Origin: Streptantibioticus cattleyicolor NRRL 8057 = DSM 46488
Lineage (GTDB): Bacteria; Actinomycetota; Actinomycetes; Streptomycetales; Streptomycetaceae
Reading direction: 5' to 3'
Length of the DNA: 64,000 nucleotides
Assembly (NCBI RefSeq): GCF_000240165.1
Contig: NC_017586.1
Location: 4,539,228-4,603,227 of the forward strand
Below are positions 1 through 64,000 of the stretch, piece after piece. Numbering within the stretch: the stretch's first letter is position 1; each line of letters begins with the position of its first letter. The notes under the pieces were generated by a model. The model had not been told where the DNA came from, did no database searches, and was given only the letters and a program-made list of their open reading frames with translations. Both the position numbers and the translations under genes were made by a program.

Positions 1-974
1 GTGACCGCCATCCGGACGAAACGCAGCGTGCCCACGCCGAAGTCGAACGACTGGCCCCAGGCGCGTTCGGCCTCGAACCACCCGTCCAGCCGGCCGATCC
101 GGCTGCCCAGGTAGAGCCAGCTGAAGACCAGGCCCAGCGGGCACAGCAGCAGCGCCGCCCAGGGCCGCAAGGGGTATCCCCGTGGGGCTGGGGAATCGTC
201 CCGGCCGCGCACCAGCGCCCACAGCGCGGTCAGCGCCACCGTGCCGACCAGCACCGACGCGGTGGGGCGCACCGTCCCGGCGACCACGGTGAGCACCCCG
301 GCGGCCACCCAGCGCCGCCCGGCCAGTGCCACCAGCGCCCACATCAGCGCGGCGCTGAAGACCGCCTCGGAGTACGGCACCCACAGCGCGAAGGCGTACG
401 GCGAGCAGGCCCACAGCGCGGCGCAGGCGTACCCCGCGCGGCGTCCGGCCAGCGAGCGCGCCAGGGTGTACACCCCGGTGGCGGCCACCGTGCCGGCCAG
501 CCAGGAGACCACCACGCCGGCGTAGGGGTAGCCGATGCCGAGCACCGTGTGGACCGCGCTGATCAGCGCCGGGACCAGCGGGAAGAAGGCGAGGGTGTTC
601 CAGGCCGGCACGCCGTCGGGCAGGTAGCGCAGCCGGTGCTCGTAGCCGTGCTCGGCGATGGCGAGGTAGTTCTTGCTGTCCCACTTGCGCAGCACCCGTT
701 CGGCCGGATATCCGAGGTGATGGCAGACGAGCAGCAGGACGGTGAAGCCGACCGCGGTGATCAGCAGGTGGACCAGGGCGGCGAGGGCCGCCTCGCGCGG
801 CACGAAGGTGACGGTGAACGGCTCCCGGCGCAGCCGCCGGGCGGTGCGGCGCAGCGCGGCGCCTCGGCCGGCGGGCCGGGGCGTCCCGGCCGTGGCGCCG
901 GGCGGGAGGGCCGCCGTGGCACCCGCCCCGCCGCCGCCCGCGGGATTTCCGGACGGAGGGACGGCGTCGGCCAT
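1..974 (-). CDS. PIG-V-like integral membrane glycosyltransferase, 3' end cut by window edge
   Basis: The reading frame is open from an ATG at 974 down to base 1, so the C-terminus is missing (about 324 residues seen). The first 40 residues are Ala/Gly/Pro-rich and probably cytoplasmic. Several hydrophobic helices follow, the first near residues 65-85. The segment RKWDSKNYLAIAEHGY near residue 100 resembles the WD-x-x-Y-x-x-I-A-x-x-G-Y loop of PIG-V/GPI mannosyltransferase 2-like proteins, which carry acidic residues in the first extracytoplasmic loop and use polyprenyl-linked sugars. That family link is from memory. Actinobacterial members are mostly uncharacterised. It lies downstream of pyk on the same strand, but a strong hairpin at 1059-1108 separates them, so it probably has its own promoter in the short gap at 975-1058. 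Confidence 0.7.
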   Translation of the reverse strand, partial: MADAVPPSGNPAGGGGAGATAALPPGATAGTPRPAGRGAALRRTARRLRREPFTVTFVPREAALAALVHLLITAVGFTVLLLVCHHLGYPAERVLRKWDSKNYLAIAEHGYEHRLRYLPDGVPAWNTLAFFPLVPALISAVHTVLGIGYPYAGVVVSWLAGTVAATGVYTLARSLAGRRAGYACAALWACSPYAFALWVPYSEAVFSAALMWALVALAGRRWVAAGVLTVVAGTVRPTASVLVGTVALTALWALVRGRDDSPAPRGYPLRPWAALLLCPLGLVFSWLYLGSRIGRLDGWFEAERAWGQSFDFGVGTLRFVRMAV

Positions 975-1058
975 GACGAGGACTCCCGGGCGGCGTGTCG
1001 GGGGGTGGATGACGGTGGGCGCCACGGCCGGCGGCCGGGCACACGCGCCCAACACACT

Positions 1059-1108
1059 AGGACGACCCTGCCGACCTGGGCAAAGTGGCCCATCGGCAGG
1101 GTCGTCCT
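1059..1108 (-). terminator. Strong hairpin downstream of pyk
   Basis: Two 16-base arms (1059-1074 and 1093-1108) are perfect inverted repeats around an 18-base loop that can itself pair (TGGGC/GCCCA). The hairpin starts 19 bases past the pyk stop codon. There is no clear U tract, which is usual for Streptomyces terminators. Confidence 0.8.
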
Positions 1109-1126
1109 CGGGCGGGCGGTGACGGG

Positions 1127-2557
1127 TCAGTCGCTGTCGCGCTCGCCGAGGTGGTGGACGCGCACCAGGTTGGTGGTGCCGGGGACGCCGGGCGGGGAGC
1201 CGGCCGTGATGATCACGGTGTCGCCCTTGGTGTACTCGCTGAGCTTGAGCATCTCCTGGTCGACCAGGTCCACCATGGCGTCGGTGTGGTCGACGTGGCG
1301 CACCAGGTGCGTGCTGACCCCCCAGGTGAGGGCGAGCTGGTTGCGGGTGGCGGCGTCGGTGGTGAAGGCGAGCACCGGCGCCGGGACCCGGTAGCGGGCG
1401 AGCCGGCGGGCGGTGTCACCGGACTTGGTGAAGGCCACCAGCGTCTTGGCGTCGAGGAAGTCGGCGAGTTCGGCGGCGGCCCTGGCCACCGCGCCGCCCT
1501 GGGTGCGCGGCTTCTTGCCCGGCGCCAGCGGCTGGAGCCCCCGCTTGAGCAGCTCGGTCTCGGCGGCCACCACGATCCGGGACATCGTCTTGACGGTCTC
1601 GATCGGGTACTTGCCGACCGAGGACTCGGCCGACAGCATCACCGCGTCGGCGCCGTCGAGCACCGCGTTGGCCACGTCGGACGCCTCGGCGCGGGTCGGC
1701 CGGGAGGAGTTGATCATCGACTCCATCATCTGGGTGGCGACGATCACCGGCTTGGCGTTGCGGCGGCACAGCTCGACCAGCCGCTTCTGCACCACCGGCA
1801 CCTTCTCCAGCGGGTACTCCACGGCGAGGTCGCCGCGGGCCACCATGACGCCGTCGAAGGCGGCGACCACGTCCTCCATGTTCTCCACCGCCTGAGGCTT
1901 CTCCACCTTGGCGATGACCGGGACGCGGCGCCCCTCCTCGTCCATCACGCGGTGCACGTCGCGGACGTCCTTGGCGTCCCGGACGAAGGAGAGGGCCACC
2001 ATGTCCACGCCCATGCGCAGGGCGAACCGCAGGTCCTCCACGTCCTTTTCGGACAGCGCCGGGACGTTGACGGCGGTACCGGGCAGGTTGATGCCCTTGT
2101 GGTCGGAGACGATGCCGCCCTCGACCACCAGGCAGCGCACCTGGGTACCGGTCACCTCGACCACCCGCAGCGCCACGTTGCCGTCGTTGATCAGCACCGG
2201 GTCGCCCTGGCTGACGTCACCGGGGAGGCCCTTGTAGGTGGTGCCGCAGAGGTGCTTGTCGCCGGGGACGTCCTCGGTGGTGATGGTGAACTCGTCGCCC
2301 GCCACCAGCTCCACCGGGCCGTCGGCGAAGGTCTCCAGGCGGATCTTGGGCCCCTGGAGGTCGGCGAGGACGCCCACCGCCTGGCCGCTCTCCTCGGCGA
2401 CCTTGCGCACGCGGTGGTACCGCTCCTCGTGCTCGGCGTGGGTGCCGTGGCTGAAGTTGAAGCGGGCCACGTTCATCCCGGCCTCGACCAGCGCCTTGAG
2501 CTGGTCGTAGGAGTCGACGGCGGGACCCAGGGTGCAGACGATTTTGGCTCGGCGCAT
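1127..2557 (-). CDS. pyk: Pyruvate kinase
   Basis: This 476-residue enzyme converts phosphoenolpyruvate and ADP to pyruvate and ATP in the last step of glycolysis. The protein opens MRRAKIVCTLGPA, the usual start of Streptomyces pyruvate kinases, so ATG 2557 is preferred over upstream in-frame starts. Family landmarks are visible: NFSHG near residue 34, the catalytic-lysine segment IAKVEKPQ at 215-222, the metal/substrate segment ARGDLAVEYP at 240-249, and QMMESM. Length matches the family (470-490). It is the last gene of an ackA-pyk stretch, with only 37 bases between the ackA stop and this start; AGGAT lies just upstream of the ATG. As I recall, the order pyk-ackA-pta with divergent pfkA is conserved in Streptomyces around the second pyruvate kinase gene. 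Confidence 0.95.
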   Translation of the reverse strand: MRRAKIVCTLGPAVDSYDQLKALVEAGMNVARFNFSHGTHAEHEERYHRVRKVAEESGQAVGVLADLQGPKIRLETFADGPVELVAGDEFTITTEDVPGDKHLCGTTYKGLPGDVSQGDPVLINDGNVALRVVEVTGTQVRCLVVEGGIVSDHKGINLPGTAVNVPALSEKDVEDLRFALRMGVDMVALSFVRDAKDVRDVHRVMDEEGRRVPVIAKVEKPQAVENMEDVVAAFDGVMVARGDLAVEYPLEKVPVVQKRLVELCRRNAKPVIVATQMMESMINSSRPTRAEASDVANAVLDGADAVMLSAESSVGKYPIETVKTMSRIVVAAETELLKRGLQPLAPGKKPRTQGGAVARAAAELADFLDAKTLVAFTKSGDTARRLARYRVPAPVLAFTTDAATRNQLALTWGVSTHLVRHVDHTDAMVDLVDQEMLKLSEYTKGDTVIITAGSPPGVPGTTNLVRVHHLGERDSD

Positions 2558-2594
2558 GTGGACGATCCTATCGATATTTTGTTCCGTCCCGGAA

Positions 2595-3862
<1,268 letters not shown>

Positions 3863-3866
<4 letters not shown>

Positions 3867-5974
3867 CGGGCGTCGCCCTCGCCCTGGGCCTGGATGGCGG
3901 TGATCGCCACGGTGTTGACGATGTCCTGGACCAGGGCGCCGCGCGAGAGGTCGTTGACCGGCTTGCGCAGGCCCTGGAGGACCGGGCCGACCGCGATGGC
4001 GCCCGCCGAGCGCTGCACGGCCTTGTAGGTGTTGTTGCCGGTGTTGAGGTCCGGGAAGATCAGCACCGTGGCCCGCCCCGCCACCTTGGAGCCGGGCAGC
4101 TTGGTCGCCGCCACCTGCGGGTCGACCGCCGCGTCGTACTGGATCGGCCCCTCCACCAGCAGGTCGGGCCGCAGCTCGCGGACGATCTCGGTGGCCCGGC
4201 GCACCTTGTCCACGTCGGCGCCGGAGCCGGAGGTGCCGGTGGAGTACGAGAGCATGGCCACCCGGGGCTCCACCCCGAAGCGGGCCGCGGTCACCGCCGA
4301 CTGGAGGGCGATGTCGGCCAGCTGCTCGGCGTCCGGGTCGGGGTTGACCGCGCAGTCGCCGTAGACCAGCACCTTGTCGGCGAGGCACATGAAGAACACC
4401 GAGGAGACGATGGAGGCGTCGGCCCGGGTCTTGATCACCTCGAAGGCGGGGCGGATGGTGGCCGCGGTGGAGTGCACCGCGCCGGAGACCATGCCGTCGG
4501 CGAGCCCCTCGCGCACCATCAGGGTGCCGAAGTAGGAGACGTCGGTGACCACGTCGTGGGCGAGTTCGACGGTCATCCCCTTGTGGGCGCGGAGCTTGGC
4601 GTACAGCTCGGCGAAGTTCTCCCGCAGCGGGGAGGTCTGCGGGTCCAGGATGCGGGCGACCGCGCCGGTGCCGGGGGCGGCGGAGTCCAGGCCCAGGCTG
4701 ATGCCGAGTTCCGCGACGCGCTTGCGGATCGCGGTCTCGTCGCCCAGCAGCGTCAGGTCGCACACGTTGCGGCGCAGCAGTACCTCGGCGGCGCGCAGGA
4801 TGCGTTCCTCGGTGCCCTCGGGGAGGACCACGTGGCGGCGGGCGGAGCGGGCGCGTTCGATCAGCTCGTGCTCGAACATCATCGGGGTGACCCGGGGGCT
4901 GCGGACCACCGAGAGGCGTTCGGTCAGCTCCGTGGTGTCCACGTTGAGCTCGAACAGGCCCAGCGCGGTCTCCGCCTTGCGCGGGGTGGCCGCGGTGAGC
5001 TTGCCCTCCAGCGTGAACAGCTCGGCGGCGGTCGGGAAGGAGCCGCCGGCCACCGCGAGCACCGGGGTGCCGGGGGCGAGCCGGGCGGCCAGGGCGAGGA
5101 TGTCCGGGCCGGGGCGCTCGTCCAGGGTGAGCAGCAGCCCGGCGATGGCGGGGGAGCCGGCCGAGTGCGCGGCCAGCGCGCCGACGATCAGATCGGCCCG
5201 GTCGCCCGGGGTGACCACCAGGCAGCCGGGGGTCAGCGCGGGCAGGAAGGAGGGCAGCATGGCGCCGCCGAAGACGAAGTCGAGCACGTTGCGGGCGAGC
5301 CCGGCGTCGTCGCCGAGGATCACGTCGGCGCCGAGCGCCTGCACCACCTGGGCCATGGTGGGCGCGGAGAGCGAGGGCTCCTCGGGCAGGACGTAGGCGG
5401 GGACCGCGAGCCGGCCGGCCAGCCGGGCCGCGGTGGCCTCGGCCTCGGCCGGCGGCACCCGGTTGGCGATCATGGCCAGGACGTCGCAGCCGGCCGCGGT
5501 GAAGGCGCGCTGGGCGTTGTGCACCTCGGCCGCGATGGTGTCGGCCCGGCCGCCGGAGCCGCCGACCACCGGCAGCAGCGAGGCGCCGAACTCGTTGGCC
5601 AGCCGGGCGTTGAGCGACAGCTCGTCGGGGAGCTGGGTGCCGGCGTAGTCGGAGCCGAGGACGAGGACGACCTCGTAGTCGCGGGCGACCGCGTGGAAGC
5701 GGTCCACCAGGAGGGAGACCAGCTCGTCGGTGCCCTGCTCGGCCTGGAGGCGGGCGGCGTCGGCGTAGGGGAGGCCGTAGACGGTGGCCGGGTCCTGGGA
5801 GAGCCGGTAGCGGGCCCGCAGCAGTTCGAAGAGGCGGTCCGGTCCGTCGTGCATCAGCGGGCGGTAGACCCCCACCCGGTCCACCTGGCGGGTGAGGAGT
5901 TCCATCATGCCGAGTTCGACGACCTGACGGCCGTCCCCGCGGCCGATCCCGGTTATGTACACGCTGCGCGTCAC
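3863..5974 (-). CDS. pta: Phosphate acetyltransferase, long form
   Basis: Converts acetyl-CoA and phosphate to acetyl phosphate and CoA. At 703 residues it is the long bacterial form: an N-terminal P-loop-like domain of about 230 residues (start MTRSVYITGIGRGDGRQ), a central DRTGG-type regulatory domain, and the C-terminal catalytic PTA_PTB domain from about residue 380 (LPEGTEERILRAAEVLLRR, then VSGAVHSTAATIRPA and FPDLNTGNNTYKAVQRS). The start is GTG 5974. It is the first gene of a pta-ackA-pyk unit transcribed away from pfkA. Confidence 0.95.
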
Positions 5975-6158
5975 GCGCCTGCTCCGTCCTGATGAGTCCC
6001 TGGTGGCATGCGCCTGCCGCCCACTCGACGCTAGCGCGCCCCGGAAGGCGCCGCGCGCCGGAGGTCACGGGCGGCGAGGGGCGAGCGGAAGCGGGTCACC
6101 GCAATATTCTCATATGGTGTGAATAGACAGTTCGCCGGGGACAGGGAGACTGATCGCG
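5975..6158. promoter_or_regulatory. Divergent pta/pfkA intergenic region
   Basis: These 184 bases separate two divergent glycolysis/acetate genes. The pfkA-proximal half holds an unusually AT-rich stretch (6103-6130, including ATATTCTCATATGG and a TATTC/GAATA inverted pair), the likely promoter and operator zone. GGGAG about 13 bases upstream of the pfkA ATG is its ribosome site. I see no match to a regulator box I know. Confidence 0.5.
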
Positions 6159-7184
6159 ATGCGCATCGGAGTTCTCACCGCCGGGGGCGACTGCCCGGGG
6201 CTCAACGCCGTCATCCGCTCGGTGACCCACCGCGGCATCACCGGACACGGTGACGAGATCATCGGCTTCGAGGACGGCTTCAAGGGGCTGCTGGAGGGGC
6301 GGTTCCGGCCGCTGGACCTCAACTCGGTCAGCGGCATCCTGGCCCGCGGCGGCACCATCCTCGGCTCGGCCCGGCTGGAGCGCGCCCGGCTCCACGAGGC
6401 CGCCGACAACGTGGCCGCGCTCCAGGCCGACCACGGGATCGACGTCCTGATCCCCATCGGCGGCGAGGGCACCCTCACCGCCGCCCGGATGCTCTCCGAC
6501 GCCGGGATGCCGGTGGTGGGGGTGCCCAAGACCATCGACAACGACATCTCGGCCACCGACCGCACCTTCGGCTTCGACACCGCCGTCACCGTCGCCACCG
6601 AGGCCATCGACCGGCTGAAGACCACCGCCGAGTCCCACCAGCGGGTGATGGTGGTGGAGGTGATGGGACGGCACGCCGGCTGGATCGCCCTGGAGTCCGG
6701 CATGGCCGGCGGCGCCCACGCCATCCTGCTGCCCGAGCGCCCCTTCGACCCCGCCGACATCTGCGCCATGGTCGACCAGCGGTTCCAGCGCGGCAAGAAG
6801 TTCGCCGTGGTCTGCGTCGCCGAGGGCGCCCACCCCATCGAGGGGACGATGCCCTACGGCCACGGCGAGATCGACCCGTACGGCCACGAACGCTTCATCG
6901 GGATCGGCACCCGGCTCGCCGACGAACTCGCCGGCCGGCTGGGGAAGGAGGCCAAGCCGGTCATCCTCGGCCACGTCCAGCGCGGCGGCGTCCCCACCGC
7001 GTACGACAGGGTGCTCGCCACCCGCTTCGGCTGGCACGCGGTGGAGGCCGCGCACAAGGGCGCCTTCGGCAGCATGACGGCGCTGCGCGGCAACCACGTG
7101 GAGCTGGTGCCGCTCAGGGACGCCATCACGGTGCTCAAGCGGGTGCCGCCGGACCGGATGGAGGAGGCCGAGTCGGTCTTCTGA
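6159..7184 (+). CDS. pfkA: ATP-dependent 6-phosphofructokinase
   Basis: Phosphorylates fructose 6-phosphate to fructose 1,6-bisphosphate, the committed step of glycolysis. The 341-residue protein begins MRIGVLTAGGDCPGLNAVIR with the nucleotide-binding glycine turn. GGEGTL near residue 105 has Gly at the position that distinguishes ATP enzymes from PPi enzymes, while PKTIDND near 125 has the Lys seen in actinobacterial group III enzymes. TFGFDTA, the substrate segment VMVVEVMGRHAGW, and the C-terminal ILGHVQRGG are all present. It converges with the ABC permease gene with only 15 bases between stop codons. Confidence 0.95.
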   Translation: MRIGVLTAGGDCPGLNAVIRSVTHRGITGHGDEIIGFEDGFKGLLEGRFRPLDLNSVSGILARGGTILGSARLERARLHEAADNVAALQADHGIDVLIPIGGEGTLTAARMLSDAGMPVVGVPKTIDNDISATDRTFGFDTAVTVATEAIDRLKTTAESHQRVMVVEVMGRHAGWIALESGMAGGAHAILLPERPFDPADICAMVDQRFQRGKKFAVVCVAEGAHPIEGTMPYGHGEIDPYGHERFIGIGTRLADELAGRLGKEAKPVILGHVQRGGVPTAYDRVLATRFGWHAVEAAHKGAFGSMTALRGNHVELVPLRDAITVLKRVPPDRMEEAESVF

Positions 7185-7199
7185 CCGTCGCCGCCCCGC

Positions 7200-8024
7200 T
7201 CACCCCTTCAGCGCCCCGCCCAGCGCGAAACCGCCGCCGAGCCGCCGCGCGATCAGCACGTAGAGCACCACCACCGGCGCCGAGTACAGCACCGAGAAGG
7301 CCGCCAGCTGCCCGTAGACCACCGTGCCGTAGGAGCCGAAGAAGGCGTAGACGCTCACCGAGGCCGGCAGCCGGTCGGGGGAGAGCAGCAGCATGAAGGG
7401 GACGAAGAAGTTGCCCCAGGTGGCGATGAAGGTGAAGACGGTGACCACGGTCGCCCCGGGGCCCATCAGCGGCAGCACCACCCGGCGCAGCGCCCGCATC
7501 GGCGAGGCCCCGTCGGTCCACGCCGCCTCCTCCAGCGACACCGGCACCTCGTCCATGAAGTTCTTCATCAGCCAGATGGCGAACGGCAGTTGGGTGGCGG
7601 CCAGGAAGAGCGCGGTGCCCCACATGGTGTCGATCAGGTTCACCCGGACGAAGAGCCCGTAGACCGGGACCATCACCGCGGTGATCGGCAGGCAGGTGGC
7701 GAAGAGGACGGTGACCAGGAAGGGCCGCTTGAGGCGGGAGCGGTAACGGGAGAGCGGGTAGGCGGCGAGCACCGCGGCGGCCACCGTCACCGCGGTCGCC
7801 CCGCCGCACAGCAGCAGGCTGTTGGCCATCGGCGTGAAGGTGACCTCCGGGGTGAGCACGGCCGCGTAGTTGGCGGTGGTCAACGGACGCGGCCACGCGG
7901 TGCGCAGCGTGGCGTGCTCGTCGAAGGAGGCCAGCAGCAGCCAGCTCAGTGGCACCGCGAAGGCCACCGCCACCACCAGCAGCGCCGCGTCGGCCGCCAG
8001 CCGCACCCGGGCCGGCCGCCTCAC
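7200..8024 (-). CDS. Sugar ABC transporter permease, MalG/CUT1 type
   Basis: A 274-residue inner-membrane permease, the second of a pair forming the channel of a carbohydrate importer. Six hydrophobic segments are visible, the first after residue 8. The EAA loop that contacts the ATPase reads EEAAWTDGASPMRALRRVVLP, as in MalG-like subunits. The GTG start at 8024 overlaps the stop of the upstream permease as GTGA, so the pair is coupled. No ATPase gene lies in the operon; CUT1 importers of Streptomyces commonly share the multi-purpose ATPase MsiK, so that is the likely partner by inference. The sugar cannot be named from sequence. Confidence 0.9.
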   Translation of the reverse strand: MRRPARVRLAADAALLVVAVAFAVPLSWLLLASFDEHATLRTAWPRPLTTANYAAVLTPEVTFTPMANSLLLCGGATAVTVAAAVLAAYPLSRYRSRLKRPFLVTVLFATCLPITAVMVPVYGLFVRVNLIDTMWGTALFLAATQLPFAIWLMKNFMDEVPVSLEEAAWTDGASPMRALRRVVLPLMGPGATVVTVFTFIATWGNFFVPFMLLLSPDRLPASVSVYAFFGSYGTVVYGQLAAFSVLYSAPVVVLYVLIARRLGGGFALGGALKG

Positions 8025-8944
8025 AACTCGCCCCGCAGCAGCCGCAGATACCCCACCGAGAACAGCGCCCCCACCACCAGCAGCAGCAACGCCACCGCGG
8101 TGCCGTAGCCGATCAGGCTCTGCTGGAACGCCTTCTCGTACATGAACAGCGGCAGCGTCTGGCTGCGGTCGCCCGGGCCGCCCCGGGTCATCGCCCACAG
8201 CAGCCCGAAGACCGACAGCGTCTGCAAGGTCACCAGCATCAGGTTGGTGCCCACCGAACGCCGGATCAGCGGCAGCGTCACGTGCCACATCCGCCGCACC
8301 GCCCCGGCGCCGTCCAGCTCTGCCTGCTCCAGCACGTCCCGGGAGACCGCGTCGAGCGCCGCGGAGTACACCAGCATCGAGAAGGCGGTGCCCCGCCACA
8401 CGTTGGCCAGCGACACCGCCAGCATCGGCAGCGTGAACAGCCAGTTCTGGCGCGGCAGATGGAGCAGGCCCAGGACGGCGTCGAGGGTGCCCTCGCGGCG
8501 GAAGAAGGCGTACAGCAGGAACCCCGCCACGATCTCCGGCACCACCCAGGCGGCGATCACCACCGCGCCGGTGATCCGCCGCACCGGACGTGAGGCGTGC
8601 CGCAGCAGCGCGGCCAGCGCCAGCCCCAGCGTGTTCTGGCCGGCCACCGCGGAGCCGGCCACGAAGACCACGGTGAGCACCACCGCGTTGCGGAACCCCG
8701 GATCGGCCAGCGCCCAGCGGAAGTTGGCGGTGCCGGTGAAGTGGGTGGCCGAGGCGCCGGTGAGCCGCATGTCGGTGAAGGCCAGGTAGCCGCAGTAGGC
8801 GATCGGCCCGGCGAGGAAGAGCAGCAGCAAGGCGACGGCGGGCAGCAGCGGCAGCCCGCGCAGCACGGTGCGCCGCACCCGCCCCGGCGCCCTGGCCGCC
8901 GCCCGTCCGCCGCCCGCCGCCGCGCCCGCGACGGCCCCGCTCAC
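8021..8944 (-). CDS. Sugar ABC transporter permease, MalF/UgpA type
   Basis: A 307-residue permease with a short Ala/Arg/Gly-rich N-tail, a first membrane helix at about residues 30-50 (LPAVALLLLFLAGPIAYCGY), and five more. Its EAA-type loop reads EQAELDGAGAVRRMWHVTLP. GTG 8944 overlaps the stop of the binding-protein gene (GTGA), and its own stop overlaps the next permease. It forms a heterodimeric channel with the 7200-8024 product. Confidence 0.88.
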   Translation of the reverse strand: MSGAVAGAAAGGGRAAARAPGRVRRTVLRGLPLLPAVALLLLFLAGPIAYCGYLAFTDMRLTGASATHFTGTANFRWALADPGFRNAVVLTVVFVAGSAVAGQNTLGLALAALLRHASRPVRRITGAVVIAAWVVPEIVAGFLLYAFFRREGTLDAVLGLLHLPRQNWLFTLPMLAVSLANVWRGTAFSMLVYSAALDAVSRDVLEQAELDGAGAVRRMWHVTLPLIRRSVGTNLMLVTLQTLSVFGLLWAMTRGGPGDRSQTLPLFMYEKAFQQSLIGYGTAVALLLLVVGALFSVGYLRLLRGEL

Positions 8945-10326
8945 CGGGCGGACTCCACCGCGCCGCCGGCGATCTGGGACAACTGCCGGTCGTAGTCCCG
9001 GGCCGCCGCCGCGACCGACGACTGACTGGTGCTGACCGCCTCCGTCGCCTCCCCGATCGCGATGGAGACCTGCGGGTAGACCGGGAGCGCCGGACGGTAG
9101 TGGGTGTAGCGCACCAGCGTGGTGAAGAAGCCGACGCCCGGCATCGAGGTCAGGTAACGGCGGTCGGCGGCGACGTCGGAGCGCACCGCGATGTTGGCCT
9201 GGCGCACGTCGAACGTGGCGGCGTTCGCCCCGCTCTGCGCCGTGGTCAGGAACTCCCAGGCGAGCCCCGGGTTGTGCGCCTTGGCGGCGATCGACCAGAT
9301 CCAGCCGCCGGACATGCTCACCGCGCCGGGCGCCTGGCCGTGCTCGGTCGGCATCGCGGCGGTGCCCATCACCGTGTTCCAGCGCGGCCAGGGACGGGCG
9401 CCGGTCGGCGACCAGTACTGGCCCAGCCAGGAGCCGTCCAGGTCGATGGCGACCTTGCCGGAGGGGATCCACTCGGTGGCCACCACGGTGGGCACGTTGG
9501 GGTCGAGCGCGTCGGACAGCTCGGGGCCGAGCTTGTCGTGGTAGACGGTGCGGACGAACGCCAGCGCGTCGGCGAACCCCTGGCCGCCGGTGACCCACTT
9601 GGCGTGCGCCGGGTCGTACAGCGGGTCGGGCCCGGTGCCGTAGGCCAGCATCTCGAAGCCCTGCATCGCCGCCGCCTCACCGGCCGCCTTGCCGGTGTAG
9701 ACGTTGAGCGGGACGACCCCGGGCACCTCGCGCTTGACGGTGCGGGCGGCGGACAGGATGTCGTCCCAGGTGCGCGGCTGCCAGTTCGCCGGGAGGCCGG
9801 CGCGGGCGAAGATCTCCTTGTCGAACCACAGGCCACGGGTGTCGGTGCCGTCCGGCACGCCGTAGGTGTGACCGTCCTGGCCCCGGGCGGCGGCCTTGGC
9901 GGTGGCGTCGAAGCGCCGCCAGTCGGGCCAGCCGGCCAGGTAGTCGTCGAGCGGGCGCAGATACCCCGCGCGGATGTCGGAGTTGACCAGGAAGGTGTCC
10001 TCGTAGACCAGGTCCGGGGCGGTGCGCGGGGACCGCATCATCTGCTGGACCTTGGCGTAGTAGTCGTTCTCCGCCGCGGTGACCGGCTCCAGCACCACGT
10101 GCTTGCCCGGATGGGCCTTCTCGAACTGCTCCTTGACCCCGGCGAGGAAGTCCGACATCACCCGGACCTTGTTGTCGGGGACCTGCTCGTAGGCGATCCT
10201 GACGGTGTCGGGGCCTTCCGCGGAGCCGCTGCCGCAGCCGGCCGGTCCGGCGGCGGCCAGGGCCACGCAGCACAGGGCGGGCAGAAGTCGTGCCGGAAGC
10301 CTTGCGGGCCGTCGGCGACCGAGCAT
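8941..10326 (-). CDS. Extracellular sugar-binding lipoprotein (SBP family 1)
   Basis: A 461-residue solute receptor of the CUT1 importer. The start ATG 10326 has a strong GAAGGAGG site. The N-terminus has Arg-rich then hydrophobic residues and a lipobox near residues 25-29 ending GPAGC-GS, predicting a lipid-anchored extracytoplasmic protein. The mature part has the usual family 1 pattern: DTVRIAYEQVPDNKV at the start, EKAHPGKHVVLEPV, then VPDGTDTRGLWFDKEIFARAGL and SGGWIWSIAAKAHNPGLAWEFL. It is followed by two overlapping permease genes. Upstream is an Xre-type regulator gene on the same strand, 100 bases away. Confidence 0.92.
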   Translation of the reverse strand: MLGRRRPARLPARLLPALCCVALAAAGPAGCGSGSAEGPDTVRIAYEQVPDNKVRVMSDFLAGVKEQFEKAHPGKHVVLEPVTAAENDYYAKVQQMMRSPRTAPDLVYEDTFLVNSDIRAGYLRPLDDYLAGWPDWRRFDATAKAAARGQDGHTYGVPDGTDTRGLWFDKEIFARAGLPANWQPRTWDDILSAARTVKREVPGVVPLNVYTGKAAGEAAAMQGFEMLAYGTGPDPLYDPAHAKWVTGGQGFADALAFVRTVYHDKLGPELSDALDPNVPTVVATEWIPSGKVAIDLDGSWLGQYWSPTGARPWPRWNTVMGTAAMPTEHGQAPGAVSMSGGWIWSIAAKAHNPGLAWEFLTTAQSGANAATFDVRQANIAVRSDVAADRRYLTSMPGVGFFTTLVRYTHYRPALPVYPQVSIAIGEATEAVSTSQSSVAAAARDYDRQLSQIAGGAVESAR

Positions 10327-10412
10327 GGGCACGTCCTCCTTCGGCACCGGGCGCGCACGTCCGGCGCGGGTCGTGGAAGGGGATGCTGCTGCTGCCGCTC
10401 GACGGTAAGTGG

Positions 10413-10426
10413 CCGGTGACAACCGG
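10413..10426. promoter_or_regulatory. Short inverted repeat upstream of the sugar importer operon
   Basis: CCGGT-GACA-ACCGG, a 5+4+5 inverted repeat, sits immediately past the regulator stop codon and about 90 bases upstream of the binding-protein start. It could be an operator for the importer. This is weak evidence, since such short GC repeats are common here. Confidence 0.25.
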
Positions 10427-11095
10427 TCAATGGCCCGGTGCGACCAGCGCCCAGAAGCGGTCCGGCGCCGCGTCCAGATACGCCCCGCCGCCGTTCCCGG
10501 CCGGGGCCGAGGCGCTCCAGCTCAACGTGGCCGTCATCAGCGCCTGGTACTCGTCGTACATCCGGCGCAGCGCCCCGGCCACCCGCTGCCGGGGGTACGG
10601 GACGAGCGCGGCCACCGGGCGGACGTACGCCTGCCAGCGCACCGTGGCCGCCGAACGCAGCAGCGCGGCCAGCGCCGCGTCCCGGCCGGTGAGCGCCAGC
10701 AGTTCGCGCGGGGTCAGGCGCAGCACCTCGCCCAGGGCAGCGGTCCGCCGGTCGTCGCCGGTCCAGCGGTCGTGCTCCTCCATCCGCCGGTACTCGCGCG
10801 GGCGCAGCCCCACCGCGAGCGCCAGGTCCTCCAGCGCCAGCCCGGCGGCCCAGCGGTGCTCCCGCAACGTGGTGGGGCGGCCGAGCAGATCGGCCGGGGC
10901 GCACCACAGCGCCCCGGCGAGCGCGGCCACCTCCCGCTCGCCGGGGAACGCCTCGCCGCGCTCCCAGGCGCGTACCGTCCCCGGCGCCACGTCGAGGGCG
11001 AACGAGACCCGGATCGCGTGGGAGACCTGGGCGTGCGACATGCCGAGCTGCCAGCGCAGCCGCCGCGCAGCCGCGGGATCGAAGGGAGGCGGCAT
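10427..11095 (-). CDS. Xre-type helix-turn-helix regulator
   Basis: A 222-residue soluble protein with what look like two helix-turn-helix units. The first (residues about 10-65) reads RLRWQLGMSHAQVSHAI then VAPGTVRAWERGEAFP, typical of Cro/CI folds. The second (about 85-135) contains LALEDLALAVGLRPREYRRME. The C-terminal third is not recognisable and could bind a ligand. ATG 11095 is chosen; a GTG two codons upstream is possible. It lies just upstream of, and on the same strand as, the sugar importer, so it may be its local regulator, but no LacI/ROK features are present. Confidence 0.75.
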   Translation of the reverse strand: MPPPFDPAAARRLRWQLGMSHAQVSHAIRVSFALDVAPGTVRAWERGEAFPGEREVAALAGALWCAPADLLGRPTTLREHRWAAGLALEDLALAVGLRPREYRRMEEHDRWTGDDRRTAALGEVLRLTPRELLALTGRDAALAALLRSAATVRWQAYVRPVAALVPYPRQRVAGALRRMYDEYQALMTATLSWSASAPAGNGGGAYLDAAPDRFWALVAPGH

Positions 11096-11198
11096 CCGCA
11101 CAGCGTAGGAGGGGTCCGCGGCGGTGACGCACGGTGCATTCCTCCGAACCGGCGGCCGTGGCGGCGGCACCGGCTCGGAGGAAGACCTCAAGGCGCGC

Positions 11199-11500
11199 CT
11201 GGGCCGTGTCGTCGAAATCTCGCCTGCCCCGCGGCGCCCGGCACGGGCGCTCGCGGCGTTGTCGGTCGTCGGCCCGCACGGTCGGGCTCCGCCTCGCTTC
11301 GGCTGCGGCCGGGGCCCGGCCCTCGTCCCTCGGGCCGACCCCCGCCTCAGCTCGGCTCGCCCTCCGATGCAGCCCGCTGCGCTCTCCTCCCTCCGCCTTG
11401 CGATCACACTCCCCCTTCAGCTTCGCCTGAGGGGACCCCCGTAGACGCCGCGGGGCACCGCCCTCCGGGCGGCCGGCGACCTTTTGACGACACGACCTAG
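11199..11500. mobile_element. MITE-like element with imperfect terminal inverted repeats
   Basis: About 300 non-coding bases end in related inverted sequences: left CTGGGCCGTGTCGTCGAAAT (11199-11218) and, read inward on the opposite strand, right CTAGGTCGTGTCGTCAAAAG (11500-11481). They agree at 16 of 20 positions, including a 9-base run CGTGTCGTC. No transposase is encoded. The glgB stop codon (11497-11499) lies inside the right repeat. The central part carries the dispersed repeat described at 11280-11365. Mobility is inferred from structure only. Confidence 0.5.
11280..11365 (+). repeat. Dispersed intergenic repeat, copy 1
   Basis: Starts GGTCGGGCTCCG and ends CTCGGCTCGCCCTCC. Copy 2 lies at 15764-15858 in the same orientation with about 80% identity by eye over roughly 90 bases with small gaps. 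Both copies sit between genes of the alpha-glucan cluster, downstream of a minus-strand gene that stops at TAG. Confidence 0.65.
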
Positions 11501-13989
11501 CCGGTCTGCGGCTCCAGCCACACCGTCGCCAGCGGCGGCAGCGTCAGCCGCACGCTGCGCTCCCGGCCCTGCCACGGCAGCGCCTCCACCGCCGGCGGAA
11601 CGGCGTTGCCGACCCCGCTGCCGCCGTAGCCGGCCGCGTCGGTGTTGAGCGCCTCCCGCCAGGACGCCGCGCCCGCGTCCGGCACCCCGATCCGGTACCC
11701 CTCGCGCACCACCGGCGAGAAGTTGCTCACGCACACCAGCGGACGCCCGTCGGCGGCGTACCGCACGAAGGCGAGGACGTTGTCGTCGGCGGCGTGCGCG
11801 TCGATCCACTCGAAGCCGGCCGGAAGGGTGTCCTGCTGCCACAGCGCGGGGGTGGCCAGGTAGCGGTGGTTGAGGTCGCGCACCAGGTCGCGCACCCCGG
11901 CGTGGTCGTGCGCCGCGGTGTACGCCGGGTCCAGCAGCCACCAGTCCGGCCCCGAGTCGTGCGACCACTCGCCGCCCTGGGCGAACTCCTGCCCCATGAA
12001 CAGCAGTTGCTTGCCCGGATGGGCCCACATGAAGGCCAGGTAGGCGCGTACGGTGGCGCGCTGCTGCCACCAGTCGCCGGGCATCTTGGCGACCAGCGAC
12101 CCCTTGCCGTGCACCACCTCGTCGTGCGAGATCGGCAGCACGTAGTTCTCCGAGTAGGCGTACACCATGGCGAAGGTCATCTCGCCGTGGTGGTACTTGC
12201 GGTGCACCGGCTCGTGGGAGACGTACTGGAGCGTGTCGTGCATCCACCCCATGTTCCACTTCAGCCCGAAGCCCAGGCCGCCGAAGCCGCCGGGGCCGGT
12301 GTGGTGGGTGGCCCGGGTGACCCCGTCCCAGGCGGTGGACTCCTCGGCGATGGTGACCACGCCCGGGCAGCGCCGGTAGACGGTGGCGTTCATCTCCTGG
12401 AGGAAGGCCACCGCGTCCAGGTTCTCCCGGCCGCCGAAGGCGTTGGGCAGCCACTGGCCGTCCTCGCGCGAGTAGTCCAGGTAGAGCATGGAGGCCACCG
12501 CGTCCACCCGCAGGCCGTCGATGTGGAACTCCTCCAGCCAGTAGACCGCGTTGGCCACCAGGAAGTTGCGCACCTCGGTGCGGCCGAAGTCGAACTCGTA
12601 GGTGCCCCAGTCCGGATGCTCGGCCCGGCGCGGATCGGCCGGCTCGTACAGCGGGGTGCCGTCGAAGCGGGCCAGCGCCCAGTCGTCCTTGGGGAAGTGG
12701 GCCGGCACCCAGTCCATCAGCACCCCGATGCCCGCCTGGTGGAGGGCGTCCACCAGGAACCGGAAGTCGTCCGGGGTCCCCAGCCGGGCGGTGGGCGCGT
12801 AGTAGGAGGTGACCTGGTAGCCCCACGAGCCGCCGAACGGGTGCTCGGCCACCGGCATCAGCTCGACATGGGTGAACCCCAGCTCCTTGACGTACGCCGG
12901 CAACTGCTCGGCCAGCTGACGGTAGGTCAGACCGGGTCGCCAGGACGGCAGGTGGACCTCGTAGACCGAGAACGGCGCCTGGTGCACCGGCGTCCGGCCG
13001 CGCTCGGCCAGCCACCGCTCGTCGCCCCACACGTGGTGCGTCCCGGTGACCACGGACGCGGTGGCCGGCGGCGCCTCGGTGCGCCGGGCCAGCGGATCGG
13101 CCTTGACCCGGCGCACCCCGTCCGGGCCGGTGATCTCGAACTTGTACAGCGTCCCCTCGCCCAGGCCCGGCACGAACAGCTCCCACACCCCGGTGGCGCC
13201 CAGCGAACGCATCGGGTGGCCGGTGCCGTCCCAGTAGTTGAAGTCGCCGACCAGCCGGACCCCGCGGGCGTTGGGGGCCCACACCGCGAACCGGGTGCCG
13301 GTCACCCCCTGGTGGGTCATCGGCCGGGCGCCCAGCGCCTTCCACAGCTCCTCGTGGCGCCCCTCGCCGATCAGATGGAGGTCCAGCTCGCCCAGCGAGG
13401 GCAGCAGCCGGTAGGCGTCCTCGACCTCGTGGTCACCGTCGGCGTAGGTGACCACCAGCCGGTAGTCGGGCACCTCGGACAGCGGCAGCACCGCGCTGAA
13501 GAACCCCTCGCCGTCGTCGGCCAGCTCCGCCCGCACCCCGCCGGTGACCACCGCCACCGCCTCGGCGTACGGCCGCAGCGCCCGGAAGAGGACACCGCCG
13601 TCCACCGGGTGGGCGCCCAGCAGCGCGTGCGGGTCGTGGTGGGCGCCGGACAGCAGCCGGGCGCGCTCGGCGGGGTCGAGCACGGCCGACACCGGTCCGC
13701 CGGGCGCGGGAGGGTCCGCGGGCACCGGCGGTACGGGCGGCCCGGACGGCGCGGCGGTGGCGGTCACGGTGGTCCGGTCCGCGGACGGCGCCGGGGCGCG
13801 GCGCGGAGCCGTCCCGGAGGCGGGCGGACGGCTCCCGGGCCGGTACCCCCGCGCGGCGGCCTCGGGCTGCGCACCGGCCGGCCGGGTGGACGGCTCGGAG
13901 GCGCCGGGCGCGGTCGGGGGTGAGAAGGTGCCCGGCAGCATCTGGGCTCCCTCCCCGGGCGCCGGGTGGTGAGGTTCGCGCGGAGTCAC
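11497..13989 (-). CDS. glgB: 1,4-alpha-glucan branching enzyme
   Basis: Creates alpha-1,6 branches in alpha-glucan, completing polymers made by GlgE. The 830-residue product has an unusual Pro/Ala-rich, probably disordered N-terminal extension of about 100 residues, then an N1/CBM48-type segment, then the GH13_9 TIM barrel. Catalytic residues are visible: nucleophile Asp in [10 protein letters not shown] (about 500), acid/base Glu in VVTIAEEST, and the transition-state Asp in [14 protein letters not shown] 13989 is chosen for its GAGGAGG ribosome site. It is the last gene of the treS-mak-glgB direction, 96 bases after mak. Its TAG stop is shared with the inverted repeat of a MITE-like element. 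Confidence 0.95.
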
Positions 13990-14085
13990 GTTCAGGTCCT
14001 CCTCGGGAGGCGTGGTTCGGCAACGGGACGCGGGCGACGGCCGCAGGCGGGATGGTGGCACGCCGCGGCCGTCGGCGGCGGGCGG

Positions 14086-15570
14086 TCAAGTGCCGCCGGC
14101 CGCGCTCAACCGCCGGATCGCGGCCATCGGGATGGCGAGCCAGTCGGGGCGGTGCCGGGCCTCGTACACCACCTCGTAGACGGCCTTGTCGGTCTCGTAG
14201 GCGCGCAGCAGCACCGGGGTGTGCCGCGGGTCGCCGCCGAGGCGTTCGGCGTAGCCGTCGCAGAACGCGGTGCGGTGGCGCTCGGCCCAGGCAGCGGCGC
14301 CCGGCCACTCCGGGTCCTGGAACCGGGCCACGTAGTCGAAGGAGCGCAGCATGGCGGCGACGTCCTGCACCGGCGGCTGCGGACGGCGCCGCTCGGCCAG
14401 CGGCCGGTCCGGCTCCCCCTCGAAGTCGATCAGCACCCAGCCCCGCCCGGGGGTGTGCAGCACCTGGCCGAGATGGAGATCACCGTGCACCCGTTGCACG
14501 GTCAGCGTGGTGCCGGTGGCGCCGAGCGCGGCCAGCTCGGCGTAGACGGCGCGCAACGCGGGCGCGTAGCGGGCCAGTTCCGGCACCGCCAGCACGGCCC
14601 GGTCCAGCCGCCCGGTCATCGCCTCGGCCAGCAGCCGGATCCGCTCGTGGCCCCAGGCGGCCACCGGCAGCGCGCCGGCCAGCGCCCGGTGCACCTCGGC
14701 GGTGGCCCGGCCCAGCTCGCGCGCCTCGCCGGTGAAGTCACCGGCCACCCCGTGCGCCCCCTGCCCGGCGGCCAGCAGCGCCAGCGTCCAGCCGTCCTGG
14801 CAGCCGGGCAGGTACCGCTGGAGCACCCCCAGCGTGGCCGGCTCCTCGTGCGCCCCCACCGCCTCGTACCAGGCGACCGGTTCGGCGACCCGGGGGCAGC
14901 CGGCCCGGGAGAGCGCCAGCGCCAGCTCCACGTCCGGGTTGAGCCCCGGCGAGACGCGCCGGAAGACTTTCAGGATGAACGTATCTCCGTACACCACCGA
15001 GGTGTTGGACTGCTCCACCCCGGACAGCCGCGGCGGCAGCCCGGCCGGGATCGCCGCCCCGGGCTCGGCGGCGAACCGCAGCGGCCCGGCCCGCCCCGGC
15101 GAACGCAGCCGTTCCAGCAGCACGGCGGCCAACCGCGGATCGTGCAGCGCCTCGTAGACCGCCAGCCCCGCCAGCGGGCCGTCGGCCGGCCGGCCCACCA
15201 GGGCGGGCGCCAGCGCCGACGGCAGCACCGCGCGGGTTCCCAGCAGCAACTGGTAGCACTCCCGGCGCTCTTGCCCCTGGTCCACCTCCACCAGCAGATG
15301 GAGCAGCCCCGGGGTGCCGAGCCGGCCGTCCACCGGCAGCAACTCCTCGGCGCCGGCCAGCGCGAGGCCGGCGATCGGCCGCCCCTTGCCGGCGAACCAG
15401 CGCTGCCTGGGCAGCCAGTCGAGCAGGTACGGGGTGAGCGCCCGGAGCAGCCCGGGCGGCGCGACGGCCGCCGCCCGCCCGTGCCCCGGCCGGTCGCCGG
15501 GGGCCGGGAACGGGGGCGGGGCCTGGGTGTTGGTGGTCTCCGTGGGGCGAAGCCGCGAGGTGTCCGACAT
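14086..15570 (-). CDS. mak: Maltokinase (Pep2/Mak)
   Basis: Phosphorylates maltose to alpha-maltose 1-phosphate with ATP, feeding GlgE. The protein has 494 residues from ATG 15570 (MSDTSRLRPTE; AGGAAAGGA upstream). After a Pro-rich leader, the N-terminal cap contains LPRQRWFAGKGRPI near residue 55, a hallmark of actinobacterial maltokinases. The aminoglycoside-phosphotransferase-like C-lobe has the catalytic loop QRVHGDLHLGQVLHT and metal-binding IDFEGEPDRPLAERRRP. Position between treS and glgB fits the TreS-Pep2-GlgE-GlgB route from trehalose to branched glucan. Confidence 0.93.
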   Translation of the reverse strand: MSDTSRLRPTETTNTQAPPPFPAPGDRPGHGRAAAVAPPGLLRALTPYLLDWLPRQRWFAGKGRPIAGLALAGAEELLPVDGRLGTPGLLHLLVEVDQGQERRECYQLLLGTRAVLPSALAPALVGRPADGPLAGLAVYEALHDPRLAAVLLERLRSPGRAGPLRFAAEPGAAIPAGLPPRLSGVEQSNTSVVYGDTFILKVFRRVSPGLNPDVELALALSRAGCPRVAEPVAWYEAVGAHEEPATLGVLQRYLPGCQDGWTLALLAAGQGAHGVAGDFTGEARELGRATAEVHRALAGALPVAAWGHERIRLLAEAMTGRLDRAVLAVPELARYAPALRAVYAELAALGATGTTLTVQRVHGDLHLGQVLHTPGRGWVLIDFEGEPDRPLAERRRPQPPVQDVAAMLRSFDYVARFQDPEWPGAAAWAERHRTAFCDGYAERLGGDPRHTPVLLRAYETDKAVYEVVYEARHRPDWLAIPMAAIRRLSAAGGT

Positions 15571-15902
15571 GGCGTCCTTTCCTCGGGGGTCGCGCGCCCG
15601 TCCAATGCGGTGGTGGAGCCAAGTGAAGGGGTACGCGGCAAGCGGGTGTCCGGTTGCGGGGCCGTGTCGGACGAAGGTCCATCCGATGGGTGGTGCAAGT
15701 GGCGTACGCCGCGCCCGGGAGGGGGGCGGACGACTCGTCCGACGCCGCCTTCGTGCTGTGCGTGGTCGGGCTCCGTCCCGCTTTCGCTGCGGCTGGGGGC
15801 CGCGCCCTCGTTCCTCGGGCCCGGCCCCCAGCCTCCGCGTCGGCTCGACTCGCCCTCCCAATCGGTGGTGAGCCTGCCCGCACCCGCCTGCCGCAAACGC
15901 GG
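15571..15902. other. Intergenic region between treS and mak with a dispersed repeat
   Basis: These 332 bases hold no gene. Bases 15764-15858 are the second copy of the repeat seen at 11280. Bases 15657-15672 (GGGCCGTGTCGGACGAA) resemble the left end of the MITE-like element, so this may be a decayed copy of that element; no matching right end is visible, but the treS stop also reads CTAG (15903-15906). The mak promoter, if separate, should lie near 15580-15640. Confidence 0.5.
15764..15858 (+). repeat. Dispersed intergenic repeat, copy 2
   Basis: Begins GGTCGGGCTCCG and ends GACTCGCCCTCCC, aligning with copy 1 at 11280-11365 in the same orientation with several substitutions and indels. It sits about 45 bases beyond the treS stop. 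Confidence 0.65.
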
Positions 15903-17617
<1,715 letters not shown>

Positions 17618-17621
<4 letters not shown>

Positions 17622-19618
17622 TTGGGTGACCCTCCGATCGGTGAGGACGGTCGCAGAGAGAGGATGTGCGCCGGCCGGGTACCCGGATCGAGGCGTACAT
17701 AGTTGTCCCTGCCCCATTGGTAGGTCTCGCCGGTGAGCTCGTCGCGCACCGGGAAGGACTCGTGCCAGCCGAGGCCGAGTTCCGGCATGTCCAACGAGAC
17801 GGTGGCCTCACGGGTGTGGTGCGGGTCGAGGTTGACGACCACCAGGACCGTGTCGTGCCCGCCGGACTCGGCGCGGGTCCGCTTGGAGTAGACGATCACC
17901 GCGTCGTTGTCGGCGTGGTGGAAACGCAGGTTGCGCAGGTGTTGCAGGGCCGGGTGGCGCCGGCGCAGCCGGTTGAGCGTGGTGAGCAGCGGCGCCAGCG
18001 AGCGCCCCTCGGCCTCCGCCCGGGCCCAGTCACGCGGGCGCAGCTGGTACTTCTCCGAGTCGAGGTACTCCTCGCTGCCCTCGCGTACCGGGGTGTTCTC
18101 GCACAGCTCGAAGCCGGCGTAGACCCCCCAGGACGGCGAGAGCGTGGCCGCCAGCACCGCGCGTGCCTCGAACGCCGGACGGCCGCCGTGCTGGAGGTAG
18201 GCGTGCAGGATGTCCGGCGTGTTCACGAAGAAGTTGGGGCGCATGTAGGAAGCCGCCTCCCCCGACAACTCCCCAAGGTATTCAATCAGTTCGTCCTTGG
18301 TGTTACGCCAGGTGAAATAGGTGTAAGACTGCTGGAAACCGATCTGCGCCAGGGTGTGCATCATCGCCGGCCGGGTGAACGCCTCGGCCAGGAAGATCAC
18401 GTCGGGGTCGGTCCGGTTGATCTCGCCGATCACCTTCTCCCAGAACACCACCGGTTTGGTGTGCGGGTTGTCCACCCGGAAGATCCGCACCCCGTGGTCC
18501 ATCCAGTGGCGCAGCACCCGCAGCGTCTCCCGGGTCAGCCCCTTGAAGTCCTGGTCGAACGCGAGCGGATAGATGTCCTGGTACTTCTTGGGCGGGTTCT
18601 CCGCGTACGCGATGGTGCCGTCCGCGCGGTGCGTGAACCACTCCGGATGGGCGGTGACCCACGGGTGGTCCGGCGAGCACTGCAACGCGAAGTCCAGCGC
18701 CACCTCCAGCCGCAGTTCCCGGGCGCGGGCGACGAAGGCGTCGAAGTCGGCCAGGGTGCCCAGGTCCGGGTGGACCGCGTCGTGGCCGCCGGCCTTGGAG
18801 CCGATCGCCCACGGCGAGCCCACGTCGTACGGCTGGGCCGACAGGGTGTTGTTGGGCCCCTTGCGGAACGCTGTGCCGATCGGGTGAATCGGCGGCAGGT
18901 AGACCACGTCGAACCCCATCGCCGCGACGGCCGGCAGCCGCTCCGCCGCGGTGCGCAGCGTCCCGGAACGCACCGGGCGGCCGTCCTCCACCACGGCGCC
19001 CTCGGAGCGCGGGAAGAACTCGTACCAGGAGCCGAAGAGCGCCCGGCGCCGTTCCACCAGCAGCGGCACCGGGCGGGAGGCGGTCACCAGTTCGCGCAAC
19101 GGGAAGCGGTCGAGGACCGCCACCACCTCGGGGGCGAGCGCGGCGGCCAGCCGGGCCGCGGCCGGCCGCTGCTCGTCGCGGAGCGCGTCCACCGCCTCCA
19201 GCACCACCGCCCGGCCGTCCTTCTTGGGCACCCCGGCCGCCGCCCGCTCGTGCAGCAGCGCCCCCTCGGTCAGCATCAGCTCGCTGTCCACCCCGGCCGG
19301 GATCTTGATGCCCGCGGCGTGCCGCCAGGTGGCCACCGGGTCCGACCACGCCTCGACGGTGTACGTCCACCGCCCCTCGGCGGTCGGGGTGACCTCGGCG
19401 CCCCAGCGGTCGGTGCCGGGCGCCAGTTCGCGCATGGGCGTCCACGGACCCGAACGCCCCGACGGGTCACGCAGCACCACATTGGCGGCGACCGCGTCGT
19501 GTCCCTCCCGGAACACGGTGGCCGACACTTCGAACGACTCACCCACCACGGCCTTCACGGGCCGTCGTCCGCAGTCGACCAGCGGGCGGAGATCCAGTAC
19601 GGGGATGCGACCGATCAT
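17618..19618 (-). CDS. glgE: Alpha-1,4-glucan:maltose-1-phosphate maltosyltransferase
   Basis: Extends alpha-1,4-glucan by transferring maltose from alpha-maltose 1-phosphate, releasing phosphate (GH13_3). The 666-residue protein starts [23 protein letters not shown], as in Streptomyces GlgE (Pep1). An N-terminal beta-rich domain is followed by a small helical insert (residues about 110-200) and the catalytic barrel: LPPIHPIG, nucleophile Asp in [13 protein letters not shown] (about 415), acid/base Glu in [11 protein letters not shown], and [12 protein letters not shown]. It heads a minus-strand set glgE-treS-mak-glgB. Confidence 0.95.
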
Positions 19619-19954
19619 TGCTTCACCTGGGCTCGAATCGTCACGTGGTCTCGGTGCCCCCGATGCCCTTTGTATCCGCTCCTTCGGCTTGCCACTCGCC
19701 TGCATTGCCGCTCCTGCCCGCGTTCACTCGGTTGGATTGGTGGTGGGGCCGAACTGGTGACGGGGGCTCCGGTGAGCCTTCCCCAAGGCCCGCGGAAGTC
19801 AACATGTCACGCAGGGGGGCATTGGGGCGCCGGGAGCGACAACTGCTGATCGCGTGCGGCAATCGGGTGAACTGTGCGCGCCGACTTGGCGTTTGGGTAA
19901 CCGGTTCCGGGACACGGCACCGAAAACCGGGCGGCCCGCCGCTACCGTCGAAGG
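19619..19954. promoter_or_regulatory. Divergent glgE/glgP intergenic region
   Basis: These 336 bases contain no gene I can support and must hold divergent promoters for glgE and glgP. Less GC-rich patches lie at about 19660-19750 and 19865-19925. No clear operator palindrome or terminator was found. Confidence 0.5.
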
Positions 19955-22582
19955 GTGAAGGCTATCCGTCGATTCACTGTCCGCACGGTCCTCCCCGAAC
20001 CCCTGCGCCCGCTCGGCGAGCTGGCACAGAACCTGCGCTGGTCCTGGCATCCGGAGACCCGCGAGCTGCTGCGGTCCGTCGACCCCGGAGGGTGGCGGGC
20101 CGCGGGTGGCGATCCGGTGCGGCTGCTCGGCGGGGTGCCCGCCGACCGGCTGGCGGCGCTCGCCCGGGACCGCAGGTTCCTGCGCCGGCTCGGCGCGGTG
20201 AGCGAGGACCTCACCGACTACCTGACCAACCCCCGCTGGTACCAGTCGGCCGCCGCCGACCGGGAACTGCCGGCCGCCATCGCCTACTTCTCACCCGAGT
20301 TCGGCATCACCGCCGCGCTGCCGCAGTACAGCGGCGGCCTGGGCATCCTCGCCGGCGACCACCTCAAGGCCGCCAGCGACCTGGGGGTGCCGCTGATCGG
20401 CGTCGGGCTGCTCTACCGGCACGGCTACTTCCGCCAGTCGCTCTCCCGCGAGGGCTGGCAGCAGGAGCAGTACCCGGTGATCGACCCCAACGAGATGCCG
20501 CTGACCCTGGTGCAGGAGGCCGACGGCTCGGCCGCCCAGGTCACCCTCGCGCTGCCCGGCGGCCGTTCGCTGCGGGCCCGGATCTGGAAGGCCCAGGTCG
20601 GCCGGGTGCCGCTGCTGCTGCTCGACTCCGACGTGGAGGAGAACAACCAGAGCGAACGCGAGGTCACCGACCGGCTGTACGGCGGCGGCAGCGAACACCG
20701 GCTCCTCCAGGAGATGCTGCTGGGCATCGGCGGGGTCCGCGCCGTGCGCGCCTACTGCCGGCTCACCGGCCACCCCGAGCCCGAGGTGTTCCACACCAAC
20801 GAGGGCCACGCCGGCTTCCTCGGCCTGGAACGCATCCGGGAGCTGAGCGCCTCCGGCGGCCTGGACTTCGACGCCGCCCTGGAGGCGGTGCGGGCCGGCA
20901 CCGTCTTCACCACCCACACCCCGGTGCCGGCCGGCATCGACCGGTTCGACCGCGAGCTGATCGGCCGCCACTTCGGCGACGGCGGCGAGCTGCCCGGGGT
21001 CGACGTGGACCGGGTGCTGGAGCTGGGCCGCGAGTCGTACCCGGGCGGCGACCCGCAGGTGTTCAACATGGCGGTGATGGGGTTGCGGCTGGCCCAGCGC
21101 GCCAACGGCGTCAGCACCCTGCACGGCTCCGTCAGCCGGGAGATGTTCGCCGGGCTGTGGCCGGGGTTCGACCCGGAGGAGGTGCCCATCGGCTCGATCA
21201 CCAACGGGGTGCACGCCCCCACCTGGGTCGCCCCCGAGGTGCTGCGGCTCGGCGCCGAACAGGTCGGCGACCGGCGCACCGAGGACGCCCTCACCATCGG
21301 CGGCGCCAACCGCTGGGAGGCCGTCGACGACATCCCCGACACGGCGATCTGGGAGCTGCGCCGCACCCTGCGCGAACAGCTCATCGAGGAGGTGCGCACC
21401 CGGCTGCGGGCCTCCTGGCGCCAGCGCGGTGCCGGTGAGCTGGAGCTGGGCTGGACCGACCAGGTCCTCGACCCGGACGTGCTCACCATCGGCTTCGCCC
21501 GCCGCGTCCCGTCCTACAAGCGGCTCACCTTGATGCTGCGGGACACCGAGCGGCTGACCCGGCTGCTGCTCCACCCGGAGCGACCGGTGCAGATCGTGGT
21601 GGCCGGCAAGGCCCACCCGGCCGACGACGGCGGCAAGCGGCTCATCCAGGAGCTGGTGAAGTTCGCCGACGACGCCAAGGTCCGCCACCGGATCGTCTTC
21701 CTGCCCGACTACGGCATGGGCATGGCCCGCCACCTCTACCCGGGCTGCGACGTGTGGCTCAACAACCCGCTGCGCCCGCTGGAGGCGTGCGGCACCTCCG
21801 GGATGAAGGCCGCGCTCAACGGCGGCCTCAACCTGTCGGTGCTGGACGGCTGGTGGGACGAGTGGTTCGATGGCAACAACGGCTGGGCGATCCCCACCGC
21901 CGACGGCACCCTGGGCAGCGACCCGGACCGCCGGGACGACATCGAGGCCGCCGCGCTCTACGACCTGATCGAGAACAAGGTCGCGCCGCGCTTCTACGAC
22001 GTGGACGGCGCCGGGCTGCCGCGGCGCTGGATCGAGATGGTCCGCCACACCCTGGCCACCCTCGGTCCGAAGGTGCTGGCCGGCCGCATGGTGCGGGACT
22101 ACGTGGAGCGGTTCTACGCCCCCGCCGCGCAGGCCCACCGCACGGTCACCCCCGACGCGGCGGCCGAACTGGCCGGCTGGAAGGCCCGGGTGCGCGGCCA
22201 GTGGCCGCGGGTCGCGGTCGACCACGTGGAGGCCGGTTCGCTGGACGGCACCGCGGAGCTGGGTTCCTCGCTGGGGCTGCGGGTACGGGTCAACCTCGGT
22301 GACCTCGCCCCGGCCGACGTGGACGTGCAGGTGGTGGCGGGCCGGGTGGACGACTCCGACCGGATCGCCGACCCGCAGATCACCTCGCTCAAGCCCGCCG
22401 AACGCCCCGACCTGGACGGCCGCTGGCTCTTCGAGGGTCCGCTGGCCCTGGACCGCACCGGCCCGTTCGGCTACACCGTGCGGGTGCTGCCGGCCCACCG
22501 GCTGCTGGCCTCCCCGGCGGAGCTGGGGCTGATCGCGGCCCCCGCGGAGACCCAGGGCATGACCGCCGGCGTACTGCGCTGA
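19955..22582 (+). CDS. glgP: Alpha-glucan (glycogen) phosphorylase, short actinobacterial type
   Basis: Releases glucose 1-phosphate from alpha-1,4-glucan (GT35). The product has 875 residues from GTG 19955. A DUF3417-like N-terminal domain (RFTVRTVLPEPLRPLGELAQNLRWSWHPE) precedes the catalytic domain: AYFSPEFGI, the conserved FHTNEGHAGFLGLER, the segment RVPSYKRLTLML, and TSGMKAALNGGLNLSVLDG around the PLP site. It is divergent from glgE, so polymer building and breakdown genes share one intergenic region. A 19-base-arm hairpin follows. Confidence 0.94.
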   Translation: MKAIRRFTVRTVLPEPLRPLGELAQNLRWSWHPETRELLRSVDPGGWRAAGGDPVRLLGGVPADRLAALARDRRFLRRLGAVSEDLTDYLTNPRWYQSAAADRELPAAIAYFSPEFGITAALPQYSGGLGILAGDHLKAASDLGVPLIGVGLLYRHGYFRQSLSREGWQQEQYPVIDPNEMPLTLVQEADGSAAQVTLALPGGRSLRARIWKAQVGRVPLLLLDSDVEENNQSEREVTDRLYGGGSEHRLLQEMLLGIGGVRAVRAYCRLTGHPEPEVFHTNEGHAGFLGLERIRELSASGGLDFDAALEAVRAGTVFTTHTPVPAGIDRFDRELIGRHFGDGGELPGVDVDRVLELGRESYPGGDPQVFNMAVMGLRLAQRANGVSTLHGSVSREMFAGLWPGFDPEEVPIGSITNGVHAPTWVAPEVLRLGAEQVGDRRTEDALTIGGANRWEAVDDIPDTAIWELRRTLREQLIEEVRTRLRASWRQRGAGELELGWTDQVLDPDVLTIGFARRVPSYKRLTLMLRDTERLTRLLLHPERPVQIVVAGKAHPADDGGKRLIQELVKFADDAKVRHRIVFLPDYGMGMARHLYPGCDVWLNNPLRPLEACGTSGMKAALNGGLNLSVLDGWWDEWFDGNNGWAIPTADGTLGSDPDRRDDIEAAALYDLIENKVAPRFYDVDGAGLPRRWIEMVRHTLATLGPKVLAGRMVRDYVERFYAPAAQAHRTVTPDAAAELAGWKARVRGQWPRVAVDHVEAGSLDGTAELGSSLGLRVRVNLGDLAPADVDVQVVAGRVDDSDRIADPQITSLKPAERPDLDGRWLFEGPLALDRTGPFGYTVRVLPAHRLLASPAELGLIAAPAETQGMTAGVLR

Positions 22583-22601
22583 CCGGCGCGCCCGACGACG
22601 G

Positions 22602-22646
22602 ACGGGCGGTGCCCCGGGGGTCCAACTCCCCCGGGGCACCGCCCGT
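22602..22646. terminator. Bidirectional terminator between glgP and the metalloprotease gene
   Basis: Perfect 19-base arms (22602-22620 and 22628-22646) surround a 7-base loop. The right arm is followed by TTCA. It lies between convergent genes and can serve both. Confidence 0.9.
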
Positions 22647-22676
22647 TTCACGTCGCGCGCGGCGGAGCGTCCGCGG

Positions 22677-24329
22677 TCAGGAGACCCGGCTGCCGACGCC
22701 GATCGCCGCCCAGGTGTTGGCCACCGTGTTGTAGGTGGCGCTGCCCTGGCCGAACAGGTCGGCCGCGGCCTGGAGCGTCGCGGTGCGCGCCCCGGCGTAG
22801 TCGGTGGTCGAGGTCATGTACTGGGTGAGCGCCTTGTACCAGACCTTCTCGGCGTTGGCCCGCCCGATGCCCGGCACCGGCTTGCCGTCCTTGGTGGGGC
22901 TGTCGTACGAGAAGCCGTTGACGGTCTTGGCGCCGCTTCCCTCGGACAGCAGGTAGAAGAAGTGGTTGGCCGGGCCGGACGAGTAGTGCACGTCCAGGTT
23001 GCCGACGCCGCTGTACCAGTAGTCGGCCGAGGAGCCGTCCTTGGAGGGCTTGTCCATGTAGCGCAGCGGGGTGCCGTCGCCGTTGATGTTGATCTGCTCG
23101 CCGATCAGGTAGTTGCCCGGCGCGGCGGGGTTGTTGGCGTAGAACTCCACCGAGGTGCCGAAGATGTCGGAGGTGGCCTCGTTCAGGCCGCCCGACTCGT
23201 CGCTGTAGTCCAGGCCCGCGGTGGCCGAGGTGACGCCGTGGCTCATCTCGTGGCCGGCCACGTCGAGGGCGGTCAGCGGCTGGGCGTTGTTCGCGCCGTC
23301 GCCGTAGGTCATGCAGAAGCAGCTGTCGTCCCAGAACGCGTTGACGTACGAGTTGCCGTAGTGCGTACGGGAGTAGGCGGCGACGCCGTCACCGCGGATG
23401 CCGGTGCGGCCGTGCACGTTCTTGTAGTAGTCCCAGGTCTCCTGGGCGCCGTAGTGGGCGTCCACGCCGGCCGTCTGACGGTTGGAGTTGCTGCCGTTGC
23501 CCCAGGTGTCGGTGGAGTTGGTGAAGAGCGTGCCGGTGCCGGAGGTGCGCTGCTTGAGGTCGTAGGTCTTGTGACCGCCGCGGCTGCCGTCGGTGAGGGT
23601 GTACCCCTTGGACGTCTTCGTGGTGCCGATGGTCACCTTGCCGTTGTACTGGCCGGTGCCGGTGCCGGTCTCGATGCCCTGGTACTGGAAGAGCTTGCGG
23701 CCGGTGTTCGCGTCGGTGACGACGTGCAGCGCGCTGGGGGTGCCGTCGTCCTGGAAGCCGCCGACCACGGTCTCCCAGGCGAGCACCGGGGTGCCCTTGG
23801 CGGCCCAGATCACCTTGCGGGCGGTGGTGCCGGCCGGCTTGTCGGTCTTGGCCAGGGCGGTCTTCAGGGCGGCCGATTCGGCGGTGGCGGCGGAGACCTT
23901 GGGGGTCAGGGAGGCCACGGCGATGGCGGCCCGGGACGCCTTGGTCACCGAGGGGGCGGCGGAGCCGGGGCGTTGGTGGACCACCAGGTCGCCGCCGAGC
24001 ACCGGCACCCCGTCGTAGGTGCGCTGGTAGCGGGTGTGGACGGTGCCGTCCCGGTCCTTGATGACGTCGGTGGCGATGAGCCGCTCGTGGGAGCCGAGGT
24101 GGAGGGAGCGCGCGGTGGCGGCGCTGTCCTGGGCGGCGGTCCTCAGCAGCGCGGCGTGGGCCGCGGGGGTCAAGGTGGCCGGGAGCGCGGCGGTCATCGG
24201 CTGCGCCTGCGGGGAGGCGGGCGCGGCGACGGCCTGGGTGACACCGACCGCCATGGCGGCGGCCACGGCCACGACGGCGCCGGCCTTGGCGCGGGTGGCG
24301 GGGGATATGCGGTGGGGGGAACGTCTCAC
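22677..24329 (-). CDS. Secreted neutral zinc metalloprotease, M4 (thermolysin) family
   Basis: A 550-residue preproenzyme exported from the cell. GTG 24329 is chosen: a GAGGAG site precedes it and it yields a signal peptide (VRRSPHRISPATRAKAG, then a hydrophobic run to about residue 38, AVAAPAS). The FTP/PepSY-type propeptide covers roughly residues 40-200. The mature domain has the zinc motif HEMSHGV (HExxH), the third zinc ligand Glu in GGLNEATSD, and the transition-state His in NLDVHYSSGPANHFF. It belongs with the griselysin-type proteases of Streptomyces. The 357-base upstream region suggests individual regulation. Confidence 0.93.
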   Translation of the reverse strand: MRRSPHRISPATRAKAGAVVAVAAAMAVGVTQAVAAPASPQAQPMTAALPATLTPAAHAALLRTAAQDSAATARSLHLGSHERLIATDVIKDRDGTVHTRYQRTYDGVPVLGGDLVVHQRPGSAAPSVTKASRAAIAVASLTPKVSAATAESAALKTALAKTDKPAGTTARKVIWAAKGTPVLAWETVVGGFQDDGTPSALHVVTDANTGRKLFQYQGIETGTGTGQYNGKVTIGTTKTSKGYTLTDGSRGGHKTYDLKQRTSGTGTLFTNSTDTWGNGSNSNRQTAGVDAHYGAQETWDYYKNVHGRTGIRGDGVAAYSRTHYGNSYVNAFWDDSCFCMTYGDGANNAQPLTALDVAGHEMSHGVTSATAGLDYSDESGGLNEATSDIFGTSVEFYANNPAAPGNYLIGEQININGDGTPLRYMDKPSKDGSSADYWYSGVGNLDVHYSSGPANHFFYLLSEGSGAKTVNGFSYDSPTKDGKPVPGIGRANAEKVWYKALTQYMTSTTDYAGARTATLQAAADLFGQGSATYNTVANTWAAIGVGSRVS

Positions 24330-24686
24330 GGGGACTCCTCGCTGGGGGTTCCTGCGCGGCGGTTGGGGGTCGGACACGGCGTGGCGCACGGATCTGCTCG
24401 GGCGCCGGAGCGCGGGTCGGGCTGCCGGAGGTACGTCGTCGTACGTCCGCCCGTCGGTGCGGGTGCGGTACTCGCGGTGCGGGTCAGGGTGCGTGCGGTA
24501 CGGCTGCGCATGCCGTGTCTGTGAGTGCGCTGTGAGCGTGCCATCGTTGGCCAAGACATGTCAGGACCGTGGCCGAAGATTGGCCGTAAAACGTCCGTTG
24601 ACCGAAAATCAACGTTCGCATAACGGGCGGATGACGCGCCGGTGCCGGGCGCGGTGCGGGTCCCGGCGGGCCCGCACCGCCCCCGG
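24330..24686. promoter_or_regulatory. Upstream region of the M4 protease gene
   Basis: This is 357 bases without a supported gene, between the ABC exporter stop and the protease start. It includes the inverted repeat CGTTGA-(7)-TCAACG at 24596-24614 within an AT-richer stretch, and repeated TTGGCC/TGGCCG words at 24546-24586, candidates for regulator binding upstream of the protease. Confidence 0.4.
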
Positions 24687-26552
24687 TCACACCACGCTCT
24701 CCCGCCACGCCTCGTGCAGCCCGGCGAACCGGCCCCGCTGGACCCGCAGTTCGGACGGGGTGCCGTCCTCCACGATCCGGCCGGATTCCATCACCAGCAC
24801 CCGGTCGGCGATCTCCACGGTGGACAGCCGGTGGGCGATGATCAGCGCGGTGCGTCCGCGCAGCACGGTGGCCATGGCGTGCTGGACGGCGCGTTCGCCG
24901 GGGACGTCCAGCGAGGAGGTGGCCTCGTCCAGGATGAGCACCCCGGGGTCGGCCAGCAGCGCCCGGGCGAACGCCACCAGTTGGCGCTGGCCGGCGGAGA
25001 TCCGGCCACCGCGCTTGCGGACGTCGGTGTCGTACCCCTCGGGCAGCGCCGCGACGAAGTCGTGGGCGCCGATGGCCTTGGCGGCGGCGGTGATCTGCTC
25101 GCGGGTGGCGTCCGGGTCACCGAGCGCGATGTTCTCGGCCACGGTGCCGGAGAACAGGAACGACTCCTGGGTCACCATCACCACGCCGCGCCGCAGTTCG
25201 GGGATGGCCAGATCGCGCAGGTCGACCCCGTCCAGGGTGACCGCGCCCTCGGTCGGGTCGTAGAACCGGGCCAGCAGCTTGGCCAGCGTCGACTTGCCCG
25301 CCCCGGTCGCCCCCACCACGGCGACCGTCTGCCCCGCCGGGATCGTCAGGTCGAAGCGGGGCAGCACCTCGCCGCCGGTGGCGTAGGCGAAGCGCACCCC
25401 GGTGAACTCCACCGCGCGCCCCGGCCGCCCCTCAGGTCCCGCGGGCAGCGGCACCGGCTCGGCCGGCTCGGCCACCGAGGGGCGCTGGGCCAGCAGCCCG
25501 GCGATCTTCTCCAGCGAGGCCACCGCCGAATGCCAGGAGTTGAGGAACATCCCCAGCGGGTCGATCGGCTCGTACAGCCGGCGCAGATAGAGCACGAACG
25601 CGGCGAGCACCCCCAGTTCGAGCGTGCCGGACGCCACCCGGTAGGCACCCCAGAGCACCACCAGCGCCACCGAGGTGTTGGCCACCAGCCACGACCGCAC
25701 GGTGAACCGGCCCATCTCCAGGATCGCCTCCGCGTTGGCCTGCCGGTGGGCCTCGTTGAGCCCGGCGAAGGCGGCGTCGTTGGCGCGTTCGCGGCGGAAC
25801 GCCTTGACCGGCCGGATCCCGTTCATCGTCTCGGTGAAGCGCACGATCACCGCCGCGATCGCCGCGGAACGCCGCCCGTAGACGCGCTCGGAGTCGCGGC
25901 GGAAGACCCGGACCGTCCAGACCAGCGGCACCGCGGTCGCCAGCGCGAACAGCCCCAGCCGCCAGTCGAGCCACAGCAGCAGCCCGGCCACGTAGACCAC
26001 GGAGAGCCCCACCTCCAGCAAATCCTGGAGGCCCTCCGTGAGCAGTTCGCGGATGGACTCCACGTCCGAGGTGGCCCGCGCGATGATCCGGCCCGAGGTG
26101 TAGCGCTCGTGGAAGTCGACGCCCAGCGCCTGCGCGTGCCGGAAGATCCGGCCCCGCAGCTCCAGCAGCACGTCCTGGCCGATCCGCCCGGACAGCCGGA
26201 TGAACGCCCGTTGCAGCACCCCGCCCAGCAGCGCGAACCCCAGGTATCCGGCGGCCACCACGGCCACCGGCCCGGCGCTTCCGTGGCGCAGCGCCGGCAC
26301 CGCCCGGTCGATCGCGTACGCCACGATCAACGGCCCGGCCTGCACCGCCGACTGCTGCACCAGCAGGATCACCGCGGCGAGCCAGACGCCGGCCCGGTGC
26401 GGCCGGACCAGGTCGCGCAGGAGGGCGCGGGAGGCACCGGGGGGCGCGGGCAGCGCGTCGGCGTCGGTCTTCGACGGGGACGCGCTCTCGTGCGCCGGGG
26501 CGTGCTCCGGCGCGGTGCCGTCCGCCGCCGCTTCCTCGGTCACCGAGGTCAT
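24687..26552 (-). CDS. ABC exporter half-transporter with canonical ATPase site
   Basis: A 621-residue fused membrane/ATPase protein: a charged N-tail of about 40 residues, six membrane helices to about residue 350, then a nucleotide-binding domain. Walker A is GATGAGKST, Walker B VLILDEATSSLD with the catalytic Glu, H-loop IIAHRLSTV. The signature is altered to ISAGQRQ instead of LSGGQ. ATG 26552 overlaps the stop of the partner gene (ATGA). With the partner it should form a heterodimer in which the functional site uses this protein's Walker motifs and the partner's LSGGQ. Substrate unknown; such pairs export drugs, lipids or peptides. Confidence 0.9.
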   Translation of the reverse strand: MTSVTEEAAADGTAPEHAPAHESASPSKTDADALPAPPGASRALLRDLVRPHRAGVWLAAVILLVQQSAVQAGPLIVAYAIDRAVPALRHGSAGPVAVVAAGYLGFALLGGVLQRAFIRLSGRIGQDVLLELRGRIFRHAQALGVDFHERYTSGRIIARATSDVESIRELLTEGLQDLLEVGLSVVYVAGLLLWLDWRLGLFALATAVPLVWTVRVFRRDSERVYGRRSAAIAAVIVRFTETMNGIRPVKAFRRERANDAAFAGLNEAHRQANAEAILEMGRFTVRSWLVANTSVALVVLWGAYRVASGTLELGVLAAFVLYLRRLYEPIDPLGMFLNSWHSAVASLEKIAGLLAQRPSVAEPAEPVPLPAGPEGRPGRAVEFTGVRFAYATGGEVLPRFDLTIPAGQTVAVVGATGAGKSTLAKLLARFYDPTEGAVTLDGVDLRDLAIPELRRGVVMVTQESFLFSGTVAENIALGDPDATREQITAAAKAIGAHDFVAALPEGYDTDVRKRGGRISAGQRQLVAFARALLADPGVLILDEATSSLDVPGERAVQHAMATVLRGRTALIIAHRLSTVEIADRVLVMESGRIVEDGTPSELRVQRGRFAGLHEAWRESVV

Positions 26553-28393
26553 CGTCCGACGCTCCTTTCCGCGGTGGGCCGTCGAGGGGTGGGGCCGCCG
26601 GCCGTCGCCGGGGCGTCGCCGGACATCAGCCACCGGTAGCGCTCCTCGCGGTCGAGGAGTTCGCGGTGGGTGCCCACGGCGGTGATCCGGCCGCCGTCCA
26701 GCAGCGCCACCCGGTCGGCGAGCAGCACGGTGGACGGCCGGTGCGCCACCACCAGCGCGGTGGTGGTCGCCAGCACCTCCCGAAGCGCCGCCTCCACCAG
26801 GGACTCGGTGTGCACGTCGAGCGCGGAGAGCGGGTCGTCCAGCACCAGGAAGCGCGGACGGCCCACCACCGCCCGGGCCAGCGCCAGCCGTTGCCGCTGC
26901 CCGCCGGACAGGCTCAGCCCTTGCTCGCCCACCTGGGTCTGCACGCCCCGCGGCAGCGCGTGGACGAAGTCGCACTGGGCGATCCGCAGCGCCCGCAGCA
27001 GATCCTCCTCGTCCGCGTCGGCGGCGCCCATCAGCACGTTCTCCCGCACGCTGGCGGAGAACAGGGTGGGCTCCTCGAACGCGGTGGCCACCAGCGAACG
27101 CAGCTCGGCCGGGTCGAGCGCGGCCACGTCCACCCCGTCCAGGGTGATCCGGCCGCCGGTGGCCTCGTAGAGCCGGGGGATCAGCGAGGTCAGCGTCGTC
27201 TTGCCGGAGCCGGTGGTGCCCACCAGCGCCATCGTCTCGCCGCCGGCGACGTGCAGATCGACCCCGGTGAGCAGATCCGGGGTGCCTGCCGGGGCGTCGG
27301 GGTAACGGAACCGGACCCCGGCGAAACGTATCCCCCGGTCCGTGGCGGGGGCGGCGGACGGGGCCGGCGCGGCGGTGACGGCGGGCGGCACCGGGGCGTC
27401 CAGCACCTCGAAGAAACGATCCGCCGCGGTGGCCGCCTCGTTGCTCACCGACAACAGCCACCCCAGCGACTCCACCGGCCAGCGCAGCGCGAGCCCGGTG
27501 GACAGGAACGCCACCAAGGTGCCCGCCGACAACCGCCCGTCGGCCACCTGGTAGACCCCGAACACCAGCGCCGCGCCGAGCGCCGCGTCCGGCAGCGCCG
27601 TCACCAGCGCCCACAGATCGGCCAGCAACCGGGCCTTGCGCAGCTCGGTGCCGCGCAGCTCACGGGCCTGCCGGCGGAACGCCCGGGCCTGGCTGCGATG
27701 GCGCCCGAACGCCTTGACGATCCGGATGCCCAGCACCGACTCCTCGACCAGCGTGGTCAGATCGCCGATCTGGTCCTGCGCCTGCCGGGTGGCCAGCGCG
27801 TACCGGGACTCGAAGTACGAGCAGAGCACCACCAGCGGCACCACCGGCGCCAGCAGCACCAGCCCCAGCGACCAGCGCTGCGCCAGCAGGACGCCGAACC
27901 CCACCACGATCGTGGTGCCGTTGACGGCCAGGAAGACCAGCGGGAACGTCAGGAACTGCCGCACCAGCTGGAGGTCGTTGGTGGCCCGGGAGAGCAACTG
28001 GCCCGAACCCCAGCGGTCGTGGAAGGCCACCGGGAGCCGCTGGAGCCGGTGGTAGAGGTCGGCCCGCATCCGGGCCTCCAGCCCCGCCAGCGGCCGGGCC
28101 ACCAGCAGCCGCCGCGTCCAGAACAGCCCCGCCTCGCCCACGCCCAGCGCCAGCACCAGCCCGCCGCCCAGCCAGACCCCGGACGGGTCACGGCGCGCCA
28201 CCGGCCCGTCCACCATCCACTTGAGCACCAGCGGGATCATCAACGCCAGGCACGACGCGGCGACCGCCGCCACCGTCGACGCCGCCAGCCGCGCCCCCAC
28301 CGGCCGCACGTACGGCCACAGCCGTAACAGCGACCGCACCGTCGACCGCCGTGCCCCGGGCCCTGTGCCGTCGTCCCTCAGTGTCCCGTCCAC
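26549..28393 (-). CDS. ABC exporter half-transporter with degenerate ATPase site
   Basis: A 614-residue half-transporter: six membrane helices (first about residues 30-60), then an ATPase domain with Walker A GTTGSGKTT, canonical signature LSLSGGQRQR, H-loop VVAHRPSTV, but Walker B FLVLDDPLSALD, where Asp replaces the catalytic Glu. That substitution, with the altered signature of the next gene, is the pattern of heterodimeric exporters such as LmrCD or TM287/288. The start is GTG 28393 and the stop overlaps the partner start. Confidence 0.9.
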   Translation of the reverse strand: MDGTLRDDGTGPGARRSTVRSLLRLWPYVRPVGARLAASTVAAVAASCLALMIPLVLKWMVDGPVARRDPSGVWLGGGLVLALGVGEAGLFWTRRLLVARPLAGLEARMRADLYHRLQRLPVAFHDRWGSGQLLSRATNDLQLVRQFLTFPLVFLAVNGTTIVVGFGVLLAQRWSLGLVLLAPVVPLVVLCSYFESRYALATRQAQDQIGDLTTLVEESVLGIRIVKAFGRHRSQARAFRRQARELRGTELRKARLLADLWALVTALPDAALGAALVFGVYQVADGRLSAGTLVAFLSTGLALRWPVESLGWLLSVSNEAATAADRFFEVLDAPVPPAVTAAPAPSAAPATDRGIRFAGVRFRYPDAPAGTPDLLTGVDLHVAGGETMALVGTTGSGKTTLTSLIPRLYEATGGRITLDGVDVAALDPAELRSLVATAFEEPTLFSASVRENVLMGAADADEEDLLRALRIAQCDFVHALPRGVQTQVGEQGLSLSGGQRQRLALARAVVGRPRFLVLDDPLSALDVHTESLVEAALREVLATTTALVVAHRPSTVLLADRVALLDGGRITAVGTHRELLDREERYRWLMSGDAPATAGGPTPRRPTAERSVGR

Positions 28394-28471
28394 GGCCCGA
28401 GACTAGAGGTGATCACTGACACCTTCATCCGGTTTTGCGGGCCGCCCACGGGGGGGCCGCGGCCCCGCCCG

Positions 28472-30790
<2,319 letters not shown>

Positions 30791-30930
30791 GTGGCGGCCT
30801 CCCACGGCTCGTCGGATGCGGCGCGCGGTGTCCCGTACCGCGCCCCGGTCCCCTCTCCTGCCTGATGTCTTCCCCTTCCACCCCCCAAGTTACGGCGTTT
30901 CCCCAGGGCAGCCGCCGTCGTTGAGCTGTC

Positions 30931-32193
30931 GTGACGACAGCAGTTGCGCAACGGGTACGGCGGGGACGTCTCGCCGTGGCGGTGACGGCGGCGGCGCTCG
31001 TGCTCGCCGCGTGCGGCGTGGGCGGCGCCACGGGTACGGACGGTGGCGGGGCCGGCGCGGACGGGCTGGACGGCGCCGGCGGCGGGCCGGGCGCCACGGT
31101 CCCCAAGGTGTCCCGCGCGGTGATCCGTATCACCCCGCAGGACGGCACCGCCGCGGTGCCGGCCACCGGGCCGCTGGTGGTCACCGCCGACCGCGGCCGG
31201 CTCACCCAGGTGCGGGTGGCCGACGCCGCCGGCGCCCCGGTGCCCGGCCGGATCAGCGAGGACGGCCACGCCTGGCGGCCGGCCGGCGCACTGGCCCTCC
31301 AGACCCGTTACACGGTCGACGCCCTCGCCCAGGACTCCGACGGCCGCCGGGCCGCCAAGCACGCCGTCTTCACCACCGTCGTCCCGCAGCACCGCTTCAT
31401 CGGCTTCTACAGCCCCGAGGCCGGGCAGACGGTCGGCACCGGGATGATCGTCTCGGTGGTCTTCAACCGGCCGATCGCCGACCGGGTGGCGGTTGAACGG
31501 GCGATCACCGTCACCGCCGCCCCGGCCGTCCCGGTGGCCGGCCACTGGTTCGGCGACCGCCGGCTCGACTTCCGCCCCCAGCACTTCTGGGCCCCCGGCA
31601 CCCGGGTCACCGTCCGGTTGCGGCTGCGCGACGTGCCCGCCGCCCACGGCGTCTACGGCAGCCAGGACAAGGACGTCACCTTCACCGTCGGCCGGTCGCA
31701 GACCAGCGTGGTCGACGCCGCCCGCCACACCATGGCGGTCCGCCGCGACGGGCGGGTGGTGCGTACCCTGCCGGTCAGCGCCGGCAGCCCGCAGCACGCC
31801 ACCTACGGCGGCTGGATGGTGATCACCGAGAAGCTGCCGGTGACCCGGATGAACGGGGACACCGTCGGCTACGGCGGCGAGTACAACATCCCCGACGTCC
31901 CGCACGCCATGCGGCTGACCCGCTCCGGCACCTTCGTGCACGGCAACTACTGGGCGCCGCCCGGGGTCTTCGGCACCGCCAACACCAGCCACGGCTGCAT
32001 CGGGCTGCGGGACGTCAAGGGCGGCGGGGGCACCACCCCGGCCGGCTGGTTCTTCGACTCCTCGCTCGTCGGCGACGTGGTCGAGGTGGTCGGCTCGCAC
32101 GACGCCACCGTCGCCGCCGACAACGGCCTGGGCGGCTGGAACCTGACGTGGGCCCAGTGGCTCGCCGGCTCCGCGCTGCGCCACCCGCGGTGA
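30931..32193 (+). CDS. L,D-transpeptidase lipoprotein (YkuD domain), copy 1
   Basis: A 420-residue enzyme forming 3-3 cross-links in peptidoglycan. From GTG 30931 the N-terminus has a hydrophobic run and lipobox ALVLAAC near residue 28. The middle holds two Ig-like domains (YTVDALAQDSDGRRA; VVFNRPIADR; HWFGDRRLDF). The C-terminal YkuD domain runs from about 245 to 385, with HGNYWAPPGVFGTANTSHGC ending at the catalytic Cys (SHGCIGL). It is divergent from glgX and followed by a close paralogue, probably a tandem duplication. No strong ribosome site is seen, so the exact start is less certain. Confidence 0.9.
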   Translation: MTTAVAQRVRRGRLAVAVTAAALVLAACGVGGATGTDGGGAGADGLDGAGGGPGATVPKVSRAVIRITPQDGTAAVPATGPLVVTADRGRLTQVRVADAAGAPVPGRISEDGHAWRPAGALALQTRYTVDALAQDSDGRRAAKHAVFTTVVPQHRFIGFYSPEAGQTVGTGMIVSVVFNRPIADRVAVERAITVTAAPAVPVAGHWFGDRRLDFRPQHFWAPGTRVTVRLRLRDVPAAHGVYGSQDKDVTFTVGRSQTSVVDAARHTMAVRRDGRVVRTLPVSAGSPQHATYGGWMVITEKLPVTRMNGDTVGYGGEYNIPDVPHAMRLTRSGTFVHGNYWAPPGVFGTANTSHGCIGLRDVKGGGGTTPAGWFFDSSLVGDVVEVVGSHDATVAADNGLGGWNLTWAQWLAGSALRHPR

Positions 32194-32394
32194 CCCGGCC
32201 GGGGTGACCCGGCTTCATCTCCCCTTCCGCCCCGCCCGGCCCTCTGGGACGCAACGGTGACAATTCCGTGGCCCGGTGGCCACGGCGATGTGGTTATCTA
32301 ACATGCGTGCGCTCGGTCCCAGGGGGGATCGACGGCGGGATCGACCGGGAAGCATCGACAGGCGGACGGTCGGGCGCGAGGGGAGAGAGACGAA

Positions 32395-33627
32395 GTGCTG
32401 GAAGGCAAGCCGCGGGTGCGGCGGGCGATACCGGGTCGGACCGCCGCGGGGCGAGGGATGCTCACCGCGGTGCTCGGGGCCGTGGTGCTGATGGCCACCG
32501 CGTGCGGCCCGGGCGGGGCGTCCGGCAAGGCCGGCGCCTCCGGCGGCGACAAGCAGGCGTCCCAGGCCGTGGTCAACGTGGCGCCCAAGGACGGCGCCAC
32601 CGACGTGGCCACCACCGGCGGCCTCAAGGTCACCGCGGCCCAGGGCAAGTTGACCCAGGTGCAGGTGAAGGACGCCAAGGGCGCCGCCGTACCGGGCAAG
32701 ATCTCCGCCGACGGCACCAGCTGGGTGCCGGACGGCAACCTGAGCACCTCCACCAAGTACACGGTGGACGCGCTCGCCAAGGACGACAAGGGCCGCGAGT
32801 CCGCCAAGCACGCCAGCTTCACCACCGTGGTCCCCAAGGACACCTTCATCGGCTTCTTCACCCCCGAGGACAACAGCACGGTGGGCGTGGGCACCGAGGT
32901 CTCGCTCAACTTCAACCGGCCCATCAGCGACACCAAGGCCGTGCAGAACGCGGTGAAGGTGACGGCCTCCCCGGCGGTCCCGGTGGTCGGCCACTGGTTC
33001 GGCAACCAGCGCCTCGACTTCCGCCCCGAGCACTACTGGGCGGCGGGCACCAAGGTCACCCTGAGCCTCAAGCTCAGCGGCGTCCAGGGTGCCCCGGGCG
33101 TCTACGGGTCGCAGGACAAGGAGGTCCACTTCACCATCGGGCGCAACCAGATCTCCTACGTGGACGCCTCCACCCACGAGATGCAGGTCACCCAGGACGG
33201 GAAGACCATCAAGACCATCCCGATCTCGGCCGGCGCCCCCGGCAAGACCACCTACAACGGCGCCATGGTGATCAGTGAGAAGGACCCGATCACCCGGATG
33301 AACGGCCAGACGGTCGGCTACGGCGGCGAGTACGACATCAAGGACGTGCCGCACGCCATGCGGCTGACCAGCTCCGGCACCTTCATCCACGGCAACTACT
33401 GGGGCGACCCGTCGGTCTTCGGCAACGAGAACACCAGCCACGGCTGCGTGGGCCTGCACGACATCCGCGGCGGCGGCGACAACGGCTCCCCGGCGGCCTG
33501 GTTCTACGACCACTCGCTCATCGGCGACGTGGTGGTCGTCAAGAACTCCCAGGACCACACCGTGCCGCCCGACAACGGCTTCAACGGCTGGAACATGTCC
33601 TGGTCGGAGTGGACCTCCGGGCAGTGA
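32395..33627 (+). CDS. L,D-transpeptidase lipoprotein (YkuD domain), copy 2
   Basis: A 410-residue paralogue of the preceding gene with the same layout: signal peptide with lipobox LMATAC near residue 36, Ser/Lys/Gly-rich linker, two Ig-like domains (VDALAKDDKGRESAKHASF; NFNRPISDT; HWFGNQRLDF), and a YkuD domain with NTSHGCVGL at the catalytic Cys. The start is GTG 32395 after GGGGAGAGAG. It is much more Lys-rich than copy 1. The 201-base gap between the copies suggests separate promoters. Confidence 0.91.
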   Translation: MLEGKPRVRRAIPGRTAAGRGMLTAVLGAVVLMATACGPGGASGKAGASGGDKQASQAVVNVAPKDGATDVATTGGLKVTAAQGKLTQVQVKDAKGAAVPGKISADGTSWVPDGNLSTSTKYTVDALAKDDKGRESAKHASFTTVVPKDTFIGFFTPEDNSTVGVGTEVSLNFNRPISDTKAVQNAVKVTASPAVPVVGHWFGNQRLDFRPEHYWAAGTKVTLSLKLSGVQGAPGVYGSQDKEVHFTIGRNQISYVDASTHEMQVTQDGKTIKTIPISAGAPGKTTYNGAMVISEKDPITRMNGQTVGYGGEYDIKDVPHAMRLTSSGTFIHGNYWGDPSVFGNENTSHGCVGLHDIRGGGDNGSPAAWFYDHSLIGDVVVVKNSQDHTVPPDNGFNGWNMSWSEWTSGQ

Positions 33628-33655
33628 CGCCCCGCACGGCACACCGCTGAACCCC

Positions 33656-33704
33656 CGCGGCCCGCCCCTGTCTTCGGTACCGAAGGCGCACGGGGCGGGC
33701 CGCG
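33656..33704 (+). terminator. Terminator after the second L,D-transpeptidase gene
   Basis: Arms 33656-33668 and 33692-33704 (13 bases, perfect) enclose a 23-base loop containing the 14-base palindrome CTTCGGTACCGAAG, giving a two-part stem. Confidence 0.85.
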
Positions 33705-33732
33705 CGCGGTTCACGAGCGCTAACGTCCTCCC

Positions 33733-34500
33733 ATGACTGTTCACCTTGAGGCCGCCGACGGCGTCGGCGTCATCCGCCTGGACCGTCCGCCGATGAACGC
33801 GCTGGACGTCGCCACCCAGGACCAGCTCCACCAGGCCGCCACTGAGGCCGCCCGCCGCGACGACATCCGCGCCGTCGTCGTGCGCGGCAGCGAGAAGGTG
33901 TTCGCGGCCGGCGCGGACATCAAGGAAATGCGGGTCATGGGGTACGAGGACATGGCCCGCCGGGCGGGCGCCCTGCAGGACGCCTTCAGCGCGGTGGCCG
34001 CCATCCCCAAGCCCGTGGTGGCCGCCGTCACCGGGTACGCGCTCGGCGGCGGCTGCGAACTGGCGCTCTGCGCCGACGTGCGCTTCGCCGCCGAGGGCGC
34101 CAAGCTCGGCCAGCCGGAGATCCTGCTCGGGCTGATCCCCGGGGCCGGCGGCACCCAGCGGCTGGCCCGGCTGGTGGGGCCGGCCAAGGCGAAGGACCTG
34201 ATCTTCACCGGCCGCATGGTCACCGCCGAGGAGGCGCTCGCCATCGGCCTGGTGGACCGGGTGGTCCCGGCCGACCGGGTCTTCGCCGAGGCCCACGAGT
34301 GGGCCGCCAAGCTCGCCAAGGGGCCGGCGCTGGCGCTGCGGGCCGCCAAGGAGGCGGTCGACGGCGGCCTGGAGACCGACCTGACCACCGGGCTCACCAT
34401 CGAACGCGGCCTGTTCGCCGGGTTGTTCGCCACCGAGGACGCCCGCGGCGGCATGCGCAGCTTCGCCGAGGAGGGCCCGGGCAAGGCGAAGTTCGCCTGA
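33733..34500 (+). CDS. Enoyl-CoA hydratase/isomerase family protein
   Basis: A 255-residue crotonase-fold enzyme, likely hydrating enoyl-CoA in fatty-acid beta-oxidation. ATG 33733 is used. The oxyanion-hole segments are FAAGADIKEM (about 57-66) and YALGGGCELALCADVRFA (about 100-117). The catalytic glutamates of hydratases appear as Glu in GGGCELA and Glu in LGQPEILLGLIPGAGGTQRL. It stands alone on the plus strand; 150 bases separate it from the next gene. Confidence 0.92.
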   Translation: MTVHLEAADGVGVIRLDRPPMNALDVATQDQLHQAATEAARRDDIRAVVVRGSEKVFAAGADIKEMRVMGYEDMARRAGALQDAFSAVAAIPKPVVAAVTGYALGGGCELALCADVRFAAEGAKLGQPEILLGLIPGAGGTQRLARLVGPAKAKDLIFTGRMVTAEEALAIGLVDRVVPADRVFAEAHEWAAKLAKGPALALRAAKEAVDGGLETDLTTGLTIERGLFAGLFATEDARGGMRSFAEEGPGKAKFA

Positions 34501-34650
34501 CCCGGGGCACGGTGGGGAGGCGCGGGGTGGCGCGGGGGTGGCGCACGGATCGCCGCGCCGCCCCCGCGTCCCGCCGCCGAAGTGCTCCTTGCGGGGGCGA
34601 TTCCGCCGGTTCCGGCCCCAACCCGGCGGCCGGACGGCCATGATGAACCC

Positions 34651-35175
34651 ATGGCGGGCATGGCAGGGACGGCGGGCGCGGCGGGCCGGGGGGGCGCGGA
34701 GGGATCACGGCACCGGGCGCAGGCCGCCCCGGCGGTGTGGGTGCCCACCCCCAGGGACCAGCGCGACGCCAACACCCTCGATCTGCTCGGCGACCCCTCG
34801 GTGGAGGAGGTACGGCTGGTCTCCCGGCCCGAGTCCGCCTCCGCCGCCCGCCGGCTGACCGTCTCGGTGCTGCGCCTGTGGTCGCTGCCGCATCTGGCCG
34901 ACGTCTGCGAGCTGCTCGTCTCCGAACTCGTCGGCAACGCGGTGCGCCACACCGGCGCCCGTACCTTCGGGCTGCGGATGCCGCGCCGCCGCGGCTGGGT
35001 CCGGGTCGAGGTGCGCGATCCGTCCCGGGCGCTGCCGTGCCTGCTGCCGGTGCGCGAGCTGGACACCTCCGGCCGCGGGCTCTTCCTGGTGGACAAGCTC
35101 TCCGACCGCTGGGGGGTGGATCTGCTGCCGCGCGGCAAGACCACCTGGTTCGAGCTGCGGGCCACCGACCGCTGA
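34651..35175 (+). CDS. RsbW-like anti-sigma ATPase domain protein
   Basis: A 174-residue cytosolic protein with a GHKL/HATPase_c fold of the RsbW/SpoIIAB type: N-box CELLVSELVGNAVRHTGA near 90-107, G1 region VEVRDPSRALP, and G2 TSGRGLFLVDKLSDRWG. The Met/Ala/Gly-rich first 35 residues are low complexity. Streptomyces encodes dozens of these, usually acting as anti-sigma factors or partners of phosphatases. The start is uncertain: ATG 34651 has little ribosome site, and GTG 34582 would add 23 residues. Confidence 0.85.
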   Translation: MAGMAGTAGAAGRGGAEGSRHRAQAAPAVWVPTPRDQRDANTLDLLGDPSVEEVRLVSRPESASAARRLTVSVLRLWSLPHLADVCELLVSELVGNAVRHTGARTFGLRMPRRRGWVRVEVRDPSRALPCLLPVRELDTSGRGLFLVDKLSDRWGVDLLPRGKTTWFELRATDR

Positions 35176-35192
35176 CCGGGCCGTGATGTACG

Positions 35193-35234
35193 AGAAGCCC
35201 CCGTGGGCCCTGTTGGGACCGGCTGGGGGCTTCT
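35193..35234 (+). terminator. Terminator after the ATPase gene
   Basis: Arms AGAAGCCCCC (35193-35202) and GGGGGCTTCT (35225-35234) pair perfectly, followed by TCG. It lies 17 bases past the stop codon. Confidence 0.85.
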
Positions 35235-35408
35235 TCGTGCCGCCGTGGAGCAAGGGGAAGGCCACGGCGGACTGCGCGGGCCGTCCGGGTTGGCGGACGC
35301 CCGCTGCGTTCGACTCTCGCACGTCCCGGGCACCCCGGACAAACCGGCATACACGGACGAATACCCGCATACGTCATAGGGTTGCCCAGCCGGTGACGTG
35401 ATGCGCGA

Positions 35409-35428
35409 CACCACCCGCGACGGTGGTG
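35409..35428 (-). terminator. Possible terminator at the end of the biosynthetic operon
   Basis: CACCACC-CGCGAC-GGTGGTG, a 7-base-stem hairpin, lies 10 bases beyond the stop of the CDPS-like gene. The stem is short, so support is modest. Confidence 0.4.
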
Positions 35429-35438
35429 CCGACCACGA

Positions 35439-36161
35439 CTATGCCGCGTCGCGCACCACGCGGGCCGGGCGCACCACGGCGTACCCCTGGTCGCGCGCGG
35501 CCCGCAGTCCGCTGCCGCGGCCGAAGAGCACCTCGGCGAGCGGGGTGGCCACCGGGTGGCAGAAGACCGAGGAGGGCACCCCCAGCAGCCCCGGGGTGTC
35601 CACCAGGAACGGCAGCTCGGCGGTGAGGTAGGCCCGCCCGGCCCGCAGCTGGTCCTCGGTGGCCGGCCCGCTGTCCTGCAACCGGGAGGCCAGGAACTGC
35701 TGCACGGTGTGGTCGCACGCCTGGCGCAGCTCGTCCTCGGCGGTCAGCGCCGCCTCGACGCGGTGGCACAGCACCCGGTACATGTGGTGGTCGGCGAAGT
35801 CCGACAGCGCCCGCACCCGTACCCGCCGGCCGGCCGCGCCCGCCTCGCGCACCCCCTGCGCGATCGTGGCGCGCACCGCCCGGTCCAGCGCCGCGGCGCG
35901 CCGCCGCGCGTCCCACGGATCGTGCCCGAAGGCCGCCAGCACCCCCTCGACGCCCAGATCGGTCCGCACGACGTCCACCTGCCCGAAGTGCCGCGCCGAC
36001 CAGCAGGTCAGCGCCGCGATCCGGTCCGCGGACGCGCCCGGGCTCCACGGGCCCACCGGGATCGTCAGATGGGCGCCCTCCTCCCAGATCAGCCGGCACG
36101 TGTGGGTGACCGGGAAGAACCCGAAGCCCACCGCGGTGTCCGGGCCGGCGGCGTCAGCCAT
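35439..36161 (-). CDS. Cyclodipeptide synthase (CDPS) homologue lacking the catalytic serine
   Basis: CDPSs use two aminoacyl-tRNAs to make cyclodipeptides through an aminoacyl-Ser intermediate. From ATG 36161 this protein is 240 residues and aligns, by my memory of S. noursei AlbC (239 residues), almost without gaps. AlbC Tyr178 and Glu182 are kept at the same numbers in AYLTAELPF; DTPG and VPSSVF follow, and the C-terminus ends like AlbC (YAVVRPARVVRDAA). But catalytic Ser37 is Gly37 (IPVGPWSPG), Asn40 is Ser40 and Tyr202 is His202. Normal cyclodipeptide formation is therefore doubtful. It may still bind aminoacyl-tRNA and transfer to another acceptor (inference). It is the last gene of the cluster, 174 bases after the PPTase gene; a TTG at 36182 is an alternative start. 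Confidence 0.8.
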   Translation of the reverse strand: MADAAGPDTAVGFGFFPVTHTCRLIWEEGAHLTIPVGPWSPGASADRIAALTCWSARHFGQVDVVRTDLGVEGVLAAFGHDPWDARRRAAALDRAVRATIAQGVREAGAAGRRVRVRALSDFADHHMYRVLCHRVEAALTAEDELRQACDHTVQQFLASRLQDSGPATEDQLRAGRAYLTAELPFLVDTPGLLGVPSSVFCHPVATPLAEVLFGRGSGLRAARDQGYAVVRPARVVRDAA

Positions 36162-36335
36162 GGTCGGTCGGCCGCTGCGCAAGGCATCCTCACCCCTCCT
36201 GCCGCGAGTCCCGGGGAGCCTCGTACTCCTGGTGTGGCGGCAGCAACCAGAAGCTACCTCGCGAACCCGGAGGGTGACCGGGACGGCCGCAGGATGTCCG
36301 GTTCCGCACTCCGGCTGGCCGGTAACCGCCACCGG

Positions 36336-36716
36336 TCAGCCGGAGCGCGGCACGCCGATCGCGGCGGCCACCACCACGCCCTTCTTGTGGGTGATGGAGA
36401 CGCTGATGTCCGCGATCCCGCGGGCCTCGGCGTGCCGGGCGGCGGCGCCCGACAGCCGTACCACCGGGCCGCCGTCCTCGGTCCGCAGGATCGCCACCTG
36501 GCGCGGGGTCACCCCCGCGCCGACGCCGGTGCCGATCACCTTGAGCGCGGCCTCCTTCCCGGCGAAGCGCCCGGTGAGGAACTCCCGGGCCCGCCGCTCG
36601 CCGAAGGCGTCCGCCGCGGCCAGCTCCTCCGGGGCGTAGGTGTAGGCCCGGAACCAGGGGCGCCGCAGCAGGGCGGCCAGCTCGTCCTCGTGGAGCACGT
36701 CCACACCGATCCACAC
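36336..36716 (-). CDS. AcpS-type 4'-phosphopantetheinyl transferase, copy 1
   Basis: Attaches phosphopantetheine from CoA to the conserved Ser of carrier proteins. It has 126 residues from GTG 36716 (VWIGVDVLHEDEL). The metal/CoA motifs are IGVDV near residue 3, FAGKEAALKVIGTG (Mg-binding Glu, Lys) near 52-65, and DISVSITHKKGVVVAAA at the C-terminus. GGGGGCGG precedes the start, which lies 13 bases after the acyl-CoA dehydrogenase stop. A second such enzyme is encoded at 44403. Confidence 0.88.
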   Translation of the reverse strand: MWIGVDVLHEDELAALLRRPWFRAYTYAPEELAAADAFGERRAREFLTGRFAGKEAALKVIGTGVGAGVTPRQVAILRTEDGGPVVRLSGAAARHAEARGIADISVSITHKKGVVVAAAIGVPRSG

Positions 36717-36729
36717 CCGGGCCGCCCCC

Positions 36730-37914
36730 TCACGCCAGGAAGGTCCGCTTGACCACGCCCTGGAAGACCGCCAGCCGCTGGATGTGGCCGGTGCCCTCCA
36801 TGAACTCGAAGGCCCGCGCGTCCCGGTGGAGCTTGTTCAGGTACGGGTCGGCCGCCAGCGCCCCGGGGCCCAGCAGTTCGGCGGCGACCACGGTGGCCTC
36901 CTCGGCCAGTTCGGCGGCGCGGGTCTTGACGGCGGCGATGCGGTCGGCGCGCACCGACCCGGCGTCGATCGCCGCCGCCACCTCGTAGTTGCGCCGCCGT
37001 ACCGCGGCCAGCCGGTCCCGCACCTCCTCGTACCGCAGGCGGGCCGTCCCGGTCGGCGCGGGCCGCTGCTCGCGTACGTGGTCTAGGACGGCCCGGGCCA
37101 GCCCGACGGCGGTGCCGGCCAGCACCGGGCGGAACCGCTGGAGGGTGCGGATGGCGCCGACCAGGCCGCGCCGGGTGGGCTTGAGCGTGTCGTACCCCAG
37201 GATCTGCTCGCGCTCCACCCGTACGTCCCGCAGCGTGATCGCGGAGATCCGGGCGCCGCGCATGCCGACCGTGGGGATCGGCTCGGCGTGGAAGCCGGGG
37301 GAGGAGGTGTCCACCAGCACCGCCTCGATGCCCAGCGGCCCTGGCGCGCGGCGGCAGAAGACCACGCCGAGCTGGGCGTAGGCCGCGTTGCCCACGTAGG
37401 CCTTGGCGCCGTCGAGGCGGAAGCCGTCGCCGTCCGGGGTGAGCGCGGTCTCCAGCTCGGTGGCGGCCGACCCCTTCTCCGGCTCGGTGAGCCCGAAGAA
37501 CGTCCACACCGGGTCGGGTCCGGCGAGCCGCTGGTAGTAGGCGTGGCGCTGCTTGTCGTCGCCGAGCGCCGAGACGGCCACCCCGGACATCAGCGGGCCG
37601 GGGCAGGCCAGCATGAAGCCGGCGTCGCCGTAGCTCAACTCCTCGATGGTGATGGTGTGTTCCAGGCAGGAACTCATGTCGAAGGTGTGGCCGCCGGCCC
37701 GGACCGGCTCCGCGAGGTACTCCACCGGGACGGTGCAGCGGCGCATGATGTCCACCGCGGCCAGATGGAGGTGGCGGTCGATGGCGGTGGGGTCGCGGTC
37801 GATCTCCAGGCCGGCCTCGCGCAGCTCCCGTGCCGCCTCGCGGACGTGGGAGCGCAGTACGGCGGTGCGGTGCGGGTCGGGGCCCGGCGGCGGCTCGTCC
37901 GGCGTGTGGCTCAT
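36730..37914 (-). CDS. Acyl-CoA (acyl-carrier) dehydrogenase, full length
   Basis: A 394-residue FAD flavoprotein expected to introduce an alpha,beta double bond into a thioester. Domains: N-terminal helices (1-130), beta domain with FGLTEPEKGSAATELETAL (about 140-160), and C-terminal helices ending with the base-bearing segment FEFMEGTGHIQRLAVFQG, where Glu of EGT is the usual catalytic base. ATG 37914 overlaps the preceding stop as TGATG. The neighbouring half-size dehydrogenase suggests a heteromeric complex. In this cluster the substrate is probably carrier-bound (inference). Confidence 0.88.
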   Translation of the reverse strand: MSHTPDEPPPGPDPHRTAVLRSHVREAARELREAGLEIDRDPTAIDRHLHLAAVDIMRRCTVPVEYLAEPVRAGGHTFDMSSCLEHTITIEELSYGDAGFMLACPGPLMSGVAVSALGDDKQRHAYYQRLAGPDPVWTFFGLTEPEKGSAATELETALTPDGDGFRLDGAKAYVGNAAYAQLGVVFCRRAPGPLGIEAVLVDTSSPGFHAEPIPTVGMRGARISAITLRDVRVEREQILGYDTLKPTRRGLVGAIRTLQRFRPVLAGTAVGLARAVLDHVREQRPAPTGTARLRYEEVRDRLAAVRRRNYEVAAAIDAGSVRADRIAAVKTRAAELAEEATVVAAELLGPGALAADPYLNKLHRDARAFEFMEGTGHIQRLAVFQGVVKRTFLA

Positions 37915-38498
37915 CACCGTTCTCCCGGGTGCAGATAGGTGTTGCCGAGCAGTTCGGTCAGGTGGAGCAGGCTGCCGGGGCCGGTGGCCACGAAGCCGCT
38001 GGCGCCGTGCAGTTGGAGCGCGGCGCGCCCCGCGGTGACCAGCCGCCGGTGGACGTGCCGGCGCCGGCCGGCGGTGGGGTCCGCCAGGGCGAGCAGGTCC
38101 TCCGCCTCGGACAGCACGAGCGCCACGTCGGCCACCGCGCCTTGCACCAGCTGGCGGTTGAGCAGGTTGGCGCCCTCGGAGCGGCGCTGGTCGAGCCGGG
38201 CCACGGCGGCGTCCAGCACCCCGCGCACCGCCTCGCGGTGCAGGCGCACCAGCCCGTCGGCGAACGCCTCCAGCACCTCCGCCGGGGCGGCCGGTGCGCC
38301 ACCGGCCATCGCCACCGCCGCCCCCGCGCCGCCCGGCACCGGCACCCCGCCGGGCAGCCGCGCGGTCGAGGCGATCACCCAGCCGTCGCCCGAGGCCACC
38401 AGCGCGCCGGGGGCGGCGGCATCGTGGCAGGCGTCGAGCGCGCGGGCGAACCCGTGCAGCGCGGTGGGGTCCGCGTACCGCGTCTCAGCCGAGGCCAT
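37914..38498 (-). CDS. Stand-alone C-terminal acyl-CoA dehydrogenase-like domain
   Basis: A 194-residue protein resembling only the C-terminal helical domain of acyl-CoA dehydrogenases: LLNRQLVQGAVADVALVLSEAEDLL and AALQLHGASGFVATGPGSLLHLT match the family's helix pair and the QLHGG-G segment. The N-terminal domains and the EGT catalytic glutamate are absent (the end reads GNTYLHPGER). ATG 38498 overlaps the upstream gene by 14 bases. The best guess is a structural partner of the 36730-37914 enzyme; a decayed gene is possible, though tight coupling on both sides argues it is maintained. Confidence 0.65.
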   Translation of the reverse strand: MASAETRYADPTALHGFARALDACHDAAAPGALVASGDGWVIASTARLPGGVPVPGGAGAAVAMAGGAPAAPAEVLEAFADGLVRLHREAVRGVLDAAVARLDQRRSEGANLLNRQLVQGAVADVALVLSEAEDLLALADPTAGRRRHVHRRLVTAGRAALQLHGASGFVATGPGSLLHLTELLGNTYLHPGER

Positions 38499-39321
38499 CG
38501 CCGGCCCCCTCCCCGGCCGCCGGCGACCGCAGCACCGCCAGGTGGCTCGTCCCCGACCGCGGATCGGTGTCGCAGAGCACCACGACGGCGTACCGGCGTT
38601 GCCAGTCGCGCCACTCGCGGGCCAGCGCCAGCCAGACACCGGTGCAGTAGGTGCCCGGCTCGACCCGGTACCGGTGGACGTCCCCGGTGAGCCCGGCGTC
38701 GTCGAACCGGGAACCGGTGACCAGCAGCGTTCCTTCCGGGTCCTTGGCGGCCAGCTCCGCGGCGCGCGGGGCGGCCGGCTCACCGGCGGGCACCGTGACC
38801 ACCTCGTCGACGCGCGGCCCGTCGCCGTCGTCGAGGACCAGCGCCACCGCGCTGTCGACCAGGTCGCCGTCGTGGACCAGCGGGAACCGGGAGGGCAGGG
38901 TGGTCTGCTCCAGGACGGCGAGCACGGCGGTGCGGCTGCGCCCGGCGCGCTGGAAGGCCGCGATGGCGCGCAGCGCGGTGAACGGCGCCGACAACCCCTG
39001 CTGGTGGATGCCGAAGTTGGTGCTGCCGCCGCCGAGCCGCCGGTCCAGATAGGGGCCGATCGCGGTGAACGGGGTGATGTCCGGCAGCGCCTGTGCCACC
39101 ACCACCAGGTCCGGGGCGCAGCGGCGCAGCGTGTCGTCGGCGGTGAGCAGGTCGACCAGGTCGGTGTGGCCCACGTGGGGCGCCGAGCGCAGCAGCGCCT
39201 CGTCGACCTCGGTGCCGAACGGCTCGACCAGGTCGCGGTAGTAGGCGAGTCGGGCCGGGTCCTCGTCGTAGGGCCTGGGCGGCGGGGAGACCACCGCGCG
39301 GGCGGCGCGCAGAGCAGGCAT
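38485..39321 (-). CDS. Thiolase-fold (KAS-like) protein without catalytic cysteine
   Basis: A 278-residue protein whose N-half resembles a ketosynthase III: APDLVVVAQALPDITPF, then GIHQQGLSAPFTALRAIAAFQ at the nucleophile-helix position, where KAS enzymes have Cys. Gly/Leu stands there instead. The C-half has CTGVWLALAREW and a closing strand RSGTSHLAVL, as in thiolase folds, but no obvious His/Asn partners. It may be a chain-length-factor-like or acyltransferase partner of the KAS III at 42277 (inference). ATG 39321 lies 8 bases after the carrier-protein stop. Confidence 0.55.
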   Translation of the reverse strand: MPALRAARAVVSPPPRPYDEDPARLAYYRDLVEPFGTEVDEALLRSAPHVGHTDLVDLLTADDTLRRCAPDLVVVAQALPDITPFTAIGPYLDRRLGGGSTNFGIHQQGLSAPFTALRAIAAFQRAGRSRTAVLAVLEQTTLPSRFPLVHDGDLVDSAVALVLDDGDGPRVDEVVTVPAGEPAAPRAAELAAKDPEGTLLVTGSRFDDAGLTGDVHRYRVEPGTYCTGVWLALAREWRDWQRRYAVVVLCDTDPRSGTSHLAVLRSPAAGEGAGDGLG

Positions 39322-39329
39322 CGGCCGCC

Positions 39330-39590
39330 TCACACCCCGCTGGTGGCCTGCTGGGACAGGACGTAGTCGGTCAGCGAGCCCACCGACCGGAAGTCGTCCA
39401 TGTCCAGGTCCTCCGGGTCCACCGAGATCTCCACCGCGTCCTCCAGCGCCATCAGCAGCTCCAGGATCGAGGTGGAGTCCAGGTGCAGGTCCTCGAAGAG
39501 GCGGGTGTCCTCGGTCAGGCCGGTGACCTCGCGTTCCAGCACCTCGCTCAGGGCGGTCTCGACCGCGGTCACCACCGTGTGACGTTCCAT
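39330..39590 (-). CDS. Acyl carrier protein 1 (BtrI-like context)
   Basis: An 86-residue free-standing carrier protein. The phosphopantetheine site is Ser in EDLHLDSTSILEL (about residue 39). Helices 1-4 are typical, and acidic residues dominate helix 2-3 (VDPEDLDMDDF). AAGGAGG precedes ATG 39590. It lies directly downstream of the ATP-grasp and PLP-decarboxylase genes, the arrangement of BtrI with BtrJ and BtrK in butirosin biosynthesis, where the ACP carries glutamate and then gamma-aminobutyrate. Confidence 0.9.
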   Translation of the reverse strand: MERHTVVTAVETALSEVLEREVTGLTEDTRLFEDLHLDSTSILELLMALEDAVEISVDPEDLDMDDFRSVGSLTDYVLSQQATSGV

Positions 39591-39641
39591 CGTGTTGTGT
39601 TCCTCCTTGATCGGGGCCCCCGGACGCGGGGGCCCGGCCGG

Positions 39642-40913
39642 TCAGCCGAAGTCGACGAGGTGCTGCTTGGCGAGGATCTCCGCGGCGCGGTCCCGCTCCC
39701 GCACCAGGTGCGCGGTGCCCTGGTGGACGAGGACTTCCGCCGGGAAGCCGTGGCTGAGGAAGAGCCCCGGGGAGGCCGTCGGGCCGTAGGCGCCGGACCG
39801 CTCCACCCCGAGCAGGTCGCCGGGTTCGACCGGGGGCAGCTGGACCTTCTTGCCGATCACGTCGTTGGGGGTGCACAGCGGACCGGTGACGGTGTACGAC
39901 CCGGCCGCGGGCTCGTGGTAGCGGGTGAGCGAGCGGATGGGGAAGTTGCGCTTGACGAAGCTGCCCACGCCGACCGCCGCCATGTGGTGGTTGGTGCCGC
40001 CGTCGGCGACCACGAACGTCTCGCCCATCGACTCCTTGACGTACAGCGCGCGCACCACGTACGTGCCGCACAGCGCGGTCAGGTAGCGCCCCAGCTCGTT
40101 GACGAGCCGGCAGCCGGGGTGGCGGGCGGCGAAGGGCTCGACGGCCTCGTTGATCCCGGCGACCGTCGCCGCCAGGTCCAGCTCCTTCTCGTTGTCGAAG
40201 TACGCCACGCCGAAGCCGCCGCCGAAGTCCACCGTCTCCAGCGGTACGTCCAGCGCCTGCGCCAGCTCCTCGGCCATGGCGAGGATCCGCCGGGTGTTGT
40301 GGACCAGGTCGTCCGCGTTGAGGAACCGGGTCCCCAGGTAGGCGTGGAAGCCGCGTACCCGCACCCGGCGCAGCCCGGCGACGACGTCCCGGGAGCGGCG
40401 CAGCACCTCGGCGTCGATGCCGAACTGCCGGGGCTTGCCGCCCATCGCCAGCCCCGAGCCCTTGGTGTGGAAGTCGGGGTTGACCCGCAGCAGCACCGGC
40501 ACCTCGTCGCGGCCCGCGTCCGCCGCGATCTCCTCGACCACGGCGAGTTCGGCCGGCGACTCGCAGACGATGGCGTGCAGCCCGGCGGCCACGCACCGCT
40601 CCAGCTCGGCACGGGTCTTGCCGGGCCCGAGGAAGATCACGTCCCGGGCGGCGAACCCGGCCCGCTCCACGGTGAGCAGCTCGGCCATGGAGGAGATCTC
40701 CGCCCCCGCGCCCAGCGAGCCGAGGTAACCGGCGACCGAGACGTTGGGGTTGGCCTTGAGCGAGTAGAAGACGTCCACCGCCGGGTGGAGCCGGTCCCGC
40801 AGCGAGCGGTAGACGGTACGCAGCACCTCGGCGTCGTAGACGAACAGCGGGGTGCCGAACTCCTCGGCGAGCCGCGACACCGGCACGCCCTGCACATGGA
40901 ACTCGGTGGTCAT
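39642..40913 (-). CDS. PLP-dependent fold III decarboxylase, BtrK-like
   Basis: A 423-residue alanine-racemase-fold decarboxylase of the diaminopimelate/ornithine group. The PLP lysine is in VFYSLKANPNVS (about residue 46). Further landmarks are GPGKTRAELE, HAYLGTRFLN, the phosphate-binding GGGFGVAYF, and the C-terminal active-site segment GPLCTPNDVIGKKV with SGAYG. These details match what I remember of BtrK, which decarboxylates gamma-glutamyl-ACP, better than free-amino-acid decarboxylases. ATG 40913 overlaps the ATP-grasp stop as TGATG. The likely reaction is gamma-Glu-S-ACP to 4-aminobutyryl-S-ACP. Confidence 0.88.
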   Translation of the reverse strand: MTTEFHVQGVPVSRLAEEFGTPLFVYDAEVLRTVYRSLRDRLHPAVDVFYSLKANPNVSVAGYLGSLGAGAEISSMAELLTVERAGFAARDVIFLGPGKTRAELERCVAAGLHAIVCESPAELAVVEEIAADAGRDEVPVLLRVNPDFHTKGSGLAMGGKPRQFGIDAEVLRRSRDVVAGLRRVRVRGFHAYLGTRFLNADDLVHNTRRILAMAEELAQALDVPLETVDFGGGFGVAYFDNEKELDLAATVAGINEAVEPFAARHPGCRLVNELGRYLTALCGTYVVRALYVKESMGETFVVADGGTNHHMAAVGVGSFVKRNFPIRSLTRYHEPAAGSYTVTGPLCTPNDVIGKKVQLPPVEPGDLLGVERSGAYGPTASPGLFLSHGFPAEVLVHQGTAHLVRERDRAAEILAKQHLVDFG

Positions 40914-42271
40914 CAGGTCCCTCCCAGGCCGGTCAGCGCGGTGGCCACCGCGCGGTCGAGCTCGCCGAGCCCGTCCCGGCCGGCGGCGAACAGCAGGGTG
41001 TACAGCCGTCCCTCGAACGGTCCGGGGCCGGTGCCCGCCTGCGCGTTGACGGTGCCGAAGCAGGTGACGACCACTCCGGTGGACCCGTGCGGCGGTTCGG
41101 CGAGCGGGCCGAGCGCCGCGGTCACCTCGTCGAAGGAGACCGGGCGGGCCGGCCGCAGCGGATAGTGCTTGGCGAGCGCGGCGCCCCCCTCGGTGAGGAA
41201 GCGCTCGGTGATCCGGCCCTGGTAACTGGACATGTTGAGGCGGGCGTTGATCTCCAGCACCGGGTAGACCAGGTCGTCGGCGCCGAGCAGCGCGTCCACC
41301 CCGACGACGCCGAAGAACCCGTCCGCGTACAGCCGCGCGCCCAGCTTCCCGGCGGCCTCGGCCAGCGTCGCGTGCTGCGCGGGGGTCAGGGCGGCCGGCA
41401 TCACATGGCCGAGGTGGACACCGCCCGAGGTCAGCGCCTCCTTGACGAAGTCCAGGCGCACCCGCCCGGCGTGGTCGACGGTGAACTGGTAGTTGAGGTC
41501 GAACCGCTTGGGCAGGAACGACTCGACCACCACGTGGATCGAGTCGTCGCCGGTGGACGTGGCCCGGCGCTCGACCATCCTCAGCAGCCGGTCGGCCTTG
41601 CGGCGGCTGTCGAGGACGATCAGGCCCTTGCCGGAGACCCCGTAGGCGTCCTTGACGATCACCGGGCCGCCGTCGGCGAGGCCGTGTTCCAGGGCGTGGC
41701 GCAGCTCGCCGACCGTCTCGCAGCAGAAGCCGGGGATCGGGCGCAGCCCCAGCTCCTCGGTGACCCGGCGGCTGTAGATCTTGCTGTTGACCCGCTCGTG
41801 GACGGCCGCGTCCGGAACGGCGAGGGGCAGCCCGGTCTCCCGGGCGATCCGCTCCACCAGCGGGGAGTTGCCCATCGGCATCAGCCGGGCGCCGCCGGCG
41901 GCCAGGGCGCGCAGCCGGTCCAGCAGTCCGGGGTCGTCCAGGACGGCCTGGCCGGTGCCGCCCTCCCGTGCGGGGGCGGCGGTGACCAGTTCGGCCGGGG
42001 CGCCCAGGCCCGTCTTCTCGACGTAGCGGCGGTAGGACGCGTCCAGCGGCCGGTCGAGCAGCAGGTGGTCGGTGGGCTCGGCGAGCAGCGCGCCCAGCTC
42101 CTCCATCCGCTGCACGGTGGCGCTGGTGGCGCTCACGCGCGCGGCCGGCAGCCCGCGGTAGCCGCGGGCCCACTCGTTCTCCACCTCGAAGTTGCACAGC
42201 CAGACGAACGGGGTGGCGCGGTCGCCGGTGAGCGCTTCCTTCAGTTCGGCGGTGTAGACCGTGGTGTCCAT
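40913..42271 (-). CDS. ATP-grasp amino acid:carrier protein ligase, BtrJ-like
   Basis: A 452-residue ATP-grasp ligase. ATP-binding segments are PVIVKDAYGVSGKGLIVLDS (about 195-214) and VVESFLPKRFDLNYQF; the metal site is PVLEINARLNMSSYQGR (about 345-360). Such enzymes make an acyl phosphate and couple it to a nucleophile, here by context the pantetheine thiol of a carrier protein. The neighbour pattern (BtrK-like decarboxylase overlapping, ACP next) supports glutamate activation as in BtrJ. ATG 42271 is used; GTG 42280 would overlap the KAS III stop as GTGA and add three residues. Confidence 0.85.
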   Translation of the reverse strand: MDTTVYTAELKEALTGDRATPFVWLCNFEVENEWARGYRGLPAARVSATSATVQRMEELGALLAEPTDHLLLDRPLDASYRRYVEKTGLGAPAELVTAAPAREGGTGQAVLDDPGLLDRLRALAAGGARLMPMGNSPLVERIARETGLPLAVPDAAVHERVNSKIYSRRVTEELGLRPIPGFCCETVGELRHALEHGLADGGPVIVKDAYGVSGKGLIVLDSRRKADRLLRMVERRATSTGDDSIHVVVESFLPKRFDLNYQFTVDHAGRVRLDFVKEALTSGGVHLGHVMPAALTPAQHATLAEAAGKLGARLYADGFFGVVGVDALLGADDLVYPVLEINARLNMSSYQGRITERFLTEGGAALAKHYPLRPARPVSFDEVTAALGPLAEPPHGSTGVVVTCFGTVNAQAGTGPGPFEGRLYTLLFAAGRDGLGELDRAVATALTGLGGT

Positions 42272-42276
42272 CGCGC

Positions 42277-43227
42277 TCACCGCTTCCGGTGGGTGATCAC
42301 CATGGCGCCGAAGGTGGCGCCGAGGCCGACGGAGACGAGCACGTAGTGGTTGCCGTCGACCAGCCGGCCCGCCTCGCGCAAGGTGGTGTAGTTGACGAAG
42401 ACGTCGGAGGCGTAGGTGTGGCTGTAGCGCTCGACGTTGGCCAGGAAGAACTTCGCCGGGTCGGCCCCCATCTCCTTGATCGTGCCGCGCCAGGAGACCG
42501 TGTTGACGTTGTGCGGGACGACCAGGTCGATGTCGTCGAAGCCGAGGCCGGCCGCCGCGACCGCCTCGTGGATCACCTCGCCCAGCACGGTGGCGTAGAC
42601 CCGGCCGAACGCCTGGGTCTCCTCCTTGGTCATCTCCAGGCCGGCGGCGAACTCGCCCAGGGTACGGGTGACATGGGAGCGCACCAGGTCGCCGGGGCCG
42701 CCGGTGGTGAGCAGGCAGGCGGCGGCGGCGTCGGCCATGATCGCGCTGTTGGGGATGAGCCGGACCTTGGGCGAGTACGCCCGCTCCCCGGTCACCATCA
42801 GCGCGTAGGCCCCCTCGGGCGCCTCGGCGCGCAGCAGCTCCCCGGCCAGGTCGATGGCGCCCAGGCTGCTGACGCACGCCTGCTGGGTGAGGGCGAACGC
42901 CTCGGCCTCGTACAGCCCCAGCTCCTCGCGGATCACCTGGGCGGCGTCGATGTGCGGCGGGGTGAGCGTCTGCATGGTGTGGGCGTAGATGACGTACTCC
43001 ACCGTCCGCCCCTCCGGCAGCGCCTTGAGCGCCTGGCGGGCGGCCGGGAGCACCAGGTCGAACAGGCCGGTGCGCGGGTCGAACCGGAGCCGGTCGAGCC
43101 CGTAGATCTTGCGGAACACCCCGATCTCGGCGCGCCGCAGCCCCAGGCTGCCGGCCAGGTCGTCGATGCGCACGCCGCGTTCGGGGAGGAACGACTCGAT
43201 GCGCTCCAGCGTCGTCGTGCCGCTCAT
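42277..43227 (-). CDS. 3-oxoacyl-ACP synthase III-like enzyme
   Basis: A 316-residue KAS III/FabH-fold enzyme with the catalytic triad visible: Cys in FALTQQACVSSLGA (about 115), His in DLVVPHNVNTVSW (about 240), and Asn in YASDVFVNYTTL (about 275). C-terminal glycine-rich VSVGLGATFGAMVI closes the thiolase fold. It could perform decarboxylative condensation on a carrier-bound starter or act as an acyltransferase. ATG 43227 starts 4 bases after the methyltransferase stop. Confidence 0.88.
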   Translation of the reverse strand: MSGTTTLERIESFLPERGVRIDDLAGSLGLRRAEIGVFRKIYGLDRLRFDPRTGLFDLVLPAARQALKALPEGRTVEYVIYAHTMQTLTPPHIDAAQVIREELGLYEAEAFALTQQACVSSLGAIDLAGELLRAEAPEGAYALMVTGERAYSPKVRLIPNSAIMADAAAACLLTTGGPGDLVRSHVTRTLGEFAAGLEMTKEETQAFGRVYATVLGEVIHEAVAAAGLGFDDIDLVVPHNVNTVSWRGTIKEMGADPAKFFLANVERYSHTYASDVFVNYTTLREAGRLVDGNHYVLVSVGLGATFGAMVITHRKR

Positions 43228-43231
43228 GCGG

Positions 43232-44083
43232 TCACCTTCCTTCTCGGTGGCCGGGTCTGCGGCCGGCGTACTCGGCCAGCACCAGCCAGCTGCGGGGGGC
43301 GCCCCCGCGGTCGCGCGGCTGCACCTCGTACGGCCAGCGCCCGGCCCCGGCGCCCGGTTCGCCGGGCTCCTTCAGATCGCGCACCTTCCAGCCGGCCGCG
43401 GCGCAGAACCCCTCGGGGTCGTCGGTGCCGAAGCGCCACGGGGTGCCGTCCTCCTCCAGGCCCTTGAGGAAGGGCCGGGAGAACGGGCTGCGCAGCAGGG
43501 CCTCGCTGACGAAGTCCACGGCGAGCCGGCTGCCCGGCGCCGAGACCGAGCCCAGCGTGGCCAGCAGCCCGGCCGCCTGCTCCTCGGTGAGGAAGAGCAT
43601 CAGCCCCTCGGTCACCCACAAGGTGGGCCGCCGCGGGTCGAACCCGGCCCGGCGCAGCGCGGGCAGCCACGTCCCGGCGAGGTCGGCGGCGACCTCCCGG
43701 CGCTCGACCACCGGTTCGGCCCCCAGCGCGGCCAGCCGGCGGCGCTTCTCCTCGATGAGCGCGGCGTGGTCCACCTCGTACACCGTGGTGCCGGCCGGCC
43801 AGTGCAGCCGGAACGCCCGGGTGTCCATCCCGGCGGCGACCAGGACGACCTGCCGGACGTCCGCCTCGCGCAGCACGCTCTCCACGCCGTCGTCCAGGTA
43901 CTTGGTGCGGATGGCGATGAACGGCAGCAGACCGCCGCCGCCGTACTTCTCCAGCAGTTCGAAGCCGCGCGGCGCGGCCAGTTCGCGGGCGAACGGGTCG
44001 GTGAACATCGCGTCGCCGGGGCGTTCGGACTCCACGGCCCGCGCCGCCGCCGTCCACTGGGCCGTGTACGAGACCGCTTCCAC
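43232..44083 (-). CDS. Class I SAM-dependent methyltransferase (LCMT/TIGR00027-like)
   Basis: A 283-residue methyltransferase of the leucine-carboxymethyltransferase-like family common in actinobacteria. SAM motif I is VVLVAAGMDTRAFRL (about 78-92), the acidic loop ending motif II is YEVDHAALIEEKRRRL, and post-I is LWVTEGLMLFLTEEQ. Members methylate carboxyl, O or N groups; the target here is unknown. The start is GTG 44083 with AGGAGG upstream. It sits between carrier protein 2 and KAS III. Confidence 0.87.
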   Translation of the reverse strand: MEAVSYTAQWTAAARAVESERPGDAMFTDPFARELAAPRGFELLEKYGGGGLLPFIAIRTKYLDDGVESVLREADVRQVVLVAAGMDTRAFRLHWPAGTTVYEVDHAALIEEKRRRLAALGAEPVVERREVAADLAGTWLPALRRAGFDPRRPTLWVTEGLMLFLTEEQAAGLLATLGSVSAPGSRLAVDFVSEALLRSPFSRPFLKGLEEDGTPWRFGTDDPEGFCAAAGWKVRDLKEPGEPGAGAGRWPYEVQPRDRGGAPRSWLVLAEYAGRRPGHREGR

Positions 44084-44108
44084 GGTGGGTGTGCCTCCTG
44101 GTGGGGGG

Positions 44109-44348
44109 TCAGGCGGTGACGAAGAACGCCTTCTCGATGGCCGAAAGGGTCTGGAAGTCCTGGATGTCGATGCTGTCGAAGTCGATCTCGACGCCGCTGG
44201 CCGCCTCGATGGCGTAGACCAGCTCGACGAAGGAGAGCGAGTCGACCAGCCGGCTCTCGATGAGGTTCTCGTCGGGCGCGAGGGAATCCCGTTCCGGGTG
44301 CCGGCCGAGGATCCAGTCGCGCACGTCGTCGATGCCTGCCGAAGCCAT
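44109..44348 (-). CDS. Acyl/aminoacyl carrier protein 2
   Basis: A 79-residue carrier protein with the modified serine in ESRLVDSLSFVELVYAIE (about residue 37). It resembles the small carriers that partner amino acid:carrier protein ligases, one of which is encoded 0.45 kb upstream, with a PPTase gene between. The obvious proposal is that the ligase at 44804 loads an amino acid onto this protein. Confidence 0.9.
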   Translation of the reverse strand: MASAGIDDVRDWILGRHPERDSLAPDENLIESRLVDSLSFVELVYAIEAASGVEIDFDSIDIQDFQTLSAIEKAFFVTA

Positions 44349-44402
44349 GGGTGTGCTCCTCAGTTGTCTTCTCGGGGGGTGGGTCCGGGGCAGGCCCGGC
44401 GT

Positions 44403-44807
44403 TCAACGGGCGGCGGCCGGCAGCGGCGTGCCGTGGGCGACGGCGATCGCGAAGGGATCGTCGTGCGCGATGCTCACCTCGATGTGTCCGATCCCGGCGG
44501 CGCGGGCCAGCCGGGCGGCGCGTCCGCCGAGGTGTACGACGGGCCAGCCGCCGTCGTCCTTGAGGATCTCGATGCCCAGCCAGGGCAGCGTCTGCCCGGG
44601 GGCGTGGAAGAGCTTGAAGACCGCTTCCTTGGCGGCGAGCCGCCCGGCGATCCCGGGGATGTCGGGCCCGGAGGCGGTGCGGGTGAGCCGCAGCTCCGCC
44701 GCCGAGAGCATCCGGGCGAGCACGGCGGCCGTGCCGGGTCCGCCGGGCTCGACGAGGCGGCGCACCCTGCCGAAGGGGACCAGGTCGACGCCGACCCGGC
44801 CGTTCAC
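44403..44807 (-). CDS. AcpS-type 4'-phosphopantetheinyl transferase, copy 2
   Basis: A 134-residue PPTase: VGVDLVPFGRVRR (metal-binding Asp) at the N-terminus, RLAAKEAVFKLFHAPG near 56-70 (Glu and Lys), and GIGHIEVSIAHDDPFAIAVA at the C-terminus. GTG 44807 overlaps the ligase stop as GTGA. It diverges considerably from copy 1 at 36336, so the two may serve different carriers. Confidence 0.9.
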   Translation of the reverse strand: MNGRVGVDLVPFGRVRRLVEPGGPGTAAVLARMLSAAELRLTRTASGPDIPGIAGRLAAKEAVFKLFHAPGQTLPWLGIEILKDDGGWPVVHLGGRAARLARAAGIGHIEVSIAHDDPFAIAVAHGTPLPAAAR

Positions 44808-45664
44808 CGTGCGGAGGTCTTCCGGTCCGCGGCGCGCACGGCCTCCAGGGCGGCCGGGGCGTCGCCGCCGTGCGCGTCGAGCAGCACCGACAGCCAGCGC
44901 TCCAGCCCGAAGGCGACGCAGCCGGTGTAGGCGTAGCTGTCGGTGCCGGCCCGTTTGATCGCGCAGCGCTCGCCGAAGAAGTTGCGGTGGGTGTTGACCG
45001 AGGCGATCGCCAGCCCGTCGAGCTGGAACTCGTACTTGACCGGGCTGAGCCTGGCCAGCAGCGCGCGGGCGCCGTCGTTGCTGAAGAACGGGTCGGTGGC
45101 GGCCTCCTTGGCCAGCGGCAGCGCCAGGGCCTCGGCGAACGCGGTGATCCGGGCGGTGAAGTCGGCGATCACCCGCTGGGTGTGCTCGTAGGCGCCCAGC
45201 GCCACGATCTCGCGCATCTGGAAGGTGAGCAGCCGGCGCAGCCCGCTGTAGTGGGTCTCGTTGCGGAAGCAGCGGTTGACCAGGGTGACCAGGGTGTCGT
45301 CGGCGACGTGGGTGCCCTCGTAGTACAGGTAGGCGCCGTAGCAGGTGGCGTGCGGCAGCCCCAGCCGCGCCGGGAGCAGGTCGCCGGGGGCGAACCGGCC
45401 CTGCTCCGGCCTGCCCTCGCCGGTCTGGAGGTCCAGCGGGGCGGCGGCCAGCGCCAGGTGCGGGAAGTTGTCGTAGACGTCGAACTTCTCCAGGTCGGAG
45501 ACGGGGTACAGCGGCGGCGGCAGGATCTCGCGGGCCCCGGCCGAGGCGCCCCAGCCGGCGAAGATCCGGTCCAGTTCGCGCAGCAGGTCGGTCCGGTCCG
45601 GGTCGAGGATGACCAGCGCCTGTGTGAGGTCGGCGGCGGCCGTCGGCTGTGCGGTGGACGTCAT
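44804..45664 (-). CDS. Amino acid:carrier protein ligase (SerRS-like class II aaRS homologue)
   Basis: A 286-residue class II aminoacyl-tRNA-synthetase core without a tRNA-binding arm. Such proteins activate an amino acid with ATP and load it on a carrier protein's pantetheine. Seen here: SDLEKFDVYDNFPHL, motif 2 FRNETHYSGLRRLLTFQMREIV, motif 3 FGLERWLSVLL. Cys in HATCYG, Glu in RNE and Cys in TGCVAFGLER match the Cys-Glu-Cys zinc site described for the Bradyrhizobium enzyme (from memory). ATG 45664 overlaps the diiron oxygenase stop (ATGA). The amino acid is not predictable here; studied relatives take Gly or Ala. Confidence 0.87.
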   Translation of the reverse strand: MTSTAQPTAAADLTQALVILDPDRTDLLRELDRIFAGWGASAGAREILPPPLYPVSDLEKFDVYDNFPHLALAAAPLDLQTGEGRPEQGRFAPGDLLPARLGLPHATCYGAYLYYEGTHVADDTLVTLVNRCFRNETHYSGLRRLLTFQMREIVALGAYEHTQRVIADFTARITAFAEALALPLAKEAATDPFFSNDGARALLARLSPVKYEFQLDGLAIASVNTHRNFFGERCAIKRAGTDSYAYTGCVAFGLERWLSVLLDAHGGDAPAALEAVRAADRKTSAR

Positions 45665-46530
45665 CGGATGATCCCCGTCTTCTGGAGGAACCGGGTGGTC
45701 TTGCGGAAGACGCCGGCCTCGAACCCGGCGCGGGCCGGCGAGGCGAGGAGTTCCCGGCGCAGCGCCAGCGGGTCCTCGATCCCGGCGTCCCGGTAGACCT
45801 GCGGGTTGTACAGCGACTCGAAGCTGTAGGCCAGGTAGCGCTTGAGGTAGTCGGAGATCTCCGTCAGCTCCTGCTCGGTCGAGGTGCGCCGGACCTCGTC
45901 GAAGAGCGCGGAGACCAGTTCCCGGCCGAAGGCGATGTGGCGCGACTCGTCCTGGTGGTGGATCCGGTTGAGCGCGCGGATCGTCCGGTGCAGCCGTTCG
46001 TCGAGCGCCATCCGGGAGTTGAAGTGGTCCACCAGCTCCTCGAAGATCAGGATGCGGGCGAAGACCAGCAGCGATTCCACGCTGGAACGCGGTATCTCCG
46101 CGGCGGCGCCGGCCGGCTGCCGGTAGATCTTCCCGCCGTACCGCAGGCAGAACTCGGCGAAGAACCACATGTGTTCGTTCTCTTCGCCGATGAAGTGGTG
46201 GAAGAACTCGGACGGGGTCTCGAAACCGGTGGTGTGGATCCGCCGGGTGACCTCGATGAGCAGTTCCCGGATGCCGTGCACGTTGAGGCTGTAGAAGTTG
46301 ACGCTCTCGTAACGCGACAACGCGTGGAGCTGTTTCTCGCTCAGGCGGCGGGCCGCTTCCGTGCCGTGCGTGGTGGTGAGTTCCGGGCTCATCCACCACA
46401 TCTCCTCGGGCAGGCTGTCCGGCCATTCGAAGAGCTTGTACGGGTTGTAGTAGTCCTCGATCGATTTCGTGGTCAGACGATCGAGGATTCCGAGGAACCG
46501 GTCATCACGATCGATCACGTTGCTGACCAT
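45661..46530 (-). CDS. AurF-type diiron N-oxygenase
   Basis: A 289-residue helical-bundle protein with two ExxH iron motifs, EENEHMWFF (about 115) and DESRHIAFGRE (about 200), plus further ligands in the helices between (IFEELVDHF, NRIHHQDE). This is the ligand order of AurF/CmlI, which oxidise amines stepwise to hydroxylamine, nitroso or nitro groups. ATG 46530 has GGAGGG upstream. It heads the 14-gene array, so its promoter must lie in 46531-46641. An inverted pair ACTGTC/GACAGT at 46547-46576 is a possible regulatory site. Confidence 0.87.
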   Translation of the reverse strand: MVSNVIDRDDRFLGILDRLTTKSIEDYYNPYKLFEWPDSLPEEMWWMSPELTTTHGTEAARRLSEKQLHALSRYESVNFYSLNVHGIRELLIEVTRRIHTTGFETPSEFFHHFIGEENEHMWFFAEFCLRYGGKIYRQPAGAAAEIPRSSVESLLVFARILIFEELVDHFNSRMALDERLHRTIRALNRIHHQDESRHIAFGRELVSALFDEVRRTSTEQELTEISDYLKRYLAYSFESLYNPQVYRDAGIEDPLALRRELLASPARAGFEAGVFRKTTRFLQKTGIIR

Positions 46531-46641
46531 GCCGGAGCACCCTCCAACTGTCTCGAAATTGCCTGCGATTGACAGTAAGGAGGGCTTGCCGACGGCCGCA
46601 ACGACCGAAAGTGGCGTGGCCGCATCCGGCCACCGGGCCGG

Positions 46642-47181
46642 TCAGCTCAGCAGACGGGCCGCGATGGCCTTGGCGCGGCGGGCCGGCTCGCCGCTGTGGG
46701 TGCGCAGCGCGATGACGATCGCGCCGTCCATCAGCAGCGTGAACTGGTCGGCGAGCGCCTGGTGGTCGGCGTGGCCGGCGTCGGCGAGCAGCCGGTCGAC
46801 GAAGGCGTTGACCGCGCGCTTGTGCTCGGCGGCGAGCCGGTGCACCTCGCTGCCGGGGTCGGTGATCTCGACCATGGCGTTGATGAAGGCGCAGCCGCGG
46901 TAGTCCTCCGCCTCGGCGCCCTCGGCGAGCGCGTCGAAGACGGCCAGCGGATCGTTGCCGCGCTTGGCGACCGCCTCCTCCAGCCACGCCCGCCACCGTT
47001 CGTCACGGCGCCGCAGCACGGCGGCGACCAGCTCCTCCTTGCCGGAGAAGTGGCGGTAGAAGGAGGCCCGGCCGACCCCGGAGACGGCCAGCAGCCGCTC
47101 GACGCCGACGGCGCGGATGCCCTCGGCGTAGAAGAGGTCGTCCGCGGCCTGGAGCAGGCGTTCGCAGGCACGGGTCGGCAT
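46642..47181 (-). CDS. TetR-family repressor
   Basis: A 179-residue regulator: N-terminal helix-turn-helix GVERLLAVSGVGRASFYRHF (about 27-46), then the all-helical ligand domain with CAFINAMVEITDPGSEV. ATG 47181 is used. It diverges from an MFS exporter gene, and the gap holds two copies of an 18-base near-palindrome, so it most likely represses itself and the exporter. It also lies upstream of the biosynthetic array on the same strand. Confidence 0.9.
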   Translation of the reverse strand: MPTRACERLLQAADDLFYAEGIRAVGVERLLAVSGVGRASFYRHFSGKEELVAAVLRRRDERWRAWLEEAVAKRGNDPLAVFDALAEGAEAEDYRGCAFINAMVEITDPGSEVHRLAAEHKRAVNAFVDRLLADAGHADHQALADQFTLLMDGAIVIALRTHSGEPARRAKAIAARLLS

Positions 47182-47211
47182 GCCCCAACGGTATCCCACC
47201 TTGACGTCATT

Positions 47212-47257
47212 CGGAACCGATCGGTACCGTTCCGGCAGACGGAACCGATCGGTACCG
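47212..47257. promoter_or_regulatory. Tandem TetR operator
   Basis: CGGAACCGATCGGTACCG occurs twice, at 47212-47229 and 47240-47257, 28 bases apart. Each copy is an imperfect palindrome (CGGNACCGATCGGTNCCG). Both lie between the divergent tetR and MFS starts. Confidence 0.85.
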
Positions 47258-47313
47258 AATGCTGGCCGGCCACGGCCGCGCCACGACGCGGGCAGGGGAA
47301 GGGCGGGAGGCGC

Positions 47314-48522
47314 ATGAGGTTGCCACGGGGCGTGCTGGTGCTCGGCTTCGGCACGTTCGCGCTCGGGACGGACGAATTCGTACTGGCCGGGGTGCTGCCC
47401 CAGTTCAGCAGGTCGCTGGGGGTCTCCATCGCCACCGCCGGCCAGGTGGTCACCGCCTTCGCGCTCACCTGCGGCCTGCTCTCGCCGGTGCTGGCCACCG
47501 CCACCGCCGCCTGGTCCCGGCGCCGGGTGCTCGTCCTGGCCGTGCTGCTCCACCTGGCCGGGGCCGTCGCCACCGCGCTGGTCCCCAGCTACCCGCTCGT
47601 CCTGCTCGCGCAGATGGTGGCCGCGGCCGGCGCCGGGATGTTCGTCCCCGCCGCCAGTGTCACCGCCGCCGCGCTCGTCCCGGCCGAACGCCGCGGCCGG
47701 GCGATCGCTGCGGTGACCACCGGGCTGACCGCGGCCACCGCGCTGGGCGCCCCGATCGGCACCGTCCTCGGCAGCGCGCTGGGCTGGCGGGCCACCATGG
47801 CCTTCATCGCCGTCCTGGCGCTGCTCGCCCTGGCCGGGGTGGCCACCATGGTGCCCGCGGTCGCCGCGCCCGCCCCGGACGGGCTGCGCCGGCGGCTCGC
47901 CCCGCTCGCCGACCGCCGGGTGCTGGCGGTGCTCGCCACCACCCTGGTCGCCTTCACCGCCGCCTACATCGTTTACACCTACCTCGCCGAGGTCTTCGCC
48001 CCGGCCACCGGCGGCCGGGGCGCACGGCTGGCCGCCCTGATGTTCGCCTTCGGGACGACCGGCACCCTCGGCAACTACGGCGCCGGCACGCTCGCCGACC
48101 GCTTCGGCGCCCGCCGCGTGGTGACCGGCGCCATCGCCCTGCTCGCCGTCAGCCTGGCGGTACTGCCGCTGGCCACCGGCGACTTCCCCGCCGCCGTCGC
48201 CGTCGTGGTGGTCTACGCCGTCGCCGCCTGGGCGATCACCACGCCGCAGCAGCACCGGCTGATCACCCTCGACCCCGACGCCGCGCCGCTGGTCGTCTCC
48301 CTCAACGCGGCCTTCCTGTACCTGGCCATCGCGCTGTCCGGGGTGGTCGGCGCGGTCGGCATCGGGCTCGTCGGCGCCGGACGGATCAGCCTGATCGGGG
48401 CCGCCGTGGCCCTGGTCGCCCTGGGCCTGTCCGAACTCGGCCACCGGCTCGCCGTCCGCGACGGCGCGCCCGCCCCGGCCCCACCCGCCCCCGCCGGGTC
48501 CACCGAACCGTCACGCGGCTGA
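47314..48522 (+). CDS. MFS drug exporter, copy 1
   Basis: A 402-residue, 12-helix major facilitator (DHA1, chloramphenicol-resistance-like). FGTFALGTDEFVLAGVLP is helix 1, and the loop 2-3 region reads AAWSRRRVLVLAVLL. GAPIGTVLGSALGWR is the antiporter motif C region in helix 5. ATG 47314 follows GGGCGGGAGG. It has an ortholog-like partner at 52945. Probable role: export of, or self-resistance to, the cluster product. Confidence 0.9.
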   Translation: MRLPRGVLVLGFGTFALGTDEFVLAGVLPQFSRSLGVSIATAGQVVTAFALTCGLLSPVLATATAAWSRRRVLVLAVLLHLAGAVATALVPSYPLVLLAQMVAAAGAGMFVPAASVTAAALVPAERRGRAIAAVTTGLTAATALGAPIGTVLGSALGWRATMAFIAVLALLALAGVATMVPAVAAPAPDGLRRRLAPLADRRVLAVLATTLVAFTAAYIVYTYLAEVFAPATGGRGARLAALMFAFGTTGTLGNYGAGTLADRFGARRVVTGAIALLAVSLAVLPLATGDFPAAVAVVVVYAVAAWAITTPQQHRLITLDPDAAPLVVSLNAAFLYLAIALSGVVGAVGIGLVGAGRISLIGAAVALVALGLSELGHRLAVRDGAPAPAPPAPAGSTEPSRG

Positions 48523-48601
48523 CCCCCGCCGCACCCACCGTCCCATCGGCCACACCACCCCACCTGCCACGAGGTATCCGCCAAGAAGAGGGGAACGTCC
48601 T

Positions 48602-50488
48602 GTGTGCGGAATCACCGGATGGGTCGACTTCACCCGTGATCTGACCCGCGAACGCCACACCACGCGGGCCATGACCGACACGATGGCCTGCCGCGGCCCG
48701 GACGACGAGGGGTGCTGGAGCGCGCGCCACGTGGCGCTGGGCCACCGCCGCCTCGCCGTCATCGACGTCGCCGGCGGCCGGCAGCCGATGCGCACCCCCG
48801 AGACCGGCCCCGACGGCGAGCCGGTCGCCGTCATCAGCTACAGCGGCGAGGTCTACAACTTCCGCGAACTGCGCGAGGAACTCGTCCTGCACGGCCACCA
48901 CTTCCGCACCCGCAGCGACACCGAGGTGGTGCTCCGCGCCTACCTGGAGTGGGGCAGCGGCTTCGTCGGACGGCTGGGCGGCATGTACGCGTTCGCCCTG
49001 TGGGACAACCGCACCGAGGAACTCCTCCTGGTCCGCGACCGGCTCGGCGTCAAGCCCCTCTTCCACCACCCCCTCGACGACGGCGTGCTCTTCGGCTCCG
49101 AACCCAAGGCCATCCTCGCCAACCCGCTGGCCACCCCCCGCCTCGACCTCGACGGCCTGCGCGACGCCCTCGCCCTGGCCCGGGTCCCCGGCCGCACCCC
49201 GCTCACCGGGGTGTACGAGGTCAAACCCGGCCACCTGGTACGGGTGCGGCGCGGCCGGCTCACCGAGGAGCGCTACTGGTCGCTGCGGACCCGGCCGCAC
49301 CACGACGACCTCGACACCACCATCGCCACCGTGCGCGACCTGCTCACCGACACCGTCGACCGCCAACTGGTCTCCGACGTACCGCTGTGCGCCCTGCTCT
49401 CCGGCGGCCTCGACTCCAGCGCGCTGACCGCCATGGCCCAGCGCTCGCTCACCGCCGGACGCGCCGGGGACGCGGCCGGCGAGGTGATCCGCACCTTCTC
49501 GGTCGACTTCGCCGGCTACACCGAGAACTTCACCCCCGAACCGTTCCGCGAGACCCCCGACGCCCCCTACGTCGCCGAACTCGTCCGGCACGTCGGCACC
49601 GACCACCACGAGATCCTGCTGGACACCGCGCAACTGGTCGACCCCGCGGTACGCCGCCGGGTGCTGCGCGCCTGGGACCTGCCGTACGGCATCGGCGACC
49701 ACGACCCCTCGCTGCTGCTGCTCTTCGAGGCCGTGCGGCGGCGCTCCACGGTGGCGCTGTCCGGCGAGTCCGCCGACGAGGTCTTCGGCGGCTACCTGTG
49801 GTTCCACCACCCCGACGCGGTCCGCGCCGACACCTTCCCCTGGCACGCCGTCAACGCCACCCCCGTCGCCGAGCAGGCCACCGCCTTCCTCGACCCCGCC
49901 CTCGTCAAGGAGCTCGCGCTGGCCGAGTACGTCGCGGACACCTACCGCGAGGCGGTGGCCGAGGTCGAGCACCTGCCCGGCGACGACGCGACGGAGCGGC
50001 GGATGCGGGTGGCGAGCCACCTCAACATCACCCGCTTCCTGCCCATGCTGCTGGACCGCAAGGACCGCATGAGCATGGCCGTCGGCCTGGAGGTACGGGT
50101 GCCGTTCTGCGACCACCGGCTGGTGAGCTACGTCTACAACGCGCCCTGGGCGATGAAGACCTTCGACGGCCGGGAGAAGAGCCTGCTGCGCGCCGCCACC
50201 GAGCAGTGGCTGCCGCCCTCGATCGTCCGGCGGCGCAAGGCCCCCTACCCCTCCACCCAGGACACCGGGTACGACCTGGCGGTCAACCGCGAACTGGCCC
50301 GCATCGCCGCCGACCCGGCGTCCCCCGCCGCGCCGCTGCTCGACCGCGCCGCGCTGCGCGCCTTCCTCGACCGGCCGCTGACCGGGCCGTACTCGATGAT
50401 GCAGCGCTCGGTCCACACCGAGACCCCGGTACGGCTCGACGCGTGGCTCGGGGAGTACGGCGTGCGGCTGGACGGGCTCACCGGCTGA
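48602..50488 (+). CDS. Asparagine synthase-like glutamine amidotransferase
   Basis: A 628-residue class II amidotransferase. GTG 48602 places Cys at position 2 (MCGITGWVDF), the glutaminase nucleophile; CRGPDDEG and the glutamine-binding NFRELREEL follow. The C-terminal synthetase has the PPi loop LLSGGLDSSAL (about 265) and LSGESADEVFGGYLW. It could be plain AsnB, but within a biosynthetic cluster such proteins often amidate or transfer amines to pathway carboxylates, as in trichostatin hydroxamate formation (recalled). Follows the MFS gene by 79 bases on the same strand and converges with the LuxR gene. Confidence 0.9.
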   Translation: MCGITGWVDFTRDLTRERHTTRAMTDTMACRGPDDEGCWSARHVALGHRRLAVIDVAGGRQPMRTPETGPDGEPVAVISYSGEVYNFRELREELVLHGHHFRTRSDTEVVLRAYLEWGSGFVGRLGGMYAFALWDNRTEELLLVRDRLGVKPLFHHPLDDGVLFGSEPKAILANPLATPRLDLDGLRDALALARVPGRTPLTGVYEVKPGHLVRVRRGRLTEERYWSLRTRPHHDDLDTTIATVRDLLTDTVDRQLVSDVPLCALLSGGLDSSALTAMAQRSLTAGRAGDAAGEVIRTFSVDFAGYTENFTPEPFRETPDAPYVAELVRHVGTDHHEILLDTAQLVDPAVRRRVLRAWDLPYGIGDHDPSLLLLFEAVRRRSTVALSGESADEVFGGYLWFHHPDAVRADTFPWHAVNATPVAEQATAFLDPALVKELALAEYVADTYREAVAEVEHLPGDDATERRMRVASHLNITRFLPMLLDRKDRMSMAVGLEVRVPFCDHRLVSYVYNAPWAMKTFDGREKSLLRAATEQWLPPSIVRRRKAPYPSTQDTGYDLAVNRELARIAADPASPAAPLLDRAALRAFLDRPLTGPYSMMQRSVHTETPVRLDAWLGEYGVRLDGLTG

Positions 50489-50513
50489 GCCCGCCGTACC
50501 GCTGCGCGGCGCC

Positions 50514-51593
50514 TCAGCAGGCGGGGCGGACCGGCGTGCCGCCCTCGCGCAGGCCGACCAGCCCCGCCCGGGCCGCCGCCACCCCCGCCTGGAAGCGGCT
50601 CTCGGCGCGCAACTCGATCATGATCCCGGCCAGATGACGGCGGAACGTACGCGACGACATCCCCACCCGGCGCGCCACCACGTCGTCCTTGAGCCCGGTG
50701 GCCAGCAGGTCCAGGATGGTGGCCTTCACGTCGTCGAGCGTCTCGCGGTACGTGCCGCCGTCCTGGTCGTAGTCGGTCCCCGACTGCCAGGCGTACTCGA
50801 AGATCCCGCGCAGCAGCGAGACCACCGAGGGCTCGTAGACCACGGTGACGGCCGGGGTGGGCCGGCCGGCCGCGCGGTCGGGGACGAAGGCCACCTCGTC
50901 GCCGACGACCACCAGGTGGTCGAAGACGTGGTTGGCGGTGCGCACCCGGGCCCCGGCCGCCGCCACCCGGGACAGCCCGGCCCGGGTGACCGGGCTGGTG
51001 CGGGCGGTGTGCGGATACAGCACCCGCACGTCCACGCCGCGTTCGACCACCTTCAGGCCGAACGGCTCGAACTCCTGCACCTGGCCGGGGGCGAGGGGCT
51101 GCATCGCCAGGATCCCCGAGGAGCAGTGGCGGGCCGCGTCGGCGAGGCGCAGCTCCAGCTGCCCGCGGTCCTGGTGGCGCACGATCGCCTCCTGCCGCAG
51201 CCGGGTGCGGCGCAGGTTGCTGAAGGTGTCGGCGAAGGACCGCAACTGCTCGTGGATCCCGGCCAGTTCGCGGCGCTTGGCGTGGATCGCCTGCTCCAGC
51301 GGAACGATCAACTCCACCTGGGCCGCCTCCGGGCTGACCGCCATGAAGCCGCCCTCGCGCGGGCAGTACCGCACCAGCCGCAGCTCCCGCAGCCGGTCCA
51401 TCGCCCGCTGGGTGTCGGCGAACGGGGCGCCGAGCACCGTGGCGACCTGGACGGCGGTGACCAGGCCCCGGGTGAGCGTCTGCTCGTAGACCCGCACCGC
51501 CAGCTCGTCGACGGCGTACCCGGGGTCCGCCGCCGGCGGGTCGGGCAACGTCCCGGTGGCGGTCCGCTCCGGTTTCTCCAGTACGTTCTTCAA
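50514..51593 (-). CDS. LuxR-type regulator with TrmB-like N-terminus
   Basis: A 359-residue regulator. Residues about 25-100 look like a winged-helix TrmB domain (LAVRVYEQTLTRGLVTAVQV), the centre has a PLD-like/TrmB C-terminal sensor pattern, and the C-terminus is a LuxR helix-turn-helix (LLATGLKDDVVARRVGMSSR). TTG 51593 is chosen because GGAGG lies 6 bases upstream and it overlaps the thioesterase stop as TTGA. It could be a pathway-specific regulator. Confidence 0.85.
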   Translation of the reverse strand: MKNVLEKPERTATGTLPDPPAADPGYAVDELAVRVYEQTLTRGLVTAVQVATVLGAPFADTQRAMDRLRELRLVRYCPREGGFMAVSPEAAQVELIVPLEQAIHAKRRELAGIHEQLRSFADTFSNLRRTRLRQEAIVRHQDRGQLELRLADAARHCSSGILAMQPLAPGQVQEFEPFGLKVVERGVDVRVLYPHTARTSPVTRAGLSRVAAAGARVRTANHVFDHLVVVGDEVAFVPDRAAGRPTPAVTVVYEPSVVSLLRGIFEYAWQSGTDYDQDGGTYRETLDDVKATILDLLATGLKDDVVARRVGMSSRTFRRHLAGIMIELRAESRFQAGVAAARAGLVGLREGGTPVRPAC

Positions 51594-52408
51594 CGTCGGC
51601 CTCCGGTGGCTCGCTCGGCTCGCTGCTGTGGCAGGGCGGGGCCGGTGGCCAGCTCCGCCGTCATCACCTCGACGACCTGGGCCAGCTGCTCGCCCAGGAA
51701 GAAGTGGCCCCCGGGGAAGGAGGCGAGGGAGAACCCCCCGGTGGTGTGGCGCCGCCACCCCCGCGCCGCGTCCGCGTCGACGTACGGGTCGGCCGAGGAC
51801 AGCAGGAAGGTGACGGGGGCGGCCACGGTCTCCGAGAAAAGGTCCGCCAGGTAGCCGGAGTTGGCCCGGTAGTCGTTGCGGACGACGGTCAGGACGGCCT
51901 GGCGGAACTTGGGCTTCTCCAGCAGCCCGGCCGGGACGGCGCCCAGCTCCCGCAGCTCGGCGACGATCTCCTCGTCGGTGCGCGGCAGGTTCTCCACGCC
52001 GAGCCCGTCGGAGGGGGAGCGGCGCCCCGAGACGAACAGCCGCACCGGCCGGACGCCGTCCGCCTCCAGCGCCCTGGTCACCTCGAAGGCGACCACCGAG
52101 CCCATGCTGTGGCCGTAGACCGCGAACGGCCGGCCGTCGTCGTAGGGGCGCAGCTCGTCGCGGATGCGCCCGGCGAGTTCCCGGATGTCGTCGACGGGCT
52201 CGCCGGCGCCGCCCTGCCGTCCCGGGTACTGGACGCACAGCGCCTCGACGTGGCCGGGGAGCGCCCGCGCCAGCGGGGTGAGGGCGCGCGCCGACGCTCC
52301 GGCGTGCGGACAGCAGACCATGCGGATCCGCGCGTCGGGCGCGGGGTCCAGGATCCTGATCCAACCCGTGGTGTCCTGGGCGACGTGCTTTTCCATCGAG
52401 TCGTCCAT
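51590..52408 (-). CDS. Type II thioesterase
   Basis: A 272-residue alpha/beta hydrolase of the RifR/GrsT kind, which clears wrong or stalled acyl groups from carrier proteins. Landmarks: CCPHAGASARALTPLARAL oxyanion region, nucleophile Ser in VYGHSMGSVVAFE (about 97), Asp in SSADPYVDA, and His in FPGGHFFLGEQ (about 242). Its presence supports carrier-protein chemistry in the cluster. ATG 52408 is used; ATG 52396 is also possible. Coupled to the LuxR gene. Confidence 0.9.
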   Translation of the reverse strand: MDDSMEKHVAQDTTGWIRILDPAPDARIRMVCCPHAGASARALTPLARALPGHVEALCVQYPGRQGGAGEPVDDIRELAGRIRDELRPYDDGRPFAVYGHSMGSVVAFEVTRALEADGVRPVRLFVSGRRSPSDGLGVENLPRTDEEIVAELRELGAVPAGLLEKPKFRQAVLTVVRNDYRANSGYLADLFSETVAAPVTFLLSSADPYVDADAARGWRRHTTGGFSLASFPGGHFFLGEQLAQVVEVMTAELATGPALPQQRAERATGGRR

Positions 52409-52944
52409 CCCATCCGGTCGTTCGACAACAGGAGGTCAACGCGGTCCGAGGGCGCGGCCGTGCGGCGCGAAAGGCGGCGGAGCGGCCCGTGCGGCTCGCT
52501 TTCGCCGTCGGCGGGAAACGCGGTGTTGCGCGAGGGCAACCGGCGCCTCTAACATTCTGCGGCCCAACCGCGTGCGTGGTCATCCCAGTTGCCGAGATAT
52601 CAGCTTAACCGGCCCCGTCACCATGTCAACCGATCAAGTGCGGTGCGGGCTGACGTCTGTGTGAACGGTTGGAGAAGGGGTGACGGGAAAACCGTGGGCG
52701 GGTCTCGGTCATTTCTCCGGCGGTGATTTCGATTCCTGACGTCCGGTACGGAAAAACGCCCCGCCGAAGATCACGGGAAATCCGGTGATCGAATGGCCGG
52801 GGCCTTTTCGCGGGGCCGTTTCCGGGGTCGCCCGGGGTTTTCCGGGCAGCCGTCGGCGCCGGACCGGGGGCTTTCCGCCGGATCCGCGGCGGTGACCGTC
52901 GCGGGGACGGAAGGCGCCCTGGTCCGGCGCCGGGGCGGGGGACG
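52409..52944. other. Intergenic region upstream of the thioesterase gene
   Basis: These 536 bases lack a supported gene. The half near the thioesterase contains the AT-richer promoter candidate at 52602-52629. The half near the MFS stop (52690-52944) has G/C blocks that can form several hairpins and probably ends the MFS transcript, but no single one stands out. Confidence 0.45.
52602..52629 (-). promoter_or_regulatory. Putative promoter of the thioesterase-luxR operon
   Basis: On the minus strand, TTGACA (52629-52624) and TAAGCT (52607-52602) are 16 bases apart, a fair housekeeping-sigma match, in an AT-rich patch about 190 bases before the thioesterase start. Confidence 0.4.
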
Positions 52945-54210
52945 TTACCTGGCGGCCGGGGCGGTCCCCACCTCGTCGCGGCCACGCTCCGCGGCGCTCG
53001 CCGCCGGGTCGGCCGCGCGGCGGCCGGCCCGTCCGGTCACCCAGGTCAGCGCCGCCGCCGCGACGACGAAGACGGTGGCCACCGGCAGCAGGTAGGCGGG
53101 CGAGCTGAACGCGTCCAGCCCGATGGCGCCGATGACGCTGGACAGCGAGATCGCCAGGTACATCACCGCCGCGTTGAGCGAGACGACCAGCGATTCGGCG
53201 CCGGCCGGGGCGAGGGCGATGATCCGGTGCTGCTGCGGCGCGGTCACCGACCACGAACCGATCCCGCCGAGCGCGACCACCAGCACGGCGGCCGGGAACC
53301 AGTCGCGTCCGGCCAGCATGGCCAGGAAGACCGCGCCGAGTCCGAGGGTGGCGCAGACGACCACGCGCCGCGGACCGTGCCGGTCGGCCAGGCGTCCGGC
53401 CGTCAGGTTGCCCGCGGTGCCGGCGATGCCGAAGACCAGCAGCAGCAGTGCCACCTTGCCGCCGTCCCCGCCGGTGGCCGGGGCGAAGACCGAGCTGATG
53501 TAGGTGTAGGGCAGGTAGATGCCGATGAAGGCGAGCAGGGTGCCGGCCAGCACCCCGGCCACCCGGCGGTCGGTGAGCGGCGACAGCCGCTGGCGCAGCC
53601 CCGGCGCGGCGCCGAGGCGGACGTCCGGCAGCCGCAGCGCGATGACCGGCGCCACCACGATGGCGAGCGCGGTCACGAACCACATGGTCGCCTTCCACCC
53701 CCACGCGTTGCCGATCGCGGTGCCCAGCGGCGCGCCCAGGGCGAGCGAGGAGGTCAGGCCGACGGTGACGATGGCGATGGCCCGGCCGCGCCGTTCGGCA
53801 CCGGCGACCGCCGCCGCCGTCGCCCCCGCGTTGGGGGTGAACATCGCCGCCCCGGCCGCCGCGACCACCCGCGCGGTGAGCACCAGCGGATAGCTGGGGG
53901 CGAGCGCGGTGACCACGTTGCCGACCGCGAAGACGACCAGCGCGGTCACCAGCACGCTGCGCCGCGACCACTTGCCGGTCAGCGCCGCGAGCACCGGTGA
54001 CAGCAGCGCGTAGGCGATGGAGAAGACGCTGACCAGCTGGCCCGCCGCCGCGATGGTCACGTGCAGCGAGCGGCTGATGTCGGGCAGCAGGCCGGCGATG
54101 ACGAAGGCGTCGGTGCCCACGGCGAAGGTGCCGAAGGCCAAGACCGTGGTATGAGCGCGCCAGCGGTCCCCTCGGGTGGCGTCGGGAGCGGCTTGGGCGG
54201 TGTCGCTCAT
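52945..54210 (-). CDS. MFS drug exporter, copy 2
   Basis: A 421-residue DHA1-type transporter paralogous to the 47314 gene: VLAFGTFAVGTDAFVIAGLL at helix 1, ALTGKWSRRSVLVTAL between helices 2 and 3, and LGAPLGTAIGNAWGWK in helix 5. The N-terminal 18 residues and C-terminal 25 are charged cytoplasmic tails. ATG 54210 is used. It is divergent from an ArsR repressor gene, with a repeated operator between them. Confidence 0.9.
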   Translation of the reverse strand: MSDTAQAAPDATRGDRWRAHTTVLAFGTFAVGTDAFVIAGLLPDISRSLHVTIAAAGQLVSVFSIAYALLSPVLAALTGKWSRRSVLVTALVVFAVGNVVTALAPSYPLVLTARVVAAAGAAMFTPNAGATAAAVAGAERRGRAIAIVTVGLTSSLALGAPLGTAIGNAWGWKATMWFVTALAIVVAPVIALRLPDVRLGAAPGLRQRLSPLTDRRVAGVLAGTLLAFIGIYLPYTYISSVFAPATGGDGGKVALLLLVFGIAGTAGNLTAGRLADRHGPRRVVVCATLGLGAVFLAMLAGRDWFPAAVLVVALGGIGSWSVTAPQQHRIIALAPAGAESLVVSLNAAVMYLAISLSSVIGAIGLDAFSSPAYLLPVATVFVVAAAALTWVTGRAGRRAADPAASAAERGRDEVGTAPAAR

Positions 54211-54278
54211 CTGTGGGGCTCCTGTTCCGGTGGGATCGGTGGGCTCTTCACGAGACTGATCCGATGGACGACGTCTGT

Positions 54279-54316
54279 TACGATGCTCATCGTAGCTTGT
54301 TCCGATGGTGATCGTA
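54279..54316. promoter_or_regulatory. Repeated palindrome, probable ArsR operator
   Basis: TACGATG-CT-CATCGTA (54279-54294) is a perfect 7+2+7 palindrome; a related site CCGATGGTGATCGTA lies at 54302-54316. Both sit in an unusually AT-rich stretch between the divergent MFS and ArsR genes. Confidence 0.8.
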
Positions 54317-54426
54317 ATAGTCGACCTGAGTGAACGCGGGAAACGCCGATGTGTATCGTCGGGTACGACGGAGATCGCCGGAACGCCGCGGGAGCGGTCC
54401 GACCGGCCCGAACGGAGGTGCCGCTC

Positions 54427-54768
54427 ATGCCCAGGACGGAAGACACCTGGCTGCCCCAGCCCGACCTCGACGAGGTGGAGATCGGGACGGTCCTCCAGGC
54501 CCTCGCCGACCCGGTGCGCCTGCACATCGTGCGGCTGCTCGACGCCGAGGGGGAGGGATCGTGCACCTCGCTCGACGTCCCCGTCAAGCGGTCGACCGTC
54601 TCCCACCACCTGCGCACCCTGCGGGAGAGCGGCGTGGTGGCCACCCGGCTGGTCGGCAACTCCCGGCTCAGCCGGCTGCGCCGGGACGACCTCGAACGCC
54701 GCTTCCCCGGGCTGCTGACGTCCATCCTGAACGCCGCCGCACCACTGGCGCGCACACCCGTCGGCTGA
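54427..54768 (+). CDS. ArsR-family repressor
   Basis: A 113-residue winged-helix regulator. ALADPVRLHIVRLL (about 25-38) and the recognition helix KRSTVSHHLRTLRESGVV (about 58-75) are textbook ArsR/SmtB. No metal-binding CxC pattern is present (single Cys in GSCTSL), so it likely senses something other than metal or acts as a simple repressor. ATG 54427 has GGAGG upstream. It probably controls the divergent MFS gene and the downstream flavoprotein gene. Confidence 0.9.
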   Translation: MPRTEDTWLPQPDLDEVEIGTVLQALADPVRLHIVRLLDAEGEGSCTSLDVPVKRSTVSHHLRTLRESGVVATRLVGNSRLSRLRRDDLERRFPGLLTSILNAAAPLARTPVG

Positions 54769-54814
54769 CCGCCGGCCGCCCCCGGCGCCCGGGCCGACCG
54801 GAGAGGAGCACCCC

Positions 54815-55435
54815 ATGGGCCGTTACGCCCACCTCGCCTACACCGAGTCCGTGCGGCAGGTGCAACAGGAGCAGGGCAGCGCCCTCGCCGCCCGCCGCCG
54901 GCTCGCCGAAGGCGACGAACCGGAACGCATGGGCGACGCCGAGGCCGCCTTCATCGGCTCCCGGGACGGCTTCTACCTCGCCAGCGTCAGCGAAACCGGC
55001 TGGCCCTACGTCCAGTTCCGCGGCGGCCCGCCCGGCTTCGTCCACGTCCTCGACGACCGCACCCTCGGCTACGCCGACGTCCGCGGCAACCGCCAGTACA
55101 TCACCACCGGCAACGTCCGCGCCGACGGCCGCGTCGCCCTGTTCTTCATGGACTACCCGCGCCAGGCCCGCCTGAAGATCTTCGGCCACGCCCACACCCG
55201 CGCGACCGCGGAAGACCCGCACCTGACCGAACGCCTCTCGGCCCCCCGCACCGACGGCAACGTCGAACGCCTCATGCTCATCCGCGTCGAGGGCTTCAAC
55301 TGGAACTGCCACCAGCACATCACGCCTCGCTACTCCGAGGCGGAACTCGCCCGGGTGCTCGCCCCGTTCCGCGCGAGGATGGCGGAGTTGGAGGAGGAGA
55401 ACAGGGTGTTGCGGGCGAGGGTGGGGGAGGTGTGA
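54815..55435 (+). CDS. Pyridoxamine 5'-phosphate oxidase-fold (FMN-binding) protein
   Basis: A 206-residue split-barrel flavoprotein-like enzyme. SRDGFYLASVSETGWPYVQFRGG matches the PNPOx family's first strands, GNRQYITTGNV the FMN phosphate region, and FFMDYPRQARLKIFGHA the central strands. A C-terminal coiled-coil helix (AELEEENRVLRARV) follows. It lies 46 bases after arsR, likely in the same transcript. Role unknown: a flavin reductase, detoxification or cluster tailoring enzyme. Confidence 0.85.
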   Translation: MGRYAHLAYTESVRQVQQEQGSALAARRRLAEGDEPERMGDAEAAFIGSRDGFYLASVSETGWPYVQFRGGPPGFVHVLDDRTLGYADVRGNRQYITTGNVRADGRVALFFMDYPRQARLKIFGHAHTRATAEDPHLTERLSAPRTDGNVERLMLIRVEGFNWNCHQHITPRYSEAELARVLAPFRARMAELEEENRVLRARVGEV

Positions 55436-55880
55436 GGGGGTGCGTCTGCCTGCCTGAGGCGTGCGGGCGCGGTGCGCGAGGGCGATCTGTGGTGAGGCGG
55501 CCCAGCCAGTCGGAGAGGATGACGACGAGGGCGTGCCGGGCCTTTACCGAGCACTCGGTTGCCACCGCCTCGGGTTCGGCCGGCCGTTCCGCGGCGTCTC
55601 GCAGCGCGGCGGCCTGGCTCTGGAGGCGGGCCCGGCTCTGGCGCAAACTGGACTTGCGTCACAGCTCGGTTTGACGCCGACACGGCGGTGCGTCCCTGTC
55701 CGGCGACGGTATTCGGAGATGCAGCTCGGCCTCCGTACCCTCGGGGTGCGGAGGCCGAGCCGTCTTCTGACTCACCGACTATTTCAGCGCGAGCCTGTGT
55801 CGCGCGTTGCGATGGTCCGACATCTCTGTCCTCAACCGGCATCGCCGGTAACTGCATTGTGTGTCTACGGCGGCAACGCC
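55436..55880. other. Intergenic region with a terminator hairpin
   Basis: These 445 bases hold no gene I can support. GC content falls compared with the cluster to the left, marking the start of the accessory region. A strong hairpin lies at 55724-55760. Confidence 0.5.
55724..55760. terminator. Hairpin between convergent genes
   Basis: GCTCGGCCTCCG (55724-55735) and CGGAGGCCGAGC (55749-55760) pair perfectly around a 13-base loop and are followed by CGTCTTCT on the plus strand. Confidence 0.8.
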
Positions 55881-56373
55881 TCAGGCGCAGTCGATATAGG
55901 ACGTGGCAGTGTCGGCAATCTGCGGGTCGGACTGGCGCCCGTTGTATTCGACGACAACGTCTTCCTGAATGTTCCAGGTGGATTTCTGACCAGTCGTGGT
56001 GCACTTGTAAGCGCTGCCGACGCGACCTGAGCACTTGCCCCACTTGCCCCCGGCGCGCCATACCGTGGACCAGGAGCCGTAAGGGTTGGCGCGTTGCAAC
56101 GTGAGTTCGACGTAGCACGACTGCGGCGCTGGGGTAGTGCACGCCCCCCATGAGCCCGAGATCTGGATCGCGCCGTTCTTGGTGAGTTGGAAAGGCGGCT
56201 GGGCGGAGAAATCGCAACCGACGTAACCGTCATGCGCTGTGCGGGGAGCCAGCCGGGCCGTGACGCGTTTCCCGATATGTGGACTGGCAGTTGGCAGTGG
56301 TGGCTGTGCCAGAAGCGGCAAAGAGGAACGCAACTGTTCCTGCCGCCAGCGCAGTTGTCATGCGTAATCGCAT
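55881..56373 (-). pseudogene. Small secreted cysteine-containing protein, apparently frameshifted
   Basis: A good signal peptide is read from ATG 56373 (MRLRMTTALAAG, then VAFLFAASGTATTA) but stops at a TGA about 45 codons later. The neighbouring frame, without a good start, continues to 55881 and encodes a plausible extracellular domain of about 105 residues with seven Cys (DGYVGCDFSAQPPFQL; SYIDCA at the end). The two frames overlap between about 56235 and 56330, so a one-base indel there would fuse signal and domain. The first Leu codon is TTA. Function unknown. Confidence 0.5.
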
Positions 56374-56440
56374 GGTCTCTCTCACCTTCAGCGACGGCCG
56401 GCCCCTGTTGGCCGGGGGCTCAGGCGTAGGCTTGATGCTG

Positions 56441-56770
56441 TCAAAGGTCGATTTTGGCGGTGACGGTTTTTCCCGGGATGTCAGGAGGAATGGGAAGGGG
56501 CTGGATGTCGGGGTTGGCGGTAATGATGAATCGGGTGCCGCCGGGGGCGGTCATCTCCGCGCTATAGGGGTCGGGCGTGGCTTCGAGACGGGCGCCGTGG
56601 GCAGCCAGATGGCGGGCTTCTTCTTCAACGGTGCGATTCACCGGCGTGATGACAGGCAGTACGGCGGGAGTGTCGTGGCCACCGATCGTCATGCCACTCT
56701 CTGGCGCAGCAGTGTGCCAGAAAGTGATGGCAGCTTCGGCTCGGTCGCGGGGAACGCGGATTTCGATCAT
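56441..56770 (-). CDS. Small protein of unknown function
   Basis: 109 residues from ATG 56770 (MIEIRVPRDRAEAAITFWH). No signal peptide. The pattern of strands and the ending TRFIITANPDI suggest a compact alpha/beta fold, perhaps a VOC-like half domain (repeats of acidic and hydrophobic strands). I do not recognise a family. Codon use is less GC-extreme than in the cluster. Confidence 0.5.
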   Translation of the reverse strand: MIEIRVPRDRAEAAITFWHTAAPESGMTIGGHDTPAVLPVITPVNRTVEEEARHLAAHGARLEATPDPYSAEMTAPGGTRFIITANPDIQPLPIPPDIPGKTVTAKIDL

Positions 56771-56974
56771 CGCGGTGGTCCTATCCGGGTGGCGAGGAGT
56801 GCGAGGCACAGGCTACGCGTCGCTGGTAGACAACCCTCGCTTTCCCGGTCTTGGGTGAGACGTCCCGCTTCAGTAGGTTGGCCGCGATTCGCCGGCCCCG
56901 GCGTGGCAAGCTGAGCGTCAGCAGGAGAGGCTGTGGCCCGTCGGTTCGCCGACGAGGTGATAAATTCCGCACGC

Positions 56975-57310
56975 TCACCCTACACGGTATGCCGTGCGCA
57001 TATTCGGCTTCAGCTTGCGGGTGTGCCACCACTCAGCCACGTTCACTCTGAACATCAGGGTGAACCATTCCAGTGATTCTGCGGGAGCTCCTTCGGCGAC
57101 GTGAGAGACGTCTGGCTCCTCGAAGGAAAATGCCAGCCTCCACTGTTCGGTATCGCCGGGTCGGCTGACGGTGACAACGGCAGTGAGCAGCAAGCATCCG
57201 TCATCCCATGCGAGTTCCAGACTGTCCGCTTTGAAGAGAGGGTCTCCTGCTGTGCCGCCAAAGGGAGTTTTCAGGAATCCTGGAAGGCTGGATGAAATTC
57301 CGCGGTTCAT
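56975..57310 (-). CDS. Small cytosolic protein, possible immunity partner
   Basis: 111 residues from ATG 57310, acidic, no signal peptide. A core reads DSLELAWDDGCLLLTAVVTV and ESLEWFTLMFRVNVAEWW, suggesting a beta-rich fold. It starts 10 bases after the stop of a secreted protein gene, so the two are probably cotranscribed. The pairing of secreted protein and small cytosolic protein is like toxin/immunity modules, but I do not recognise either family. Confidence 0.5.
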   Translation of the reverse strand: MNRGISSSLPGFLKTPFGGTAGDPLFKADSLELAWDDGCLLLTAVVTVSRPGDTEQWRLAFSFEEPDVSHVAEGAPAESLEWFTLMFRVNVAEWWHTRKLKPNMRTAYRVG

Positions 57311-57320
57311 TCAGCACATG

Positions 57321-57755
57321 TTAGCAGGCCGCCTTCATCATATGGCCTTCCTGGTAGTAAGCGGTAATCACTCCTTGCGGCCTGACGCCTGTTCCGCCGA
57401 GCGCTCCGTCGTTGAAGACCACTTTGAACATCATCGCCGGGCACTGGTTGAGGTTGAGGTAGTAGAAGCCAAACATCTGGTTTCCTCGTGACACCGTCTG
57501 GGCGATCATGCTGTCGTTGAATTCATGCTTCGGTGCAAGGTGGCGGTATCCCCAACTGGACGTGCCACAGCGCAGAGGTACGATCAGCGGCCCGCGGTAG
57601 TAGTTCTTTACGATTGATGTCGCGGACTTTCCGGCGCAGGGGTCTCCATTCGGCGACTGGGCAGCTGAGGCCTCTGGCGCGGCCGCTACGGCGACTGCGG
57701 TCACAGCGGTAAGAGAGATGGCCGAAAAGATATTGCGGATGGCTGACTTAGTCAT
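57321..57755 (-). CDS. Secreted small protein of unknown function
   Basis: 144 residues from ATG 57755, with GGAGG 5 bases upstream. A clear signal peptide is present (MTKSAIRNIFSAISLTAV, cleavage after APEASA near residue 32). The mature protein of about 112 residues has four Cys (GDPCAGKS, LRCGTSSWGY, NQCPAMMF and the C-terminal KAAC) and Tyr/His-rich segments (YYRGPLIVPLRC, YRHLAPKHEF). It may be a small extracellular effector or peptidase inhibitor. The next gene could encode its immunity protein. Confidence 0.7.
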   Translation of the reverse strand: MTKSAIRNIFSAISLTAVTAVAVAAAPEASAAQSPNGDPCAGKSATSIVKNYYRGPLIVPLRCGTSSWGYRHLAPKHEFNDSMIAQTVSRGNQMFGFYYLNLNQCPAMMFKVVFNDGALGGTGVRPQGVITAYYQEGHMMKAAC

Positions 57756-57775
57756 CGATTTCCTCCGTGTTGGGT

Positions 57776-57976
57776 TTACTGGATCGGCTGACGAGTAAGG
57801 GGTGGATTCGTCCGGTCGTCGCGCGCAGCTCTCCCTCTGCCGTTCATCGGTAATCTTCGCAGATCCTTCGCCTCGATATGCAGAGGGGGAATCAGCCATT
57901 CCAGTGTGATCGGGCTGAAATGTACCGGTCCGGGCGTCCGGATTTTAATGTGGAAGCCGGGAAGGAGGACCCGCAT
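57776..57976 (-). CDS. Possible small gene, 66 residues
   Basis: The frame MRVLLPGFHIKIRTPGPV... has an ATG at 57976 that overlaps the TAA of the frame upstream (TAATG), a coupling pattern. The sequence is balanced in composition but matches nothing I know. Could be chance. Confidence 0.25.
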   Translation of the reverse strand: MRVLLPGFHIKIRTPGPVHFSPITLEWLIPPLHIEAKDLRRLPMNGRGRAARDDRTNPPLTRQPIQ

Positions 57977-58250
57977 TACGAGTTGTCGGCGGCGATCCGG
58001 CCGATCGGTGCGCCATCCGAAATCAGGAACGCCTTGCGCCCGGCAGTACGGACCGGCGAGAGTGGGCGGGGCCCCACGGCCTCGGCGACATAGCGGTAGA
58101 CGGTGACATCGCCGAATCCAACCGCGAGTCGGGGGTAGGCGTTGGCCGCGGAGCACGTGCGTCGGGACCAGCAGACCCCGTCGAGCCGGGCCGACCGCGC
58201 ATCGTGCCGCTTGACCGAGTGGACCGCGGCTCCGCGACGGCCCGAGCCGC
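57976..58250 (-). pseudogene. Possible gene remnant without a clear start
   Basis: The frame ending at 57976 reads DGVCWSRRTCSAANAYPRLA and FGDVTVYRYVAEAVGPRP, plausible protein, but further upstream it becomes Arg-rich shadow sequence with no credible start or ribosome site. I read it as a truncated gene. The rest of 57977-58309 shows nothing else. Confidence 0.25.
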
Positions 58251-58309
58251 ACCGCCTCGCCCTCGGTGATGGCTGCGTGCGAGGCCGGCCACGACAGGCT
58301 CGATGTCTG

Positions 58310-58774
58310 TCAGCCCGCGGCGACAACAGCGAAACGCACTCCGGGTGTTGCGGTGATCGAGAAGGCGGTGGTGTTGCCGTGAGCGGGTTGCGTGTTCTGG
58401 CTGATCGAGATTTCTCCCGCGGTGCACTCGGTGTGCCAGGTGCCGATGCCGGTCGCACTGGCCGTCAGGGAGCCTTTGCCGATGCAGGAGGTGCGTAGAA
58501 CGTAGTGATGTGAGGGGAAGCGGACGTCGGAAACGGCCCAGTGTGTCTGTCCGCTGCTGCTGACGTGAGTGAAGGCAGGGCGCCGGATGGTTTGCCGGGC
58601 GGCGCCCAGCAGGTCGGTATCGCCGGCCGACGTGGTGGGGGCCGGACGGCTGGGGGAGGCCGTCGAGTGTGACGGCGCCGGACCGGCCGGGCGTGGCGAG
58701 GTCCCGCAGGCAGACAGCACGGTGATGAGTGCGACGACGCCTGTCCCGAGGGATAAGCGGCCCGTTCGGCGCAT
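58310..58774 (-). CDS. Small lipoprotein of unknown function
   Basis: 154 residues from ATG 58774 (MRRTGRLSLGTGVVALITVL) with AGGAG upstream. Lipobox LSAC at about residues 19-22, then a Pro/Ser/Thr-rich linker to about 50, then a beta-rich domain with two Cys (LRTSCIGKG, HTECTAGE) and a C-terminal GVRFAVVAAG. Similar lipoproteins of unknown role are abundant in Streptomyces. Confidence 0.75.
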   Translation of the reverse strand: MRRTGRLSLGTGVVALITVLSACGTSPRPAGPAPSHSTASPSRPAPTTSAGDTDLLGAARQTIRRPAFTHVSSSGQTHWAVSDVRFPSHHYVLRTSCIGKGSLTASATGIGTWHTECTAGEISISQNTQPAHGNTTAFSITATPGVRFAVVAAG

Positions 58775-58865
58775 GGTGGTAACTCCTGCCTGAGGGAAGA
58801 GGGTTCGCCGCCCCGCCGCACGGTGACGGGGGCGGCGAGCTCTTCGTCTTCTTCGTGGCACCTGG

Positions 58866-60769
58866 TCAGGTGCCAGGGTAGACGAGTGTGTGCTCCGTGC
58901 CGATGGCGAAGGGAGCGTTGTCTTCGTAGAGGGTGGTCTCGCCGTCCGACCAGCGGACGATCAGGTCGTCGTTGATGTTGTCGCCGATGTAGTTGCCGGC
59001 CGTGATGACGGAGGCGTGGTCCCCCCAGAGTCTGTTCGGGCTCGCGATCTTCGTTTCGGTCCCGAGGCCGGTCTGTGATGAGGTGGCGACGTAGGTGTCC
59101 AGTTCACCGTCGACCCAGCGGATGAAGATGTCCCAGTTCTGCTGGCCGGAGAAGGTGCCGCAGGTGACGAGCGTGGCGTTCTTCCACGTCGGGTCGGGCT
59201 TCTGAAGCTGGTACTCGTTGCCGAACGTTCCCGATCCGACCGAGGTGTACAGCGTGAGTTCGCCGTCATCCCAGCGCACGACCAGGTCGGTGACGTAGGT
59301 GCCGTTGTGGAACTGTCCCGCAGCTATTTGCTGGGCATGCTCCCAGATGGTGTGCGGCTTGACCATCTGCACCTCGGAGCCGAAGCCGTTCGCGCTGACA
59401 TCGGGGTAGAGCGTGACCTCACCGTCGACCCAGACCACCATCAGGTCGTACAGACCGCCGCCGGCGAAATCACCGCCGGTGATGGTCACGGCGTTGGCCC
59501 AGATGGATTTGGGCTTGGCGAGTTGGTGTTCGGGCAGGAATCCGCCCTTCCCGTCGCCCGGGTAGAGCGTGACCTCGCCATCCGTCCAGACCACGATCAG
59601 ATCACTGTGGTGGTTTCCGGTGTAGTCCCCGGAGGCGAGCAGCTTGGCGTGCTGCCAGGTCGACGCACCTTCCGGGAACGCGTTCGCGGGCAGTTGCAGG
59701 CCGACGTACGGGGACGGATTCCGGGGCGGGTCCTGGTTGGTGATGGCGTCGTTGAGCAGGTCGGCGGCGTTCTGCCCGAACAGCGGTGCGTAGCTGGTCC
59801 AGTCGTTGCTGCCGCCACCGCCCTTGCCGCCCAGGTTGCCGATGACATGTCCGGTAAGTGTCTTCGGGTTCCAGTCGGTGATCCATGGGCTGCCGGAAGT
59901 ACCACCGAAGAAGCCGGTGCAGTTCATCTGCATCTGCCGGTACCCGGGAAGCTGGGTCGTCTGCATGAGCTGGGAGTATTCAACGGCATGTCCGGCTTTG
60001 TTGTACTTGTAGGCCGGGTAGCCGATGATCTGGACAGCGTTGTTGTAGCTGCTCGGGCGGGTGAAGGTGAGGCCGCCGCCGACCGCGTCCTGCAACCGCT
60101 TGCCGAACTGGTTCGGTGCGACGCGAGCGAAAGCGGTGTCCAGGTCGGACACCGGAAGAGCGGTCTGCGACGGCCCGTAGCGGACGTCCATGAAGATCCG
60201 CTGAATCTTGAAGATGCCGAATGGCTGCTGGTCGGGCCCTGCTCCCTTGACGAACTGGGGGACGAAGACGTAACTGGCGTCTATCTGCATGCCGCAGTGA
60301 CCCGCCGTGAGGACGATGTTGCGGCTGCTGGTGTCGATCACACTTCCGGTGCAGTACCAGTCGGTGCGCGAGGGAGCGTGACCGAAGAAGGTGCCGACCA
60401 CAGGCGTGCCGTTGGTCTCCGGCCGCTCGGGGTCCCAGTTGGAGGGCCGCCGTTGGTCAGGGACGGCGAAGAGTTCGGGGCAGACCGCTCAAGGGGTGTG
60501 GCTGCGGCCATCCGTTGAGCTGTCCAGTACTCGGTGGCACTTCGGCTGTCTCTTCCGGGATCATTTGCTGCCGCGGACGTGGAGACCCGGGGTGGTTCAG
60601 CTGTGGTGGTTTCTGGGGTCGGCCTCGATGTCGGCGAGGCAGCGGTCCGGTGAGGGGAGCCAGGAAACGGTGCCGGGCCGGCCGCCGAGGCGGTCCCGGT
60701 AGTTGCGGCGACGCACACGCTCAAACAAAGGCTGATAACCGCAATCTGTAATCGTCTTAACTGGCGCAA
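58866..60769 (-). pseudogene. Secreted trypsin-like serine protease with FG-GAP/VCBS-like repeats, frameshifted
   Basis: TTG 60769, 8 bases after AAGGAGG, starts a signal peptide (RRLQIAVISLCLSVCVAATT) and propeptide (YWTAQRMAAATPLERSAP). After the G run at 60477-60480 the frame is wrong; one extra base there would continue as PELFAVPDQRRPSNWDPE into the protease frame ending at 58866. The protease has VLTAGHC, DLDTAFARV and GFFGGTSGSPW as triad segments. Five repeats follow with VVWTDGEVTLYPGDG, VVWVDGEVTLYPD, VRWDDGELTLYTS, IRWVDGELDTYVA and VRWSDGETTLYED, likely a beta-propeller. Leu codons 4 and 7 are TTA. Either a real frameshift or a sequencing error in a homopolymer. An IS element lies 94 bases upstream. 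Confidence 0.75.
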
Positions 60770-60862
60770 GAGCGCAACCTCCTTATAGGGACGGACTGCG
60801 GCGCAGGGCATGCCGCTGTGGAACGAGCCACATAGTGCTCGCGCGTTGCGGAACAGAGACTA

Positions 60863-61731
60863 AGGGCTGTCCCGTAACTGCTGGTCACGGGTGAGATGAT
60901 CTGGCTGTGTCTGGTGTGATCACGGCGTCTGAGCCCTCCTGGATAGCCCCGTTCACTGGGCTGAGCCCGCGCCAGTTCGGCAAGCTGATCACCGCGCTCC
61001 GGCGTGAGGGTGTGGACCCGGTGCGCAAGGGTCGGCCATGGAGCCTGCCGCTGGAGGACCGCGTGCTCCTGATCGCCGCGTACTGGCGGACGAACCTGAC
61101 CCTGCGCCAACTGGCCCCGCTGTTCGGGGTGTCCAAGTCGGCGGCCGACCGCATCATCGACCACCTCGGGCCCGCGCTCGCGCTCCAGCAGCGCAAGCGG
61201 TTCCGCAAGGACACCGTGCTCATCGTGGACGGCACCCTCGTTCCCACCCGTGACCACACCATCGCCGAGCAGTCCAAGAACTACCGGTACTCCACCAACC
61301 ACCAGGTCGTCATCGACGCCGACACCCGGCTCGTCGTCGCGGTCGGCCGACCAGTCGCAGGCAACCGCAACGACTGCAAGGCGTGGGAGCTGTCCGGCGC
61401 GAAAGACGCCGTCGGCAAGACCACGGTCATCGCAGATGGCGGCTACCGGGGCACCGGCCTGGTCATCCCGCACCGCCGCGAGAAGGGCCAGACCGAACTC
61501 CCGGAATGGAAGGAGGAGCACAACGCCTCCCACCGCAAAGTCCGCGCCCGTGTAGAGCACGTCTTCGCCCGGATGAAGGGCTGGAAGATCCTTCGCGACT
61601 GCCGGCTGAAGGGCGACGGCGTCCAGCACGCCATGCTCGGCATCGCCCGCCTGCACAACCTCGTCCTTGCCGGGTGACGCAGAAACCAGCAGGCCACCAG
61701 ACCCGTCAGAGATCATTTACGGGACAGCCCT
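60863..61731 (+). mobile_element. IS5-family insertion sequence, apparently intact
   Basis: 869 bases bounded by inverted ends AGGGCTGTCCCGTAACTG (left) and AGGGCTGTCCCGTAAATG (right, on the minus strand), flanked by TA on both sides (60861-60862, 61732-61733) as expected for the IS427-like group. One complete transposase gene is inside. Confidence 0.9.
60907..61677 (+). CDS. IS5-family DDE transposase
   Basis: 256 residues from GTG 60907. The N-terminal helix-turn-helix (LTLRQLAPLFGVSKSAADRI, about 65-84) is followed by the DDE nuclease: Asp in DTVLIVDGTL (about 108), Asp in TTVIADGGYRG (about 178), Glu in RARVEHVFARMK (about 218). Length and single frame suggest an active enzyme without the frameshift used by some IS5 members. 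Confidence 0.93.
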   Translation: MSGVITASEPSWIAPFTGLSPRQFGKLITALRREGVDPVRKGRPWSLPLEDRVLLIAAYWRTNLTLRQLAPLFGVSKSAADRIIDHLGPALALQQRKRFRKDTVLIVDGTLVPTRDHTIAEQSKNYRYSTNHQVVIDADTRLVVAVGRPVAGNRNDCKAWELSGAKDAVGKTTVIADGGYRGTGLVIPHRREKGQTELPEWKEEHNASHRKVRARVEHVFARMKGWKILRDCRLKGDGVQHAMLGIARLHNLVLAG

Positions 61732-61853
61732 TAGAACGATCTTCACAGTTGCTCCACAGATTTTTGACAGAGTGTGCGAGTGTGGGCACGTGCACAGCTC
61801 AACGGCCCAGCAAGGACCGACCAGCCGATCAACGAGAGCCGAGGACTGACGCC

Positions 61854-62663
61854 ATGCCCTTAACCCGCACCCTTGCCGCGCTGTCGGCAGCGACCGCCCT
61901 CGTGCTGTCCCTCGCTGCTGCGAGCCCGGCACCCGTGCCCGTCGCGTCACTGCCCTCGGCGGCGGCGACGGACCCCGATTACCCCTACCTGTGGCCGGAG
62001 GGAGGAAGTCACCAGCCGCGGGCCGTCCGCCCGGGTGACTACGTCCTGATTTCGACCAACGACGGAGTGGCCCACCCGGACGACACCGTCCGCTCACCTG
62101 CGTTCACCGAACCGGTGACGCTCCACGACGCCAAATCGAACTACGTCACCACGGCGCAGATTCGCTGTGACGCCGAAGCCGGGGACTACCCGGTCCACCT
62201 CCTGGGCGAGGGACGCGACTCACGGACGTGGGCCAAAGTACGCGTCCACGGCACCACGACGCCCACCGCGGCTTGTGCCCACCCCTCGCCCTACACGACC
62301 GAGGAACTGTGGCCGATGCTCAGCCCCGTGCAACCGGTCCGGCCGGGCGAGCGGGCCCACTTCGCGCTGGGCGTCAACGCCGCCCTGGCCGTCGGTGACG
62401 GAATCACCTCACCGGCGCTCGACGCCACCTACGGTCTGCGCGAATCAGCCCCTCGCACCCGTGAAGAGGCCCAGCAGCCCACCCTGGAGCAACTGACCCA
62501 CTCCGCCACGGCCGATGCCACCGTCCGCTGCGGCACCAAGCCGGGCTTGTACCCCGTGCATTTCCACTTCAACGGCTCGGACGGCGGCCAGGACTACCGC
62601 TTCGAAGTCCAGTTGACCGTGCTGCCGGAAACCGGGAAGCCAGGGTCGATGTGCGGCCGTTGA
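61854..62663 (+). CDS. Secreted protein of unknown function
   Basis: 269 residues from ATG 61854 (GAGGAC upstream). Signal peptide MPLTRTLAALSAATALVLSL with cleavage around residue 38 (AAATDP). The mature protein has two similar beta-rich halves: QPRAVRPGDYVLISTNDGVA...TAQIRCDAEAGDYPVHL and VQPVRPGERAHFALGVNA...ATVRCGTKPGLYPVHFHF. This looks like an internal duplication of an Ig-like extracellular module. Family not recognised. Confidence 0.75.
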   Translation: MPLTRTLAALSAATALVLSLAAASPAPVPVASLPSAAATDPDYPYLWPEGGSHQPRAVRPGDYVLISTNDGVAHPDDTVRSPAFTEPVTLHDAKSNYVTTAQIRCDAEAGDYPVHLLGEGRDSRTWAKVRVHGTTTPTAACAHPSPYTTEELWPMLSPVQPVRPGERAHFALGVNAALAVGDGITSPALDATYGLRESAPRTREEAQQPTLEQLTHSATADATVRCGTKPGLYPVHFHFNGSDGGQDYRFEVQLTVLPETGKPGSMCGR

Positions 62664-62970
62664 GGGTCGGCACCCCCACCGGGCAAGGCGCCTCTGTCCT
62701 CGCATCCGTGGGTGAGGCCCCGGGAGGACACATCCTTCAGCCGGTGATGGCGACATGCCTCAGGCTGTCCGCGCACTGAAGGCACCGACCGGGCTCGTCG
62801 GCGAGGAGTCGCCGGCCGAGGCGGCAGCCACGGGCGATCGGGCCCCGGACGCCGGCCCGCCCCGCGCCGTCTGCTTGTACTCGGCCTACAGGGGGCCGCC
62901 ATGGGACCAGGGGTTGGGCCGGACTTTTGGTCCTGGCGACGGTCTCGGGGATTTCGTGTCCGGCGCCCGG
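62664..62970. other. Intergenic region without recognisable features
   Basis: 307 bases between convergent genes. I see no gene, and no convincing terminator or repeat. Confidence 0.4.
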
Positions 62971-63429
62971 CTAACGACCGTGCGGAAGCGCGGGTCGGGT
63001 GACCGGCACGACGGTCAGGAGGGTCTCCAAGCCTTTGAAGTCACCGGGGTTCGTGGTGAACAAGGGGAGATCCTCGGCGACGGCGATGGCGGCGATCATC
63101 AGGTCGGCCACGCGCCGTCGTGGCTTGCCGCCCGCGCTGATCACGGCCGCGCAGATCCGGCCGTAGGCACGTGCTGCCTCGGCGTCGAAGGGGATGGGAT
63201 CGAACTCGTTCTCGGCACGTTGGAGAACGTCGAGCCGACGGGCCCGCTCCGCGTATTCGTCGTAGTCGTCCTGCTCCTCGTTCCGCCGGACCTCATGAGG
63301 CCCGGCGGACAGCTCCGCCAGGGTGATCGCGCTGATGGCCATCTCGGCAGGGAGTTCGGCCGGGTCCACCCAGCGGCGAAGGATCATGATGTTGGTGTCG
63401 AGCAGACCCCGCTCGTACTCAACGGGCAT
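62971..63429 (-). CDS. PIN-domain toxin, VapC-like
   Basis: A 152-residue ribonuclease toxin. The four acidic positions of PIN domains are visible: Asp in LLDTNIMI (about 10), Glu in TLAELSAG (about 39), Asp in VADLMIAAIA (about 107), and Asp in TTNPGDFKGL (about 128). Such toxins cleave tRNA or rRNA. It overlaps the antitoxin gene by 11 bases and follows it. Confidence 0.9.
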   Translation of the reverse strand: MPVEYERGLLDTNIMILRRWVDPAELPAEMAISAITLAELSAGPHEVRRNEEQDDYDEYAERARRLDVLQRAENEFDPIPFDAEAARAYGRICAAVISAGGKPRRRVADLMIAAIAVAEDLPLFTTNPGDFKGLETLLTVVPVTRPALPHGR

Positions 63430-63688
63430 ACGGGTCGTCCATCTCTTGGACGGCTGTGGCGTCCTGATCCGCCCGGAAGGCGTCCAAGGAGATGTCCGGT
63501 GCGCTTCGCGACATCGCGGCGAACTCGGCCCGGGGAACGAAGCGCCTGCGGCGCTTCAGCGGGACCAGCTCCCCGATCCGGTGACCGTCGCGAGTGACGG
63601 TGAAAGCCTGACCGGCCTCGACGGCGTCCATGATCTCTCTCGACCTGCTACGCAGGTCACGCTGGGTGATCTCCGGTTGCGCTGTCAT
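63419..63688 (-). CDS. Phd/YefM-type antitoxin
   Basis: An 89-residue protein. The DNA-binding N-terminus ITQRDLRSRSREIMDAVEAG and GQAFTVTRDGHRIGELVPL are typical of Phd-fold antitoxins; the C-terminal tail (SLDAFRADQDATAVQEM) would wrap the toxin. ATG 63688. It heads the two-gene toxin-antitoxin operon and should autorepress it. Confidence 0.9.
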   Translation of the reverse strand: MTAQPEITQRDLRSRSREIMDAVEAGQAFTVTRDGHRIGELVPLKRRRRFVPRAEFAAMSRSAPDISLDAFRADQDATAVQEMDDPYAR

Positions 63689-63752
63689 GTCGCCAGGTTA
63701 CCCAGGTGTGCCACGTTGTGCTACAGAGTGCCGCAGGACGAGGCTCGTCCCC

Positions 63753-64000
63753 TCAGCACTCGATCACATTCACCGCCAACCCCCCGCGCGCCGTCTCCTT
63801 GTACTTGACCTTCATGTCCGCCCCCGTCTCCTTCATCGTCTTGATGACCTTGTCGAGGGAGACGTGGTGGCGGCCGTCGCCGCGGAGGGCCATGCGGGCG
63901 GCGGTGACGGCCTTGACGGCGGCCATGCCGTTGCGTTCGATGCAGGGGATCTGGACCAGGCCGCCGACCGGGTCGCAGGTGAGGCCGAGGTTGTGTTCCA
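63753..64000 (-). CDS. sdaA: L-serine ammonia-lyase, C-terminal part (gene runs off the window)
   Basis: The last 81 codons of a serine dehydratase: [20 protein letters not shown] contains the Fe-S cluster cysteine and the PVGG loop of the family, followed by [20 protein letters not shown] and the C-terminal AVNVIEC whose final Cys is conserved. The enzyme makes pyruvate and ammonia from L-serine. It lies after the accessory region and likely belongs to core chromosome. Confidence 0.93.

Follow-up and report, generated by a model that had tools for sequence, protein, structure and literature searches.

How does a locus that has carrier proteins and no megasynthase assemble its product, and what would that product be? 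The question is raised by a run of minus-strand genes in the window, a 64,000-nucleotide stretch of contig NC_017586.1 of Streptantibioticus cattleyicolor NRRL 8057. A sequence-only reading had placed there, at 35439-46530, a fourteen-gene cluster of unfamiliar enzyme combination, including a CDPS homologue, whose product it could not name. The gene cluster is real, and this first reading of it needs correction: its product is most likely a small antibiotic assembled stepwise on two free carriers, enteromycin or its amide.

Extent and conservation of the cluster

All fourteen minus-strand reading frames are present at 35439-46530, and a codon-usage scan calls each of them as a gene, the CDPS homologue with a shorter start. 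The reported overlaps were found as well: ATGA between the genes of the AurF-type oxygenase and the aaRS-like ligase, GTGA between the latter and the first AcpS gene and again between both dehydrogenase genes, and TGATG between the ATP-grasp and BtrK-like genes. Pfam and PDB matches back the family assignments made earlier (AurF, aaRS-like ligase, two AcpS, two carriers, methyltransferase, KAS III, ATP-grasp/BtrK-like, dehydrogenase pair, CDPS).

We compared 46 related loci, each of at most 25 kb. A conserved unit of 13 genes (36336-46530), all but one of the 14, is complete and in identical order in seven of these loci; because the order is kept in seven other genomes, the arrangement is not chance. 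An eighth locus, L178, holds both cassettes described below and lacks only the first AcpS gene, while L049, L053, L054 and L055 contain neither cassette in full. The core of the proposed cluster thus stands, and its boundary does not: the conserved cluster runs on to about 55435 through seven further genes that had been missed (46696-55435), encoding two exporters, an amidotransferase, two regulators, a thioesterase and a PNPOx-like protein. No NRPS or PKS megasynthase (C-A-PCP or KS-AT proteins) was found in the 14 genes, six flanking genes or ten further proteins scanned. The earlier suggestion that an amino-acid-derived, N-oxidised metabolite is built stepwise on free carriers is supported. 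The 13-gene unit is composed of two portable cassettes, A and B.

Cassette A: the predicted nitronate half

Cassette A comprises the following genes.

45661..46530, minus strand: AurF-type diiron oxygenase (PF11583, E 5e-30), predicted to turn glycyl-ACP1 into a nitro/nitronate acyl group
44804..45664, minus strand: aaRS-like amino acid:[carrier protein] ligase (best PDB relative 3mey, E 1e-17), predicted to load glycine onto ACP1
44403..44807, minus strand: AcpS-type phosphopantetheinyl transferase 1 (PF01648, 33.9 bits, cut-off 25)
44109..44348, minus strand: free carrier protein ACP1 (PF00550)
43232..44083, minus strand: LCM/TIGR00027 methyltransferase (PF04072, 8e-49; TIGR00027, 216 bits), predicted nitronate O-methyltransferase

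The oxygenase is 72-86% identical to its counterparts in most loci with cassette A and 61-63% in L185-L187; a phmmer search found no PDB relative of it. The aaRS-like ligase scores 99 bits against NF005479, under the cut-off of 357, and Cys108, Glu136 and Cys249, which we take to be its zinc site, are kept in 75 of 75 sequences including that of the window. Its nearest solved relative, 3mey, is presumably glycine-specific. This protein, the ligase Bll0957, shares the SerRS-like catalytic domain and the aligned Cys/Glu/Cys residues, although the similarity is only E 1e-17 and the ligase of the window, unlike Bll0957, sits inside a biosynthetic cluster. ACP1 is closest among NCBIfam models to the AmcB cispentacin ACP, under the cut-off, and the first AcpS gene is absent from L177 and L178.

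Adjacent genes for oxygenase, carrier and LCM-type methyltransferase, a feature of the O-methyl nitronate class, are present here. The cassette appears to match the pathway that is reported to lead from glycine to the O-methyl nitronate of enteromycin carboxamide and that, as three papers cite it, involves glycine on a carrier, a diiron oxygenase and a methyltransferase (PMC9967187, PMC12183544, PMC11035981). The whole set may have its counterpart in the enteromycin cluster of Streptomyces achromogenes var. streptozoticus NRRL 3125, on which work has been published (He and Ryan, 2021) and to which we liken it by cited features; the case that the sequence-only reading named as its own refutation, all its genes in a characterised cluster of known product, may therefore already exist. 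Enteromycin, with the structure given below, fits the 13 core enzymes.

Cassette A is also common to clusters of other product types (those of L059 and L045). In L059 (by Pfam scan) and L060 (by gene sizes only) it lies beside A-PCP and PKS genes in a layout resembling that of akazaoxime/A-76356 from Micromonospora humidisoli. The report on that cluster describes a diiron oxygenase, a carrier and a nitronate O-methyltransferase, as in the window, beside A-PCP and a KS-AT-KR-ACP PKS, and cites He and Ryan 2021 for how the O-methyl nitronate is made (Komaki et al., PMC9967187); the amide and chain are ascribed to the NRPS/PKS there and to cassette B here. In L107 and on Tistrella pTM2, homologues of the oxygenase, ACP and aaRS-like ligase adjoin a nitronate monooxygenase gene, matching the denitrification branch of the nitronate pathway outlined in PMC11035981.

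Cassette B: the predicted dehydro-beta-alanine half

Cassette B comprises eight genes.

42277..43227, minus strand: KS3, KAS III-like acyltransferase (PF08541, 4e-16; FabH alignment), predicted to form the amide
40913..42271, minus strand: pre-ATP-grasp/ATP-grasp ligase (PF18604, 1e-17; PF02786), predicted to load aspartate onto ACP2 via its side-chain carboxyl
39642..40913, minus strand: BtrK/VinO-type PLP decarboxylase (best PDB relative BtrK, 7ru7/2j66, E 5e-91), predicted to convert isoaspartyl-ACP2 to beta-alanyl-ACP2
39330..39590, minus strand: free carrier protein ACP2 (PF00550, 6e-10)
38485..39321, minus strand: KSx, Cys-less KAS III-fold partner of KS3 (AlphaFold2 and Foldseek)
37914..38498, minus strand: truncated acyl-CoA dehydrogenase-like subunit (PF00441 partial, 21.8 bits, slightly under the cut-off of 22.4)
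36730..37917, minus strand: acyl-CoA dehydrogenase (PF02770, PF00441), predicted to desaturate N-acyl-beta-alanyl-ACP2
36336..36716, minus strand: AcpS-type phosphopantetheinyl transferase 2 (PF01648, 41.3 bits)

The cassette occurs intact, in unchanged order and without cassette A in L051, L162, L163 and L164, and a version with seven genes adjoins an NRPS on an S. decoyicus plasmid. The dehydrogenase pair is missing from L058. In the relatives aligned, the attachment residue of ACP2 is Ser.

By its content, cassette B resembles the machinery that makes dehydro-beta-alanine in bolagladin and AFC-BC11. Matched against the text of PMC7756342, the locus encodes together a loader, a free ACP, a decarboxylase of the BtrK/VinO type, KAS III homologues and an acyl-CoA dehydrogenase. 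In bolagladin biosynthesis, dehydro-beta-alanine is assigned to a VinN-like aspartate loader, a free ACP, a BtrK-like decarboxylase, two KAS III homologues and an acyl-CoA dehydrogenase (BolO, C, N, M, P, Q); no product was made once the decarboxylase gene was deleted, loss of the dehydrogenase gene yielded beta-alanine analogues, and the KAS III role was a proposal (PMC7756342). The two systems, compared by the paper's text, differ in the loader (VinN-like there, ATP-grasp here), in BolM and BolP, reported with Ser and Thr where KS3 keeps Cys, in the use of the unit as an NRPS starter there and the lack of an NRPS here, and in the extra small dehydrogenase subunit here.

The VinN-like aspartate adenylation loader of the bolagladin/AFC-BC11 form is not at the locus, and the ATP-grasp enzyme stands in its place. 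We take this enzyme to be BtrJ-like. Butirosin biosynthesis also combines an ATP-grasp ligase, a carrier and a BtrK-type decarboxylase (BtrJ/BtrI/BtrK; the BtrJ likeness is by description only), with glutamate converted to GABA there, whereas aspartate is predicted to yield beta-alanine here. Aspartate is predicted because in L039 and L050 the decarboxylases (72% and 68% identical to that of the window) pair with 3wvn-like loaders: both loci lack the ATP-grasp ligase and have instead an AMP-ligase with best PDB match 3wvn, presumably VinN. The aligned L039 AMP-ligase retains the residues that we read as Asp230 and Arg331.

The same two cassettes could also give an enteromycin relative by coupling the O-methylnitronate acyl group to a different carrier-bound amino acid, beta or gamma, such as the GABA that butirosin biosynthesis derives from glutamate. 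We consider this unlikely. The ATP-grasp specificity is a prediction only, the PDB matches of this ligase being carboxylases only, BtrK is glutamyl-specific, and cassette A serves several product types; against these points stand the decarboxylases adjoining 3wvn-like loaders and the best NCBIfam models of the dehydrogenase, acryloyl-CoA reductase and prolyl-PCP dehydrogenase, which act on C3 or on carrier-bound short acyl groups, all scoring far under cut-off.

A candidate amide synthase

Of interest is the KS3:KSx pair, a possible heterodimeric KAS III amide synthase. Aligned to FabH, KS3 does not have the canonical Cys-His-Asn triad but Cys118-His239-His270, and the third His is found in 26 of 26 KS3 sequences including that of the window. 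The unusual KAS noted earlier at 38485-39321 was borne out: KSx has no Pfam match, and its AlphaFold2 model (pLDDT 82, from a four-sequence alignment) has a KAS III fold by Foldseek (FabH 1hnk, E 6e-12). Read by eye, all 24 sequences compared, that of the window among them, have a QQG-type motif and no Cys where the nucleophile would be.

AFC-BC11 provides a parallel. The description of its cluster includes free-carrier assembly without condensation domains, aspartate loading and decarboxylation, dehydro-beta-alanine, and a KAS III-like enzyme, AfcL, that forms a peptide bond (PMC12186527). AfcL, however, has a Cys-His-Asp triad, versus Cys-His-His here, and acts late; the beta-alanyl carrier is N-acylated by an acyl-AMP ligase instead, and loading is by a VinN-type iterative A domain (PMC12186527).

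KS3 and KSx occur together in 36 loci, 20 with and 16 without the BtrK-like decarboxylase. Twelve of the latter (L040, L042-L047, L056, L057, L181, L183, L184) add KS3, ACP2 and KSx to cassette A and lack loader, decarboxylase and dehydrogenase; the other four are L049, L053, L054 and L055. The proposed amide role alone leaves these 16 loci unexplained. Tentatively, and with slightly more doubt than belief, we propose that the pair is a new type of heterodimeric amide synthase, in which a Cys-His-His KAS III and an obligatory Cys-less partner would pass an acyl group from one free carrier to an amine on another, a heteromeric acyl-ACP dehydrogenase acting next, so that a portable eight-gene cassette might cap any acyl carrier with dehydro-beta-alanine.

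It is quite improbable that KS3:KSx instead forms a C-C bond by true KAS III elongation, yielding a short N-oxidised polyketide-like acid and not an amide. Both proteins do have the KAS III fold, and PqsBC, a heterodimer with a Cys-less partner, carries out a C-C condensation without the canonical Asn, but all 26 KS3 sequences have His where the FabH triad has Asn. The 16 loci without an amine-making decarboxylase, among them L053 and L054 with further ketosynthase genes close by, are set against the 20 that have one. No malonyl-loading gene was found among the scanned cluster proteins, and AfcL is a KAS III for which peptide bond formation has been shown (PMC12186527).

The CDPS homologue

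One gene of the original fourteen lies adjacent to the conserved cluster and outside it.

35439..36332, minus strand: CDPS homologue (PF16715, 3e-82), possibly coding from 36161

The start called by the codon scan, an ATG at 36161, would make the gap to the second AcpS gene 174 bp instead of 3. No CDPS match was found in the 46 related loci (up to 25 kb each) or among 84 loci of a separate set. The Ser, the Gly-Asn-Ser-Tyr-Phe loop and the Tyr are changed, and 49 of 68 homologue-invariant columns are kept, versus 97-100% in each of the 24 nearest homologues compared, all of which keep the active-site loop. The signature of an active CDPS, a nucleophilic Ser in a GVSPGNSYF-type loop plus a catalytic Tyr, is not found, a shifted alignment of SPG being conceivable; the catalytic Ser and Tyr appear to be lost. 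The homologue is a neighbour with no pathway step, and we give little credence to its recruitment, Ser-less, as an extra acyltransferase. A single novel 14-gene pathway with this protein as a step, as first read, is very improbable, since its open frame, coding bias and position on the same strand directly after the second AcpS gene are outweighed by the missing matches and altered residues.

Predicted product, release and export

The cluster at 36336-55435 joins two gene sets, each already known from other antibiotics. The combination is less unfamiliar than was thought: each half has published precedent (PMC9967187 and PMC11035981; PMC7756342 and PMC12186527), and both are complete in seven other genomes. 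Nor is the product beyond naming, for both halves together spell enteromycin or its carboxamide. We take enteromycin, the product predicted from the joined cassettes, to be MeO-N(O)=CH-CO-NH-CH=CH-COOH. The cluster, with its core product, is probably of the enteromycin type; with somewhat less confidence, we favour enteromycin carboxamide itself, predicted from the asparagine synthase gene at 48602. The genes beyond the first boundary are as follows.

46696..48522, plus strand: MFS exporter extended at its N-terminus by about 170-200 aa (PF07690)
48602..50488, plus strand: asparagine synthase-like amidotransferase (TIGR01536, 484 bits; Cys2 present), predicted carboxamide maker
50514..51593, minus strand: LuxR-like HTH regulator (HTH_23 weak, under cut-off)
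51590..52408, minus strand: thioesterase (PF00975, 4e-44), predicted to release the product from ACP2
52945..54210, minus strand: second MFS exporter (PF07690)
54427..54768, plus strand: ArsR-family regulator (PF01022)
54815..55435, plus strand: PNPOx-like split-barrel protein (PF01243), conserved cluster member

As read from homology and synteny throughout, the pathway would begin with loading of glycine on ACP1 by the aaRS-like ligase, oxidation of glycyl-ACP1 to nitroacetyl/nitronate-ACP1 by the AurF-type oxygenase and O-methylation of the nitronate by the LCM-type methyltransferase. On ACP2, the ATP-grasp enzyme would install aspartate as an iso-aspartyl thioester and the BtrK-like enzyme would decarboxylate it to beta-alanyl-ACP2, whose amine would receive the O-methylnitronate acyl group from ACP1 through KS3:KSx, giving the amide. 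The two-part acyl dehydrogenase would then convert the beta-alanyl unit to dehydro-beta-alanine, the thioesterase would free enteromycin, the asparagine synthase would turn it into enteromycin carboxamide, and the MFS proteins would export it.

The asparagine synthase adjoins the cluster in only two of the 46 loci, L038 and L058. It is 75% identical to the L038 copy (503 residues, partial at the locus edge), 58% to the L058 copy and 57% to a paralogue in its own genome; because the L058 copy is no closer than the paralogue, only that of L038 supports a cluster-specific lineage. The first MFS exporter has 58-66% counterparts beside the same two loci, and its weaker matches in L036 and L037 hit a gene that better matches the second exporter, which is 72-83% identical in L036, L037, L172-L174, L178 and L180. 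Thioesterase counterparts (47-62%) occur in L036-L038, L058, L172-L174, L177, L178 and L180. Homologues of the LuxR-like regulator beside relatives are 45-64% identical (27% in L179), and the ArsR-family regulator, without a match in L038, is 66-86% identical in L036, L037, L058, L172-L174, L178 and L180. The PNPOx-like protein is found at 57-78% identity in 22 of the 46 loci.

A conserved cluster, probably of the enteromycin class

The carrier-protein genes of this region form a real, well-conserved cluster that probably belongs to the enteromycin class and is built from two portable cassettes; it is no new kind of system. All 14 minus-strand frames at 35439-46530 are present and tightly spaced, with the ATGA, GTGA and TGATG overlaps described in the sequence-only reading, and a codon-usage scan calls every one of them as a gene, giving the CDPS homolog a shorter start. 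Pfam and NCBIfam concur with the enzyme families proposed there. No Pfam family matches the "unusual KAS" (KSx, 38485-39321), whose AlphaFold2 model (pLDDT 82, built on a four-sequence alignment) resembles KAS III structures (Foldseek 1hnk, E 6e-12, TM about 0.6). The AurF-type oxygenase had no PDB match at 0.01 when an alignment of iron ligands was attempted, and no consensus promoters or terminators were found in 34500-47000.

Related loci were collected with KSx, which matches 43 of 293 genomes of the order at E 1e-5 and 5 of 394 of the class at 1e-20, and with the aaRS-like ligase (aaRSL), which gave 64 loci in the named genome collection and matches in 104 of 394 genomes of the family at 1e-30. 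Stretches of at most 20 kb around 20 order-level KSx matches, 3 class-level KSx matches and 16 family-level aaRSL matches were compared with the cluster proteins. The final table holds 46 loci (25 from the order-level KSx search or the named collection, 3 from the class-level KSx search, 16 from the family-level aaRSL search and 2 plasmid records picked by KS3), in which presence counts for KSx, aaRSL and the KAS III-like KS3 are biased upward because the loci were picked by similarity to these proteins; only a subset of matches was taken, and some stretches stop at contig edges. The other 59 aaRSL loci of the named collection were compared separately, outside this table. One KSx alignment containing L161 (23% identity, probably a wrong-strand row) was set aside.

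The cluster had been thought to end at 46530, but seven genes past this point have counterparts beside relatives, and we take its extent as 36336-55435. Flanking genes do not each adjoin every relative; their distribution differs by gene.

Features of the cluster and its surroundings
35439-36332, minus strand: CDPS homolog
36336-43227, minus strand: cassette B (KS3, ATP-grasp, BtrK-like decarboxylase, carrier ACP2, KSx, small and large acyl-CoA dehydrogenase, AcpS2)
38485-39321, minus strand: KSx, a KAS III-fold protein lacking the Cys
42277-43227, minus strand: KS3
43232-46530, minus strand: cassette A (AurF-type diiron oxygenase, aaRSL, AcpS1, carrier ACP1, LCM-type methyltransferase)
46696-48522: MFS; counterparts beside relatives
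from 48602: asparagine synthase; counterparts beside L038 and L058 only (2 of 46 loci)
from 50514: LuxR-like regulator; counterparts beside relatives
from 51590: thioesterase; counterparts beside relatives
from 52945: second MFS; counterparts beside relatives
from 54427: ArsR; counterparts beside relatives
54815-55435: PNPOx-like; counterparts in 22 of 46 loci (57-78% identity)

The asparagine synthase, which retains Cys2, is less likely to be a housekeeping gene, since the genome carries a second full-length copy and the window copy is nearer to that of L038 (75% identity, 503 residues present) than to this paralog (57%); the L058 copy (58%) lends no support against the housekeeping reading. 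The MFS protein at 46696-48522 has an extra N-terminal stretch of ~170-200 aa outside its Pfam MFS match, and in L058 a homolog of this stretch is separate from the MFS gene (about 19547-20077 of that locus). The PNPOx-like gene lies beside most loci with cassette A and KS3, although the proposed pathway offers no obvious role for it.

Two cassettes and their combinations

Both cassettes occur together, complete and in the window order, in seven of the 46 loci (L036, L037, L038, L172, L173, L174, L180). L178 lacks AcpS1 only; its apparent match is a cross-match to AcpS2, so that the complete clusters number seven rather than eight, and further AcpS and MFS entries in the table may be cross-matches as well. 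AcpS1 is also missing from L177, whose stretch stops at a contig edge, and in L058 (Nocardiopsis potens) everything but the dehydrogenase pair is present.

Each cassette is also found by itself. Cassette A is present without KAS genes in L059 (Microbispora), L060 (Micromonospora qiuiae), L175, L176, L179 and L185-L187; its neighbors in L059 are an A-PCP protein, a PKS of KS-AT-KR-ACP composition and a protein resembling beta-lactamases, and L060 has genes of matching size at the same places. The comparison shows cassette B to be a portable cassette: it keeps the window order without cassette A in L051, L162, L163 and L164, next to an ABC exporter and a protein with a condensation domain in the two scanned (L051, L163), and seven of its eight genes occur beside an NRPS gene on a plasmid of Streptomyces decoyicus, where they are less similar and the dehydrogenase is on the opposite strand. 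L162-L164 come from another actinobacterial family and hold a complete dehydro-beta-alanine cassette; the exporter of L163, the one scanned, is DrrAB-like.

A third arrangement, cassette A with KS3, ACP2 and KSx, is found in 12 loci (L040, L042-L047, L056, L057, L181, L183, L184) and falls outside what our model explains. In L045 the genes that come after it encode a free condensation protein and a polysaccharide-deacetylase-like protein, along with an MFS and a second PPTase; L183 and L184 have homologs of the condensation and deacetylase-like proteins, and in L181 neither was seen. KS3 and KSx accompany neither cassette in full in L049, L053, L054 and L055, and among the 36 loci with both proteins the BtrK-like decarboxylase is present in 20 and missing in 16.

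Cassette A and its predicted role in nitronate formation

Passages of PMC12183544, which repeat Komaki et al., 2023 (PMC9967187), bring together glycine on a carrier, a diiron oxygenase, a nitronate and a methyltransferase. PMC11035981 describes two fates of the nitronate in Streptomyces achromogenes var. streptozoticus NRRL 3125: O-methylation, which leads to enteromycin, or denitrification by a nitronate monooxygenase. To see whether a relative might be the streptozotocin producer S. achromogenes, 12 of 17 PF14518 matches in three compared genomes and that of the window were read by eye, from both ends of their frames, and none was recognized as SznF. Homologs of the oxygenase, carrier and aaRSL adjoin a nitronate monooxygenase gene in S. 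echinatus (L107, by Pfam) and Tistrella mobilis (by annotation); S. lucensis (L108) shares this layout, with a gene of similar size in the position of the monooxygenase gene. The LCM-type methyltransferase has no match in these three loci, and that of T. mobilis has a different SAM methyltransferase gene, according to its annotation.

Another conserved use of the ligase is likely in the 59 separately compared loci (L061-L119, mainly Streptomyces), most of which have aaRSL and a carrier homolog and no AurF-type match. On a plasmid of Streptomyces sp. NBC_00335 (L167), homologs of the oxygenase, ACP and aaRSL adjoin ketosynthase and chain-length-factor genes, possibly a nitro or nitronate polyketide cluster.

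Cassette B and the KS3:KSx pair

In the bolagladin paper, a loader resembling VinN, a free ACP, a BtrK-like decarboxylase, KAS III homologs and an acyl-CoA dehydrogenase are assigned to dehydro-beta-alanine formation; no bolagladin was made after deletion of bolN, deletion of bolQ led to beta-alanine analogs, and a role of KAS III in N-acylation is the authors' proposal (Dashti et al., 2020, PMC7756342). For AFC-BC11, PMC12186527 has the beta-alanyl carrier acylated by an acyl-AMP ligase rather than by KAS III.

The BtrK-like protein of the window is, judging by its sequence, clearly of the bolagladin/AFC-BC11 decarboxylase type. Its relatives in L039 and L050 (72% and 68% identical) have no ATP-grasp match beside them, and are paired with an AMP-ligase whose best PDB match is 3wvn/3wv4, which we take to be VinN. 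The L039 ligase keeps the residues taken as Asp230 and Arg331 (one alignment, numbering via an offset; residues named in passages of PMC7756342). Because these decarboxylase relatives pair with 3wvn-like loaders, aspartate is the substrate that the comparison suggests for cassette B.

KS3 has Cys118, His239 and His270, FabH having Asn at the place of the last; an equivalent of His270 is found in 26 of 26 KS3 sequences and of His239 in 22. KSx lacks Cys at the nucleophile position in all 24 sequences (motif read by eye), with a Cys one residue further in L053. The combination of an active KAS III protein with one that lacks the Cys resembles PqsC:PqsB. A Burkholderia locus, B. cenocepacia L166, has a gene set like that of bolagladin or AFC and was not equated with either: both of its KAS III proteins keep the Cys, whereas BolM and BolP are reported without it.

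Proposed product

Enteromycin (C6H8N2O5) is taken here to be the O-methylnitronate-acetyl amide of 3-aminoacrylic acid; its carboxamide is C6H9N3O4. In our model, cassette A would supply the acyl half and cassette B the dehydro-beta-alanine half, after which the thioesterase would release the product and the asparagine synthase would make the amide. The product had been considered one that could not be named; each of the 13 core enzymes can be given a step toward enteromycin or its amide. A core of the enteromycin type is our probable assignment, and we lean, less firmly, toward enteromycin carboxamide itself.

A cluster without a name before, it now has a gene-to-structure assignment that can be tested. 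This assignment also joins work on nitronates with work on dehydro-beta-alanine, between which we found no connection in the portions of either literature consulted; the text of the bolagladin paper does not contain "enteromycin" and lists the enamidonins as the sole further compounds with dehydro-beta-alanine (PMC7756342). Being portable, cassette B can serve genome mining and tests of amide formation by KAS III enzymes. Points of interest are the amide formation proposed for KS3:KSx, the dehydrogenase made of two parts, and the retention beside the cluster of a CDPS homolog with altered catalytic residues.

The CDPS homolog and neighboring genes

This last gene, at 35439, matches PF16715 (3e-82), and its nearest PDB entry is 2x9q, presumably Rv2275. 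It had been counted as a pathway step, a role that does not hold: CDPS matches are found in 98 of 293 genomes at 1e-8 and in none of the 46 cluster loci, and the active-site loop and Tyr are altered. All 24 of the nearest homologs fetched retain GVSPGNSYF and the Tyr, whereas the corresponding stretches of the window copy read VGPWSPGAS and FCHP; the nucleophile is likely lost, although a shifted alignment could put the SPG of the window copy onto the motif. The window protein keeps 49 of 68 homolog-invariant columns, against 97-100% for each homolog left out in turn. Two other CDPS copies in the genome (L157, L158) have a canonical-looking motif. We read the gene as a decayed or re-used neighbor, beside the cluster and outside the conserved unit. 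Two tandem Big_10/YkuD L,D-transpeptidase genes (30931-33627, plus strand) also lie near the cluster region.
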